Shown: positions 1 to 64,000 of the stretch, piece after piece
Position numbering within the stretch: position 1 is the stretch's first letter
Layout: every line of letters starts with the position of its first letter
NCBI GenBank assembly: GCA_019096065.1
Contig: JAGUCH010000003.1
Coordinates: 3,410,001-3,474,000, forward strand
Direction: 5' to 3'
DNA: 64,000 bases
Source of the DNA: Paracyclopina nana
Taxonomy: Eukaryota; Arthropoda; Copepoda; Cyclopoida; Cyclopettidae
Made by a program: the position numbers and the translations under genes
Notes under the pieces: generated by a model
Told to the model about the DNA's origin: nothing
Database searches by the model: none
The model's input: only the letters and a program-made list of their open reading frames with translations

Positions 1-809
1 CCTGAGGCCAGAATGAGGTCGAACTCCGTGACCTCGATTCTCGAGTAGCCTCTCCACGTTCGCCACTTTTTGATGATCACACTGAACGCCTTGTTCATCC
101 GTTCTCCCATGGACTGGAACATCACCATGGTGATTGGGATGCCAAGCATGGCGTAGCCCATGGTGAAACTTTTGCCCAAACTCGTCTTGGGAGTCGAGTG
201 ACCGTACCCGATGAGGGCAAGCACGACCTTAAAAAAACTCCGTTTTCAGTCTATTATTAAGGCTTCAACAAAGCACGCCTAGTCATGATACGCAAGATGG
301 CGCGGCTAGCGATTTCTGCTTTAAATTGGAAATTGTGTGCAAGGCCAAACTATTCATAAATGCCAAGTAGCAGAAATGCTGAAAAATCCCCCTCTGGTAT
401 TTTTACCCCCCTCTACGGTGGCGCCATCCAAAGTAGAAGTGATAAACGCCTGAACTAAATCTCTTGATTCACGCTATACTTAATACAATTTTTGATCGAA
501 GGATTTATCAAATTTATCAAATATCAATTTTTAATTATTAATTACTATAGCAAAGTAGAAGCTCCCCGTGAATTTCCATTGTGGTCCAGCCTTGTGTGGT
601 TGCTTCTCGATGATGATGATTTCGAGCATCTTGTAATCCAATTCTGTCATGTTGTATTTGGCCACAAAGTCCTTCTGGATCTTGACCAGCCCCGCATAAG
701 TCTCCTCATTGTAATCACTCTCGAGCACATCAAAGACTGCAGCGCCTATCAATAGATATGTGAAAGTCACCACTATTAGGGACAAAGTGCGGACATTTCT
801 CCTCTTCAT
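1..809 (-). CDS. Two-pore-domain potassium channel, TASK family (Task6-like), 5' part
   Basis: Plasma-membrane background (leak) K+ channel subunit, recognised from the TASK N-terminus: start MKRRNVRTLSLIVVTFTYLL, the VGAAVFD-like GAAVFDVLES motif after TM1, the HKAG.QWKFTGSFYFA pore-helix entry, and IGYGHSTP as the first pore loop. Exon 1 is 546-809 (88 codons, phase 0), ending at a GT donor. Exon 2 runs from 227 leftward off the window, after a TTTTTTAAG acceptor, giving FYFAI followed by VVLALIGYGH. The usual TTIGYG filter is therefore ALIGYG. From memory, Drosophila Task6 has a similar VLAMIGYGH filter, which favours Task6 over Task7. TM2 follows (YAMLGIPITMVMFQS, then GERMNK). The second pore and the C-terminus lie outside the window. 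Confidence 0.9.
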
Positions 810-828
810 GTCGTAACTGTGGACGAAG

Positions 829-843
829 TTAGCTGGTCATCAT
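829..843 (-). promoter_or_regulatory. Upstream ORF in the K2P 5' UTR
   Basis: A five-codon reading frame (two ATGs, two further codons, TAA) lies 19 nt upstream of the K2P start codon and downstream of the predicted TATA box. It would be in the leader if transcription starts about 30 nt after that box. Short uORFs often lower translation of the main frame. No experimental support can be seen here. Confidence 0.4.
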
Positions 844-925
844 GGCTGCAACACCAAATACGGACTGCCAGTTCTTTCGGGAAAGTTACTCTGCGCGAAT
901 ACAGATTCCACTGTGGCCGCCGCTC

Positions 926-935
926 TTTATATATA
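926..935 (-). promoter_or_regulatory. TATA box of the K2P gene
   Basis: The minus strand reads TATATATAAA about 120 nt upstream of the K2P start codon. A start site 25-30 nt downstream (around 900) would give a leader of roughly 90 nt. The assignment rests on motif and position only. Confidence 0.4.
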
Positions 936-943
936 TGTGCAGC

Positions 944-2617
944 GCGGTGATGAGAAAAAGTGTCATGCACGATCTATTTCACACCAGCGCCAAATGCAGT
1001 TGTAAAGCAGACAACAGCTCAAAAAGCTGCCTGGATTTACTGATGTTGATGAAAAACAGCCAATTTCGGAGAGAAGAAACATCTGTACGTGTGTGTATAA
1101 AAGCTTTGGCAAGAATGACAGTGCATCATCATTTATATCACAGTGCTTTCGCGAGCGACGTTTTATCCAAATGATTCTCATGTACGCACAGATGCTAAGA
1201 AAAATATTGCCTGCCTCTTGCTTATTTTTTTGTAAATAAAACATCCTAGCTCCTTTTTCTTCTAGCCCCTTCCTTAATATTCACCCAGTGTGTGACCCAT
1301 AATTCAAAGGACGGGGTTTTTTGGGAGAAAAACGTGGGTTGATATTCCATCACAAAAAACATAAATCTCATCTTTTGCTGCAATGCAAGCAGTCTGGCTC
1401 AACAAATTGCCAATTTTTCGTACTTTTGCGGCAAAATGAACCAAATTGCTCACAATTTTATGAGTCAGCATGCATAACTCTAAAGTTGCTTTTTTGTAAA
1501 TGCGCTCTAGCTCGCATTTATGCGGACTTAGTTGGCTCATTTATCTTTGTCATGCACTGGTTATGTTGTTGGGTTTCATTTTTTTCTGCCAGGAATTTTG
1601 CATGTTTGCTCTTCTGAATGGGTCGCTGCTGACTATGAAAAAATGCAAAATATGCCTCGTTGGGGCTTGCAACGCATACTATCTTATCTTCATCATCATA
1701 TCATGTGTATAAAAAGTTGCGCGAGATGTAAGCAATACAAATGGGGCTTATGTCATCTTGGTGGGAGCATCTTTAGGACAACCGTACACACAGCCTTTCG
1801 CATGGCACAAATCTCACTTATGCATCATGAAAATGTATCGTGTATTTTAGTGGTTCCTTCTCAGCTCGCCATTAGCATAATTTGAATTGCCGTCCTCATA
1901 AAAATGCACCAGGCTTTATCAGATTTGCACCAAGCCCTCTTACATGACAGTCACGAAAGTATATCCCCCTTGTACAACTGCAAACTTTCTGGGTAATTTA
2001 TACTGATTTCACTTGGGCCAACTCTTCTCTTCTATGTCTCTCGCCAAAAACAGGATCTTTGAACTTCTCCTTTCCAATTGCATTTTCCAAATTGATCACA
2101 GAGTGACATGGCGAATGCGAAAGCTCACAAAACTTTTACCCTAAGTAAACGTCGTCTGTTATCTTATTATGATATGCTATATAGAAGAGCAAACATGCTC
2201 GGATTTTTCCCTGAGGAGTTGGACCACAAATTACTAGTTTCCTTTAACTTAGTAAATCGATATTCATATAGGCTCAGCTCATATTGCTGGATGCATTTAC
2301 TCATTTGGTGCACACACAAACTGCGTATACATAATGGACGAGATGAAGATTGAAAGCTCAAGAATCCTGCGGGCTTCAAACACTTCTTCTACCTTGTTGT
2401 TTTCCTCCATGCAGAAGTGTATGCAGGAAAAAAAACATCCTCTGCAAGATTCTTGCCAAGGCTTTTGTTAGCGCTCCTTAAACAGAGTGGTTTATTTCTT
2501 GCAGCCTCAGCAGGATTTTAATGCGGACAATACAGGCTCAGACTGCATTCACTTATACTAACTGTAATCTGGTCGGAATGTAATTGTAGATAATTTTTTT
2601 GTGAAAAGCGGGTAACA
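944..2617. other. Intergenic, no gene seen
   Basis: AT-rich sequence between the K2P promoter and the 3' end of SARAF. The open frames here (up to 117 codons) overlap on both strands, lack recognisable domains and have no convincing splice structure. No RNA gene or clear repeat was recognised. Part may be upstream regulatory DNA of the channel gene. Confidence 0.5.
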
Positions 2618-2620
2618 CAT

Positions 2621-3628
2621 TTAACGTCTACGAGTTCCCCCAAAGCCAGAGGCTGTTCGAGTTCCACTCGAAGTGCTGCCAAATGACGTTGATGATCCTC
2701 CTCCCCATCCACCAGTAGTCGTGCCAAAACCACTTCCACCCCAACCTCCTTGGTTATAGTAACCCCTGTTGTATCCTCCCCATCCACGATTATAGCCTCC
2801 GTAGCCTCGATTGCCACCAAGCATGTATCCTAAAAGCCCACCCATGCCAAGACCACTCCAAAAGCCTCCGTGGCCTCCAGTACCACCACGTCCAGCTTGA
2901 CCACCTCCGCAGGCTCCAGGATCAACGCCTCCATAATTATTGTGACCTTGACCATTGTTGCCGCCACCGCCACTAAACCATCCTCCACCACCTGGACTTC
3001 CTCCAGGATAGTCGTTATTTGTGGAGCTAAACTGTCTGTCCCCCATAGCCTGCCTTCCGGAATTGGTGTCGATGCAAGTCTTGTACAAGGCGTATACAAC
3101 CAGTCCAATGGCAATCATGACAACCAAATCACCAAACCCAGATGACTTATTTGACTTATATGAGTTGTAGGAATTGCTTCCATATGACGAGTGGTAGGAT
3201 GATCCCTGATCCGATGACCTTTGGCTTCTTTGATGGCCCTCTTTGGTCAGTTCAAGAGTGTACTCAAGTCCACAAGAGCCTTGCAGTATATAAGGGTCAT
3301 CTGCGTATTCGTAGCCCTCACAGACGACTTCAACTTGCCCGAATCTGTAGAGATTATCCATGTCAGCTTTGCACTCCCATTGGACATCTTGGCCGTCAAA
3401 ACCGCGATTGTAGCACTGCACAACTTGAGGATTAAATTGTCCTTGCGCTGATCCACCAACACATGTCAGTTGCGGCACTGGACTTGATCTTCGACCGGTG
3501 GTCATTTGTCCTTGTTTCAAAGTCAACACCTGTACATCACGGAGCAAAACTTTACCAGGGTTGCTTGATCCCCAGCCCTGGCAGGAATGTACAAGCAGGA
3601 AAATGACAATGTAATATAAGACCTTCAT
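2621..3628 (-). CDS. SARAF: Store-operated calcium entry-associated regulatory factor (SARAF/TMEM66)
   Basis: ER membrane protein that, in vertebrates, associates with STIM1 and promotes slow inactivation of store-operated Ca2+ entry. The 335-residue frame is a single exon. Residues 1-18 form a signal peptide. The luminal part (about 20-130) has the family pattern: KVLLRDVQVLTL near the start, then conserved cysteines in QLTCVGG, VQCYNRGFDGQDVQWECKA, VVCEGYEY and GSCGLEY. One TM segment lies at about 166-185. The cytosolic tail is long and rich in Gly, Tyr, Ser and Asn, with repeated GGYNRG-type motifs, as is typical for SARAF although with more glycine than in vertebrates. The gene is head-to-head with the C9orf78 homologue. 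Confidence 0.92.
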   Translation of the reverse strand: MKVLYYIVIFLLVHSCQGWGSSNPGKVLLRDVQVLTLKQGQMTTGRRSSPVPQLTCVGGSAQGQFNPQVVQCYNRGFDGQDVQWECKADMDNLYRFGQVEVVCEGYEYADDPYILQGSCGLEYTLELTKEGHQRSQRSSDQGSSYHSSYGSNSYNSYKSNKSSGFGDLVVMIAIGLVVYALYKTCIDTNSGRQAMGDRQFSSTNNDYPGGSPGGGGWFSGGGGNNGQGHNNYGGVDPGACGGGQAGRGGTGGHGGFWSGLGMGGLLGYMLGGNRGYGGYNRGWGGYNRGYYNQGGWGGSGFGTTTGGWGGGSSTSFGSTSSGTRTASGFGGTRRR

Positions 3629-4099
3629 GTTGAGATATTTTGAACAACTTCACAATAACGTTCAGTAAATCACTGATACCACTATACTGGCTGCCATTTG
3701 GTTTAAGTATTGGAATATGCTGTCACCCTTACATCAGATTCTTCGTCGATTTTCATTGGAATTCATCGTAAGCTGACGTTGCCTAAAGTAGCCGCAACTT
3801 GCTTTCAATCATAACTCAACCTCTTTAACAATCAGAATCTGTACTGCGTCAAATCTTCAGTACTAAAACAACGTTGTGTATTTCCATAGAGGCTTATATT
3901 TTTGTGAGATTGTCCTCTTATCCTAAATTAGCAAACCGTGAGGCGTGAACCATGACAATTTAACGAACATTCGAAATGAATCATGTAAAAATTCCGTCAG
4001 CTGACGCAACCTCAACTCAAAAGTGTAAACAAAAAGATAGAACTTGCCAGAGCAGTAAATTGCCCTGGAACTTGCAAGGTTCTAGACGTTTTCAAAACT
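3629..4099. promoter_or_regulatory. Shared upstream region of SARAF and C9orf78 homologue
   Basis: A 471-bp interval separates two divergent start codons, so both promoters must lie here or overlap. No TATA box is evident in a good position for either gene. The C9orf78 leader could start near 3990-4090. The bidirectional role is inferred from gene order only. Confidence 0.4.
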
Positions 4100-5008
4100 A
4101 TGAGCGAGCAAGGAGCAAAGGTGCCATTCAAGTCAATAAAAAGGAAAAAGCAACTGAGAAGAGCTCTGGACGAGCATGAAGATGAAGAGGAGGAGGTAAA
4201 TCCCGAAGTGATAGAGGAAACGCTTGAGTTGCAGAAACTGAGAAAGAGAGCAAAAGGCGTCAATGCTGTGACGTTAGCATCCGGCAAAAAAGTGACCAAA
4301 GTCGATGAGCTAATTTTCAATGACCCTGATCCCTTTAAACTGAAGTCTGGAGGACTCTTAAGCCTTGACAAGGCAAAAATTGCCGCGGTGGCAGAAAAGG
4401 AGGAAGAAGAGGACAACATCGGCACTCAGTTCTCCAAGGAAACACGCGTGCGTGATGAGGATGAAGAAATGCGAAAATTCATCGAGACAGAAATGGAGAA
4501 GCGACGGGGCAAAAATCAGGACTCGGATGAAAGCAACCAAAACAAGTATTTAAGCCCAGAAGATCAAGCACTGCTCTCGCTGCCGGAGTATCTTCGAAAA
4601 TCAAATTCAAAGAAAAACGAGGAAATGTTGTCTAGCCAAATGCTCTCCGGAATTCCTGAAGTTGACTTAGGAATTGAGGAGAAAATCCGAAACATAGAGG
4701 CCACTGAATCTGCGAAGAAAAAACTGGCTGAGGAGAGATCCAAACAGAACCTTGCCAAACCGTCGGAATTCGTCCCAACCAATTTGGCAGTGAATTTCAA
4801 ACAGCCCAACAGATTCAAAACTGACATAAGTGGGCAGGACGATAAGAAGGGCAGTGAAAAAGTCATCACAACTGAGCGAACAGTAGTTGTTGGGCAGCTG
4901 CCCGTTGAAAGAGTTGTCGAGGAAGGGGGCAAAGAGAGTGTGGACCCTACAAAGGCCACCGATGACATGCATTTGACCAAATTCAAAAAGCAGTTCCAGA
5001 GAAAATAG
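4100..5008 (+). CDS. C9orf78/TLS1 homologue (HCA59 family, spliceosome-associated)
   Basis: Intronless 302-residue frame with clear family landmarks: an acidic, Lys-rich N-terminus, the LQKLRKRAKGVNAVTLASG block, DPFKLKSGG, a FS.ETRVRDEDEEMRKFIE block, the signature EEMLSSQMLSGIPEVDLGI, FVPTNLAVNF, and a C-terminal ATDDMHLTKFKKQF. Members of this family (human C9orf78, fission yeast Tls1) bind the spliceosomal helicase Brr2 and affect splice-site choice. The nuclear role here is inferred by homology. The protein is charged and probably largely disordered. Its stop lies 58 bp from that of the convergent Rabex-5 gene, so the 3' UTRs probably overlap. Confidence 0.92.
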   Translation: MSEQGAKVPFKSIKRKKQLRRALDEHEDEEEEVNPEVIEETLELQKLRKRAKGVNAVTLASGKKVTKVDELIFNDPDPFKLKSGGLLSLDKAKIAAVAEKEEEEDNIGTQFSKETRVRDEDEEMRKFIETEMEKRRGKNQDSDESNQNKYLSPEDQALLSLPEYLRKSNSKKNEEMLSSQMLSGIPEVDLGIEEKIRNIEATESAKKKLAEERSKQNLAKPSEFVPTNLAVNFKQPNRFKTDISGQDDKKGSEKVITTERTVVVGQLPVERVVEEGGKESVDPTKATDDMHLTKFKKQFQRK

Positions 5009-5066
5009 AGAGAGAGAGAAATAATTTCTAAAAAATTACTCGGATGGCTTCAATTCATAACATTTA

Positions 5067-7386
5067 TTACAACAAGCCATCAAATGTCTCAAACAGTCCA
5101 CTCAAAACTTTAACTGCGACCGGTTCTTCTTCATCTGATGACGACGAGGAAGTCTTTTTCTTCGTTTCAGCTTCCTCATCAGGGGAAGTAGGTGCAGAAA
5201 TCATAGGGGAAGAAGAGGCTGTTGAGTTGTTAAGGTTTTCTGAAGAGCTGCTGTTGGGTAATTGGGGCAGCAAATCAGTGTTGACTGAAGTCGAAGGTGG
5301 ACTACTAACAGATGACAGGTTTGATCCTCTGGGTACAGCACTAACGCAAGAAATGCTTGGAATGGCGGAGCTTTGTGCAGAGAACCCTCTATAGAGAGTC
5401 AAAGAGTCATCCATGATGGAGTCATGTTGCCCAGATAAGTCCAAGCTCAACAATGACATGTTGTCACTTGCGGAGAAGTAATCTTCTAGCGTGGCATCGT
5501 TAGCTACATCGGGTTTTTTCCCAACAAGGCTATCGGTCAAGTCTGGAATCAAAGGAGCTGGTAAATCACAATTGAGCGGCTCTAAAGCAGCATCCAGATC
5601 CACTGGTTCTTTGGTGGTTGATCTAGGCTTTATTGTGTAGGCTGTCCGTGCTAGCACAATGTCAACCTCTGATTTGATTTCTGCTTGGAACTGCTCCATT
5701 TCCTCTTGCAAACTTTTTGCATTATCGAGAATTTGCTCTTGCTGGCTTTTCAAATCAGAGAGCACCTTGAGGTTTTGCGACATCTTTTGCAGCCCATCAC
5801 ACATGAGCAAATTTGATCTCCACGACTCGAGAGGGATGCTTTTGCCGGATATGTAGCTTTCAAACTCTTCTGGGTCCATATTGATAGAATGCGCAGTGAG
5901 GTTTTCAATAAATGACAATGCACAGCACTGAAAAAAGAGTGTTAACAATGATTTCAAAATGAGCATTAAGCATAATACCAAGTTTGCAAAAAAGTATCCC
6001 CCTTCACCCATTCGCAGTTTGTTCTCATTGCAAAATCTAGTGATAAAGTTGATGTTTGACTGGATCCTAGGAGGGTTGGCTTTCAAGCAAATATAGATAA
6101 GACAAGGCAGGAAATCATCAGCAGAGGCCGGAGCTTCACTAGACAGCTTTAACATTTCAAACACACTTTTGGAGCATTTCACCAGGGAGGCCATTTTATC
6201 TTGGGGTGCCATTTTTCCATCAATTTCAAGCAAGTCTGAAACGATAATAAGTTCAATAAAAAAGTCAGGGGAAAGTTAAAGTTGCTACCATTTATGGCTT
6301 GGTACAGAAGATCTCGCACTTCTTGGCTAAACTCGTCAATAGAGCAGTTTAGATGCTCAGTAGAAATCCAATTGAGGCAACGAATTTGATTCTGCAGCTC
6401 CAAATCTTTGTCTTCATCATTGGTCACATTAGGGCAGAACAACTGCTTGTAGCAGCTGATAGTAATATACTTTTCAGTCAAGTCTAAAATCTTTAATCTG
6501 TCTTCATCAGTCAACCCTGTAACATTAAAGTCTAAAAATCACAATTTTACACGCTTCATCAAGAAATTGCAATACCTTTGTAAAGTTGATGCTTCTCAAG
6601 TCTGCTCTGAAAGAACTGGTAAAAATCTTGCAAATTTGCTGACAGCTCATCAATACTTTCTTGACTAGAGATGGGACTTCTGGCAATCTTTTCAGCCATA
6701 CCTTTGACACATTTAGACACATCTGAAATACCTGGTCTGGCCAGCTTTTGGTTGAGGAAAATGGCAAACTCATTGCTCACTTCTCTGGCTTCTTTGGGAA
6801 CTTCGGGTCTATGAGGTTGCTGTGGTTTTGCTCTGAGGCTTTTCTCTGGGCTGTCTGCAAAAAGAGTTCCTTGGTTTAAAGCGATTTGCTTTTTGGTTTT
6901 CATTTTGCCAAAAAATTGGAGAAGCATAACATGCTTCATGACTCACTCTAGCCCTATGCTTCCTTTGTTCAATTAGCAAGATCGTTGCACATTATCAAGT
7001 GTTTTCAACATTTTGTGGACTTTTTTTTATAGGAAAGCAATTACCTTTGTTAGTCATCCTGGCACCAAAAAGTTGCTTGATGTTTTTGTCAATTGTCTGT
7101 CTAGTTTTGCCCCCATCTTTCGCAGGAACCTTTTTAATTGGACTTTTTGACTCTGCCCCACCAGACAAAGCTGAAGCTTGGTGTTCAGGTGATGCGATAA
7201 ATCGACTAGATCTAGAAAGTAGGAGAAAAATAACTCAACACTTTTATTCGCTATGATAGCTGACGCTGAATACCGGCCACTTTTACGCTGATGCTCTCTC
7301 CAGCACTTGGAGCAAAACCATTGCCACTCGGGATTACCGTAAAAGCCGCAGCCATTACGGCATAACAAATTTGAATGCAATGACAT
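5067..7386 (-). CDS. RABGEF1: Rab5 guanine-nucleotide exchange factor Rabex-5 (RABGEF1)
   Basis: Endosomal GEF for Rab5 with ubiquitin-binding activity. Six exons give 637 residues with consistent phases: 7265-7386, 7045-7211, 6576-6854, 6289-6516, 5979-6235 and 5067-5927. The N-terminal A20 zinc finger is intact (C9-x3-C13-x11-C25-x2-C28, with [15 protein letters not shown]). The helical bundle and VPS9 domain follow, including [20 protein letters not shown], which contains the Rab5-binding Asp, then [10 protein letters not shown] and [21 protein letters not shown] coiled coil ([19 protein letters not shown]) precedes a Ser/acidic tail longer than in the human protein. The 51-nt last intron has no stop and keeps frame. 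The start was chosen just before LLCRNGCG. A Met five codons upstream is possible. Confidence 0.93.
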
Positions 7387-8421
7387 TTTCACAACTAGCA
7401 AAATGGTCAGCTACAGCTAGCAGGTTGTATGTTTTTCCATTGGATCAGAAAACGACCGAGCCACGGCCAGGTTTTTGAGCATTTGACTTTTCATGAAGAA
7501 TACATTGACATTGAGAGAATGAGTTATTTTTTTTTTTAATTGATGATTCTTAAATGCAAAAATAATCATATTTTTTATGGTAATACTTGCATATTACAAA
7601 AATAATGCATTGACTCAATGACCCTTATTTTTGTGTCAAAACTCCAGATGAAATTTGCTACCTAAGAAAAGAAGTTATTGCATTAATTGATCTATTTGTA
7701 AATAGCGTGCACTTTTACGGTTTAACAAACGTCAATTTTGCGTGCTATAAATTGGCATAAAAGTAGGATTTCATTGTGTACTCTAAAACATTTCGAATGT
7801 TTTTGACGATATACAAAGTTTTTTTGAGCTAAACAAACAGATCATTATATAAATTATTTGTTCAATTAAACACCGAAAAAAACCTAATACAAATCAATGG
7901 CAGCGAGATAATATCAATCGCGTAACCACATTTCCTGCATGTTTGATGTTTCCTTCTTTACGTTATGAAGGCTGAAGGAGGATCCTTCCTGGAGTAAGAT
8001 TTTGTGTTGCAAACTCAAGAACTAGCTCCGTTTTAGCGAGTGAGTTCAACTTCCTTTTCTTCTCCACTCCCAATTTTCTAAGGTGAGATTCTTTTGTGAC
8101 TTTCACTGTCGCAAGATTGCAAAACATGTTGAAATTCATTAGGAAATTCGAAGTGATGAAGTATTTGTGCTCTGCACCCATAGGGCCACTAGTTTCAAAG
8201 CTTTTGAGATACTTAGAAGCAACATGAATAAAATGGAAGTCATAAATCTGGTTCAAAGTTTAAAATTGACTTTGGGCTCTAAAATCAGTAAACTTTTAAA
8301 TTTCCTTCACGTTTTCACTTATGAAAATACTGCTTTCATCTCTGAGAATGTTCTGTTAGGTGGCAGATCTTAAAATGAATCATTTCAGCTCAGCGTGTTT
8401 AGTGAAGCCAACACTGACAAA
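7387..8421. other. Divergent intergenic region with eRF1 5' UTR splice acceptor
   Basis: About 1 kb separates the Rabex-5 and eRF1 start codons. A polypyrimidine/AG acceptor (CATTTCAG, AG at 8387-8388) lies 33 nt before the eRF1 ATG, so eRF1 probably has a spliced non-coding first exon within this interval. The rest is AT rich. A 97-codon minus-strand frame at 7963-8256 has no recognisable domain and was not called. Confidence 0.45.
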
Positions 8422-9792
8422 ATGACTGAAGAGTCCTCTGACAAAAATGTTGAAATCTGGAAAGTCAAGAAGCTGATCAAGTCATTGCAGCTTGCTCGAG
8501 GCAATGGTACATCAATGATCTCTTTGATCATTCCACCAGGTGATCAGGTGTCTAGAGTTACCAAAATGTTGGCTGATGAATATGGCACTGCATCAAACAT
8601 CAAGTCACGCGTTAATCGCCTCAGTGTTTTGGGAGCCATTACATCGGTGCAGCACCGACTGAAGTTGTATACCAAGGTTCCTCCAAATGGTCTTGTTGTC
8701 TATTGTGGCACAATAGTCACTGATGAAGGCAAGGAGAAGAAAGTCAATATTGACTTTGAGCCCTTCAAACCTATCAACACATCTCTATACTTGTGCGACA
8801 ACAAATTTCACACCGAAGCCCTTACTGCTCTTTTGGCTGATGACAATCGCTTTGGATTTATTGTGATGGATGGTAATGGTGCCTTATTTGGGACTCTCCA
8901 AGGTATAATCCCATTTCAATGACTATTAATCACTATATGGTTAATTAGTCTATTTGTTGCAGGCAACACTAGAGATGTCTTGCACAAGTTTACTGTGGAC
9001 CTGCCCAAGAAGCATGGACGTGGTGGTCAGTCAGCTCTCCGATTTGCCCGTTTGCGTATGGAGAAACGTCATAATTATGTTAGGAAAGTTGCAGAAACTG
9101 CAGTGCAGCTGTTCATCAGTAATGACAAGCCCAATGTCAGTGGACTCATCTTGGCTGGTAGCGCTGACTTCAAGACAGAACTAAGTCAGTCTGATATGTT
9201 TGACCAGCGGCTGCAGAACAAAATCATCAAGCTAGTAGATGTCAGCTACGGAGGAGAGAATGGTTTCAACCAAGCCATTGAACTGTCAGCCGAGTCATTG
9301 TCAAATGTCAAGTTTATCCAGGAAAAGAAACTTATCAATAGTTATTTTGATGAGATCAGTCAAGATACTGGCAAGTACTGCTTCAGTGTAGAAGAGACGC
9401 TCAAAGCATTGGAAATGGGTGCTGTTGAAACTTTGATTTGTTGGGAAAACTTGGATATTCAGAGATATTCACTAAAAAATCATGGCACTGGCGACACCAA
9501 AATAGTCCATTTGAATGCAGAACAGGAGAAAGATAAAACTCATTTCACAGACAAAGACACAGGTGTAGAACTTGAGCTGGAGGATTCTATGCCATTCCTT
9601 GAATGGTTGGCCAACAACTACAAGAACTTTGGAGCCACCCTAGAAATCATTACTGACAGGTCACAAGAAGGCTCCCAGTTTGTTCGTGGTTTTGGAGGCA
9701 TAGGCGGCTTACTGAGATACAAAGTAGACTTCCAGTCAATGCTTCAGATGGACCAGTTTGATGAGGATGAGTATGACTTGGATGACTATTAA
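8422..9792 (+). CDS. ETF1: Eukaryotic peptide chain release factor subunit 1 (eRF1)
   Basis: Recognises all three stop codons in the ribosomal A site and triggers peptidyl-tRNA hydrolysis with eRF3. Two exons (8422-8902 and 8963-9792, 60-nt intron, junction in LQ-G-NTRD) encode 436 residues against 437 in human. Domain 1 holds TASNIKS (about 56-62) and YLCDNKF of the YxCxxxF stop-codon pocket. Domain 2 has the catalytic GGQ at about 181-183 within [13 protein letters not shown]. Domain 3 ends in the acidic [10 protein letters not shown] tail. All decoding and catalytic motifs are intact, so a standard genetic code is expected. The ATG chosen matches the family N-terminus, just before [11 protein letters not shown]. 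Confidence 0.98.
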
Positions 9793-9900
9793 TCATCAAC
9801 TTGTGGCGATTTTCTACGACATGATATTGGTTTGATTTACCAAACCTATGGCTAATGATTTCTTCATTGAAATATATATTTTTTTCTTAGCAACTCTACT

Positions 9901-10809
9901 TTAAGGCGAATCAAAATGTTGAATGGAACACAAAAAGCCCTGAAAGAAGCAGAATATTTCAAAGTTATATTTTTTCACTAAGTTTTGGTAACTCACTGTA
10001 GTGAACTGTTTTGCCAAAGCTGCACCGATGCACTTCTCCACCATTTTCATTTCGTAATCATTGGCTGTTGTGGTGTTGATAAAACGAAGCTTAGGAACAC
10101 TGTCAAAGGACGGGCTTAAAGCAGGGATTGTGTGAGAAATGTACCAATAGGAAGAACCACTTTCCTTGTTTCCTCCGTCGGTTATGATGACCTTATCACT
10201 GCTTACTTCCGGATTTATAATTGGAATGATGTCAGCGCCAAAAATGTCTGCATCATCTCTCAGAGACCGTCTTCGAATGTTGTTGATTAGGGTAATAATT
10301 GTCTGCAATGTGTTGGCATTAGTATTCACTTGGTTGGTCAATGCAAGCAAATCAGCCAAAATCGTGTTCAAGTCAATGATAATGATGTTTAGCCTTGCTT
10401 GCAAAGATGTAAAGTAAGTAGTGAGTAATCTGCTCAAGTCAGCAATTTGAGCAGAAATGGCATTGATGTTGATTTCAGCAGCTATTGCCATTGGCAAGCA
10501 GATGATGCCAAGCAATATGATGGTTCCAAGCACAGAATTGAGCTTCACTAGTGGTGCTAAATCTTCTTTTTTGTGGTAATTGTAATCTGCCTTTTCAATG
10601 CTTTCATCATACTCATCATATGTAAGTAAAACTCTGGTTTCCTCTGAAGAATAAAATAAGTTTGCATTTTCCTTTTCTCACTTTATTTTACCTGCTTCTG
10701 CTTGATCCTCCATTATTAGGTCATTTTGATGAGCAAAATAATTTTCCTTCACGCAAAAGCCAAAAGGGAAACTTAGCAACGCAAAAGGAGTAATTGTGCA
10801 AAGCTTCAT
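9901..10809 (-). CDS. Unknown Leu-rich membrane or secreted protein A (paralogue of the next gene)
   Basis: I do not recognise a family. Three exons (10692-10809, 9997-10643, 9901-9939) give 267 residues with continuous phases. Exon 1 encodes a hydrophobic N-terminus (KLCTITPFALLSFPFGF) followed by an acidic stretch. Exon 2 carries a strongly hydrophobic segment (GTIILLGIICLPMAIAA), then about 75 residues of Leu/Ile/Asn heptad-like sequence (ISAQIADLSRLLTTYFTSL and beyond) lacking proline, a basic RRRSLRDD point that could be a processing site, and a polar C-terminal part. The 57-nt last intron has no stop and keeps frame. The layout matches the upstream neighbour B. The stop lies 108 bp from that of eRF1, in convergent orientation. 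Confidence 0.7.
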
Positions 10810-10962
10810 TGTCGGCAATTGACTGATTTACAGCAACAAAAAGAGTTGGTTGATGCTCGTAAGGGAAACCGCAAAAACTTTCTACTCGCTATTTTTGCAT
10901 TTTCTTTGTAAAATAAAGAGGAGTAAAAAAGTGGTGGATCAATGATTGATTCAGCAGTAATA

Positions 10963-11882
10963 TCATTTTATTGGCAGCCAATGCTGATTGTTATAGTTAC
11001 TGGTTGATACAGACAAGTTGTGCTTTGAATCAATCAATTTGGTGATGATTTGATTGATATTATTAACACCTTTGCCATCATAGCTATCGGGTAAATTTGT
11101 GCCTTTGTCTTCCTCTTGATAAAAACGATCATTATCATCGTGCTCATGGCGATCCACTGAATTCACGTTTTTTCCAATATCGAACTGATTCGATAGAATG
11201 TTTTTATGTGAAGATATGGTATTTCTCCCAATGATTCCGCCAAGGTTCAGATTGTTCAGCAAGTTGGTCAAGTCAGTGATAAGGGTGGTCAGTCCACCCA
11301 AAGAGTTGACAATGTCCGTCACTGCAGTTGTCACCGTTCCCAAAGCAGTGGTGATTCCACCGAGAGTAGCATTCAGAGCATCCGTTATTTGCGTGAGCAA
11401 AGTCGACAGCTCTGACGAAATTGCGGTGGAAATGGCTGCTGGCAAATTCAAAACTGCCAAAAGTGTAGCTAGTTGCAACAATGCAATTGTAAACAGCAAT
11501 AAACTGTTGAGTGGGTCAAAAAAGTTTATGCTGCTGTCACTAGAGCTAGGCACTGATATGAAATGAACTCCTCCAGAACTCGAATGACTACTATCATAGC
11601 CTAAAACAGAGAAAATCTAAGTGTACAAGTCAAATTAATTCCAACTGGCTCACTTTTCTTCCGGCCTCTGTAGCTGTGATCAAAGTAGTCCTCGTCGTCG
11701 TCATCATCAATGAAAAATTTGGCATTTGCTCTTGCTTCTCTTGGTAGTTCATTTTGAGGATTGTTTTTTTTGGTTAGCGAGCCCGAGGGTGCTATCCGCG
11801 CGTTGGAGTCACCATAGTTTCTGCTTTTGAGCGCAACTTGCGCAAGTCCCAAAATGGCAAAGGCACCATGAAACCACAACAT
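10963..11882 (-). CDS. Unknown Leu-rich membrane or secreted protein B (paralogue of protein A)
   Basis: Two exons (11654-11882 and 10963-11600) joined by a phase-1, 53-nt intron encode 288 residues. The N-terminus looks like a signal peptide (MLWFHGAFAILGLAQVAL). A linker contains a run of acidic residues (FIDDDDDEDYFDH) and a basic RGRKK. Exon 2 has DPLNSLLLFTIALLQLATLL as a hydrophobic segment, followed by about 70 residues of small and Leu/Thr/Ile residues in heptad-like spacing (LTQITDALNATLGGITTAL and so on). The tail is polar with many Asn, His and Asp. Gene A shares the order signal exon, phase-1 intron, LNS-hydrophobic segment, helical Leu-rich block and polar tail. Function is unknown. 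Confidence 0.68.
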
Positions 11883-12147
11883 TTTAGTGCTTGATTGACA
11901 TCACCATATCATCGCGGTTTCGCATCGACTGAACCCTTGGCGCCGTAACAGCACTCAATTCAGAACTAACATCGATCAAAATTTCCCGGTAAGAAATGCC
12001 GTGTCATTTTCAAAAGTCGTCAACCATTGATTGTTGTTGCTACCACAATTGAGTGTCTCGCCATATTGCTAATAATAAAAGGTTTGATCGGGAAAACAGC
12101 TAACGCATAGCCATTTCTTTTATTATAAAATATGATGCATAAATAAT

Positions 12148-12958
12148 GGTCTCAAGACTTTTGCCCCTAGCCGTTTACCCCTGATATGTTTGCCCCAGGC
12201 CGTTTGCCCCTGTAGACGTTTGCCCCAAAGATTTTTGTCCTTGGAGACAGTCACCCCCAAGACACTTGCCCTTAGGATTTTTGCCCCTAGACAAGTTTGC
12301 CCCAAGGATTTTTGCCCCTGAAGACACTTGCCCCTTGGATTTTTGCCCCTTGGATTTTTACCCCTAGGGATGTCTGCCTCAGGCACTTTTGCCCCAAGTA
12401 CCAATAAAATTTTGCCCTAGGGAATTTTGCCCTGTTATTTTACTCATGGGTAGGTTGGCACTGCGCTGTTGACTAGAGTTGACAATTTGTCCAATTTGAA
12501 ATGAACTTTCAGCGCCAATTGGACTATAAAAATGCCTAAAATAAGTGAATTTAGGGATAAGATTACATATATTGCCTCAATCCAATCAGCTTATTAAAAA
12601 ATTAATAAAACTGTTATTTGTAAAAAAACAGAAATAAATGATTGTTTTGGATAGGATCAGGCTGGGTTAGGAGTCCGGTTGATATGTAAAATTATTATAA
12701 AATGCAAATCATCAAGTGAAAATATTGTGGGCAACCATCTTGGAGGCAAAAGTTCAAGGGGCAAAAGTCCAAGGGGAAAATATATCCAGGGGCAAACATC
12801 TAAGGGGCAAAAATCCCAGGGGCAAATATGTCTAGGGGCAAATGTGCCTAAGGGAAAATGTCTTGGGGGCAAAAGTCTTTAGGGGCAAAAATCTTAGGGG
12901 CAAATATCCTAGGGGTAAATGGCTAGGGGCAAACGGCTAGGGGCAAAGTGCACGCAGC
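12148..12958. mobile_element. Fold-back (long inverted repeat) element with 10-bp target duplication
   Basis: The left arm (about 12148-12430) is a degenerate tandem array of the motif TTTGCCCCTAG. The right arm (about 12738-12958) is the same array inverted (CTAGGGGCAAA), around a roughly 300-bp AT-rich core. The arm ends match best over TTTGCCCCTAGCCGTTT. The direct repeat CATAAATAAT lies at 12138-12147 and 12959-12968, immediately outside both arms, as expected of a target-site duplication. No transposase is encoded. The Lys/Gly- and Pro-rich open frames in the arms are translated repeats. The architecture resembles Drosophila FB elements, whose arms are also short tandem repeats. Confidence 0.7.
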
Positions 12959-12968
12959 CATAAATAAT

Positions 12969-13883
12969 ACCACTCTTTTGCAACTGCTGCATTTCTTGCA
13001 TAAAAAGGTTACCGCAGAACGTTTGCAATAGTTATTCCAACTTTTTAATGATTTTGCGAAAATGCTAATAATAATTCATAACTATCCCAATTTTTGTTCA
13101 TCACACTTGATCTTATGTGCATAAAAAACAAAAACTTTTTTTAGACTCGTTCATTCGTGCTAGAAATTATCACCATGAGACCAGCAATTTTTACCTACTC
13201 AACTGAAAATGCATAGAAAATGCTTATTACCTTTATCATAGCTGTTGCGCCGCATATGTAGCGTAATTATAGGCTTCAGTTGAAATAGAGTCGCGCGTTC
13301 AAAAGATTCGACAAACTTTTTCAAGTTGCTAGATGAATCAAACTGACTCGTCGACATGTTATCCTGCCTTGCTATTCTGATAAGCATCATTTGTTTGCAT
13401 ATTAGTGTCAGAAAAATTAACCAACAGTCTTTTTTATTATATAATTAATACAGAGCTTATACATATTGCATATAGAAACTTGCGCGAGGATAAGTCTCTA
13501 TAATTGAAATCGCAAAATGCCACTACCTCACAGCTCATGCGATGATGTGACGATTTCCGTATTTTGCATGTGAGTTCCTTCTTTATTCAGTATATCATCA
13601 AAAAGTCTTATGTGCCAATTGTGATACGCCTGAAATTGAGGGCTGTTGGTGGTGCACTTTCAGGTCCACTCCTACCCAAGCTGATACATTGCAAAAAGCT
13701 TCTCCTTGAGTGTATCAAATACTAGTTCAACGAACGATCCAATAGCCCATGAAGAGTTTTATGAATTGTCAGCCAAAGTCTCATTGACAGCTGTCGTAGA
13801 ACTGATTTTCATTTATCAAACTAAATGGTTAGAAAAGCACCTATTTGTAACATTCAGCAAACAAGCCGAGTAAATTCAGAACT
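12969..13883. other. Intergenic, nothing recognised
   Basis: AT-rich sequence between the fold-back element and the possible small membrane-protein gene. Open frames are under 65 codons and unsupported. No RNA gene, repeat array or promoter could be assigned. Confidence 0.5.
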
Positions 13884-14093
13884 TCACATCTTTTTGCTGG
13901 GGAATTTTTGTGACTTGAATTGGCGACAATAGAGCAAAAGTCCAATGACAAGGCATGGTAAAGCAATAGACACAAATAAGCTTAGTAGGGCACACAAAAA
14001 TGTCACTTGTTCACACTGGCCATTTTCTGTGTGGCGATCCGAAACGCATCCCAGTAAATGCGGAATTAGTCCAGGATTGCACTTCAAATCCAT
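13884..14093 (-). CDS. Possible small single-pass membrane protein (69 residues)
   Basis: A single-exon frame preceded by a well-placed TATA motif about 95 nt upstream. It has a Cys-containing N-terminal part (KCNPGLIPHLLGCVSD, then GQCEQ), one strong TM segment (FLCALLSLFVSIALPCLVI) and a basic tail (CRQFKSQKFPSKKM). That is the profile of a small type III or tail-region membrane protein. No family is recognised. An out-of-frame ATG lies 8 nt upstream. It could equally be a chance frame. Confidence 0.35.
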   Translation of the reverse strand: MDLKCNPGLIPHLLGCVSDRHTENGQCEQVTFLCALLSLFVSIALPCLVIGLLLYCRQFKSQKFPSKKM

Positions 14094-14186
14094 CTTTCAT
14101 TTACAATTCACATCACCCAGTTTTTAAAAAAATGTGATAGCACTTTTGAAGCTTTAACGCCTAGCGCTTTAATGGAAAAACAAAGA

Positions 14187-14194
14187 CTTATATA
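14187..14194 (-). promoter_or_regulatory. TATA-like box upstream of the small membrane ORF
   Basis: The minus strand reads TATATAAG. A start site about 30 nt downstream would give a leader near 70 nt before the 69-residue frame. Only motif and spacing support it. Confidence 0.3.
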
Positions 14195-15497
14195 ACAAGA
14201 GAAGTGCTACTGGGCGAGGCTTAAGGGGGTGCGTTTGCAGATCTGCTACACGCCCCAAAAGAGACTACTATGGAATTTTGGTCGCGGCTGGCTGAATTTG
14301 GGCCGGGGTAGACTTTTGGTTGCTAATAACTCCTAAATGAGTCAATTTAGCCAAAATACTCCTATTTTACGAGCTGCTCAATTTTGCTAGGGCTATCTTT
14401 TGTTTTTTATAAATATTTTCCTAACTATTAGGAATTAAAAGTTGTAAAACAGAGGTGCCAGTTGGCGTTTTCCTTTCTAGATCAATGCAGCCCACTGCAC
14501 TGACTATTTTATTAGAACAGCTGACCCAAACGTTTTCAAAATCACTTGCAGCAGGAGAATTAGTTCAACTGTATAGATAGCAGTATCATAACAAAGACAT
14601 ACCATCTGCTGACTTTTTTGAAGAAACACTTGGGAGTTGAGTTCAAAAACATGTTTCGTTGTGATAAGTCGAGCCACTTTTTTTAGGGCGGATATTTTTT
14701 TTAAAACTGTTACTTTTTTTACTCATGAATAGCATCAGGACTTTAACATCTCGACATTAGGTGTCTCATGTTTATTATAGCCCTAAAACCCTTCTATTTT
14801 ACCATCATGAAGGAAGCAATTAAAAAAGTCCAATACACATATTTGCTTGGGTCTTTATTTCGAACTACTTCTCGGGCCGCAAAAACGCGGTAACTCAGTT
14901 TTTTTACTCGTGCAGTGTCAGCTGAAAATCCCAAAAGTTGCCCATGAAGGCCGCTGGGATCGCCCTACATCAATGTTATTGTTATGATACTTATGTGAAT
15001 AAAGTTGAACTAAGGAGAATGCTTAAGAAGTAGCACTTATCTTTCTATTTAAGTCTCTGGCCTTGCGCTTTTAAAAATGGAAAAAGACAACTTAAACAAT
15101 ACAATTACGAACTGGCCACACATTTTAAGGCTTAAGAATTGTTAGTTTAATAATTATTTTACATCTAGATCATTTAAGAATTTAAAATTGTTCATAACAT
15201 TTGTATGATGGATAGTTTTTGTTCTTTATAATACTTTTGAGGAATTAATTGGCAAAGAAAAGTAACCTTTAGTGTAACTGCGCGGAAAAAAAGCTGCTCG
15301 GGCTACTTTCTTGATCCGCTCGAGAGTTTTATGTAAACAGCTGCCAGCTCTCTGTCTGTAATAATGCGTCAGTCCAGAGACTCTTAGTCAAATAATCACC
15401 TCAACCGAAGGAAGTGGGGAAAGGCGTGAGCTGAAAAAAGAACTCTAAATTATGCACCTCTAGAAAAAAACCAGCAGTTAGTGGAGCAGAAATCAAA
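14195..15497. other. Intergenic and upstream region of TMEM179
   Basis: AT-rich sequence with several T-rich runs and no supported coding frame. The last 200 bp probably contain the TMEM179 promoter and leader, but no TATA box stands out. Confidence 0.45.
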
Positions 15498-17075
15498 ATG
15501 GCGTCCAATGTGCACATGAACATCATCAAAATGGTACAGGGCGTGGGCTACCTGTTCGCCTTCATTCTCAGCCTTGTAATTTGCGTGCCCATGTCGATGA
15601 ATCAAGACCAATTCAAAGGCCGCTGCCTCCTTTTCTCCCAGGGCGAATGGCAGCAAAAAGATGGCCAGTTCATCGTTGCCGATTGGGCGTCGCAAGCTTA
15701 CTGCAATTTCACCATTTTTGTGGCTGTCATCATGTTTGTCATCTCCGTCATTCAACTCGGAAGGTTCTTCAAGTTCCTCAAGCGTGGCCGAGATTCCAGC
15801 TTCTTTTCGGCCTTTGTCGATGTCCTCCTCTGTGTCATCATGTGCATCTTTGTCCTCATCGCAGCCTGTTTCGTCTCCTTTGGATTCAATACTTGGTGCA
15901 ATGAGATGACCAGAAGATTTCCATCTTGCAGTAAGTTAAAATATTTATCAAGCAATGCTCTAGGTTTTAAATGAGGGAGCTTCTATTAAATTTACATGCA
16001 ATGCATCCGGATCTGTACCTTAAATTAATACTTAGAAATAGCAAGATTTTGTCTTTTTGCTTCAAGAGTTGGTAAGAATTTTTTAATGATAGAACAAAAC
16101 CACATTTAAACTCTTGATGGAATCTTGATTTTTTTGGAATTCGGTGCCCTTTTTTGGTAATTTCATGCTTAACTAGTCTTGCTCAACTTGTTGACATTAA
16201 TTAAAGCATGAAAGATAAGAGAGTCTGCTAAAATATTTGTAAATGAGCTTAATATGCTTGTACAACAGCCTTATCTACTAGCATTTCTCGGTAGAGTAGA
16301 AGGCCATACTTAGAAACTAGGTTGCGCCTGAGCCTTGAATCTGGCGATTGAATTTCGTGCAAAGAAACTTGAAACACTCAAACTTTTTTATGCTACAAAA
16401 AAACACCCATAGCAATTAAGAGTGTTTATTTGCTGTTCAGTTTGAGTGCATGGCCTGGCCTCAATTTGAAAGCTTTCACTAAATGACTTTTCAGGTGAGG
16501 CCACAGGAAGTGTGATTGACAAAGCTGATGGTATCGACTCCACCGGATTCTTCTTCCAAATGTCAGTGGCACAATTTGGAGTTTGGCTCTCATTTACAGT
16601 CTGGCTGATGTTGCTGACATTCTCTGTGGTGAAACTGTGCAAGTTTCACCATGAAGAAAATCTCAGGGTCTCCATGGCTAAAGAGAGGAAGAGGCTGCTC
16701 AATGAAGATCTGGTTTCAGAGGTTCCAGTCAACCCGAGTTCAAGCAGCTTTGGTGACAGTCGAAGAAGGCGTGGCCAAAGTGGCAATTCACAAAAGGAAA
16801 CTGGAGATAAGGGCAGGTTTGAAGAGTTGGAAAAGTCAGCCTCCAACGAGGCTGCTGGCCATGACTGTGGTCTGGTCAATGATGTGGTCACCCATGAGGA
16901 TTTCCACCACCACCATGACTCTTCTCCTGTTGTACTGCACCAGCAATCTCATAATGAGGCCATGAATTTAGAGGATGGCAGCATGTCTTCTATGGCCTCG
17001 TCTCAGCATTCTTACAGCTCCTTGCCTAAAGGGAACCAGATCACCATTGAACAGATGCCTGATTTACTCACTTGA
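15498..17075 (+). CDS. TMEM179: Transmembrane protein 179 homologue
   Basis: Four-TM protein of the TMEM179/179B family, whose biochemical role is not established. Exon 1 is 15498-15930 and exon 2 is 16495-17075, joined by a phase-1 intron of 564 nt, the longest in the genic part of this window. Together they encode 337 residues. Family landmarks are the FKGRCLLFSQGEW segment after TM1, VADWASQAYCNF before TM2, RGRDSSFFSAFVDVLL entering TM3, SFGFNTWCNEM, and FFFQMSVAQFGVWLSF entering TM4. Extra to the vertebrate proteins is a long polar C-terminal tail with RRRR, HHHH and SSMASSQHSYSS stretches. It is probably cytosolic. Confidence 0.88.
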
Positions 17076-18217
17076 GAGACGTAGCTTATTTAGCTTTTTT
17101 GGATCATTCTCTTATTAGGCTTTGAATCAGAGGTGAGCCATGCTTGCTTTATAATGTTTTCATTACCAAAAACAACCACATTTTTTATTTGTCTCCTCAT
17201 TTTGAAGGATTGGATGGATATTATATAAATATGACGATAGTGTAGGGCATTTTTATTAATAAAATTCAGCACCTGCTTTTTTATGTTGTGAACAGTTTCT
17301 TCTAAAAGCTTGACAATCATAGACCTTCATCCTGATGGGCTTGGTGATGAAGAGCCTATGAAATTCAAGCTTGTTGAATGTTAGGCGTAATCCAATGAAG
17401 GCCAAAAATGATTGTACTTCCAAAAATCATTAGTGTCTTTGTCTGAGCTAGTAGTTGTCTGAATATTCTGTCTTGATGCTCTTGGACAGTGGTGCTCTTT
17501 GAAACTTGGAAGTTTCCCAATTTTGTCTGGAAGCTTCCACAAGCTCATTGAGCCTTGGAGGAACTCCAATGATGCCCAAAAATGAAGTTACCATACCACT
17601 CAACTTAATTAATCCGACTAATGGGCTTTAAAAAGGTGGCCGGGCTTTTGACTTGGTGATCTTGGTTGATTTTGCTCCTCATGAGCCAAGTTGGAATTGA
17701 AGATGGGAACCAAATGCCAATTACGATTGGAGGAAAAACTGAGGAGCGGAAAAGTTGGGCTGACTTATGAAGCTTGATCAGGAGGTCGTCCAGGATGGAT
17801 TGCAATCCAGGTGGCTTGCTGTTCAAGTAGGATATGATAATTGAAGAGCAACTTATACAGACAATTGGACAAACTGTGTCATTTATCAACTTTAAAAATA
17901 GGCCGAATGCAATCTTGGCTTTGCTGTCTTGGAGATTTATTTCTGGAAGCATTGCATACGGTGATGAGAGTAGCGAGGTCATTAATAAGTGAAGTGTTCT
18001 ACGCAGTCAAGATTATGAAAAGCCATACGTAAAGAGGCCACTTGACTGCTCAGCGCAGTTAAGCTCTGGAAATTAATTCTTTGGTAATCATATACATTAA
18101 GAGACCTCAGAACAACATTAATAATATCAAGGCGCTGCTTACACATACTCATTATTACATGTAATATTTCTTGACTAGAGATCTAAAAGGTGGCATTTAA
18201 TGTAAATGCCGTAACTG
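17076..18217. other. Intergenic with weak local direct repeats
   Basis: No gene was recognised. Short imperfect direct repeats occur, for example the CCAATGA..GCCCAAAAATGA-like words near 17390 and 17564, together with recurring cttggaagtt/aagcttcc words between 17340 and 17600. This suggests a decayed repeat. A 125-codon minus-strand frame at 17605-17982 lacks a domain and was not called. Confidence 0.4.
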
Positions 18218-19330
18218 CTACCTTTTGTTGTACTTTGCTACTTTGGTCTTGAATCCATTGGCCTCAAACTCGGACTTGATAGTGGACCCACTCCAGAGGT
18301 CTCCTATGTGGATATCCAAGGTGGCTAGGATCCAAATGAGAACAATGCAAACCAGAATTATGATAATCAACACTGTATAGCCGTGAACGGAGGAGTCGGG
18401 AATGGACTCCATACTTTCGAGAGCAACGATGGCAGGAGCATAATTCGGCTTCAGCTCAAGTACATGCCTAAGATGAAGGGCTGCTTCCTGATAGTGGCAG
18501 TAGGCCTTTAAAATCTCACCAAGCTGGTAATGTTGCATCCAAGCATTTTGATCCGGAGGCTGAACCTAAAGAAGAAATCATCAATGACCAAGGAAACAGA
18601 TAGAAATTGTCAGCTATCTTACTTCAAGGGACCGTCGAGTAAGGAAAATGGCATCATCCAGATATTGCAAGTTGAACAACACTCTTGCCAAGTTGAGGAG
18701 AATATCAGCATTGTTCGGTGAAACAGCTAAGGCCCGGCGAAAGCACTCGATCGACTTGTGTGTGTCCCCCTTGATGCGCCAGAAGTTGCCAATTTGATTG
18801 TACAGCTCTACTGACTTTGGCTTGTCCCGCTTGGCCTTTTTCAATTTCCGCTCAATCTGGTCAATGACCCCGGAGGCCGTGTCAGCCCTGACACCTCTAA
18901 GAAGGCTTTTAAAAGAGGACGTCACCTCTGGCTCTGGAATGCTGGGGTGCGAGGCCCGATTCTGGATGCCAACCAAGTGGTCATAGTAGGTGAAATTGAC
19001 GGGCTTGCCGCAGTCGAGGCCCTCAATTATGGCCTTGTCGTCGTCGCTGACCTCGTCAATCTTGAGGCCACGATTATTGATGCAATTCTTGCACGCCGCA
19101 GCTGTTTTTCGCCACATGCCCTCCGAGTTGGTGACAGTGCTCATGAGGATGTCCAGCATCTTGTCCTCGGACTTGGATTTGGTGGAGGCCAACAGGTCGT
19201 CTGTCAAGGCTGCGGGCATGATTTTGCCCGAGTCGAGCCTCCATGTGTATGAGGTCTCGGAGTCAGTCAAAGCGTAAAAGCTTGACAGGGCTATGATCAC
19301 GCCCATGATCATATTTCTGAGAGGCCGCAT
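18218..19330 (-). CDS. Short TTC17-like TPR protein with C-terminal membrane anchor
   Basis: Two exons (18623-19330 and 18218-18565, phase 0, 57-nt intron) encode 351 residues. The start was taken at MRPLRNMIMGVIIALSSFYA, which looks like a signal peptide or anchor. The frame stays open 45 codons further upstream. The body aligns by eye with the C-terminal part of TTC17: a CGKPVNFTYYDHLVGIQNRAS block, then TPR repeats (about 185-280) with NFWRIKGDTHKSIECFRRAL and NLARVLFNLQYLDDAIFL, and HLRHVLELKPNYAPA. Unlike human TTC17 (over 1,100 residues), it ends in a TM segment (about 299-318) and a short basic tail. TTC17 has been linked to ciliogenesis and actin. The role of this short form is unknown. 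Confidence 0.72.
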
Positions 19331-19730
19331 TATGGCCTTGGCATCGCCGCTGTGTCCTTTGACGTAGATGATCTTTGTCAACTTCTGAGGCTGCCTTCGA
19401 CGAACGAATATGAAAGCAGCAGCTGACTTGTGTTTAATGTGCAGTGAAATGGTGAACTTGACCAATATCTTTAAGGCTTAAAAGCCTGATTGACTCCCAT
19501 AAAGAGTTATGAAAACCGCCAGATATTAAATTGCATATTACAAAAAGCTACAGAAACGGCATAATGATAAATAGTTATATCCACTAATTTTATAAGGAAC
19601 ATATTTAAAATACCAAACTTTTTTGTGTGTAGATCGAGATACAATTCGATCAGTGTAAGATATACACAATAGAAAACTTTCGAGTCATAGCAGCACATAC
19701 ATTTTTCCGTCTAATCGAAAAAGCTGAAAA
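19331..19730. promoter_or_regulatory. Divergent upstream region of the TTC17-like gene and PSMD6
   Basis: About 400 bp lie between two divergent start codons. No clear TATA box is seen in position for PSMD6. The 63-codon frame on the minus strand here is unsupported. Confidence 0.35.
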
Positions 19731-20885
19731 ATGCCTGCAGAAAACCTAGAAGAGCAAGGCTTATCCAAGGTTCCTGACCTAGAATTGGCTCAGCTCAAGT
19801 TTGAAGTTGCGCATGGCTTTGAGAGTGAAGCCAAACTTCTGGCTCACATCAAAAAAGATAAAATGGCCCCATTTTACCGGTCCGTATGCAAAGAGTTAAA
19901 GTGGAAAGAGGATGCAAAGCTCTGGGCCGATATGAGTGCTGAAAATGAAAAAGATCTCAAAGTTCTTGAAGAGAAGATCACAGATGCCGAGACCAACTTG
20001 GGCGAGAGTGAGCATCGAGAAGCACTTTTGGCGAAAGCAGAGTATTTGACCAAAATTGGCGACAAGGATGCTGCTATAGAAGCAACTAGAAAAACCATGG
20101 AGAAAACTGTGGGATTAGGAAACAAGATGGATTTGATCTTCCTTAACATCCGCATTGGCCTCTTTTGGATGGATCATGCCCTGGTGAAAGCCAACTTGGA
20201 TAAAGCTACTACTCTCATGGAAGAGGGTGGAGACTGGGACCGTCGTAATAGGCTCAAGGTCTATGAAGGGCTGTATGCCATGGCTATCAGAGACTTCACC
20301 AGGGCTGCCAATCTCTTCTTGGAGACTGTGTCAACCTTCACCAGTTATGAGTTGATGGACTACACTGTATTCGTTAAGTATGCTGTGTATGCTGGCATGA
20401 TTGCCCTGGAGCGACGCCAACTGTTTGAAAAGATTGTAAAGGGATCTGAAATCTTGGAGGTCCTCCACCAATGTCCCAAGGTGAAGCAGTACTTGAACTC
20501 CCTGTACAACTGTCAATATTCCGAGTTTTTTGCTTGCTTGGCTGATGTGGAGCAAATGGCCAAAAAGGACAGATACTTGCGCCCTCACTATGCTTTCTAT
20601 GTGAGGGAGATGAAGATCAAAGCGTTTGGTCAACTCTTGGAGTCGTATCGCAGCCTGACCCTCAAATACATGGCCGAAGCCTTTGGAGTCACGGATGAGT
20701 ACATGGATCAGGAGTTGTCCAGATACATTGCTGATGGACGACTTCATTGCAGAATTGACAAGGTTGGTGGGATTGTCATTACCAACCGTCCAGACTCGAA
20801 AAACGCCCAATATCAATCAACTATCAAGCAGGGCGACATTTTATTGAATAGAGTGCAGAAGTTGTCCCGCGTCATTAACATTTAA
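19731..20885 (+). CDS. PSMD6: 26S proteasome regulatory subunit PSMD6 (Rpn7)
   Basis: Lid subunit of the 19S regulatory particle, needed for lid assembly and proteasome integrity. The single-exon frame of 384 residues is close to the human length (389). Recognised by [14 protein letters not shown] near the N-terminus, [15 protein letters not shown], the helical-repeat segment [33 protein letters not shown], the [17 protein letters not shown] block entering the PCI domain (about 190-360), [13 protein letters not shown], and the C-terminal [11 protein letters not shown] helix. Its stop is only 12 bp from that of the convergent serine protease homologue, so the transcripts must overlap or be tightly terminated. 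Confidence 0.97.
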
Positions 20886-20897
20886 GTAAATACAGGA

Positions 20898-21979
20898 TTA
20901 TGAGTTATTACTAATCCAATCGAGATACTCGGAAGTCTCTGTGAAAACATATGGAAATGAGTTATCCGCACTGCTGGCACCCCAAGAGGCAATTCCACAA
21001 TGATATTTCCCATCTTTGCACACTAAAGGTCCCCCTGCATCATCCTGAAAGAAAAAAACTTGCTGCTGTAGCCAAAAAAAAAAAACCATGAAGTCCAAAT
21101 GATCTTACAATCCAAGAATCTTCACTCATTCCACAAAGCATTTTCTGGTTAAGTGAGCTCTCATATAAAGCCTCGCACTCAGCGTCACTAATAAGGGTGA
21201 ATCCTTCTTTTTGCAGAACTCCTTCGCCTCCTTTCCAGCCTAGTTGAAAAGCAGCCTCCTCACTTGAAACTGATGTTGAAATAAGGTCGATTTTTGCAGT
21301 TCTGCCGAAAGTTTTCAGACTGATTATTGGGGAAGTTTTGCGGTGAAATTAGTTGCTCACAATGACCCATCAATTGAAAGAGGGGATGCAAGTTTCAGCG
21401 TACAAATGTCATTGTCCAAACTGTAATCATCAAAGTCCGGATGGCTGGTCATTTGTGAAACCATTTGTAATATCTGACCATCGCTATCAGAAGCAAGATC
21501 ATGTTCCCCAATGTAAACTCTTATGTTTGCAACACTGCCTAGGGAGCGGCAGCAAATTGCAGACGTAAGAATGTAACTCTATAGAAGAAGTTTGAAGAGG
21601 ACGAATACAAAATTGTGCTTAGCTCATGCTCACTGGATTAATGATTGCCCCGCTGCACACATGATTACGCCCAAATCTTCCAATTGAGACCTATGTTGAG
21701 CTCATTAACAAACTATAAAAAGCCGTTTTGCCACCATCTTACTTGAAACTTGAATTCATGTGGCTGAGTTGGCTTGTTCAACCTCTCGCCTTGGAATCCT
21801 AATTTAGATTCCAATCCTTTAGATATCAGATGATTTCTGATGGGATAAGTGCAATTTCGCTATTATTCTTATCAATTTTGCGAATGAATTTGTAACCTTA
21901 TAGAAGTAGGGAGGCGGACAGAGCTCCATCCAGGAGAAACCAAGCCCAAAATAAGAAGCAGCAGTGCGCTTGTTTCCAT
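20898..21979 (-). CDS. Secreted serine protease homologue, catalytically dead (S1 fold)
   Basis: Six exons (21897-21979, 21743-21836, 21634-21690, 21361-21578, 21109-21319, 20898-21044), all with GT-AG introns of 41-64 nt and consistent phases, give 269 residues. A signal peptide (METSALLLLILGLVSPGWSS) is followed by PHEFKFQVSIGRF, the usual FPFQVSL entry, and HVCSGAIINPSYILTSAICC. The position of the catalytic His in TAAHC is Ile86. The Asp is kept in LDNDICTLKL (Asp135). The GDSGGP motif reads DDAGGP, so the nucleophile is Ala224. The Cys191-Cys220 pair is missing on both sides (DSWIDDAGG; WGASSADNS). The reading frame is intact, so this is a non-catalytic homologue and not a pseudogene. 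Such proteins act as cofactors or binding proteins in arthropod haemolymph. There is no clip domain. Confidence 0.85.
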
Positions 21980-22022
21980 GCTTAACTTAGCTCAAGTGAC
22001 CTCTAAGCGAATGATTGCGGTG

Positions 22023-22030
22023 CATATATA
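22023..22030 (-). promoter_or_regulatory. TATA box of the serine protease homologue gene
   Basis: The minus strand reads TATATATG about 45 nt upstream of the ATG. A start site near 22000 would leave a leader of about 20 nt, plausible for a TATA-driven secreted-protein gene. Confidence 0.45.
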
Positions 22031-22234
22031 ATTAAATAAACGGTCAATAAAGATTAGCTTTATCATAGTTGCCTTTACGTAGAATTCTGATAGCCAATAC
22101 TAGGAAATATCGCCAATTCTAACTGAAAATACCTTTCCTCAACATGAAGTTCTCGTCAAATTAAAATGGAAAGCCAAATGGAAAACACTTCTAGGACTAT
22201 TTCAGCGGTTTTTAATAAAAAAAGGGAAATCAAT

Positions 22235-22630
22235 TTACAATTTAGCGTTAATATTGACCCTAGCCAGGCTCTTTTCAATGACGTCATGAGGATTATGGAG
22301 GCCTTCGTGGAACTCAGGTCGTCCGAGAACGTCACTGAAGGAAATCACGTCATCGTTGCCTTCCAAGATATCCAACTGAAAGTTGCTTCGTGCAGAGATG
22401 CAGGGGAAATGTCCTACATTGGCCACTGCTCTCTTCTCCATCATCATCTTGAGCGGAGCATGAAGCCCTTGCATCTTGCGCAACTGCTCGCCCCAAGCCT
22501 TTTCTTGATTCTTGGCAAAATGTCGTTCTGACATTTCAATAGGGTGAATAGGCATCATATCGTCAACTTGACGCTTCAAGCCAGTGGCAAGCTTGTCATC
22601 CAGACCAAAATCTGCTTTGATATTGGCCAT
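22235..22630 (-). CDS. POMP: Proteasome maturation protein (POMP/Ump1)
   Basis: Assembly chaperone of the 20S core that guides half-proteasome dimerisation and is degraded when the core matures. The single-exon frame has 131 residues (human 141). Family features are MMPIHPIEMSERHFAKNQEK (human PSHPLELSEKNF), LRKMQGLHAPLKMMMEKRAV (IQGLFAPLKLQMEFKAV), FPCISARSNFQLDILEGNDD (NLSLDVLRGNDE), then ISFSDVLGRPEF. The C-terminal part is diverged. It lies 1.3 kb from PSMD6, separated by the protease homologue. The plus-strand frame across the same bases is a shadow. Confidence 0.93.
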   Translation of the reverse strand: MANIKADFGLDDKLATGLKRQVDDMMPIHPIEMSERHFAKNQEKAWGEQLRKMQGLHAPLKMMMEKRAVANVGHFPCISARSNFQLDILEGNDDVISFSDVLGRPEFHEGLHNPHDVIEKSLARVNINAKL

Positions 22631-23248
22631 TGTTCACAATTCGATTCTTCTGCTTGAAAATGTCTTTTTTGTTTTGCTTTTATTGCCGACTCATAAAGTA
22701 GATCGAAATTAACCTCGATCCAATGACGTAGATGCGTCCAGAACGCTGAGATCTTAGTGCGGGCCCAATCACTACTGCAGGAATAATTATCGCAATAAAC
22801 ATCATTTCATGAGTGATACATTAACTGAATGCAAAGGTTGAACGGAAATAAAATTCGGGGAATGGATTATTAGAAGCAAAAGACTCAATATCTGAAATAA
22901 GTACTGATTCATCTTTCTAAACATATAGACGGGCGCTCATCCGCGCCAGCCCCTAACATTTTAAAAATGAACTGTGCAATTATTTCTTAGGCAAAAAATG
23001 ATTTAGGTGCTTTTGAGCTAAGCGTTCCACTTAGCACTTTTATCTTGGGTCTATAGTCATTTACAGATCCGATGTAATGTTTGACGGAGGAGCTTATTTC
23101 GCTTCTTGAAATGCAAAGCGCACAATACAACACAATTACAATCTAAAGTATAATATTGAACTAAATATGGGGACAATAAATGGCATGATGGGCTTTTTTA
23201 TTCATAGCTAAACCAACTGTGGCTCTAAATACATCTGAAGGAATATAA
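22631..23248. other. Intergenic between POMP and NDUFB2
   Basis: Holds the POMP promoter side and the NDUFB2 3' UTR. AT rich, with no supported frame, RNA gene or repeat array seen. Confidence 0.45.
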
Positions 23249-23823
23249 TCAATCTTCTGGAATTCCCAGCTCTTTGTCTGTGTAGGTAAGGGGATCTCTC
23301 CATGGGTAGTCACCCTAAAAAACAAATGTCATTCCGAAGAAGAGTAAACTTTCAAGCTATGAATGGCTTACCACAACGTGACCCCAGTCTGTGATGCAGA
23401 AAAACAAAATCCACCACCAAAAAAGTGTCATCATTGCTTCAGCAGTCATGGCAATTGATTTCCTGGGCAAATTCACCACCTTCCTGTAGTACACGCTAAA
23501 AAGTAGAATGAAATATGGTTATTCCGCTTTCAAAAGCTGACATTGAATACGTGATAGCAAAAGCTTGCAGCGAAGGCGCAATCTCGCTCCTCAAAATTGA
23601 CAGGGCTGACATCTTTACACGAATATGATGACACCTACCCATGATTCACATCAGGATCTGACGCAGCTCGGAAAGGAATGAAGAAAATGTAGCCCAAAAT
23701 TCCCTTGTGATAGGCAGGGCCAGCAAACTTGGCGGCTGAAGTGGAAAGTTGTCGAGAAGAAAAAGCCGCCAGAAGACTGGGACGACTTGAAATGGCACGA
23801 AGCAAACTACTTCCAGTCGCCAT
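23249..23823 (-). CDS. NDUFB2: Mitochondrial complex I subunit NDUFB2 (AGGG)
   Basis: Accessory subunit in the membrane arm of NADH:ubiquinone oxidoreductase. Three exons (23639-23823, 23372-23495, 23249-23314) give 124 residues. The N-terminus is a mitochondrial presequence rich in Ser, Arg and Ala (MATGSSLLRAISSRPSLLAA). The single TM segment is MTAEAMMTLFWWWILFFCI (human MWFWILWRFWH). The C-terminus DYPWRDPLTYTDKELGIPED matches human FPYPDPSQWTDEELGIPPD, which clinches the identity. Between presequence and VYYRKVVNLPRKS there is an extra segment (GILGYIFFIPFRAASDPDV) that I do not recall in other NDUFB2 proteins. The gene is divergent from the F-box/actin gene. Confidence 0.9.
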
Positions 23824-24199
23824 TTTGTTGACACTAGAGGTTGCGTGACTTTCGAAGCATTTCCTAGAGGTTGGCTGCGAGCTACAATTTCAAAGGCAAC
23901 TTATCACTCTACAATCGAAGTTTTCGACCTATCTAGGCAGAGTTTTAAAGATCCAATCAGTCATTTGCCTAAGAGTTTGTTTTTCCTCCATTAAATTGCA
24001 AAAATTGAGTATGCTTAGGGAAAGGTATAGCTTTTTCTTCCTTTAAAATAGCTTTTCGGTTTACTTTTCGGTCACGTCAATTTCGCGTCAGAATAGATTT
24101 TGTTTACTGCGAAAGAATAACACTTGTTTTTGTACTCTCATTTCATAGTTTGGCAAGTTGAAATGGAAATGTTGCACACATTTGAAATATAACCTCAGA
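23824..24199. promoter_or_regulatory. Divergent promoter region of NDUFB2 and the F-box/actin gene, with a uORF
   Basis: Only 376 bp separate the two start codons. On the plus strand a ten-codon upstream ORF (24163-24192) ends 7 nt before the F-box/actin ATG, so it may reduce translation of that protein. The bases just before the ATG (AACCTCAG) could also be a splice acceptor, in which case the uORF would be intronic. Confidence 0.35.
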
Positions 24200-26375
24200 A
24201 TGGAGTTTAGATATCCATTGACATTTGGCCTTCAGAGGCAAGATTCCAGCTCACTGGACGTGGACGAGGAAGCTGTCAAATTCACTGATCTCCCCATTGA
24301 AATTCATTCAAAAATCCTCTCCTACGTGGACATTTCCGACATCTTGACCTATGCAACTACCTGTAAATTGCTCTATAGGTATGCAGACAGTCAGCAGCTT
24401 TGGAAAATCCAATGGGTAAGCTTTGAATAATAACATCTTCAATTTCAATTGCTAACGGTGTTGCATAGATAAGGCTCAGCCAGAAAACTCCGTTTACCTA
24501 CGTTCCAACTAGTACAATGAGCAATGTTTGCGTCAACTTCAAAGATTCCTGCAGAAGACTGTGGCGTGTCATGGTCTACGAGACAGCCACCTTCGGAGGC
24601 TTAAACCCTGTCAAGTGTTTGAGGTGTCGTGAGTACACCTGCACACCCACCTGCATCGAGGAGCGCACCTGCTCAAAGGTGTCGATCGATATCGGCTCCA
24701 AAATGAGCTGGATTCTATGTGCTAGCTTCACGTTGAAGAGGCATTTGAGCATGATTGCCCTGCCAAAGACGCTTGTGTGCTTTGACTGTGACATGAGCTT
24801 TGACAGGGACGATGTGCACTGTGATTGCAAGCCTAATTTCGTTGGCTATTGCCAAAATCAAAGCATGGCATCCCATTCTGGGCTGGAGTATCGATCGCAG
24901 TCGATAGGCAACCTACAAATCCAGCCCTTTTGTCTGTTTTGCGAAGAGAAACGGGTCAATGCTCTGCTCTGCGAGCGCGAAATTGTCAGATCTACCAAAC
25001 GAAGATACAAGTCAACCTCAGAGGAAGAGTTTCTCAACCATGAAACTTTTCTGCCCCTAAAAAATGGCTATTGCAGGTGATTAGCTTAAAATATTTCCTC
25101 AACTGCATGAGAGGTAACAAAAAGGCTTTTTAAGGGACACTGCAGCTATCCTTGGGGCTGATAATCTCGACCTATTGAGTCCCCATGCTGCCTTTGACAA
25201 CGTTGAGACATTTCCTGTTCTGAAGTCATACCTGTCGCACATCTTGATGCAAGAAAAACGCGTTGACAGCATTCAAGCTCCCAACAGCTCCCTGATTTTA
25301 TCCATCCCCACCAAAATACCACACAGTGTGAAAGAGACACTCCTAAAATTCTTCTTTGAAGAGACCAAAGCCTCCAGAGTGTGTTTGCTGCCCAAAGCTT
25401 TGGCCATTGCTCAACTATTCAATGTAGGGACATGCGTTGTAGTTGACTCTGGCGCCACAAAAACGAGTGTTGATGTGGTCATTGAGGGCAAAGTCGAGGA
25501 GACGCGAAGCCAAAAAATCAACGTTGGAGGCTGGCATGTGTCCCAATTCCTCAAGCAAGCTCTCGATTGGCAAAATCATCACGGAGACTACGCTGTGGTA
25601 GATCAATCTTGATTATCCTGTCTTTCCTTTGTACTTATTCTTTTCGCATGCATTAGACCACTGTGTCCAGTTTGGACACGTCGGCTGTGAAATCCAAGTG
25701 TCGCATCTCATTGAACCTCGATCGTGAGAGCTCCGACCTCAACAAGGGCTTGCTGAAAAATGCGACACAGGCTGTTAGTGAAACGCTTCACATCAAATCT
25801 CAGAGGGACACCCATAGGAAGTTGGAGCTCACGGAAGTCACCCTATCATCAGAGCTGTTCCTGGCACCGGAAATGATGTACTCCAGCCTCGAGTTGCCTG
25901 CAATGGTTGTGGAGGCCACAAAAGATCTGCCTGATCACATTCTCAAGGAGTGTTTCTCTCACATTCTCCTCACAGGTGCATTAGTCATTAGCAATTGCAA
26001 AATAGCACCTTATTCCCTATTTTTTCCATATTTTATTTAAAGGAGGGAACACTGAGTTGAGAGGATTTGACCTGAGATTTTCTCGTGATTTGAGGGAGCT
26101 TTTGCCAGAACACTCACCTATCATCAATGTGTGCAGTTACCCTGGGGGCAACAAATCTCTCAATACAGTCATGGGTGCTCATGCTGTACCTGTTCCTATT
26201 CCCTACGGTAAGAACTGTGTCCTTCTTTTTGCATGAGTGTTGTTATAAAAATTTGCAATCTATTTTAGAAAACATTTTGCATGATCCCGGACGCCCCATA
26301 TGGATGACCAGAGAAGAGTACATCACTTTTGGTAGCCAACGATTAGCCTCTGATCTTCTCGATGAAGAAGGCTAG
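24200..26375 (+). CDS. F-box protein fused to an actin-like (Arp) domain
   Basis: Six exons (24200-24415, 24469-25076, 25135-25597, 25657-25975, 26043-26207, 26269-26375), GT-AG with consistent phases, encode 625 residues. Residues about 24-70 form an F-box (FTDLPIEIHSKILSYVDISD, then LTYATTCKLLYRYADSQQLW). A Cys-rich stretch with CLRC, CFDC, CDC and CLFC pairs follows. The rest is actin fold: VSIDIGSKMSW resembles phosphate loop 1 (about 145), VVVDSGATKTSVDVVIEG is phosphate loop 2 (about 379), LTGGNTELRGF is the adenosine loop (about 536), and PIWMTREEY is the actin C-terminal WISKQEY region. The F-box suggests an SCF ubiquitin-ligase adaptor with the actin fold as target-binding part. That is inference. 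Plant ARP8 has the same F-box plus actin order. Confidence 0.82.
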
Positions 26376-26738
26376 CTGCTTTTAAATATATATATTTTTA
26401 ATGAATGCTCAGAAATGCATCATCTGAGGCAGCTTGCTTTTGATAATTTGTCATACTCTAACAATAATCCGGTTAAAACTACTCTTATGCGTATTAAAAA
26501 AATGTGGCAAAGTGGCTGTTAAGTAGTGTGGCTACTCTAATTTTGGTTGCTTCTATAGCCTCTTTCGAAACGCCCAATTGAACAAAAGAGATTTTGATAA
26601 TGATTTGAGGGAAATTAACATAAATTCTCATTTATCCATTCATACCCATCTGGAACATCTTGAGAAGTCCTAGAGAGAGGGCCACTGAAGAAGTTACACT
26701 ACATCAAAAAAGTGTTTTTATGGCATCGAAGGTATTAA
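26376..26738. other. Intergenic, start of the repeat-rich region
   Basis: AT-rich DNA after the F-box/actin gene up to the TTAA that bounds the inverted-repeat element. It includes the 3' UTR of that gene. Nothing else is recognised. Confidence 0.45.
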
Positions 26739-28213
26739 GAGTGAGAATCCCATAGCAATGCAGAATGACTCTACTGGCTCCGACAGCTTTTCAAAAATCT
26801 TATGGACCATCTTTAGGGGCTACCCCTAGATACTCACTGTACCAAAGGGTTTTTGCCCTCGGACCCCTGGGAGGGGAGATACACCCCCCCAAAGTTTGGA
26901 GAAATTCTTATGTAGTAAAACTTTGGACCCCCCTGGTGGCCACATAAGGCAACCCCCAGATGCTACCAAAACAAAATTTTTTATTATTATTATGATATGT
27001 TGTGAACAATTTTTATTATGGTCATTTTTTGTTTTGGTAGCATCTGGGGGTACTTCCTTAATAAAAGTTTTATGGTTTTTTTGAAAAAATGGTGTTAGTT
27101 GCAAGAATTAAGTTTGTATGTTAAAAAATTCATTTTTCACATCTAAAAATGACATTTTATTATAATTATTGGCTGTGGCAAGCAACTTTCATTTTTACAA
27201 AAATGAGGTTTGATTGCGTTTGAAGATACTTTTATAATAAACATACATCAGTCTTGTTTAAACTTATATATTTGTTAAATGAACTTAAATACATAGAGCT
27301 GAAAATGAAATTTTATTATAAATATGTGGTATATTCAACAACTTTTATTTTTGTCATGATAGTGTTGGATCATTTTTGGGGGCACTTTAACAGTAAATGT
27401 AATAGTTTTTGTCAAATAACTGCCCCTAAAATTGAGAACACCTAAGTATGACAATAATAAAAGTTGCTACTAATGCCCCCTATTTATAATAAAATTTCAT
27501 TTCCAGATCATGCATTTTCATTTTATCACTCATAAACTAAGGTTTTATAATTAAACCATTTTTTTCCAAAAATCCTAAAATGTTTATTGAGGAAGTACCC
27601 CCAGATACTACCAAAACAAAAAATGACCATAATAAAAATTGTTCACAACATATCATAATTATAATAAAATTTCTTTTTTAGGCCATAAATCTGAAGTCTG
27701 TATAACAAAGTTATGTTGGCTAAAATTAGGAAAACTTTGACGGACAATATATGGCTCCAAACAAAAAGGGTCATTTATTTATTCTTTTATTTGAAAGTAC
27801 TAACCTTTGGCTGACTCTGTGCAAAAAATGCAAAAAAATTCATCCGCGGGAAGGTTGCTCAATTTTGCGCCAAAGTTACCCCCTAAAAACAACATATTGC
27901 CCCCTGGAGCACAGTGGGCATGCATGGCGACAACTTTTATCCCATTTCCCAAGAGAGCCTTAGGGGGTATAACAATGCACAAAAAATGGGTAGGTAAAAG
28001 TTGCCTCATGTGGCCACCAGGGGGGTCCAAAGTTTTACTACATAAGAATTTCTCCAAACTTTGGGGGTGTGTATCTCCCCTCCCAGGCGTCCGAGGGCAA
28101 AACCCTTTGGTACAGTGAGTATCTAGGGGTAGCCCCTAAAGATGGTCCATAAGATTTTTGAAAAGCTGTCGGAGCCAGTAGAGTCATTCTGCACTGCTAT
28201 GGGATTCTCACTC
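26739..28213. mobile_element. 1.5-kb inverted-repeat element bounded by TTAA
   Basis: The outer arms, about 26739-26965 and 28000-28213, are near-perfect inverted copies starting GAGTGAGAATCCCATAGCA and running through CTCCGACAGCTTTTCAAAAA and GGCTACCCCTAGATACTCAC. Further inward, 26960-27080 is matched inverted by 27560-27660, so the fold-back is longer but interrupted by about 320 bp of extra sequence (27680-28000). TTAA flanks both ends (26735-26738 and 28214-28217), as in piggyBac-type insertion, although the ends do not start CCC. No transposase frame exists. It is non-autonomous. The inserted part is related to a segment of the 7-kb units. Confidence 0.65.
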
Positions 28214-28392
28214 TTAAAGGCTTAACCTATGGGGACTCTCCAAATTTGCCACTTCAGTCTAAGCCTAAGCTAGCTTTGACGAGCATTTTCCCCATCTGCT
28301 ATACAGTATTTATTCGGTTGTAGGTGACATTAATTTGGGCATAAAATTAACCATTTTTAAAGCATATGTTCGTAGCAGTGGAACTTACACAA

Positions 28393-28590
28393 TGTTGTGA
28401 CCCTACCTTTTTGTATCTACCTTGTTTGATTAGTTGAGAATCTCGCGCTTCTTTTGCTCTGCTCAATAAAAGGTAAAAGGTTCAGTTCGAATCACGCCAT
28501 TACGAAGAAAACATCTTTCTCTTTCATTCTTTTATTTCGTCGTTCATTAGACATATTTTGTGTATTTCATGTTATCATCGTCTTACAACA
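28393..28590 (+). repeat. Candidate LTR of a retroelement
   Basis: The segment begins TGTTGTGACC, contains an AATAAA signal near 28466 followed by pyrimidine-rich sequence, and ends ...CTTACAACA, 2 nt before a TGG-starting primer-site-like motif. A second copy was not found in the window, so the LTR call rests on ends, polyadenylation signal and the following motif. The gag-like frame begins 1.3 kb downstream on the same strand. Confidence 0.35.
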
Positions 28591-28592
28591 TC

Positions 28593-28611
28593 TGGTGCTA
28601 CGTGACCCGGG
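28593..28611 (+). other. Candidate tRNA primer-binding site
   Basis: TGGTGCTACGTGACCCGGG starts with TGG, complementary to a tRNA CCA end, just after the candidate LTR. Such sites prime minus-strand DNA synthesis in LTR retroelements. The complementary tRNA was not identified. Confidence 0.35.
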
Positions 28612-29069
28612 ATCAGAGGCAGCCGTGCCCCACTACCTTATTGTTTTTCTTGGCTAGGTTGAGTTTTCGTCTGACACTTCTGAGTTCTCGTAAATTCAGA
28701 TTCCCATAGAGAACCTGACGGTGTCTGTAGTTGATATCTCGCAAGATCATTCCAGCTAATCTGAAGTACCTTCAAGTTTTCATTTGGAAATCTTAAATGA
28801 GTGAAGTTAAGATTCCTTTGCAGTTACAGCATGTGCAAGAGAACACTTTCTTGTAAGATCAATGTAGCCTATGTTATGTTGAGTTCTCATTGAATGGATG
28901 TGTTTTAACATTTTACATCTTATGTGAACTGCGACTTTGGTCCCGCGAAAACTGCAAAGCCCCCAGAGCGCACTTTGTTTACAATTTTGTCCATTTCCGT
29001 TTCCCTCTGGCCACAAAAGCAACAGATCAAGATTTTTCGTCGGCTAATTGTTAGAATAAAGTAGACGCG

Positions 29070-29450
29070 ATTTTGCCGAAATCAACTCAGAGCTGGCCAT
29101 TTCGCCGAAATCAACTCGTTTGGATTCGAATAAGACAAGCTCAGCTAGGGGCCTTTGACTTTGGCAAAAACTCAGGCTTGGAGACTAGTCAGACTACGAG
29201 CTCGGCGCTGCTGAAATCAACTTGGAGCCGGCGATTTTGGACTATGGGAAAGACAAGTTTGGATTCAAATAACGGAATAAGACAAGCTCAAGGGCCTTGG
29301 ACTTTTAGCAAAAACTCATGCTTGGAGACTACGAGCTTGGCGCTGCTGAAATCAACTCGGAGCCGGCAATTTTGGATTACGGGAAAGACAAGTTTGGATT
29401 TGAATAAGACAAGCTCAGGGGCCTTGGACTTTGGCAGCATAGAAGAATTA
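29070..29450 (+). repeat. Tandem repeat of about 125 bp in the retroelement leader
   Basis: Nearly three imperfect copies of a unit containing GAAATCAACTCGGAGCCGG, GGGAAAGACAAGTTTGGATT, AATAAGACAAGCTCAGGGGCC and GGCAAAAACTC. The copies differ by small indels. A 148-codon frame across it is the translated repeat and is not called as a gene. It lies between the candidate primer site and the first 7-kb unit. The remaining leader (28612-29069, 29451-29742) shows no gene. Confidence 0.65.
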
Positions 29451-29902
29451 AGTGCACAATTATTATTGAGACTACATAAATTACATGAGATAAATTTGAT
29501 ATGCTTGACAAGGCCATAAGGCCTTTATTTTGGTGTTTTTTTCAAAGGTGCAGTTCTCATTTTCCATATGGAGCGGTTCGCTGTCATTGAACAGGTCAGG
29601 ATCTCATATTTTCATGTAAGAAAACCAATGAGAACCAAGAAGCGAGTGTCGGTCCGTCCTGCGAGACGACATAGTTTCACGCAAGAAATCATGCGAGAAC
29701 CCCACCTCTTTTCATAGCCACACTCGTAGTCCAATTCTCGCTAGAAAAGCTAGGTTTCTAGGTACAGTATGTACGTATCCCGGCGAAAAAAATTAAGATC
29801 TTAACCTTGATTCTGACGAGAATCTCACATCGACACTTTCAAAAAGTCCACGAAAATAGGTAGTGGGGTGAGGCTGTCATCGAATCCGGATTAAAATAAA
29901 TT

Positions 29903-31408
29903 ATGCCTAAACAATCGCCTAAAAAGAAAGGGAAAACTCCCTCTGATCAGCCTCCTCTGCGATCTAGTCTACGAACGCAAGGTTTTGCGGCTCCAACAGA
30001 GGAGGAAATTAGGCAGCAAGTAGAGGCTGCAGGTCAGGAACAAGACCCAAGTCAACCTCCTTTAGAGTCTTCAAATGACACTACGGTGTCGATAGTTGAC
30101 CCAAATGCTGGCACAATTGTCGTCACTGATTCCACTGGGCAAGATTGCAGTCTTAGTCAATCGAATACGAATTTGTCTGCGGCCTTTAATTCTACGGCTG
30201 TCAATTCAGCTAATGTGCCTCAACTTAGCTCACAGCTTTCAGCGATTAAAAAGCAAGAAAAAGCGGGCAATGGGAAGTCGAAAGTTTCTCTAGTTTCAAA
30301 GATAAAACAAAGTTATGATGCTCAGTTAGAAATTGACAGAGAATGCATCGCAGCTTTTGGTCAAGTTACGGCCGATTGTGTGGGTTTTCTTAAAAGAGTT
30401 GCTGCAGCTTTTCGACGTAATGAAAATAATGTTACTGTTCTTACGGACTTAGGCCGCGAGGCTTCTGTTCTTATGAATTCTCTTGTACAAGTTGTTCATC
30501 AAACAGAACAGACAGCATCTCTAAGAGTACAACAGAATGTAGGAAAGTCAGCCAAATCGATTATGCAATCCTTGGGAACTCAACAAGGTTCTCTTTTTGA
30601 ACGAAAGGTTTCGCTTTAACTTTTAGGGGATTTGCAAGAAATAGAGGAGTCCATCAATGAAGTTAACAATATTACTTGTCTTTCTGTCTCTCCGGAAAAG
30701 AAACAAGTGCCTGAGAAGGTGTCTTCAGATTTAGAGTCTCAATTAAAGACTTTTTTTGATACTCATCCTCAGTTTCAAGCCCAACCTCCTTCTATGAATA
30801 AGAGGGACACGACTCCGGCAAATGCGAATTGGCAACAAGAAACTGATTTATTTCATACTTGCGCATCCATTGCTTCTGGAGACAAAGAGACTTCGGATGA
30901 CTTTTTGGAGCAATACGTTGACATTAAAGACCGGTTTATTAAAAAATTATGGGACACTGATACTTATTTGCAAGATTTGTCAAAGGGGTCCTTTGATTAT
31001 TTTGAGGACTTAAAATCTTTGGAGCATGAACGCATCTCCTGTTTGCAGCAATGGTCAAAATTTGATGCTAAAGTCTCCTCATCTGTTAAGGACATTTATT
31101 TGGCTCAAAAGTATCGTACGATAATGGAGGTTCGATATGACGTTTTAAAAGCCAACGATATTGATGCTACGCTGTTTTGGGCTAATGTTCATTCGAATCC
31201 GGACGCGAGTCCGGAAACAGTTCCAAGGTTTGACCCTTCCGTTCCTCTACCTAATACTTCTAAACTGAATTCATCATTCAATCAGCCCTCTTTTTTAAAC
31301 TGGTCTGCTCCTTCCTTTGTCCCCCAAGATCGAAAGAAAGTTACTTTTCAAGCGAAAGGTGATGATGATCAAGGAGTACCTCGCGGTAAGATTTTTCTTT
31401 TGTTCTGA
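29903..31408 (+). pseudogene. Gag-like reading frame with one in-frame stop, copy 1
   Basis: Block 1 (29903-30619, 238 codons) and block 2 (30620-31408) are in the same frame, separated by a single TAA after ERKVSL. The N-terminus is basic (MPKQSPKKKGKTPSDQPP), then Ser/Thr/Gln-rich, then helical (KIKQSYDAQLEIDREC, VGFLKRVAAAFRRN). Block 2 is largely helical and charged (DDFLEQYVDIKDRFIKKLWD) with a Pro/Ser-rich end. No zinc knuckle, protease, reverse transcriptase or integrase is seen. It is called gag-like from position after the candidate LTR and primer site and from composition, not from a named domain. Block 2 ends at or just after a GTAAGA donor-like site. Readthrough of the TAA is possible. 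Confidence 0.5.
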
Positions 31409-34400
31409 TGTCCACCAAAGGTATCATTAATCCTCTCCCCACCATAAGCGTTCATTATGGGCAAAAAAATGGCACCAATGACGAGCAAAATGACCAGCTC
31501 TTAAGCGCATTAATTTGACCCGACAAATATGCATGCAAGAATTTTAATAGCAGCTATTTAATTACCTTTTAATACATACGATATTAAAAATACCCGTCAC
31601 CTGGTAATGATGAGAAAACCAGATAAGGATCGGGCCTATATCATTGAGCAAAGACTGGGTTTTGGCCTTTGATTGTTTGAAATGTCACTTAAATTGAGCA
31701 TTATCATAATCTTGCCCTTTTACTTAGCATGATTGCTGCTTTGAGAACTGTGATTTATCATGCGTCAACATGCTTGGTGAGTTGTTTGTTGACGCTCAAG
31801 ATGAGAAAACCTGCTAAGGATCAGGCCCTGATCGCACTGTCTGCAGGGCAACGCCAAAAAAAGGATGATGTTGAATTCTGACAAGTAAAATTCACGGGTT
31901 GTTGGGCAAATCTGACAACATCATCTCAGTTGATGAATCTTTTGACCTTGGCAGATTTCTGTCCAACCCAAATCCTTATGAGTTGATTGTTAACATATAT
32001 GTGCCTTTTGAACGCGCCATAGTAACTTTTTGTCGTGGTCGTGACAAATGGCATTTTCAGCTACTTCAATTGCTATCTCCGCATACAACACAGTTCCCAG
32101 GATGGGTTGTTAAATGTCAGCAGCTGACACATCTTGAATAAACATGGTTGCTTACCTGGGTGGCATTATGTCACAAAAAACGGTCAAACTTGACTTAAAA
32201 GTAATTCAAAAACGAGATTGGTGTGGTGTTGTTACACTGCTTTTTATGCGAAGGCTCAAAATAAGAGTAGATAATGAATCAAGCTTGAATCTTATGCTTG
32301 GTTTGGGCACCATAAACTTATGTGGTACCCGGAAGCCTTTAGTTGGTCAAACATTTGCGTTCCTTCTTCAAATCAAATGGGAAATAAAATCTGGTGATTT
32401 ACACTCTGCCATTTTGAGGCATTTCGTTTCCTGCTTGTTCACAGTTTGTCATGCATTCAAAAACGAATTGGCATCATATCTATAACTAATGGACTCAATG
32501 CAATCCTAAGAAAGTGCCCACGATGCATTATTATTGTTATTCTGTGAATAGAAGAATTCACTGAAAGCTGATTGAATGATTGCTTAAGGTCTGTGACAAT
32601 AAATTGAATATCAATAGCTGTTTTTGAATTTAAGGGACAGCTACGCATATCTCAGAACGAGCATATTAGCATCATCGGCAATGCTTCAAAATGAAAAGAG
32701 ATTCTGTTTGCTTCATTTCATCTAACACTCGTACCATCGAGCTACTATAATTGGTCTGAATGTGATGAAAACTTCAGCCCTTGTAACTAGTGATTGCTAG
32801 ATCAGAATCCAGGTTTCTTTTATGTTTATTATCACTTATGTTATAACGAAATTACTGAAAGTACTGTTCAATCCAATCGCCGAATTGAGTTGAACTAGAT
32901 TAGTTGTATCCCTGAAAAATATGATGCTTATCTCAAGGCAAATTTGGCACATCATCATGGCATCTGCATTAGTGATCTGGCTCTTTTCTTGTTTATAATA
33001 TGACCTCAAAAGAGTAATTTGTCTTCGTCGCAAAGAATAGTCTCCGGAAGTTGGGCGCACAGAGTATCACAAAATCACTCTAACATAAAAGCTCACAAAG
33101 ATGCTAACAAAATCAAAATGGATAAGGTGGTAATTGTTTAAGGCTGTCGTAAGATTTTAAGGAAACGAGGCATGGTTGTACACGTACCCTATAAGTCAGT
33201 GTAAGACCAGTTGTTGGCAACCCAGTTATTTTTCTCAACATTTGAAAAAAGCAGCTATTTTGAGCGTTTGTAAGGCGTTTTCGAGCTTCGCTTTGCTTTT
33301 TGCGATCAAATGGGAACAGCCTCGATATGATGAGTTGACCTGTTGCGCCTTGTCTTTTTAAGACACCACACCACAAAAAACACTGTACTTTAACAGCAAC
33401 AACAGTCTGGTTTCCTTAAGATGATGACTTGCGAAATATTTAATGGCTTTTAGATATTTCATACTACGAGTGATGAGTGTGACTGCGTAAATTGCTACCG
33501 CTGCACAGCGTGAGGTTAGCCCCTGCAGCGAGTACAACAATGCAATGAATAATTTGCCTACGGATGCTCAATACAGCTCAATTAGTGGTAATAACATCAA
33601 TCTTTTATCAAAGGTCCAAGCCACTCGATCCTGGAAAATTTGTAAGCAAGATTACACTTTTACGTCGCTTCGTTTGATGTGAGTAAAATATTGACACTTT
33701 TAATTTCGCAGGTGAACCTTACGACAATGCGCACCGAATGCCTTTTGGAAAAGTCCTACAATTTGTCGTTAGCAGTCGAATCTAAATTTCTTCATGCTTT
33801 TTCTAAAGACTGGTGAACCAAATTGACAGGGGCATTGTAAAAACAAATTAATTTTACTTTCAAAATGAAAAACCTTCATCAAAATGACATCTTTTCTAAG
33901 GCAGATGAGAACTCGAATTTTTGTTGGAAGTTTTTCCATTTTCTTATCGCCCCTTTGCCCTGAAAGACATGAAAGAACAATGTCTCCTCAAGTTGTCTTT
34001 ACCAGTCCTAAGCTTTAGACCTTTTTGGCTAATTTGTTTCACGCCTAGAAAAAAAATTGACTTTGTGCCTTCAAAAATTGGAAGCTTTTTAATCTTTTGC
34101 TATATCATCTTTGCATTTACTTAAGATTGGTTACAAGACAGATACCCCCTATTGGGTCTGAAAAGTATTGACCCGTTTCATTATATCGTCCACTCATTTC
34201 CCTGTACTACAGACGGATTAACGCGTGCCCGCAATGCTCAGACGGTGTTGAGTGTTGACCAGTCTATAGGGGCTCGGAGCAAAGCACTGTGCACTGGATG
34301 GCGTTAAATTCAAATGGCTGACGTCATGCTCGCGTGATCGCAGATGCCCCATCGGCCATTGTGGATAGGAGTCGTTACCAGAATTCTATCTCAATAAAAG

Positions 34401-35295
34401 CCATAAATAACCAGCTGAGTAAATTAAAGCAGCCACTTTTATTGCATAGCCTGATCTGGTAGCACTTTTAATTGATGCACTAGCAGGCCCAAAAGCAAGC
34501 CCAAACGCCAGCCTTAAAATTGGCTAAAAAGTTGATTATTTAGCAAACAAGGCCTTGCAAAATGGTAAGATAATAACCAAATTGTATCTTTTAGGAGCCA
34601 TAAGTAAATTGGGCTTGAAAAAATGCCTCTTTTGTAAATAAATTAAGGCAGAACTAAGCATTTTGCCATATGAGATGGCACACGCAGGCAGCTTTCAGCC
34701 ATCTGAGAATTTAAGCGCTGACCGCTGGGCGAAATATGGGCCGATTTCCTGTACGCTATAAGAAAAAGGAATGGAGAGGTGTAGTCGAATCGGGAAGGCG
34801 AGTTGGTCAAGTTAAGTGCTTGCTAGCTAGGGTTGACTAAATTAACTTTGTTTTGCCTGTGTTCAAGGGCTAACCTTCGAAACTTACGTTGTTTTAGTCA
34901 GTCCTAACAAAATAATGAGTCTTACAGCAAGTAAAGCCGGCCTGCTATGGCCGACTAAAACATTCTGCTAGTTATACCATTAGGGGGGATTCTTTCCATG
35001 GTTGCATTAGTTTAGTCAATCTTAGAGGCATCTACAACATAACACCAGCTCTTAAAAACTACGACATCTAATAGAAATTCATGGAGCTACAACAACTTTT
35101 TTTCTCAGGGTAAGACAAGACAGTTACGATAAAGTAGAGAAGATGAACAGGGCATTACAGCATTTTATCCCACCTATCCCTCTCTACGCTTGAAAAGACG
35201 AGATATTATAGTAATGAATAAATCACGAAATGAGCACGTGGAGGCGCGCATCTTCAATGCACGCTCTAGTCAGTTGACATGTAGCAACATCTTAA

Positions 35296-35463
35296 GGCGT
35301 TCTCATATCGCAGTACTGGTCTAACCAAAACTGATTTTAGTTAAACCACACTGATTCTGATTGAACTAAACACAACATGAATGCTGACTTTTGTCCAGAC
35401 TAAAGTTAATTTGGTCTATTTAGTATCAGTTTTGGTCAAACTAAAATGCAATATGAGAACGCC
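35296..35463. mobile_element. 168-bp MITE, copy in unit 1
   Basis: Terminal inverted repeats GGCGTTCTCATATCGCA and its complement TGCAATATGAGAACGCC (one mismatch) bound an AT-rich interior that itself contains inverted actaaa/tttagt words. There is no coding capacity. The flanking duplication is unclear (CTTAA left, CTCTAAA right). Confidence 0.7.
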
Positions 35464-36899
35464 CTCTAAATAATCACTTATGACTCATTTTTCTGAACCA
35501 TTTGCGAGTACATTGCAAAATCGTGCGATAAAATGCCCTGCATGCTTTGAAATTGAGTGTCTTGTGGGAGTGGATTATTTTTCTCTAAGCTGTCAAATCA
35601 CTGATAAATTAAAATGTGAGTCAAAATGTCAAGGATCATTTACTAGGAGTACTTCAGTGTAAAATGCGGAAGAAGAGACTGTTTTATGCCGAAGCGAGGA
35701 ATGACAGATAGTAATTTTCTTCTAGGTCAAAGGATCAAGTATGTCCCGCACTGACATCAAGCTTCTTCAACTTAGTTTTTTTGTGCAAGAACTTTTCGTT
35801 AACACAGTGCATTTTTGCGCATTGTGAGGCCTCCAATTCGTGTCTCATGGAATGGGCTAAAAGTTGTCATCTTTTATGCCCACTGTGCTCCAGGGGCTGA
35901 AATGTGTTTTCAAGGAGGTAACTTTGGAGCAAAATTGAGCAACCTCCTCTTGGTGTTTTGTTTTTGTGCCCAACGTAAGCAAAAGGTTGGTGCGTTCAAA
36001 AAAAGTACACATTTTTCTTTGAGGGTAAATAATGTCCGTCAAAGCTAGCCAATTTTGGCTCTAATTAATTTTGTTGAACATACCTTGAATCAAACCAGCA
36101 TCACACTCGCACAGTGATTACCTATGGGTAGCTCCTTCCAAATTGTCCTCAACATTTTCAGAAAGCTCTCGGGAGTCAGTGCTCCTTACCTCTTTGCTTA
36201 AGTTAAGTTATTAATTTTTCTTTCATTTAGCTCTTCTCTTTGAACGCTCAGGCTAAATTATGACTTCATGCCTTGTTGGAACAGGGCTTGCGTTTTTATA
36301 AGTAGCTAAATAGGCCATAAGTTATGTGCCACGAAATGAAAATGAGACAAGACAGCTCAAAAGTGTTTTGGACTCATTTGAACCATTGTATCCAAAGCCA
36401 CTATTTCAATTATTCTCTGAATGGAAATGTTGCTCACATCTGTTCCGCTTTGAGGGCAACTTAAATTGATTGCAAGAAGAATAAGCATAATTTATCTGCA
36501 GAATCTGCTTGGAATGAGCAATTTATATAGTATTTAATTATCCGATAAAATCAATAAGTCAATTTTGTTTACAAGGATTAAACATTAATTCCATCGATTG
36601 CTAGCATAACTTTTTCCTAGAACACGCAATTTTGGTGGGTGCAAGGCCATCTTCAATTTTTTGGGGTCAACGGCAATAAACTTCAAAATGGGAAGTACTT
36701 CCTGAAGCGAATGTTGAATGAGCTCATTGTCAGCTGACATTTAGAAAAGCTAGGTTTCTAGGTACAGTATGTACGTATCCCGGCGAAAAATTAAGATCTT
36801 AACCTTGATTCTGACGAGAATCTCACATCGACACTTTCAAAAGTCCACGAAAATAGGTAGTGGGGTGAGGCTGTCATCGAATCCGGATTAAAATAAATT

Positions 36900-38405
36900 A
36901 TGCCTAAACAATCGCCTAAAAAGAAAGGGAAAACTCCCTCTGATCAGCCTCCTCTGCGATCTAGTCTACGAACGCAAGGTTTTGCGGCTCCAACAGAGGA
37001 GGAAATTAGGCAGCAAGTAGAGGCTGCAGGTCAGGAACAAGACCCAAGTCAACCTCCTTTAGAGTCTTCAAATGACACTACGGTGTCGATAGTTGACCCA
37101 AATGCTGGCACAATTGTCGTCACTGATTCCACTGGGCAAGATTGCAGTCTTAGTCAATCGAATACGAATTTGTCTGCGGCCTTTAATTCTACGGCTGTCA
37201 ATTCAGCTAATGTGCCTCAACTTAGCTCACAGCTTTCAGCGATTAAAAAGCAAGAAAAAGCGGGCAATGGGAAGTCGAAAGTTTCTCTAGTTTCAAAGAT
37301 AAAACAAAGTTATGATGCTCAGTTAGAAATTGACAGAGAATGCATCGCAGCTTTTGGTCAAGTTACGGCCGATTGTGTGGGTTTTCTTAAAAGAGTTGCT
37401 GCAGCTTTTCGACGTAATGAAAATAATGTTACTGTTCTTACGGACTTAGGCCGCGAGGCTTCTGTTCTTATGAATTCTCTTGTACAAGTTGTTCATCAAA
37501 CAGAACAGACAGCATCTCTAAGAGTACAACAGAATGTAGGAAAGTCAGCCAAATCGATTATGCAATCCTTGGGAACTCAACAAGGTTCTCTTTTTTGAAC
37601 GAAAGGTTTCGCTTTAACTTTTAGGGATTTGCAAGAAATAGAGGAGTCCATCAATGAAGTTAACAATATTACTTGTCTTTCTGTCTCTCCGGAAAAGAAA
37701 CAAGTGCCTGAGAAGGTGTCTTCAGATTTAGAGTCTCAATTAAAGACTTTTTTTGATACTCATCCTCAGTTTCAAGCCCAACCTCCTTCTATGAATAAGA
37801 GGGACACGACTCCGGCAAATGCGAATTGGCAACAAGAAACTGATTTATTTCATACTTGCGCATCCATTGCTTCTGGAGACAAAGAGACTTCGGATGACTT
37901 TTTGGAGCAATACGTTGACATTAAAGACCGGTTTATTAAAAAATTATGGGACACTGATACTTATTTGCAAGATTTGTCAAAGGGGTCCTTTGATTATTTT
38001 GAGGACTTAAAATCTTTGGAGCATGAACGCATCTCCTGTTTGCAGCAATGGTCAAAATTTGATGCTAAAGTCTCCTCATCTGTTAAGGACATTTATTTGG
38101 CTCAAAAGTATCGTACGATAATGGAGGTTCGATATGACGTTTTAAAAGCCAACGATATTGATGCTACGCTGTTTTGGGCTAATGTTCATTCGAATCCGGA
38201 CGCGAGTCCGGAAACAGTTCCAAGGTTTGACCCTTCCGTTCCTCTACCTAATACTTCTAAACTGAATTCATCATTCAATCAGCCCTCTTTTTTAAACTGG
38301 TCTGCTCCTTCCTTTGTCCCCCAAGATCGAAAGAAAGTTACTTTTCAAGCGAAAGGTGATGATGATCAAGGAGTACCTCGCGGTAAGATTTTTCTTTTGT
38401 TCTGA
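36900..38405 (+). pseudogene. Gag-like reading frame, copy 2, differently interrupted
   Basis: Same sequence as copy 1 except at the hinge. One extra T in the T-run at about 37590 brings an in-frame TGA at 37596-37598, and one missing G about 35 nt later restores the original frame for block 2. The TAA seen in copies 1 and 3 is therefore bypassed in frame but replaced by TGA. Both changes are homopolymer length changes and could be sequencing errors. Confidence 0.5.
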
Positions 38406-41400
38406 TGTCCACCAAAGGTATCATTAATCCTCTCCCCACCATAAGCGTTCATTATGGGCAAAAAAATGGCACCAATGACGAGCAAAATGACCAGCTCTTA
38501 AGCGCATTAATTTGACCCGACAAATATGCATGCAAGAATTTTAATAGCAGCTATTTAATTACCTTTTAATACATACGATATTAAAAATACCCGTCACCTG
38601 GTAATGATGAGAAAACCAGATAAGGATCGGGCCTATATCATTGAGCAAAGACTGGGTTTTGGCCTTTGATTGTTTGAAATGTCACTTAAATTGAGCATTA
38701 TCATAATCTTGCCCTTTTACTTAGCATGATTGCTGCTTTGAGAACTGTGATTTATCATGCGTCAACATGCTTGGTGAGTTGTTTGTTGACGCTCAAGATG
38801 AGAAAACCTGCTAAGGATCAGGCCCTGATCGCACTGTCTGCAGGGCAACGCCAAAAAAAGGATGATGTTGAATTCTGACAAGTAAAATTCACGGGTTGTT
38901 GGGCAAATCTGACAACATCATCTCAGTTGATGAATCTTTTTGACCTTGGCAGATTTCTGTCCAACCCAAATCCTTATGAGTTGATTGTTAACATATATGT
39001 GCCTTTTGAACGCGCCATAGTAACTTTTGTCGTGGTCGTGACAAATGGCATTTTCAGCTACTTCAATTGCTATCTCCGCATACAACACAGTTCCCAGGAT
39101 GGGTTGTTAAATGTCAGCAGCTGACACATCTTGAATAAACATGGTTGCTTACCTGGGTGGCATTATGTCACAAAAAACGGTCAAACTTGACTTAAAAGTA
39201 ATTCAAAAACGAGATTGGTGTGGTGTTGTTACACTGCTTTTTATGCGAAGGCTCAAAATAAGAGTAGATAATGAATCAAGCTTGAATCTTATGCTTGGTT
39301 TGGGCACCATAAACTTATGTGGTACCCGGAAGCCTTTAGTTGGTCAAACATTTGCGTTCCTTCTTCAAATCAAATGGGAAATAAAATCTGGTGATTTACA
39401 CTCTGCCATTTTGAGGCATTTCGTTTCCTGCTTGTTCACAGTTTGTCATGCATTCAAAAACGAATTGGCATCATATCTATAACTAATGGACTCAATGCAA
39501 TCCTAAGAAAGTGCCCACGATGCATTATTATTGTTATTCTGTGAATAGAAGAATTCACTGAAAGCTGATTGAATGATTGCTTAAGGTCTGTGACAATAAA
39601 TTGAATATCAATAGCTGTTTTTGAATTTAAGGGACAGCTACGCATATCTCAGAACGAGCATATTAGCATCATCGGCAATGCTTCAAAATGAAAAGAGATT
39701 CTGTTTGCTTCATTTCATCTAACACTCGTACCATCGAGCTACTATAATTGGTCTGAATGTGATGAAAACTTCAGCCCTTGTAACTAGTGATTGCTAGATC
39801 AGAATCCAGGTTTCTTTTATGTTTATTATCACTTATGTTATAACGAAATTACTGAAAGTACTGTTCAATCCAATCGCCGAATTGAGTTGAACTAGATTAG
39901 TTGTATCCCTGAAAAATATGATGCTTATCTCAAGGCAAATTTGGCACATCATCATGGCATCTGCATTAGTGATCTGGCTCTTTTCTTGTTTATAATATGA
40001 CCTCAAAAGAGTAATTTGTCTTCGTCGCAAAGAATAGTCTCCGGAAGTTGGGCGCACAGAGTATCACAAAATCACTCTAACATAAAAGCTCACAAAGATG
40101 CTAACAAAATCAAAATGGATAAGGTGGTAATTGTTTAAGGCTGTCGTAAGATTTTAAGGAAACGAGGCATGGTTGTACACGTACCCTATAAGTCAGTGTA
40201 AGACCAGTTGTTGGCAACCCAGTTATTTTTCTCAACATTTGAAAAAAGCAGCTATTTTGAGCGTTTGTAAGGCGTTTTCGAGCTTCGCTTTGCTTTTTGC
40301 GATCAAATGGGAACAGCCTCGATATGATGAGTTGACCTGTTGCGCCTTGTCTTTTTAAGACACCACACCACAAAAAACACTGTACTTTAACAGCAACAAC
40401 AGTCTGGTTTCCTTAAGATGATGACTTGCGAAATATTTAATGGCTTTTAGATATTTCATACTACGAGTGATGAGTGTGACTGCGTAAATTGCTACCGCTG
40501 CACAGCGTGAGGTTAGCCCCTGCAGCGAGTACAACAATGCAATGAATAATTTGCCTACGGATGCTCAATACAGCTCAATTAGTGGTAATAACATCAATCT
40601 TTTATCAAAGGTCCAAGCCACTCGATCCTGGAAAATTTGTAAGCAAGATTACACTTTTACGTCGCTTCGTTTGATGTGAGTAAAATATTGACACTTTTAA
40701 TTTCGCAGGTGAACCTTACGACAATGCGCACCGAATGCCTTTTGGAAAAGTCCTACAATTTGTCGTTAGCAGTCGAATCTAAATTTCTTCATGCTTTTTC
40801 TAAAGACTGGTGAACCAAATTGACAGGGGCATTGTAAAAACAAATTAATTTTACTTTCAAAATGAAAAACCTTCATCAAAATGACATCTTTTCTAAGGCA
40901 GATGAGAACTCGAATTTTTGTTGGAAGTTTTTCCATTTTCTTATCGCCCCTTTGCCCTGAAAGACATGAAAGAACAATGTCTCCTCAAGTTGTCTTTACC
41001 AGTCCTAAGCTTTAGACCTTTTTGGCTAATTTGTTTCACGCCTAGAAAAAAAATTGACTTTGTGCCTTCAAAAATTGGAAGCTTTTTAATCTTTTGCTAT
41101 ATCATCTTTGCATTTACTTAAGATTGGTTACAAGACAGATACCCCCTATTGGGTCTGAAAAGTATTGACCCGTTTCATTATATCGTCCACTCATTTCCCT
41201 GTACTACAGACGGATTAACGCGTGCCCGCAATGCTCAGACGGTGTTGAGTGTTGACCAGTCTATAGGGGCTCGGAGCAAAGCACTGTGCACTGGATGGCG
41301 TTAAATTCAAATGGCTGACGTCATGCTCGCGTGATCGCAGATGCCCCATCGGCCATTGTGGATAGGAGTCGTTACCAGAATTCTATCTCAATAAAAGCCA

Positions 41401-42292
41401 TAAATAACCAGCTGAGTAAATTAAAGCAGCCACTTTTATTGCATAGCCTGATCTGGTAGCACTTTTAATTGATGCACTAGCAGGCCCAAAAGCAAGCCCA
41501 AACGCCAGCCTTAAAATTGGCTAAAAAGTTGATTATTTAGCAAACAAGGCCTTGCAAAATGGTAAGATAATAACCAAATTGTATCTTTTAGGAGCCATAA
41601 GTAAATTGGGCTTGAAAAAATGCCTCTTTTGTAAATAAATTAAGGCAGAACTAAGCATTTTGCCATATGAGATGGCACACGCAGGCAGCTTTCAGCCATC
41701 TGAGAATTTAAGCGCTGACCGCTGGGCGAAATATGGGCCGATTTCCTGTACGCTATAAGAAAAAGGAATGGAGAGGTGTAGTCGAATCGGGAAGGCGAGT
41801 TGGTCAAGTTAAGTGCTTGCTAGCTAGGGTTGACTAAATTAACTTTGTTTTGCCTGTGTTCAAGGGCTAACCTTCGAAACTTACGTTGTTTTAGTCAGTC
41901 CTAACAAAATAATGAGTCTTACAGCAAGTAAAGCCGGCCTGCTATGGCCGACTAAAACATTCTGCTAGTTATACCATTAGGGGGGATTCTTTCCATGGTT
42001 GCATTAGTTTAGTCAATCTTAGAGGCATCTACAACATAACACCAGCTCTTAAAAACTACGACATCTAATAGAAATTCATGGAGCTACAACAACTTTTTTT
42101 CTCAGGGTAAGACAAGACAGTTACGATAAAGTAGAGAAGATGAACAGGGCATTACAGCATTTTATCCCACCTATCCCTCTCTACGCTTGAAAAGACGAGA
42201 TATTATAGTAATGAATAAATCACGAAATGAGCACGTGGAGGCGCGCATCTTCAATGCACGCTCTAGTCAGTTGACATGTAGCAACATCTTAA

Positions 42293-42460
42293 GGCGTTCT
42301 CATATCGCAGTACTGGTCTAACCAAAACTGATTTTAGTTAAACCACACTGATTCTGATTGAACTAAACACAACATGAATGCTGACTTTTGTCCAGACTAA
42401 AGTTAATTTGGTCTATTTAGTATCAGTTTTGGTCAAACTAAAATGCAATATGAGAACGCC
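42293..42460. mobile_element. 168-bp MITE, copy in unit 2
   Basis: Same element as in unit 1 at the same relative position, so it was copied with the unit and did not insert independently. Confidence 0.7.
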
Positions 42461-43910
42461 CTCTAAATAATCACTTATGACTCATTTTTCTGAACCATTT
42501 GCGAGTACATTGCAAAATCGTGCGATAAAATGCCCTGCATGCTTTGAAATTGAGTGTCTTGTGGGAGTGGATTATTTTTCTCTAAGCTGTCAAATCACTG
42601 ATAAATTAAAATGTGAGTCAAAATGTCAAGGATCATTTACTAGGAGTACTTCAGTGTAAAATGCGGAAGAAGAGACTGTTTTATGCCGAAGCGAGGAATG
42701 ACAGATAGTAATTTTCTTCTAGGTCAAAGGATCAAGTATGTCCCGCACTGACATCAAGCTTCTTCAACTTAGTTTTTTTACTGGTTGTGCAAGAACTTTT
42801 CGTTAACACAGTGCATTTTTGCGCATTGTGAGGCCTCCAATTCGTGTCTCATGGAATGGGCTAAAAGTTGTCATCTTTTATGCCCACTGTGCTCCAGGGG
42901 CTGAAATGTGTTTTCAAGGAGGTAACTTTGGAGCAAAATTGAGCAACCTCCTCTTGGTGTTTTTTTTCTTTTTTGCCCAACGTAAGCAAAAGGTTGGTGC
43001 GTTCAAAAAAAGTACACATTTTTCTTTGAGGGTAAATAATGTCCGTCAAAGCTAGCCAATTTTGGCTCTAATTAATTTTGTTGAACATACCTTGAATCAA
43101 ACCAGCATCACACTCGCACAGTGATTACCTATGGGTAGCTCCTTCCAAATTGTCCTCAACATTTTCAGAAAGCTCTCGGGAGTCAGTGCTCCTTACCTCT
43201 TTGCTTAAGTTAAGTTATTAATTTTTCTTTCATTTAGCTCTTCTCTTTGAACGCTCAGGCTAAATTATGACTTCATGCCTTGTTGGAACAGGGCTTGCGT
43301 TTTTTATAAGTAGCTAAATAGGCCATAAGTTATGTGCCACGAAATGAAAATGAGACAAGACAGCTCAAAAGTGTTTTGGACTCATTTGAACCATTGTATC
43401 CAAAGCCACTATTTCAATTATTCTCTGAATGGAAATGTTGCTCACATCTGTTCCGCTTTGAGGGCAACTTAAATTGATTGCAAGAAGAATAAGCATAATT
43501 TATCTGCAGAATCTGCTTGGAATGAGCAATTTATATAGTATTTAATTATCCGATAAAATCAATAAGTCAATTTTGTTTACAAGGATTAAACATTAATTCC
43601 ATCGATTGCTAGCATAACTTTTTCCTAGAACACGCAATTTTGGTGGGTGCAAGGCCATCTTCAATTTTTTGGGGTCAACGGCAATAAACTTCAAAATGGG
43701 AAGTACTTCCTGAAGCGAATGTTGAATGAGCTCATTGTCAGCTGACATTTAGAAAAGCTAGGTTTCTAGGTACAGTATGTACGTATCCCGGCGAAAAAAA
43801 TTAAGATCTTAACCTTGATTCTGACGAGAATCTCACATCGACACTTTCAAAAAGTCCACGAAAATAGGTAGTGGGGTGAGGCTGTCATCGAATCCGGATT
43901 AAAATAAATT

Positions 43911-45416
43911 ATGCCTAAACAATCGCCTAAAAAGAAAGGGAAAACTCCCTCTGATCAGCCTCCTCTGCGATCTAGTCTACGAACGCAAGGTTTTGCGGCT
44001 CCAACAGAGGAGGAAATTAGGCAGCAAGTAGAGGCTGCAGGTCAGGAACAAGACCCAAGTCAACCTCCTTTAGAGTCTTCAAATGACACTACGGTGTCGA
44101 TAGTTGACCCAAATGCTGGCACAATTGTCGTCACTGATTCCACTGGGCAAGATTGCAGTCTTAGTCAATCGAATACGAATTTGTCTGCGGCCTTTAATTC
44201 TACGGCTGTCAATTCAGCTAATGTGCCTCAACTTAGCTCACAGCTTTCAGCGATTAAAAAGCAAGAAAAAGCGGGCAATGGGAAGTCGAAAGTTTCTCTA
44301 GTTTCAAAGATAAAACAAAGTTATGATGCTCAGTTAGAAATTGACAGAGAATGCATCGCAGCTTTTGGTCAAGTTACGGCCGATTGTGTGGGTTTTCTTA
44401 AAAGAGTTGCTGCAGCTTTTCGACGTAATGAAAATAATGTTACTGTTCTTACGGACTTAGGCCGCGAGGCTTCTGTTCTTATGAATTCTCTTGTACAAGT
44501 TGTTCATCAAACAGAACAGACAGCATCTCTAAGAGTACAACAGAATGTAGGAAAGTCAGCCAAATCGATTATGCAATCCTTGGGAACTCAACAAGGTTCT
44601 CTTTTTGAACGAAAGGTTTCGCTTTAACTTTTAGGGGATTTGCAAGAAATAGAGGAGTCCATCAATGAAGTTAACAATATTACTTGTCTTTCTGTCTCTC
44701 CGGAAAAGAAACAAGTGCCTGAGAAGGTGTCTTCAGATTTAGAGTCTCAATTAAAGACTTTTTTTGATACTCATCCTCAGTTTCAAGCCCAACCTCCTTC
44801 TATGAATAAGAGGGACACGACTCCGGCAAATGCGAATTGGCAACAAGAAACTGATTTATTTCATACTTGCGCATCCATTGCTTCTGGAGACAAAGAGACT
44901 TCGGATGACTTTTTGGAGCAATACGTTGACATTAAAGACCGGTTTATTAAAAAATTATGGGACACTGATACTTATTTGCAAGATTTGTCAAAGGGGTCCT
45001 TTGATTATTTTGAGGACTTAAAACCTTTGGAGCATGAACGCATCTCCTGTTTGCAGCAATGGTCAAAATTTGATGCTAAAGTCTCCTCATCTGTTAAGGA
45101 CATTTATTTGGCTCAAAAGTATCGTACGATAATGGAGGTTCGATATGACGTTTTAAAAGCCAACGATATTGATGCTACGCTGTTTTGGGCTAATGTTCAT
45201 TCGAATCCGGACGCGAGTCCGGAAACAGTTCCAAGGTTTGACCCTTCCGTTCCTCTACCTAATACTTCTAAACTGAATTCATCATTCAATCAGCCCTCTT
45301 TTTTAAACTGGTCTGCTCCTTCCTTTGTCCCCCAAGATCGAAAGAAAGTTACTTTTCAAGCGAAAGGTGATGATGATCAAGGAGTACCTCGCGGTAAGAT
45401 TTTTCTTTTGTTCTGA
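43911..45416 (+). pseudogene. Gag-like reading frame with one in-frame stop, copy 3
   Basis: Same layout as copy 1: block 1 (43911-44627) ends in the same TAA, and block 2 continues in the same frame to 45416. It has one amino-acid change in block 2 (Ser to Pro in the DYFEDLK segment). No pol follows. The same stop in two units, and near identity throughout, point to recent duplication of an already interrupted frame. Confidence 0.5.
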
Positions 45417-48400
45417 TGTCCACCAAAGGTATCATTAATCCTCTCCCCACCATAAGCGTTCATTATGGGCAAAAAAATGGCACCAATGACGAGCAAAATG
45501 ACCAGCTCTTAAGCGCATTAATTTGACCCGACAAATATGCATGCAAGAATTTTAATAGCAGCTATTTAATTACCTTTTAATACATACGATATTAAAAATA
45601 CCCGTCACCTGGTAATGATGAGAAAACCAGATAAGGATCGGGCCTATATCATTGAGCAAAGACTGGGTTTTGGCCTTTGATTGTTTGAAATGTCACTTAA
45701 ATTGAGCATTATCATAATCTTGCCCTTTTACTTAGCATGATTGCTGCTTTGAGAACTGTGATTTATCATGCGTCAACATGCTTGGTGAGTTGTTTGTTGA
45801 CGCTCAAGATGAGAAAACCTGCTAAGGATCAGGCCCTGATCGCACTGTCTGCAGGGCAACGCCAAAAAAAGGATGATGTTGAATTCTGACAAGTAAAATT
45901 CACGGGTTGTTGGGCAAATCTGACAACATCATCTCAGTTGATGAATCTTTTTGACCTTGGCAGATTTCTGTCCAACCCAAATCCTTATGAGTTGATTGTT
46001 AACATATATGTGCCTTTTGAACGCGCCATAGTAACTTTTTGTCGTGGTCGTGACAAATGGCATTTTCAGCTACTTCAATTGCTATCTCCGCATACAACAC
46101 AGTTCCCAGGATGGGTTGTTAAATGTCAGCAGCTGACACATCTTGAATAAACATGGTTGCTTACCTGGGTGGCATTATGTCACAAAAAACGGTCAAACTT
46201 GACTTAAAAGTAATTCAAAAACGAGATTGGTGTGGTGTTGTTACACTGCTTTTTATGCGAAGGCTCAAAATAAGAGTAGATAATGAATCAAGCTTGAATC
46301 TTATGCTTGGTTTGGGCACCATAAACTTATGTGGTACCCGGAAGCCTTTAGTTGGTCAAACATTTGCGTTCCTTCTTCAAATCAAATGGGAAATAAAATC
46401 TGGTGATTTACACTCTGCCATTTTGAGGCATTTCGTTTCCTGCTTGTTCACAGTTTGTCATGCATTCAAAAACGAATTGGCATCATATCTATAACTAATG
46501 GACTCAATGCAATCCTAAGAAAGTGCCCACGATGCATTATTATTGTTATTCTGTGAATAGAAGAATTCACTGAAAGCTGATTGAATGATTGCTTAAGGTC
46601 TGTGACAATAAATTGAATATCAATAGCTGTTTTTGAATTTAAGGGACAGCTACGCATATCTCAGAACGAGCATATTAGCATCATCGGCAATGCTTCAAAA
46701 TGAAAAGAGATTCTGTTTGCTTCATTTCATCTAACACTCGTACCATCGAGCTACTATAATTGGTCTGAATGTGATGAAAACTTCAGCCCTTGTAACTAGT
46801 GATTGCTAGATCAGAATCCAGGTTTCTTTTATGTTTATTATCACTTATGTTATAACGAAATTACTGAAAGTACTGTTCAATCCAATCGCCGAATTGAGTT
46901 GAACTAGATTAGTTGTATCCCTGAAAAATATGATGCTTATCTCAAGGCAAATTTGGCACATCATCATGGCATCTGCATTAGTGATCTGGCTCTTTTCTTG
47001 TTTATAATATGACCTCAAAAGAGTAATTTGTCTTCGTCGCAAAGAATAGTCTCCGGAAGTTGGGCGCACAGAGTATCACAAAATCACTCTAACATAAAAG
47101 CTCACAAAGATGCTAACAAAATCAAAATGGATAAGGTGGTAATTGTTTAAGGCTGTCGTAAGATTTTAAGGAAACGAGGCATGGTTGTACACGTACCCTA
47201 TAAGTCAGTGTAAGACCAGTTGTTGGCAACCCAGTTATTTTTCTCAACATTTGAAAAAAGCAGCTATTTTGAGCGTTTGTAAGGCGTTTTCGAGCTTCGC
47301 TTTGCTTTTTGCGATCAAATGGGAACAGCCTCGATATGATGAGTTGACCTGTTGCGCCTTGTCTTTTTAAGACACCACACCACAAAAAACACTGTACTTT
47401 AACAGCAACAACAGTCTGGTTTCCTTAAGATGATGACTTGCGAAATATTTAATGGCTTTTAGATATTTCATACTACGAGTGATGAGTGTGACTGCGTAAA
47501 TTGCTACCGCTGCACAGCGTGAGGTTAGCCCCTGCAGCGAGTACAACAATGCAATGAATAATTTGCCTACGGATGCTCAATACAGCTCAATTAGTGGTAA
47601 TAACATCAATCTTTTATCAAAGGTCCAAGCCACTCGATCCTGGAAAATTTGTAAGCAAGATTACACTTTTACGTCGCTTCGTTTGATGTGAGTAAAATAT
47701 TGACACTTTTAATTTCGCAGGTGAACCTTACGACAATGCGCACCGAATGCCTTTTGGAAAAGTCCTACAATTTGTCGTTAGCAGTCGAATCTAAATTTCT
47801 TCATGCTTTTTCTAAAGACTGGTGAACCAAATTGACAGGGGCATTGTAAAAACAAATTAATTTTACTTTCAAAATGAAAAACCTTCATCAAAATGACATC
47901 TTTTCTAAGGCAGATGAGAACTCGAATTTTTGTTGGAAGTTTTTCCATTTTCTTATCGCCCCTTTGCCCTGAAAGACATGAAAGAACAATGTCTCCTCAA
48001 GTTGTCTTTACCAGTCCTAAGCTTTAGACCTTTTTGGCTAATTTGTTTCACGCCTAGAAAAAAAATTGACTTTGTGCCTTCAAAAATTGGAAGCTTTTTA
48101 ATCTTTTGCTATATCATCTTTGCATTTACTTAAGATTGGTTACAAGACAGATACCCCCTATTGGGTCTGAAAAGTATTGACCCGTTTCATTATATCGTCC
48201 ACTCATTTCCCTGTACTACAGACGGATTAACGCGTGCCCGCAATGCTCAGACGGTGTTGAGTGTTGACCAGTCTATAGGGGCTCGGAGCAAAGCACTGTG
48301 CACTGGATGGCGTTAAATTCAAATGGCTGACGTCATGCTCGCGTGATCGCAGATGCCCCATCGGCCATTGTGGATAGGAGTCGTTACCAGAATTCTATCT

Positions 48401-49304
48401 CAATAAAAGCCATAAATAACCAGCTGAGTAAATTAAAGCAGCCACTTTTATTGCATAGCCTGATCTGGTAGCACTTTTAATTGATGCACTAGCAGGCCCA
48501 AAAGCAAGCCCAAACGCCAGCCTTAAAATTGGCTAAAAAGTTGATTATTTAGCAAACAAGGCCTTGCAAAATGGTAAGATAATAACCAAATTGTATCTTT
48601 TAGGAGCCATAAGTAAATTGGGCTTGAAAAAATGCCTCTTTTGTAAATAAATTAAGGCAGAACTAAGCATTTTGCCATATGAGATGGCACACGCAGGCAG
48701 CTTTCAGCCATCTGAGAATTTAAGCGCTGACCGCTGGGCGAAATATGGGCCGATTTCCTGTACGCTATAAGAAAAAGGAATGGAGAGGTGTAGTCGAATC
48801 GGGAAGGCGAGTTGGTCAAGTTAAGTGCTTGCTAGCTAGGGTTGACTAAATTAACTTTGTTTTGCCTGTGTTCAAGGGCTAACCTTCGAAACTTACGTTG
48901 TTTTAGTCAGTCCTAACAAAATAATGAGTCTTACAGCAAGTAAAGCCGGCCTGCTATGGCCGACTAAAACATTCTGCTAGTTATACCATTAGGGGGGATT
49001 CTTTCCATGGTTGCATTAGTTTAGTCAATCTTAGAGGCATCTACAACATAACACCAGCTCTTAAAAACTACGACATCTAATAGAAATTCATGGAGCTACA
49101 ACAACTTCTTCTATCAGGGTAAGACAAGACAGTTACGATAAAGTAGAGAAGATGAACAGGGCATTACAGCATTTTATCCCACCTATCCCTCTCTACGCTT
49201 GAAAAGACGAGATATTATAGTAATGAATAAATCACGAAATGAGCACGTGGAGGCGCGCATCTTCAATGCACGCTCTAGTCAGTTGACATGTAGCAACATC
49301 TTAA

Positions 49305-49472
49305 GGCGTTCTCATATCGCAGTACTGGTCTAACCAAAACTGATTTTAGTTAAACCACACTGATTCTGATTGAACTAAACACAACATGAATGCTGACTTT
49401 TGTCCAGACTAAAGTTAATTTGGTCTATTTAGTATCAGTTTTGGTCAAACTAAAATGCAATATGAGAACGCC
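49305..49472. mobile_element. 168-bp MITE, copy in unit 3
   Basis: Third copy at the same relative position in the 7-kb unit, with the same terminal inverted repeats. Confidence 0.7.
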
Positions 49473-50762
49473 CTCTAAATAATCACTTATGACTCATTTT
49501 TCTGAACCATTTGCGAGTACATTGCAAAATCGTGCGATAAAATGCCCTGCATGCTTTGAAATTGAGTGTCTTGTGGGAGTGGATTATTTTTCTCTAAGCT
49601 GTCAAATCACTGATAAATTAAAATGTGAGTCAAAATGTCAAGGATCATTTACTAGGAGTACTTCAGTGTAAAATGCGGAAGAAGAGACTGTTTTATGCCG
49701 AAGCGAGGAATGACAGATAGTAATTTTCTTCTAGGTCAAAGGATCAAGTATGTCCCGCACTGACATCAAGCTTCTTCAACTTAGTTTTTTTACTGGTTGT
49801 GCAAGAACTTTTCGTTAACACAGTGCATTTTTGCGCATTGTGAGGCCTCCAATTCGTGTCTCATGGAATGGGCTAAAAGTTGTCATCTTTTATGCCCACT
49901 GTGCTCCAGGGGCTGAAATGTGTTTTCAAGGAGGTAACTTTGGAGCAAAATTGAGCAACCTCCTCTTGGTGTTTTTTTTCTTTTTTGCCCAACGTAAGCA
50001 AAAGGTTGGTGCGTTCAAAAAAAGTACACATTTTTCTTTGAGGGTAAATAATGTCCGTCAAAGCTAGCCAATTTTGGCTCTAATTAATTTTGTTGAACAT
50101 ACCTTGAATCAAACCAGCATCACACTCGCACAGTGATTACCTATGGGTAGCTCCTTCCAAATTGTCCTCAACATTTTCAGAAAGCTCTCGGGAGTCAGTG
50201 CTCCTTACCTCTTTGCTTAAGTTAAGTTATTAATTTTTCTTTCATTTAGCTCTTCTCTTTGAACGCTCAGGCTAAATTATGACTTCATGCCTTGTTGGAA
50301 CAGGGCTTGCGTTTTTTATAAGTAGCTAAATAGGCCATAAGTTATGTGCCACGAAATGAAAATGAGACAAGACAGCTCAAAAGTGTTTTGGACTCATTTG
50401 AACCATTGTATCCAAAGCCACTATTTCAATTATTCTCTGAATGGAAATGTTGCTCACATCTGTTCCGCTTTGAGGGCAACTTAAATTGATTGCAAGAAGA
50501 ATAAGCATAATTTATCTGCAGAATCTGCTTGGAATGAGCAATTTATATAGTATTTAATTATCCGATAAAATCAATAAGTCAATTTTGTTTACAAGGATTA
50601 AACATTAATTCCATCGATTGCTAGCATAACTTTTTCCTAGAACACGCAATTTTGGTGGGTGCAAGGCCATCTTCAATTTTTTGGGGTCAACGGCAATAAA
50701 CTTCAAAATGGGAAGTACTTCCTGAAGCGAATGTTGAATGAGCTCATTGTCAGCTGACATTT

Positions 50763-51557
50763 AGCACTGTTTTTGGGGAAACTGAGGAAACCCAATGCTA
50801 ACCTTTGACCTTCTTCGGATTTTCAATAAAGCATCCTTTTTTCCTTTGATGTTGAGTGTCAACTGTGCTAAAGCAAGTAGCCTAAAGTAGCACTTAACAA
50901 AGCTATGTCATACAAGTTTTGCAAAATATTGTCAAAAATAGCATGGGACCACTTGAATCTAATATTGCCCAATAAGCCAGTAGAAGACTAAGTTTTTTGT
51001 TAGTTGGCGCTGTATGACCAATTATTTTGGGAAACATGCCTGGCACGAAACTTTTACAGTGATTACTAGCGGCAATTTGATTGACGAAGCCAGGCTAGAA
51101 AAAGGTTCAACAATGAAGTGCTTGAAAAGTGTGAGTTGCATATGGCTTTATGGTTTGAAAGGGTGCCATTTTGTCTGTAGATTATCTCTTATTAATGAAA
51201 TAATACTGTCATAATGATGAGTCCTCGAGTAGTGTTTTCTCAGAGAAATGTATTTTATAAAAAATAAAATAGATAATAAATAAAAAAATAAAAAAGTGAG
51301 ATTGGCAAGCAATCAGCTGTTACTGAAGGGTTTGAAAAATTGCATGATATATTCATGGCGGGTCAAAAACTTACAGGTAATTTCATGTGTATCACAAATT
51401 GGGCTGGCGGTTGATTCGTTTCTTTGCCTTACTTAAGCGGTTTTGCATGAGTTGTGCCAGTAAATGTAGCGAGTCACAAGCTGACCGTACTTGCTGTTAT
51501 TTATTTAGTTATTAACGTAAATGTGTTTTTCGCTCATGAGCAGTCACCCAGTGGTGA
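50763..51557. other. Spacer after the 7-kb array
   Basis: AT-rich sequence, including an A/T low-complexity run at 51250-51295. A 66-codon frame at 51014-51214 is unsupported. No LTR, gene or RNA was recognised. Confidence 0.45.
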
Positions 51558-51686
51558 CTACGTTATAGGTTAACACAAAGAGAAAATCAGCTGTACTCAT
51601 TTGGAACACTTTACTTAGTAAAAATCCCCCATGAACTGTTCCAAATGGGGTCAGCTGTTGCCTCTGCATGTAACCCTATAACGTAG
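51558..51686. repeat. 129-bp hairpin, MITE-like
   Basis: Two arms of about 50 nt, CTACGTTATAGG... and ...CCTATAACGTAG, with matching interior words CAGCTG and CATTTGGAAC inverted around a 30-nt loop. It has the form of a small palindromic MITE. No clear flanking duplication was found. It ends 47 bp before the target duplication of the 8.4-kb fold-back element. Confidence 0.55.
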
Positions 51687-51815
51687 TAAAACGAAGTCGC
51701 GGAGGAATTTCTAGAACCCTAGCTGGAGGTAGCTACAAAAGGCTGCGACTGAATAGGCAGGGATCAAATGCAAGCAAAAATTTATTTTCACAAAAATTTA
51801 GATTACGCTTGGTTT

Positions 51816-54717
51816 ACGTGTTTGGTGTGTTTGGCCGTGTTCGCTGTGTTTGACGGTGTTCGCTGTGTTCGGCCGTGTTCGGTGTGTTCGGCCGTGTTCG
51901 GCCGTGTTTGCTGTGTTCGACGGTATTCGCTGTGTTCGCCCGTGTTCGGTGTGTTTGCCCGTGTTTGCTGTGTTCGCTGTGTTTGCCCATGTTTGGTGTG
52001 TTCGCTGTGTTCGGCTGTGTTCGGCAGTGTTTGCTGTGTTCGCCCGTGTTCGGTGTGTACGGCTGTGTTTGCTATGTTTGCCCGTGTTCGCTGTGTTCAC
52101 CCGTGTTCACTTTGTTCGGCTGTGTTCGGTGTGTTCGCCCGTGTTCGGTGTGTTTGGCCGTGTTCGGTGTGTTTGGCCGTCTTGGCTGTGTTCGCCCATG
52201 TTCGCTGTGTTCGCCTGTGTTTGCTGTGTTCGCCTGTGTTTGCTGTGTTCGGCCGTGTTCGCTGTTTTTGCCCGTGTTCGCTGTGTTTGCCCATGTTCGC
52301 TGTGGTCGCCCGTGTTCGCCCGTGTTCGCCCGTGTTCGGTGTGTTCGGCCGATGTTTGGTGTATTCGGCCGTCTTCGCTGTGATCGCCCATGTTCACTGT
52401 GTTGGCCCATGTTCGCTGTGTTAGTCCGTGTTCACTGTGTTTGCCCGTGTTTGGTGTGTTCGCCCGTGTTTGCTGTATTCGGCCGTGCTCACTGTGTTCG
52501 CCCATGTTTGCCCGTGTTCGGTGTGTTCGGCCGTGTTTGCTGTGTTCTCTGTGTTCGCCCATGTTCGGTGTGTTTGCCCGTGTTCGGTGTGTTCGCTCGT
52601 GCTCGCTGTGTTAACCCGTGTTCGCTGTGTTCGCCCGTGTTCGCTGTGTTCGCCCGTGTTTGGTGTGTTCGGCCATGTTCACTGTGTTTGCCCGTGTTTG
52701 GTGTGTTCGGCCGTGTTCGCCGTGTTCGCCAGTGTTCGCTGTGTTCGCCCTTGTTCGCTGTGTTCAGCCGTGTTCGCTGTGTTCGCCTGTGTTCGCTGTG
52801 TTAGCCCGTGTTCACTGTGTTCGGCCGTGTTCAGCTGTGTTCGTTGTGTTCACCCATGTTTGCTGTGTTTGGCCGTGTTCGCTGTGTTCGCCAGTGTTTG
52901 CTGTGTTCGCCCGTGTTTGCTGTGTTCGTCCGTGTTCACTGTGTTCAGCCGTGTTTGTCCGTGTTCACTGTGTTCAGCCGTGTTTGGCCATGTTCGCTGT
53001 GTTCCCCCGTGTTTGCTGTGTTCGGCCGTGTTCACAGTGTTTGCCCGTAATTGGTGTGTTCGCCCGTGTTCGCTGTGTTCGCCCGTGTTCGCTGTGTTTG
53101 CCCGTGTTTGCTGTGTTCGCCCGTGTTCGCTGTGTTCGTCCGTGTTCACTGTGTTCGGCAGTGTTCGGTGTGTTCGGCCGTGTTCGCCGTGTTCGCCAGT
53201 GTTCGCTGTGTTCGCCCTTGTTCGCTGTGTTCAGCCGTGTTCGCTGTGTTCGTCTGTTTTTGATGTGTTCACTGGTGTTCGCTGTGTTCGCCTGTGTTCG
53301 CTGTGTTCGTCCGTGTTCACTGTGTTCGGCCGTGTTCGTTTGGTTCGCTGTGTTTGCCCGTGTTTGCTGTGTTCGGCCGTGTTCACTGTGTTTGCCCGTA
53401 TTTGGTGTGTTTGCCCGTGTTCGATGTGTTCGCCGGTGTTTGCTGTGTTTGGCCATGTTCGGTGTGTTCGGATGTGTTCGCTGTGTTCGCCCGTGTTTTC
53501 TGTGTTCGTCCGTGTTCACTGTGTTCGGTGTGTTCGGATGTGTTCGCTGTGTTCGCCCGTGTTTGCTTTGTTTGGCCGTGTTTGCTGTGTTTGCCCGTGT
53601 TCGGTGTGTTCGGCCGTGTTAGCTGTGTTCGGCTGTGTTTGCTGTGTTCGGCCGTGTTCGCTGTGTTCGCCCGTGTTACCTGTGTTCGCCCGTGTTTGCT
53701 GTGTTCCGCCGTGTTCGCTGTGTTTGCCTGTGTTTGGTGTGTTTGCCGTGTTCGCTGTGTTCGGCCGTGTTCGCTGTGTTCGGCGGTGTTAGCTGTGTTC
53801 GCCCGTGTTCGGTGTGTTCGTCCGTGTTTGCTATGTTTGCCCGTGTTCGCTGTGTTCGCCCGTGTTCACTGTGTTCGGCCGTGTTCTGTGTGTTCGCCCG
53901 TGTTCGGTGTGTTTGGCCGTCTTTGCTGTGTTCGCCCATGTTCGCTGTGTTTGGCCGTGTTCGTCCGTGTTCACTTTGTTCGGCCGTGTTCGGCCGTGTT
54001 CGCTGTGTTCGCCCGTGTTTGCTGTGTTGGGCCGTGTTCACTGTGTTTGCCCGTGTTTGGTGTGTTCGCCCGTGTTCGCTGTGTTTGCCCGTGTTCGCTG
54101 TGTTCGCCCGTGTTCGCCCATGTTCACTGTGTTCGTCCATGTTCACTGTGATCGGCCGTGTTCGGTATGTTCGGCCCTGTTCGCTGTGTTCGCCCGTGTT
54201 TGCTTTGTTCGGCCGTGTTCTCTGTGTTTGCCCGTGTTTGGTGTGTTCGTCCGTGTTCACTGTGTTCGGCCGTGTTCTGTGTGTTCGCCCGTGTTCGCCC
54301 GTGTTCGCCCGTGTTTGGTGTGTTCGGCCGTGTTCGGCTGTCTTCGCTGTGTTCGCCCATGTTCACTGTGTTCGGCCATGTTCGCTGAATTCGGCCGTGT
54401 TCGCTGTGTTTGCCCATGTTCGCCCGTGTTTGGTGTGTTCGCCATTGTTCGCTGTATTCGGCCGTGTTCACTGTGTTCGCCCGTGTTCGCCCATGTTTGG
54501 TGTGTTCGGCCGTGTTCGGTGTGTTTGGCTGTGTTTGCTGTGTTCGGCCGTGTTCGCTGTATTCGGCCGTGTTCCCTGTGTTCGCCCGTGTTCACTGTGT
54601 TCGCCCGTGTTCGCTGTGTTTGCCCGTGTTCGGTGTGTTCGCCCGTGTTTGCCTGTGTTCGGTGTGTTCAGTGTGTTCGCCGTGTTCGCTGTGATCGCTG
54701 CGTTCGCCCGTATTCAC
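51816..54717 (+). repeat. 19-bp satellite, left arm
   Basis: About 150 units of GTGTTCGCTGTGTTCGCCC and close variants, made of a 9-mer plus a 10-mer of the same core (GTGTTCG). Variants replace CG with TG or CA at each CpG (GTGTTTGCT, GTGTTCACT, CCCATG, CCTGTG) or swap GCT/GGT and CCC/GCC. The unit has no stop in any of six frames and its length is not a multiple of three, so long frames arise on both strands. None is called as a gene. Confidence 0.95.
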
Positions 54718-54718
54718 T

Positions 54719-55081
54719 GCTAGTTTCAGTTCTTATTTTGCACTTGGAGACAAGTCTTGTCAAAACTAGATTATAAAAGGCCAAAGTTTGGCCTTTTTCG
54801 AAAAATGCAATTTTGCTCTTGCAATTATTCACGTTACGCGAGTTTTGCTCCCAGGTTAAAAAATGTCCAAAAAATATGCTAGTTTCAGTTCTTATTTTGT
54901 CCTAGGAGCCCAGTCTTGTCTTAACTAGATGAAAAAGGCCAAAGTTTGGTCTTAGTCAAAAATACAATTTTGCTCTAGCATTTGTTCACGTTACGCGATT
55001 TTCGCTCCTAGCTCAAAAAGTTGCAAAAAAATATGCTAGTTTCAGTTCTTATTTTGCACTAGGAGACAAGTCTTGTCAAAA
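54719..55081 (+). repeat. Tandem repeat of about 158 bp at the left edge of the core
   Basis: Two full copies and a truncated third, each starting CTAGTTTCAGTTCTTATTTTG (54719, 54879, 55036) and containing GGCCAAAGTTTGG and TTCACGTTACGCGA. The third copy stops abruptly at the GC-rich segment. Confidence 0.8.
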
Positions 55082-55082
55082 C

Positions 55083-55380
55083 CCGCCCCCAGGGGCCTGG
55101 GGGCCCCGGGGCTGGCACCCCCGGGTTCCTTAGGGTCAGGGCTACACACTGGCATTGGAATTGACCCACTACCCCCATCGGGCCCCAAGTAAGCCCCACC
55201 CCCAGCTAACGGAGCAAACGACTAGAGAGACTGAACTTAAACATTTCACCCATTGGGGAATCGCTCAGCGATTCGCCCATTACCCCATCGCGACCTACCG
55301 CAACCTACCACAACCCCCCCCAGATGACCCCTGGGGGACCTAGGACACCAATTTTGACCCCGATTTTGGGCCCCGCCCCC
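55083..55380. other. GC-rich patch in the fold-back core
   Basis: C- and G-rich sequence (CCCGCCCCCAGGGGCCTGG and similar) starkly different from the AT-rich surroundings. A 62-codon frame across it looks like chance. It may be a fragment of another repeat captured by the element. Confidence 0.6.
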
Positions 55381-55549
55381 ACTATGTAATCCGTTTCTTA
55401 ACTCCTAAGCATATTACCGACCCACTATACTTTATAATGACACAAACTTTGGCCCCCTGACCCCGTTTTTGACCCCGTTTTGGGGGGCCACCCCAAATAT
55501 GGACCCCGTTGTTTTTCGCAGATTATCACTCGGAACGAGCCCAGAACTA

Positions 55550-57000
55550 ATTTTTGAGATACAGCTGAGTCCTTTAAAGAGCCAACTCAGCACAGTCAGC
55601 TGATTTCAAAACTGCTGAGTCACTTTCTCAGCACTTTGTATCTCAGAAACGGTGAGAGATATCAAAAAACTTATTTTGCAAAAGTTGCTCAGCACCCCAA
55701 AATACCCATAAATACCAAGTCTCAGCATCTCAGCTAAGTGACTCAGCAATCCAAAATGACAAGATACGGCAAAGTCATTGAAGCAAAAGTTGTTGCAAAT
55801 AAATCAAACATCATTTTGACCGAGTCTCAGCAAAGTTTCCACACTTTGACCCCCAATATCTCAGCAACGGAGCATCTCAGGAAACTTCAATTTACTGTTT
55901 TGAAGTCAGGCTGAGCTCCTCTACAACTTTTGCTTTATAGTCAAGGCCATAAAATGACTTCCCAAAAAGTCGAGTTTTTCTAGCCTTAGAAAAAGTGGCC
56001 GATTTTCCAAAGTGCTTGGATTGAGCTGAAACTTGGTGCTATTGTTCTCCGTCACATTCTGAGCAGATAATCCCAAGTAAACATATGCCCAAAAACGCTC
56101 AGCAGCTGAGTTATCCAGCCTCCCATTTGACCCGATTTTCAGGTTTTTACTCAATAACTCAGCAGCATGATGAGATATATCAAATGTCTTTACTGATAAA
56201 TGATTACTGTCTTATGGGCTATTAGAAAGTGTCATCAGTTTTTATCACAACTCAGCTGGTTCTCTGCTGAGCAGGGTTTTATGCTGAGCATATCTGGCTA
56301 AATAACTCCGCTGCTGAGCTGCAAAGCACCAAATCCTTTGGTGTGTAGATCTAGTAGATCATTTGTGCCAAGTCTCAGCGCAATCGGAGAACTCAGCCAA
56401 AAAGAGCACTTTTTCTGGGGGCTCAGCAGTAGTAAACTTTGACGATCGATATCTCAGCAACGGAGCGTCTCAGCTGACTTCAATTTACTGTTCTGAAGTC
56501 GGGCTGAGCTCCTCTTCAAGTTTGTACTTCAAAGTCAAGTCCACAAGTCCACTTCCAAGTCCGCTTGCTCTGTACTGCTCAGCGCTATCTCAGCTGGTAA
56601 TTGTCCGATTTTAAAACTGTTTACACCAATGGAATACTGAGACTCAGCAGATCATTTCATAGCAAAGTTGATATCTCCACTTTTACTTGCGCCAAACCTT
56701 AATGAAAAGCCCTATGTACTACGTAGTACATAGCCCTGTACTTAAAACTCGTATCCAATGCCAAAATTCGAAAAATGCCCCGATTTTGGAACTATTTACA
56801 GTTTTGGAAATGGGAGACCAAACTAAACACTTTTTATTACATAGTAAACAAGATAGCTCAGCTAGAAGTCTCCGTAAAACTCAGCAGTTAGGCTGCAATT
56901 AAGCGGTAAACTTTGGCGCGTGATATCTCCGGTTCTCGACGAGACATCTGGCTCCAATTTGAACCTATGAAGTCAGGTTGACCACCTCTACAAGGTTTAT
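55550..57000. repeat. Core region dense in CTCAGC/GCTGAG motifs
   Basis: The hexamer CTCAGC or its complement occurs dozens of times. A longer unit containing ATCTCAGCAACGGAGC, CTTCAATTTACTGTT and GGCTGAGCTCCTCT appears near 55857 and 56450, with a third diverged version near 56918. It is therefore an old long tandem repeat of about 590 bp. No coding frame is supported. Confidence 0.65.
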
Positions 57001-57054
57001 TAGCAGTCCAAGTTTTTCGCGGAAAATTCCACCTTAGAATGCTATAAATGCTAT

Positions 57055-60000
57055 ACAGCGAAACGGCCGAACACAGCGAACACGGCCGAACACAGCGAAC
57101 ACGGCCGAACACAGCGAACACAGGGAACACGGCCGAACACAGTGAACACGGCCGAACACAGCGAACACGGCCAAACATAGCGAACACGGCCAAACACAGT
57201 GAACACGGCCGAACACAGCGAACACGGGCGAACACAGCGAACACGGGCGAACACGGGCGAACACAGCGAACACGGCCAAACACAGCGAACAAGGACGAAC
57301 ACAGCAAACACAGGGAACACGGCCGAACACAGCGAACACGGCCGAACACAGCGAACACAGGCGAAGACCGCGAACACGGCCGAACACAGCGAACAAGGCC
57401 GAACAAAGTGAACTCAGCAAACACGGGCGAACACAGCGAACACGGCCGAACGCAGCAAACACGGCCGAACACAGCGAACAGGGGCGAACACAGCAAACAC
57501 GGCCAAACACAGCGAACACGGCCAAACACAGCGAACACGGCCGAACACCGTGAACATGGCCGAACATGGCCGAACACGGCCAAACACAGCGAACACGGCC
57601 GAACACGGCCGAACACAGCGAACACGGCCGAACACAGCGAACACGGGCGAACACGGGTGAACACAGCGAACCCAGCCAAACACAGCGAACACGGCCGAAC
57701 ACGACCGAACACGGCCGAACACGGCCGAACACGACAAACACGGCCGAATACAGCGAACATGTGCAAACACAGCAAACACGGCCGAACACAGGGAACACGG
57801 CTGTACACAGCGAACACGGCCGAACACAGCGAACACGGCCGAACACAGCGAACACAGGGAACACGGCCGAACACAGTGAACACGGCCGAACACAGCGAAC
57901 ACGGCCAAACATAGCGAACACGGCCAAACACAGTGAACACGGCCGAACACAGCGAACACGGGAGAACACAGTGAACACGGGCGAACACGGGCGAACACAG
58001 CGAACACGGCCAAACACAGCAAACAAGGACGAACACAGCAAACACAGGGAAAACCGCCGAACACAGCGAACACGGCCGAACACAGCGAACACGGGCGAAC
58101 CCAGCGAACACGGCCGAACACAGCGAACACGGCCGAACACAGTGAACACAGCAAACACGGGCGAACACAGCAAACACGGCCGAACGCAGCAAACACGGCC
58201 GAACACAGCGAACAGGGGCGAACACAGCAAACACGGCCAAACACAGCGAACACGGCCAAACACAGCGAACACGGCCGAACACCGTGAACATGGCCGAACA
58301 TGGCCGAACACGGCCAAACACAGCGAACACGGCCGAACGCGGCCAAACACAGCGAACACGGCCGAACACAGCGAACACGGGCGAACACGGGTGAACACAG
58401 CGAACCCGGCCAAACACAGCGAACACGGCCGAACACGACCGAACACGGCCGAACACGGCCGAACATGACAAACACGGCCGAATACAGCGAACATGTGCAA
58501 ACACAGCAAACACGGCCGAACACAGGGAACACGGCTGTACACAGCGAACACGGCCCAACACAGCGAACACGGGCGAACGCAGCGAACACGGGCGAACACA
58601 GTGAACACGGCCGAACACAGCGAACACAGCGAACACAGCCAACACGGCTGAACACGGCTGAACACAGCTGAACACAGCGAACACGGGCAAACACAACGAA
58701 CACGGCCAAACACAGCGAACACGGCCGAACACAGCGAACACGGCCGAACACCGCGAACACGGCCGAACACGGCCGAACACTGCGAACACGGCCGAACACG
58801 GCCAAACACAGCGAACACGGCCGAACACAGCGAACACGGGTGAACACAGCGATCACGGCCAAACACAGCGAACACGGCCGAACACAGCGAACACGGCCGA
58901 ACACCGCGAACACAGCCGAACACGGCCGAACGCAGTGAACACGGCCGATGACAGCGAACACGGGCGAACACAGCGAACACGGCCGAACACAGGAACACGG
59001 CCGAACACAGTGAACACAGCAAACACGGCCGAACACAGCGAACACGGGCGAACACAGCGAACGCGGCCGAACACAGTGAACACAGCAAACACGGGCGAAC
59101 ATAGCAAACATGGCCGAACACAGCGAACACGGCCGAATACAGCGAACACAGGCAAACACAGCAAACACGGCCGAACACAGGGAACACGGCTGAACACAGC
59201 GAACACGGGCGAACACAGGGAACATGGGCGAACACAGTGAACACGGGCGAACACAGCAAACAAGGCTGAACACAGCAAACACGGGTGAACACAGCGAACA
59301 CGGGCGAACACAGCGAACACGGCCGAACACAGTGAGCACAGCAAACACGGGCAAACAAAGCAAACATGGCCGAACACAGCGAACACGGCCGAATACAGCG
59401 AACATGGGCCGAACACAGGGAACACAGGGAACACGGCTGAACACAGCGAACACGGGCGAACACAGGGAACATGGGCGAACACAGTGAACACGGGCGAACA
59501 CAGCAAACACGGCTGAACACAGGGAACACGGCCGAACACAGTGAACACAGCGAACATGGGCGAACACAGCGAACACGGCCGAACACAGGGAACACGGCCG
59601 AACACAGTGAACACAGCAAACACGGCCGAACACAGCGAACACGGACAAACACAGCGAACACGGCCAAACACAGTGAACACAGCAAACACGGGCGAACATA
59701 GCAAACATGGCCGAACACAGCGAACACGGCCGAATACAGCGAACACGGGCAAACACAGGCAAACACGGGCGAACACACCGAACACGGGCAAACAACGTGA
59801 ACACGGGCGAACACAGCAAACACGGCTGAACACAGCGAACACGGCCGAACACAGCGTACACGGGCAAACACAGCGAACACGGGGGAACACAGCGAATACG
59901 GCCAAACACAGCGAACGCGGCCGAACACAGCGAACACGGCCGAACACCGTGAACACGGCCAAACACGGCCGAACACAGCGAACACGGCCGAACAAAGCGA

Positions 60001-60080
60001 ACACGGCCGAACACAGCGAACACGGGCGAACACGGGTGAACACAACGAATATGGGCAAACTCGGGCGGACACAGCGAAAA
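57055..60080 (-). repeat. 19-bp satellite, right arm (inverted)
   Basis: Same satellite as the left arm on the opposite strand (CGAACACAGCGAACACGGC and variants), about 3.0 kb. Some blocks of several hundred bases are repeated within the arm (for example around 57040-57900 and 57860-58540), a sign of unequal exchange. Open frames of 1012, 895 and 649 codons here are products of the stop-free unit. Confidence 0.95.
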
Positions 60081-60274
60081 AATTCTAAGTTTTGCTTGCA
60101 TTTGATCCCTGCCTATGCAGTCACGGCCCTACAAAAAAGCTCAGCATTCCATCTTCTAGCCACAATTGTAAATTATTGAGAGTAAATCGTTCTCAAAACT
60201 CAGTTCCAAAAAATAGCCTAAATGTGGCAGGCTGGCCTACGGTAGCGTGACAACTGCCCATTTTGGTTCCACTG

Positions 60275-60733
60275 CACAGTGGCTCAAAATGCCTTCTGGA
60301 CGCGCACGGGAAAAAAACTCGCGAAATTGTAGGAGTCAATTTTCACAGGGCTGTAAGCTAAAAAAAATAACATTCAGGGCTCCCAAGTCCGCAAATTTCC
60401 GCAGCCAATTTTGATGAATAATCATTAAATGGGGTCTGATTGACCTCTCAGTCATAAAAGAACAATTCAATTTGATTCCAATCAAAAGTTATGGATGCCC
60501 AAAAAGGGGCAAAAATGGCTATTCTACCATTTTTCTTGCTGAACACTTTTTCAAGCAAAGTTTGATTTTGAAGTCAAACTTGAATATGTATCTGTCAATT
60601 CAAACCATTTTTGGCTCTATTTATTGCCTAAAAGTCAACCTAATTAAAAATTGTAAATTGGTGGGTAAATGAGAATTCAGGCGATTTGGCGGATTTTCTT
60701 GTGCGCGTGAAAATGGCTTTTTGACCCACTGTG
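60275..60733. mobile_element. 459-bp inverted-repeat element, hAT-like ends
   Basis: Ends CACAGTGGCTCAAAATGCC... and, on the other strand, CACAGTGGGTCAAAAAGCC..., are imperfect inverted repeats of about 40 bp that include CGCGCAC. CAGTGG-type ends recall hAT MITEs. No flanking 8-bp duplication is visible. The interior has no gene. Confidence 0.5.
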
Positions 60734-61997
60734 ACCTGTTATTTTTTAATATTATATGTACTATTTTTATTTTGTATTTGATGATCTTACCGAGAAGCCA
60801 TGAATGGGCCTTAGTTTAGTGCAGATAATTTTCATGATCTATCTATATTTTATTTTTGAACATATATTAATACTTAGTGCCATTTTAGAATCCCTTCGTG
60901 AGGAAAAATTTGGCCTGTAACTTCAAGGTTGCGAAGCCTTTTGAGAGACGAAACTTAAATATGAATAGTGGGGCATAGATTAACAAAGTTACGACCACTC
61001 AAAGGTATTTTGGCATTTTGCAATGTCATGCTTGCATTTAAGTTTTGGTAGCAAATGAGGGGATAAACCTTTGGCCATTTCAACGGTATGTTACCAAGGA
61101 GAGAAAAAAAATGTTGAGGTGGATGAAACTGATAAGAAAACTTTCATGAAAGGCTATAATTTTGTTAGAAAATCTTATAGCCTGCGAAAATTGAGGACAA
61201 AAAGTTCTGCACAAGTTACAGATATTTCACGCTCTTTTTTAGAATACATCACCTGTCTTATGTGAAGCATCGTTGCATATCACTTACCTTATCTCATTAC
61301 AGCAAATGTGCTTATTTAATTTAGTGAAGCCTTTTTGTTTCTGTTGGCCCATGGTGCTATGCTCAAAGTGCCCAAATGTCAACATTGTCAGTGGCCGTGA
61401 AATGTAAATGGTGAAGGTAAACCCTCTTCCATGGACCTTTTAGCAAGTCCATTTCCCGCCGAGACGATGACGCCTAATACGCGGTTTGAGCGTCAATTGG
61501 CCGTCCAAGTCAAGTACATTAAAGCTCAGCATGCTGGAGTTGGGTCTTTTTCACTTTTGCCTAGCGCACCTCAACGAAATTTGAGCTATGAAATAGTGAG
61601 AAGCATAAGTGAATTTTTTTATTAAAGAAAATATAGTTACTTTCTAGCTTAACTGAGGCAACTTATGTAGAGCATTGCATCTCAACGCAATTGCATTTGT
61701 TGTGGCTGCTTGCATTGAATTATTTGTGTGTAAAGCATTGAATCAAATTACAATGTGTCACTTGGAGCAGCAGCAAGTAATTAAGCATTGGGTGATGCCA
61801 AGTTTCAGCAAGTTTTGCGCGCTTCTATTGGCTTAGTAACAATGGCGGCAACTCAGCAAACATTTGTGTAGCCTTGCGTACGCACAAAAGCGTAGAATCG
61901 CGTGCGTGCGCACTGTAAATACCGGCTACAAAGATGGACTACTCGCATTCAACTTCGTTTTTCGTTCTGTGGAGGAACGGAAAAAACGATAATATTC
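60734..61997. other. Intergenic and upstream region of the octapeptide-repeat gene
   Basis: AT-rich with no supported frame. The last 100 bp before the next gene are less AT rich and probably contain its promoter and leader. A GTAAATA word near 61916 could serve as a weak TATA element, but this is uncertain. Confidence 0.4.
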
Positions 61998-64000
61998 ATG
62001 ATGAAGTCCACATTTGTGGTAAGCATAAGTGTTTGGCAGCTGCACAACTCCTAATAAACTCTTTGTAGGTAATTTTGGCTTCCTGCTTGCTAAGCCAGGC
62101 TATGGCTGTCCCCATCACCCCTTTTGGACTCATTCAAAAAGCCTTGAGCAAAAGGCAGTCTAACTACGGGCAACCCACTGCTGTGATTGCAGCTGCCCCA
62201 GCTTCCTACGGAGCCAGCCAAGCTTGCCGAACGGTCAATGAGCAGCAGTGTGACACTGTTAATGAGCAGCAATGTAACACTGTGAACCGCCAGCAGTGTA
62301 ACACTGTCAACCGCCAGCAATGCTCCACTGTCAACGAGCAGCAGTGCAGCACCGTCAACGAGCCGGTCTGCAACACTGTGCAGAAGCAACAGTGCAGCAC
62401 TGTCAATGAGCAGCAATGCCGAACCGTCACCGATACCGTCAACGAGGAACAGTGCAGAACCGTCAATGAGCAACAATGCCAAACTGTCAATGAACAGCAA
62501 TGCTCAACGGTGAATGAGCAGCAATGCCAAACCGTCACGGACACAGTCAACGAGGAACAGTGCTCAACTGTCAACGAGCAGGTCTGCAATACCCTCAACG
62601 AGCAGCAATGTCGTACTGTCCAGGATACTGTGACTGAGAACCAGTGCAGCACCGTCAACGAGCAACAATGCCAGACTGTCACTGACACCGTCAACGAGCA
62701 GCAGTGTGACACTGTCAATGAGCAAGTATGCAACACTGTCTTCGATACAGTCAATGAGCAGCAATGCCGTACCGTCCAAGAGGAGAAATGCGAGATCCAG
62801 TACATGACCCAATATGAGGAGCAATGCCGCACTGTCCAGGAGCAGGAGTGCAACACCGTCAATGAGCAGCAGTGCAGCACCGTCAACGAGCAGGTCTGCG
62901 AAACTGTCCAAGAGCAGCAATGCACAACTGTCCAGGAGCCCCAATGCACCACTGTGAATGAGCAAGTGTGCAACACTGTCAACGAGCAGGTTTGCAACAC
63001 TGTCACAGACACTGTCAAGGAGCAGGTGTGCAACACCGTCAACGAGCAGCAATGTAAGACAGTTCAAGAGCAGCAATGCAACACTGTCAACGAGCAAGTT
63101 TGCCAAGAGGTCTGTGACAATCAATCAACCTATGGTGGTGCTTCATCAGCACCTGCCAATTATGGTGGAGCACAATCTGCACCGGCTGGCTACGGAGCTG
63201 CCCCTGCCTGCAGGCAAGAGTGCAGAAGCGTCCCAAGGCAAGAATGTAGGAGTGTACCCCGCCAGGAGTGCCAGAATGTTCCCAGACAGCAATGCCAAAA
63301 TGTACCCAGACAAGTTGCTCGACAAGAGTGCAACAACGTACCAAGGCAGCAATGCCAAAACGTGCCCAGGCAGCAATGCCAAAATGTTCCCAGGCAGCAG
63401 TGCCAGAATGTGCCCAGGCAGCAATGCCAAAATGTACCCAGGCAGCAGTGCCAGAACGTCCCAAGACAGGAGTGCAGGAATGTTCCTCGCCAGTCTTGCG
63501 AGTCTGTCCCAAGGCAAGTGGAAGAGCAAGTCTGTCAAAACATCCCCAGGCAAGCTTGTGAAAATGTCCCCAGACAAGTACCCAGACAGGAGTGCCAGAA
63601 TGTCCCTCGGCAAGAGTGTAGGAATGTCCCCAGACAAGTGGCCAGGCAGGAGTGCCAAAATGTCCCGAGGCAAGTGTGCAACCCAGTTCAGAGGCAGGTG
63701 CCAAGACAGGAATGCAGCAATGTCCCCAGACAACAATGCCAAAATGTACCTCGACAGCAGTGCCAAAATGTCCCAAGGTAACAAAGTTGAACGGCCTAAT
63801 CATAACTCGTCATTGATTTGTTGCATCTTTTTTCAGACAAGTTCAAAGGCAGGAATGTAGGAATGTTCCCAGACAGCAATGTCAAAATGTACCCAGACAG
63901 CAATGCCAGACCGTTCCTCAGCAAGCCTGCGAAAATGTCCCCAGGCAAGTACAACGGCAAGAGTGCCAGAACGTACCCAGGCAACAATGCCAGAACGTAC
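61998..64000 (+). CDS. Secreted cysteine octapeptide-repeat protein, 5' part
   Basis: Exon 1 (61998-62018, seven codons, ATGATG start), exon 2 (62069-63777) and exon 3 (63837 to beyond the window) join in phase. Residues 1-20 or so are a signal peptide (MMKSTFVVILASCLLSQAMA), followed by a dibasic SKRQ. Block 1 (about 62219-63112) consists of eight-residue repeats of the type C-x-TVNEQQ. A Gly/Ala/Tyr-rich linker (YGGASSAPANYGG) leads to block 2 (from about 63211), with repeats C-QNVPRQQ, which continues across the exon 3 junction. Nearly every eighth residue is Cys, with Val three or so after it. The composition suggests an extracellular, disulfide-crosslinked structural protein of cuticle, egg or tube. 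The family is not named here. Confidence 0.85.

Follow-up and report, generated by a model that had tools for sequence, protein, structure and literature searches.

A foldback DNA transposon family with long satellite arms in the copepod Paracyclopina nana

Introduction

The window analysed here (64,000 nucleotides of Paracyclopina nana contig JAGUCH010000003.1) contains two long arrays of one short satellite that face each other in inverted orientation. The question raised by this locus is whether the whole block moved as one DNA transposon, and if so which type of transposase is responsible for its movement and what happens to the satellite after insertion.

Structure of the element in the window

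The block (51741-60128, 8.4 kb) carries a 39-bp inverted terminus at both ends, 36/39 identical, and is abutted on both sides by the exact 8-bp duplication CTACAAAA (Table 1); matching termini and an exact 8-bp target duplication had been reported in the earlier note on this DNA. Between the termini, TRF finds two arrays of a 19-bp unit comprising 153.9 and 160.1 copies. The claim that these are two inverted arms of about 3 kb made of a single satellite is right as far as the arrays are concerned, although the two do not correspond to each other position by position. Self-blastn aligns 51741-54719 with 60128-57093 at 78.5% identity over 3,136 columns; nevertheless, when two segments of the left arm, 800 bp each, were aligned with the right arm at 11 offsets, the values were 0.84-0.87 (offset 0 being the highest) and 0.83-0.87. 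Since the alignment is nearly equal at all offsets, one arm is not a 3-kb inverted duplicate of the other, and the identity between them is similarity at the level of the satellite.

Table 1. Parts of the F1 element, in positions of the window
Feature	Position	Strand	Remarks
Left target-site duplication CTACAAAA	51733..51740	.	
Left terminal inverted repeat, 39 bp	51741..51779	+	Nearly the same in all 15 other paired copies
Unique subterminal stretch, from terminus to arm	51780..51816	+	Common to family copies
Left satellite arm, 19-bp unit (9+10) CGTGTTCGCTGTGTTCGCC, ~154 units	51817..54698	+	TRF
Inner tandem array, 157-bp unit, 2.3 copies	54718..55082	+	Matched in 14/15 other copies, not in C5:7280
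Middle segment without coding frame, 1,494 bp	55083..56576	.	None of the 15 other copies matches more than 258 bp
Right subterminal domain	56577..56998	.	286-422 bp matched in 6/15 other copies
Right satellite arm, inverted, ~160 units	57055..60033	-	Near-exact internal duplication, lag 734 bp
Right terminal inverted repeat, 39 bp	60090..60128	-	
Right target-site duplication CTACAAAA	60129..60136	.	

The right subterminal domain is shared with the copies C2:15927, C3:936, C3:4598, C4:2253, C5:7253 and C7:5679; in three others 53 bp of it are matched, and in the remaining six nothing.

Elsewhere in the window, a 10-bp flank repeat at 12138/12959 is only suggestive, because the random-pair control, in which 1,212 of 20,000 pairs had a 10-mer in common, is inflated by the window's own repeats.

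Copies, target duplications and empty sites

A 23-bp core of the terminus, searched with at most 3 mismatches, is found at 49 places of the 92-Mb genome; the reversed pattern, searched as a control, gave 0. Thirty-two of these places form 16 inward-facing pairs, 2.8-23.4 kb apart, one of them being the element in the window. F1, as the family is called here, thus has at least 16 copies in the P. nana genome. Exact flanking duplications are present in 13/16 paired copies (11 of 8 bp and 2 of 9 bp), whereas none of 240 mismatched F1 end pairs, used as a control, shows an exact duplication of 8 or 9 bp. The earlier note had proposed as a check to look for further copies whose ends carry other duplicated 8-mers; such copies, with the same termini, do exist. 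Some observations count against this picture: three paired copies have no exact duplication, two of which are a single insertion present twice, and among the 17 unpaired termini (9 of which were read) those at C1:16932188, C4:8999681 and C5:7120749 have little or no arm satellite adjacent to them. At another unpaired terminus, C3:5683188, pattern matching located the arm 35-mer 13.8 kb inward and no 23-mer terminus beyond it.

Empty sites with a single target, also mentioned in the earlier note, were found as paralogous sites for three copies, with the target exact or differing by one base. At C2:511, the units of the array beside the insertion are 92-97.5% identical, and of four empty sites inspected three contain TGCTGCTA once and unaltered, and the fourth differs from it by one base. 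The paralogous empty site of C5:7253 is 78% identical, with one mismatch in the target, and that of C3:4598 is 76% identical, with a one-base gap in the target. These sites fit three insertions.

Inverted termini with a target-site duplication, together with (paralogous) empty sites holding one copy of the target, are the features of a TIR DNA transposon. Long inverted arms with a variable number of tandem repeats are those of a foldback element, as are variable, non-homologous middles: the tips and the 157-bp array are shared among F1 copies, and the middle of the window element is largely not. The block in the window is almost certainly a member of a real foldback transposon family. It could be argued instead that two unrelated inverted satellite arrays happen to lie beside a chance 8-mer and that nothing moved as a unit, given that genomes commonly hold satellite arrays and that the two arms are not faithful copies of each other. 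This reading, which keeps practically no probability, is already refuted by the 16 paired copies with near-identical tips, by the contrast in exact duplications between true and mismatched pairs, and by the empty sites.

Changes of the satellite arms in place

Arms of the 19-bp satellite are present in all 16 paired F1 copies. Their length, measured from TRF borders in 15 of them, ranges from 82 to 2,979 bp, the pair in the window being the longest; in the sixteenth copy, C5:7280, an insert interrupts the left arm. Among the 1,000 genomic matches listed for a 35-mer of the arm, 842 lie inside the 16 F1 copies, so within these matches the satellite belongs mostly to one transposon family. The lengths of left and right arms are uncorrelated across copies (rho 0.23, p 0.40, n=15).

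Two pairs of related loci are informative about the arms. C2:194 and C2:255 are one insertion at two loci, their left flanks being 99.06% identical over 1,381 bp; the left arm measures 82 bp in both, and the right arms 455 and 1,009 bp. Here a satellite has been caught changing its length at a shared insertion, the right arm having doubled or halved. Related to this, C1:5970 and C4:3436 have left flanks 96% identical over 300 bp and left arms of 836 and at least 1,461 bp. F1 arms very probably gain and lose tandem units in place, and the growth of arms by tandem amplification proposed in the earlier note agrees both with the shared insertions with unequal arms and with the duplication inside the right arm of the window. 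That arms are frozen after insertion, and differ in length only because different source elements were copied, would account for the differences in both arms between copies at different sites, but it is very unlikely in view of the unequal arms at C2:194/C2:255, of those at C1:5970/C4:3436 (where the shared flank is shorter) and of the near-exact duplication just mentioned. Given this turnover, the element may have had another length than its present 8.4 kb when it jumped. The claim that the whole 8.4 kb moved as one unit is consequently supported by tips, duplications and paralogous empty sites as regards movement as a unit, and not as regards the present length.

Sister families with other satellites

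At least two sister families, F2 and F3, share the F1 tip GGCCNNGACTGCATA and carry different 9-bp satellites. The repeat unit of F1 has 19 bp (9+10), that of F2 is AACAATCTG and that of F3 is TGTACAGCG; the tip and a period of about 9 bp are common to the three families, and the sequence of the repeat is not. Elements of 8-34 kb with F3 tips lie at C9:5997031-6030870, C1:9897284-9917935, C1:10012250-10025586 and C7:5062251-5070208. No homology is claimed among these units, which were compared by eye, because 9-mers are too short. It is conceivable, though still doubtful, that a single lineage of transposon ends has had its satellite replaced but retains the 15-bp tip in front of it. If this were true, the elements would be makers of satellites, whose arms would form or be rewritten with a constant period, turn over in place, travel to new sites and nest in one another. 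The sister families also lend themselves to comparing the transposase, replication slippage and exchange as possible determinants of the 9-bp period.

Three candidates for hybrids that join an F1 end to an F2 end, at C1:5970633/5986460, C4:3436439/3444059 and C2:11415949/11420995, were considered and rejected. For the first two, a pattern search with up to 2 mismatches found no target duplication of a hybrid move, and the F2 satellite in the left flank of C4:3436 (L030:1-575) points to nesting instead.

Search for the transposase

In 15 of the 16 F1 copies (C7:5679 was left out), 70 frames of at least 120 aa were listed, and none of the 14 that were scanned contains a transposase domain; introns were not taken into account in reading the frames, and a spliced transposase may thus have escaped notice. 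C7:1853 and C5:7280 account for 37 frames, 28 of them outside the domain scan, and the 28 unscanned frames of the other copies run mostly through tandem arrays. Several large copies were considered as autonomous elements and rejected. An LTR-flanked insert carrying reverse transcriptase and integrase is the main reason for the length of C7:1853 (17.6 kb), and a 5.4-kb insert that has direct repeats of 384 bp is the main reason for that of C5:7280. A palindrome with 10-kb arms makes up most of C3:936 (23.4 kb), and C5:7253 contains a nested sister element. An armless sister subfamily was likewise discarded as the autonomous source, as the sequences inward of C4:8999681 and C1:16932188 lead into what look, by eye, like host coding frames.

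In the genome, 5 matches to MULE domains and 11 to P/THAP9-type domains were obtained. None of these is enclosed by a pair of F1, F2 or F3 tips, and no F1 tip was seen in the 3-kb surroundings of four of them, namely two MULE genes and two P-type genes. A host MULE transposase lies at the C2:6668156 locus. One coding MULE of the same genome has the plan of F1 in miniature. It occupies 1,644 bp (L066:1192-2835) and is flanked by exact 8-bp duplications GCTGCTAG; its inverted arms consist of 15-bp tandem repeats, and its 415-aa frame contains a MULE transposase domain (1.4e-11). Its tip differs from that of F1, which counts against a MULE as the source of F1 movement.

The target duplication of MULEs is 8-11 bp long, usually 9, and the F1 duplications (8 bp in 11 copies, 9 bp in 2) fall within this range. 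According to the available parts of the published accounts, Aedes MULEs have 8-9-bp duplications, 10 of their 12 long-TIR families contain subterminal tandem repeats of 9-15 bp (PMC5225508), and most arthropod MULEs start with G/C bases (PMC13359780). It is likely that a MULE transposase moves F1, an assignment that derives from architecture and duplication length, no transposase being linked to the tips.

Two other sources of the transposase have to be weighed against a MULE. Duplications of 8 bp are typical of hAT and P elements too, and a transposase of the P superfamily (Galileo/THAP9-like) would be in keeping with the P-type RNase-H domains at 11 genome matches and with Galileo, a foldback element whose TIRs contain internal tandem repeats, reported in one subfamily to hold extra transposase-binding sites (PMC3573991, as far as the available text goes). 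This origin is quite improbable, considering that 2/13 exact F1 duplications have 9 bp and that the 3-kb stretches around the P-type genes L067 and L068 show neither an element with inverted-repeat arms nor the F1 tip. Another superfamily with 8-bp duplications (hAT, KDZ/Zisupton or Merlin), or an undescribed one, is also unlikely as the mover of F1. It would suit the 11/13 duplications of 8 bp and the lack of a transposase linked to F1 tips, whereas models of these groups gave 0 genome matches. The absence is weak for the hAT dimerisation model (PF05699) and the KDZ model, to which the control genomes gave no match either; the IS1595-type DDE model for Merlin (PF12762) recognised one control genome, although divergent members could be missed.

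Proposed mechanism

The block in the window is most probably a non-autonomous foldback DNA transposon, F1, moved in trans most likely by the transposase of a MULE. This transposase would recognise GGCCNNGACTGCATA, the conserved end of the element, and move whatever lies between two of these tips, with duplication of 8 (sometimes 9) bp of the target. The arms would lengthen or shorten by unequal exchange or replication slippage, and their repeats may be extra transposase-binding sites, as has been proposed in print for other foldback elements.

Comparison with known systems

The general type of F1 is already known (FB, Tetris, Galileo, Tm1 and Aedes Muta). F1 stands apart in the unusual length of the arms and in having related families with different repeats behind the same tip. 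It bears on how new short satellites arise and spread. The Drosophila FB and sea urchin TU elements have long inverted arms of short tandem repeats, variable middles and 8- or 9-bp duplications, and, going by this general description, they resemble F1 in the plan of the arms.

The likenesses and differences that follow refer to the available parts of the cited papers. Among Aedes aegypti MULEs, Muta1-Muta14 share with F1 the 8- or 9-bp duplications and, in 10 of 12 long-TIR families, a short terminal motif followed by 9-15-bp tandem repeats in inverted arms (PMC5225508). They also have many non-autonomous derivatives with a variable number of repeats and unrelated middles, and Muta1 has been termed a type-2 foldback (PMC5225508). 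Nevertheless, the TIR of Muta1 is 145 bp long with 9 repeats (PMC5225508), in contrast to arms of up to about 3 kb with about 160 repeats in F1, and Muta elements are MULEs whereas the F1 tip has no linked transposase. For Muta1 a yeast excision assay has also been published. Tm1 from root-knot nematodes has composite TIRs with 13-15-bp tandem repeats, variable in number and unequal between the ends, and 8-10-bp duplications, as F1; some copies have a transposase resembling Phantom MULEs, and its elements are smaller (1,080 and 2,593 bp) than F1 (PMC3169594).

Tetris from Drosophila virilis is, like F1, an apparently non-autonomous foldback for which the autonomous copy was not found, with TIR tandem repeats variable in number, 8-10-bp duplications and an assignment to Mutator by inference (PMC4079207). 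It differs in its repeats of about 220 bp and TIRs of up to 1,735 bp, and its repeats also became satellite arrays (PMC4079207), while 842 of the 1,000 listed matches of the F1 arm 35-mer lie inside the 16 copies. Galileo, of the P superfamily, likewise has TIRs of variable length (in one subfamily because internal tandem repeats were gained and lost independently), coexisting subfamilies and no functional transposase found in the genome studied; unlike F1, it makes 7-bp duplications and has repeats of about 210 bp and a longest TIR of 1,264 bp (PMC3573991). Rehavkus MULEs contain minisatellites near the 3' end and the Phantom MULEs of aphids after the transposase frame, which recalls F1, although the minisatellite is reported on one side, and their TIRs (26-400 bp and 18-613 bp, respectively) are shorter than the arms in the window (PMC6446971). 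With 2.9 and 3.0 kb, these arms exceed the longest published TIRs compared, of 1,193 bp (PMC13359780), 1,264 bp (PMC3573991) and 1,735 bp (PMC4079207).

The F1 family and its insertion sites

An earlier note had proposed, from the sequence alone, that 8.4 kb of the window constitute a fold-back transposon with satellite arms and an exact 8-bp target duplication, and this description is confirmed. The coordinates of the element (8,388 bp) are exact, its two opposed arrays of a 19-bp satellite measure 2,882 and 2,979 bp and are enclosed by a 39-bp inverted terminus (the tip) identical at 36 of 39 positions, and the exact duplication CTACAAAA flanks the whole. The window is located on contig C3 of a genome of 92 Mb in 10 contigs, and the SARAF, eRF1, RPN7, VPS9 and actin-family frames present in it suggest an animal genome. 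Outside the satellites, no frame of at least 120 aa is found in the element.

Further copies with the same terminus were also found. A 23-bp core is present at 49 genomic places (25 on the plus and 24 on the minus strand, with at most 3 mismatches; none for the control). Of these, 32 make up 16 pairs that face inward at spacings of 2.8-23.4 kb, the window's element included. These pairs represent the family F1, and its copies are named here by contig and approximate position in kb; 9 of the 17 unpaired places were read in part. The flanking duplication is exact in 13 of the 16 pairs (9 bp long in C3:3165 and C3:4598, 8 bp in the other 11), and the duplicated 8-mers vary between copies, as the earlier note anticipated, with no matching duplication in 240 mismatched left-right end pairings. 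The copies lacking an exact duplication are C7:1853, C2:194 and C2:255. The last two, 61 kb apart, are a single insertion present twice along with its surroundings: the left flank is 99.06% identical over 1,381 bp, and the right flank is repetitive, giving several overlapping alignments (the best 94.7% over 938 columns).

Empty sites, paralogous and not allelic, were recognised for C2:511, C5:7253 and C3:4598. C2:511 is inserted within a 169-bp array, whose adjoining units (92-97.5% identical) continue through the target, as do array units in other copies; a single TGCTGCTA is present in three of the four array units inspected and a one-base variant in the other. The site of C5:7253 is 78% identical, its target having one mismatch, and that of C3:4598, lying in the window, is 76% identical with a one-base gap. 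The C3:4598 insertion targets a C3 relative of a window region with an element-like inverted repeat of 219 bp (97.7% identity).

Coordinates of the features described in the text
Feature	Location	Positions within the element
F1 element of the window	window 51741-60128	
Second inverted satellite-arm pair	window 12148-12958	
Element-like inverted repeat region	window 26735-28217	
Paralogous empty site of C3:4598	window 27970-28118	
Tandem ~7.0-kb units	window 29742-50764	
Frame of 24-bp coding repeats	window 62069-63781	
F1 copy C7:1853 (L057-L058), LTR-type insert	C7:1853856-1871450	2837-15662
F1 copy C3:936 (L044-L046), palindrome arms	C3:936993-960434	1688-11754; 12212-22257
F3 pair, exact 8-bp duplication	C1:9178503-9181654	
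F3 pair, no exact target duplication	C2:12965817-12969449	
MULE locus L066	L066:1192-2835	
MULE-domain frame L065	C6:2030667-2033948	

Anatomy and coding content

In F1 the tip is commonly followed, in turn, by a short unique stretch, a satellite arm, a 157-160-bp tandem array, a variable middle (often carrying 169- or 340-bp arrays), the inverted arm and the second tip. Among the 15 other copies, the window's 157-bp array is matched in 14 and its right subterminal domain is matched well in 6, and at most 258 of the 1,494 bp of its middle are matched in any one. Where TRF reports the array, the 157-bp unit count goes from 2.3 (window) to about 42 (C4:2253). Arm lengths range from 82 to 2,979 bp in the 15 copies measured, the window's two arms being the longest pair; in the sixteenth, C5:7280, the left arm is broken by an insert of 5.4 kb that carries identical 384-bp direct repeats.

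No transposase was detected among 14 scanned frames of F1 copies, a search that could overlook a spliced gene. Clear domains are confined to the LTR-type insert of C7:1853, the remaining scanned frames had no match above the curated cut-off, and other F1 frames mostly traverse arrays. This insert has identical 197-bp direct repeats, frames for integrase and for reverse transcriptase/RNase H, and a same-strand frame of 797 aa that matches the Monjiviricetes fusion glycoprotein model (1.8e-76). Within the 23.4-kb copy C3:936 is a palindrome whose 10-kb arms are 99.5% identical and which has no clear target duplication; it is either a real inverted duplication or an assembly artefact.

Satellite distribution and sister families

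A 35-mer of two arm units, searched in the whole genome with at most 3 mismatches (control 0), occurs at no fewer than 1,000 places. Among the 1,000 matches listed, 842 are within the 16 paired copies, a further 53 are in unpaired copies read in part, and 105 have no assigned copy. Among 100 matches listed by position, 98 are inside the paired copies and the other 2 are found inward of unpaired tips, at distances of 10.2 and 13.8 kb.

At least two sister families have an F1-like tip and different satellites, and the tip pattern common to the families, GGCCNNGACTGCATA, is found at 69 genomic places (control 0). An F2 element of 7,457 bp (tip GGCCAGGACTGCATACCCAACC) is nested within C5:7253, has arms of about 2.9 and 3.4 kb of a 9/18-bp satellite (AACAATCTG) and is flanked by the exact 8-bp duplication GTTATTTT; F2-type satellite also adjoins some F1 tips. 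The arms of F3 consist of a 9-bp unit, TGTACAGCG, and its seven apparent pairs, two of which were read (see table), span 0.9 to 33.8 kb by position.

Other repeats occur in the window. A second, small inverted satellite-arm pair (15-bp unit TTTGCCCCTAGG...) is possibly a further foldback element, and the 10-mer CATAAATAAT abutting both its ends is suggestive of a target duplication. Three tandem copies of a ~7.0-kb unit, 99.7-99.8% identical, carry long frames starting MPKQSPKKKGK, two of which, in the first copy, matched no Pfam family. A 570-aa frame of 24-bp coding repeats (TVNEQQC / NVPRQQC) gave no Pfam match above cut-off.

Evolution of the arms

Two 800-bp pieces of the window's left arm fit the right arm about equally at 11 offsets (0.84-0.87 and 0.83-0.87), the first aligning best at offset 0; given this similar fit, the pair does not represent a single 3-kb block copied in reverse orientation. 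A near-exact repeat at a lag of 734 bp lies within the right arm, and no internal repeat above 95% was found in the left. In C2:194 and C2:255 the left arms are 82 bp each and the right arms 455 and 1,009 bp, and C1:5970 and C4:3436 have their left flank in common (96% across 300 bp), but the left arm measures 836 bp in the former and at least 1,461 bp in the latter. The lengths of left and right arms show no correlation (Spearman 0.23, p 0.40, n=15). In 7-mer profiles of the 13 copies whose arms both reach 250 bp or more, the nearest neighbour is on the same side in 25 of 26 arms (an equally extreme result in 3 of 5,000 side swaps), and arms of one copy also resemble each other (7 of 5,000 pairings as extreme), most of all in C4:2253, C3:936, the window, C3:10560 and C7:5679. 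Our reading is that each arm gains and loses tandem units separately, and that arms appear occasionally to exchange with each other. The unique ends diverge little (mean 2.1% for the left 80 bp and 1.2% for the right 55 bp), so arm length changes at a higher rate than the ends accumulate mutations. At its left end the window's element differs by a mean of 5.5% from the other copies, against 1.6% among those others.

Candidate transposase and comparison with known elements

The Pfam models of hAT, KDZ and Merlin (the last alone having a positive control) had no match in the genome, the MULE model had 5 and P/THAP9 had 11. The 1,644-bp MULE locus L066 has exact GCTGCTAG duplications on both sides, found by inspection, inverted arms in which a 15-bp repeat recurs five to six times, and a frame of 415 aa carrying the MULE domain; this is the plan of F1 in miniature, but the tip differs. 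Aedes MULEs with the same plan and 8- and 9-bp duplications have been described (PMC5225508). Both likenesses favour a MULE transposase, which probably mobilised F1, although F1 is not classed as a MULE because no gene is tied to its tip. At another locus, L065, a 537-aa frame combines a MULE transposase domain with a C-terminal RING/C3HC4 finger and is followed downstream by a 15-bp tandem array.

The plan of F1 is close to that of the sea urchin TU and Drosophila FB elements. In the literature searched, no precedent was found for ~3-kb arms of a 9-10-bp-based repeat or for sister families that share a tip but differ in their satellites. In two surveys, MULE terminal inverted repeats measure 14-500 bp, with up to 613 bp in the table of the same survey (PMC6446971), and 13-1,193 bp (PMC13359780). 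Tandem repeats in foldback arms are already known from Tetris (PMC4079207), Tm1 (PMC3169594), Galileo (PMC3573991) and Muta (PMC5225508).
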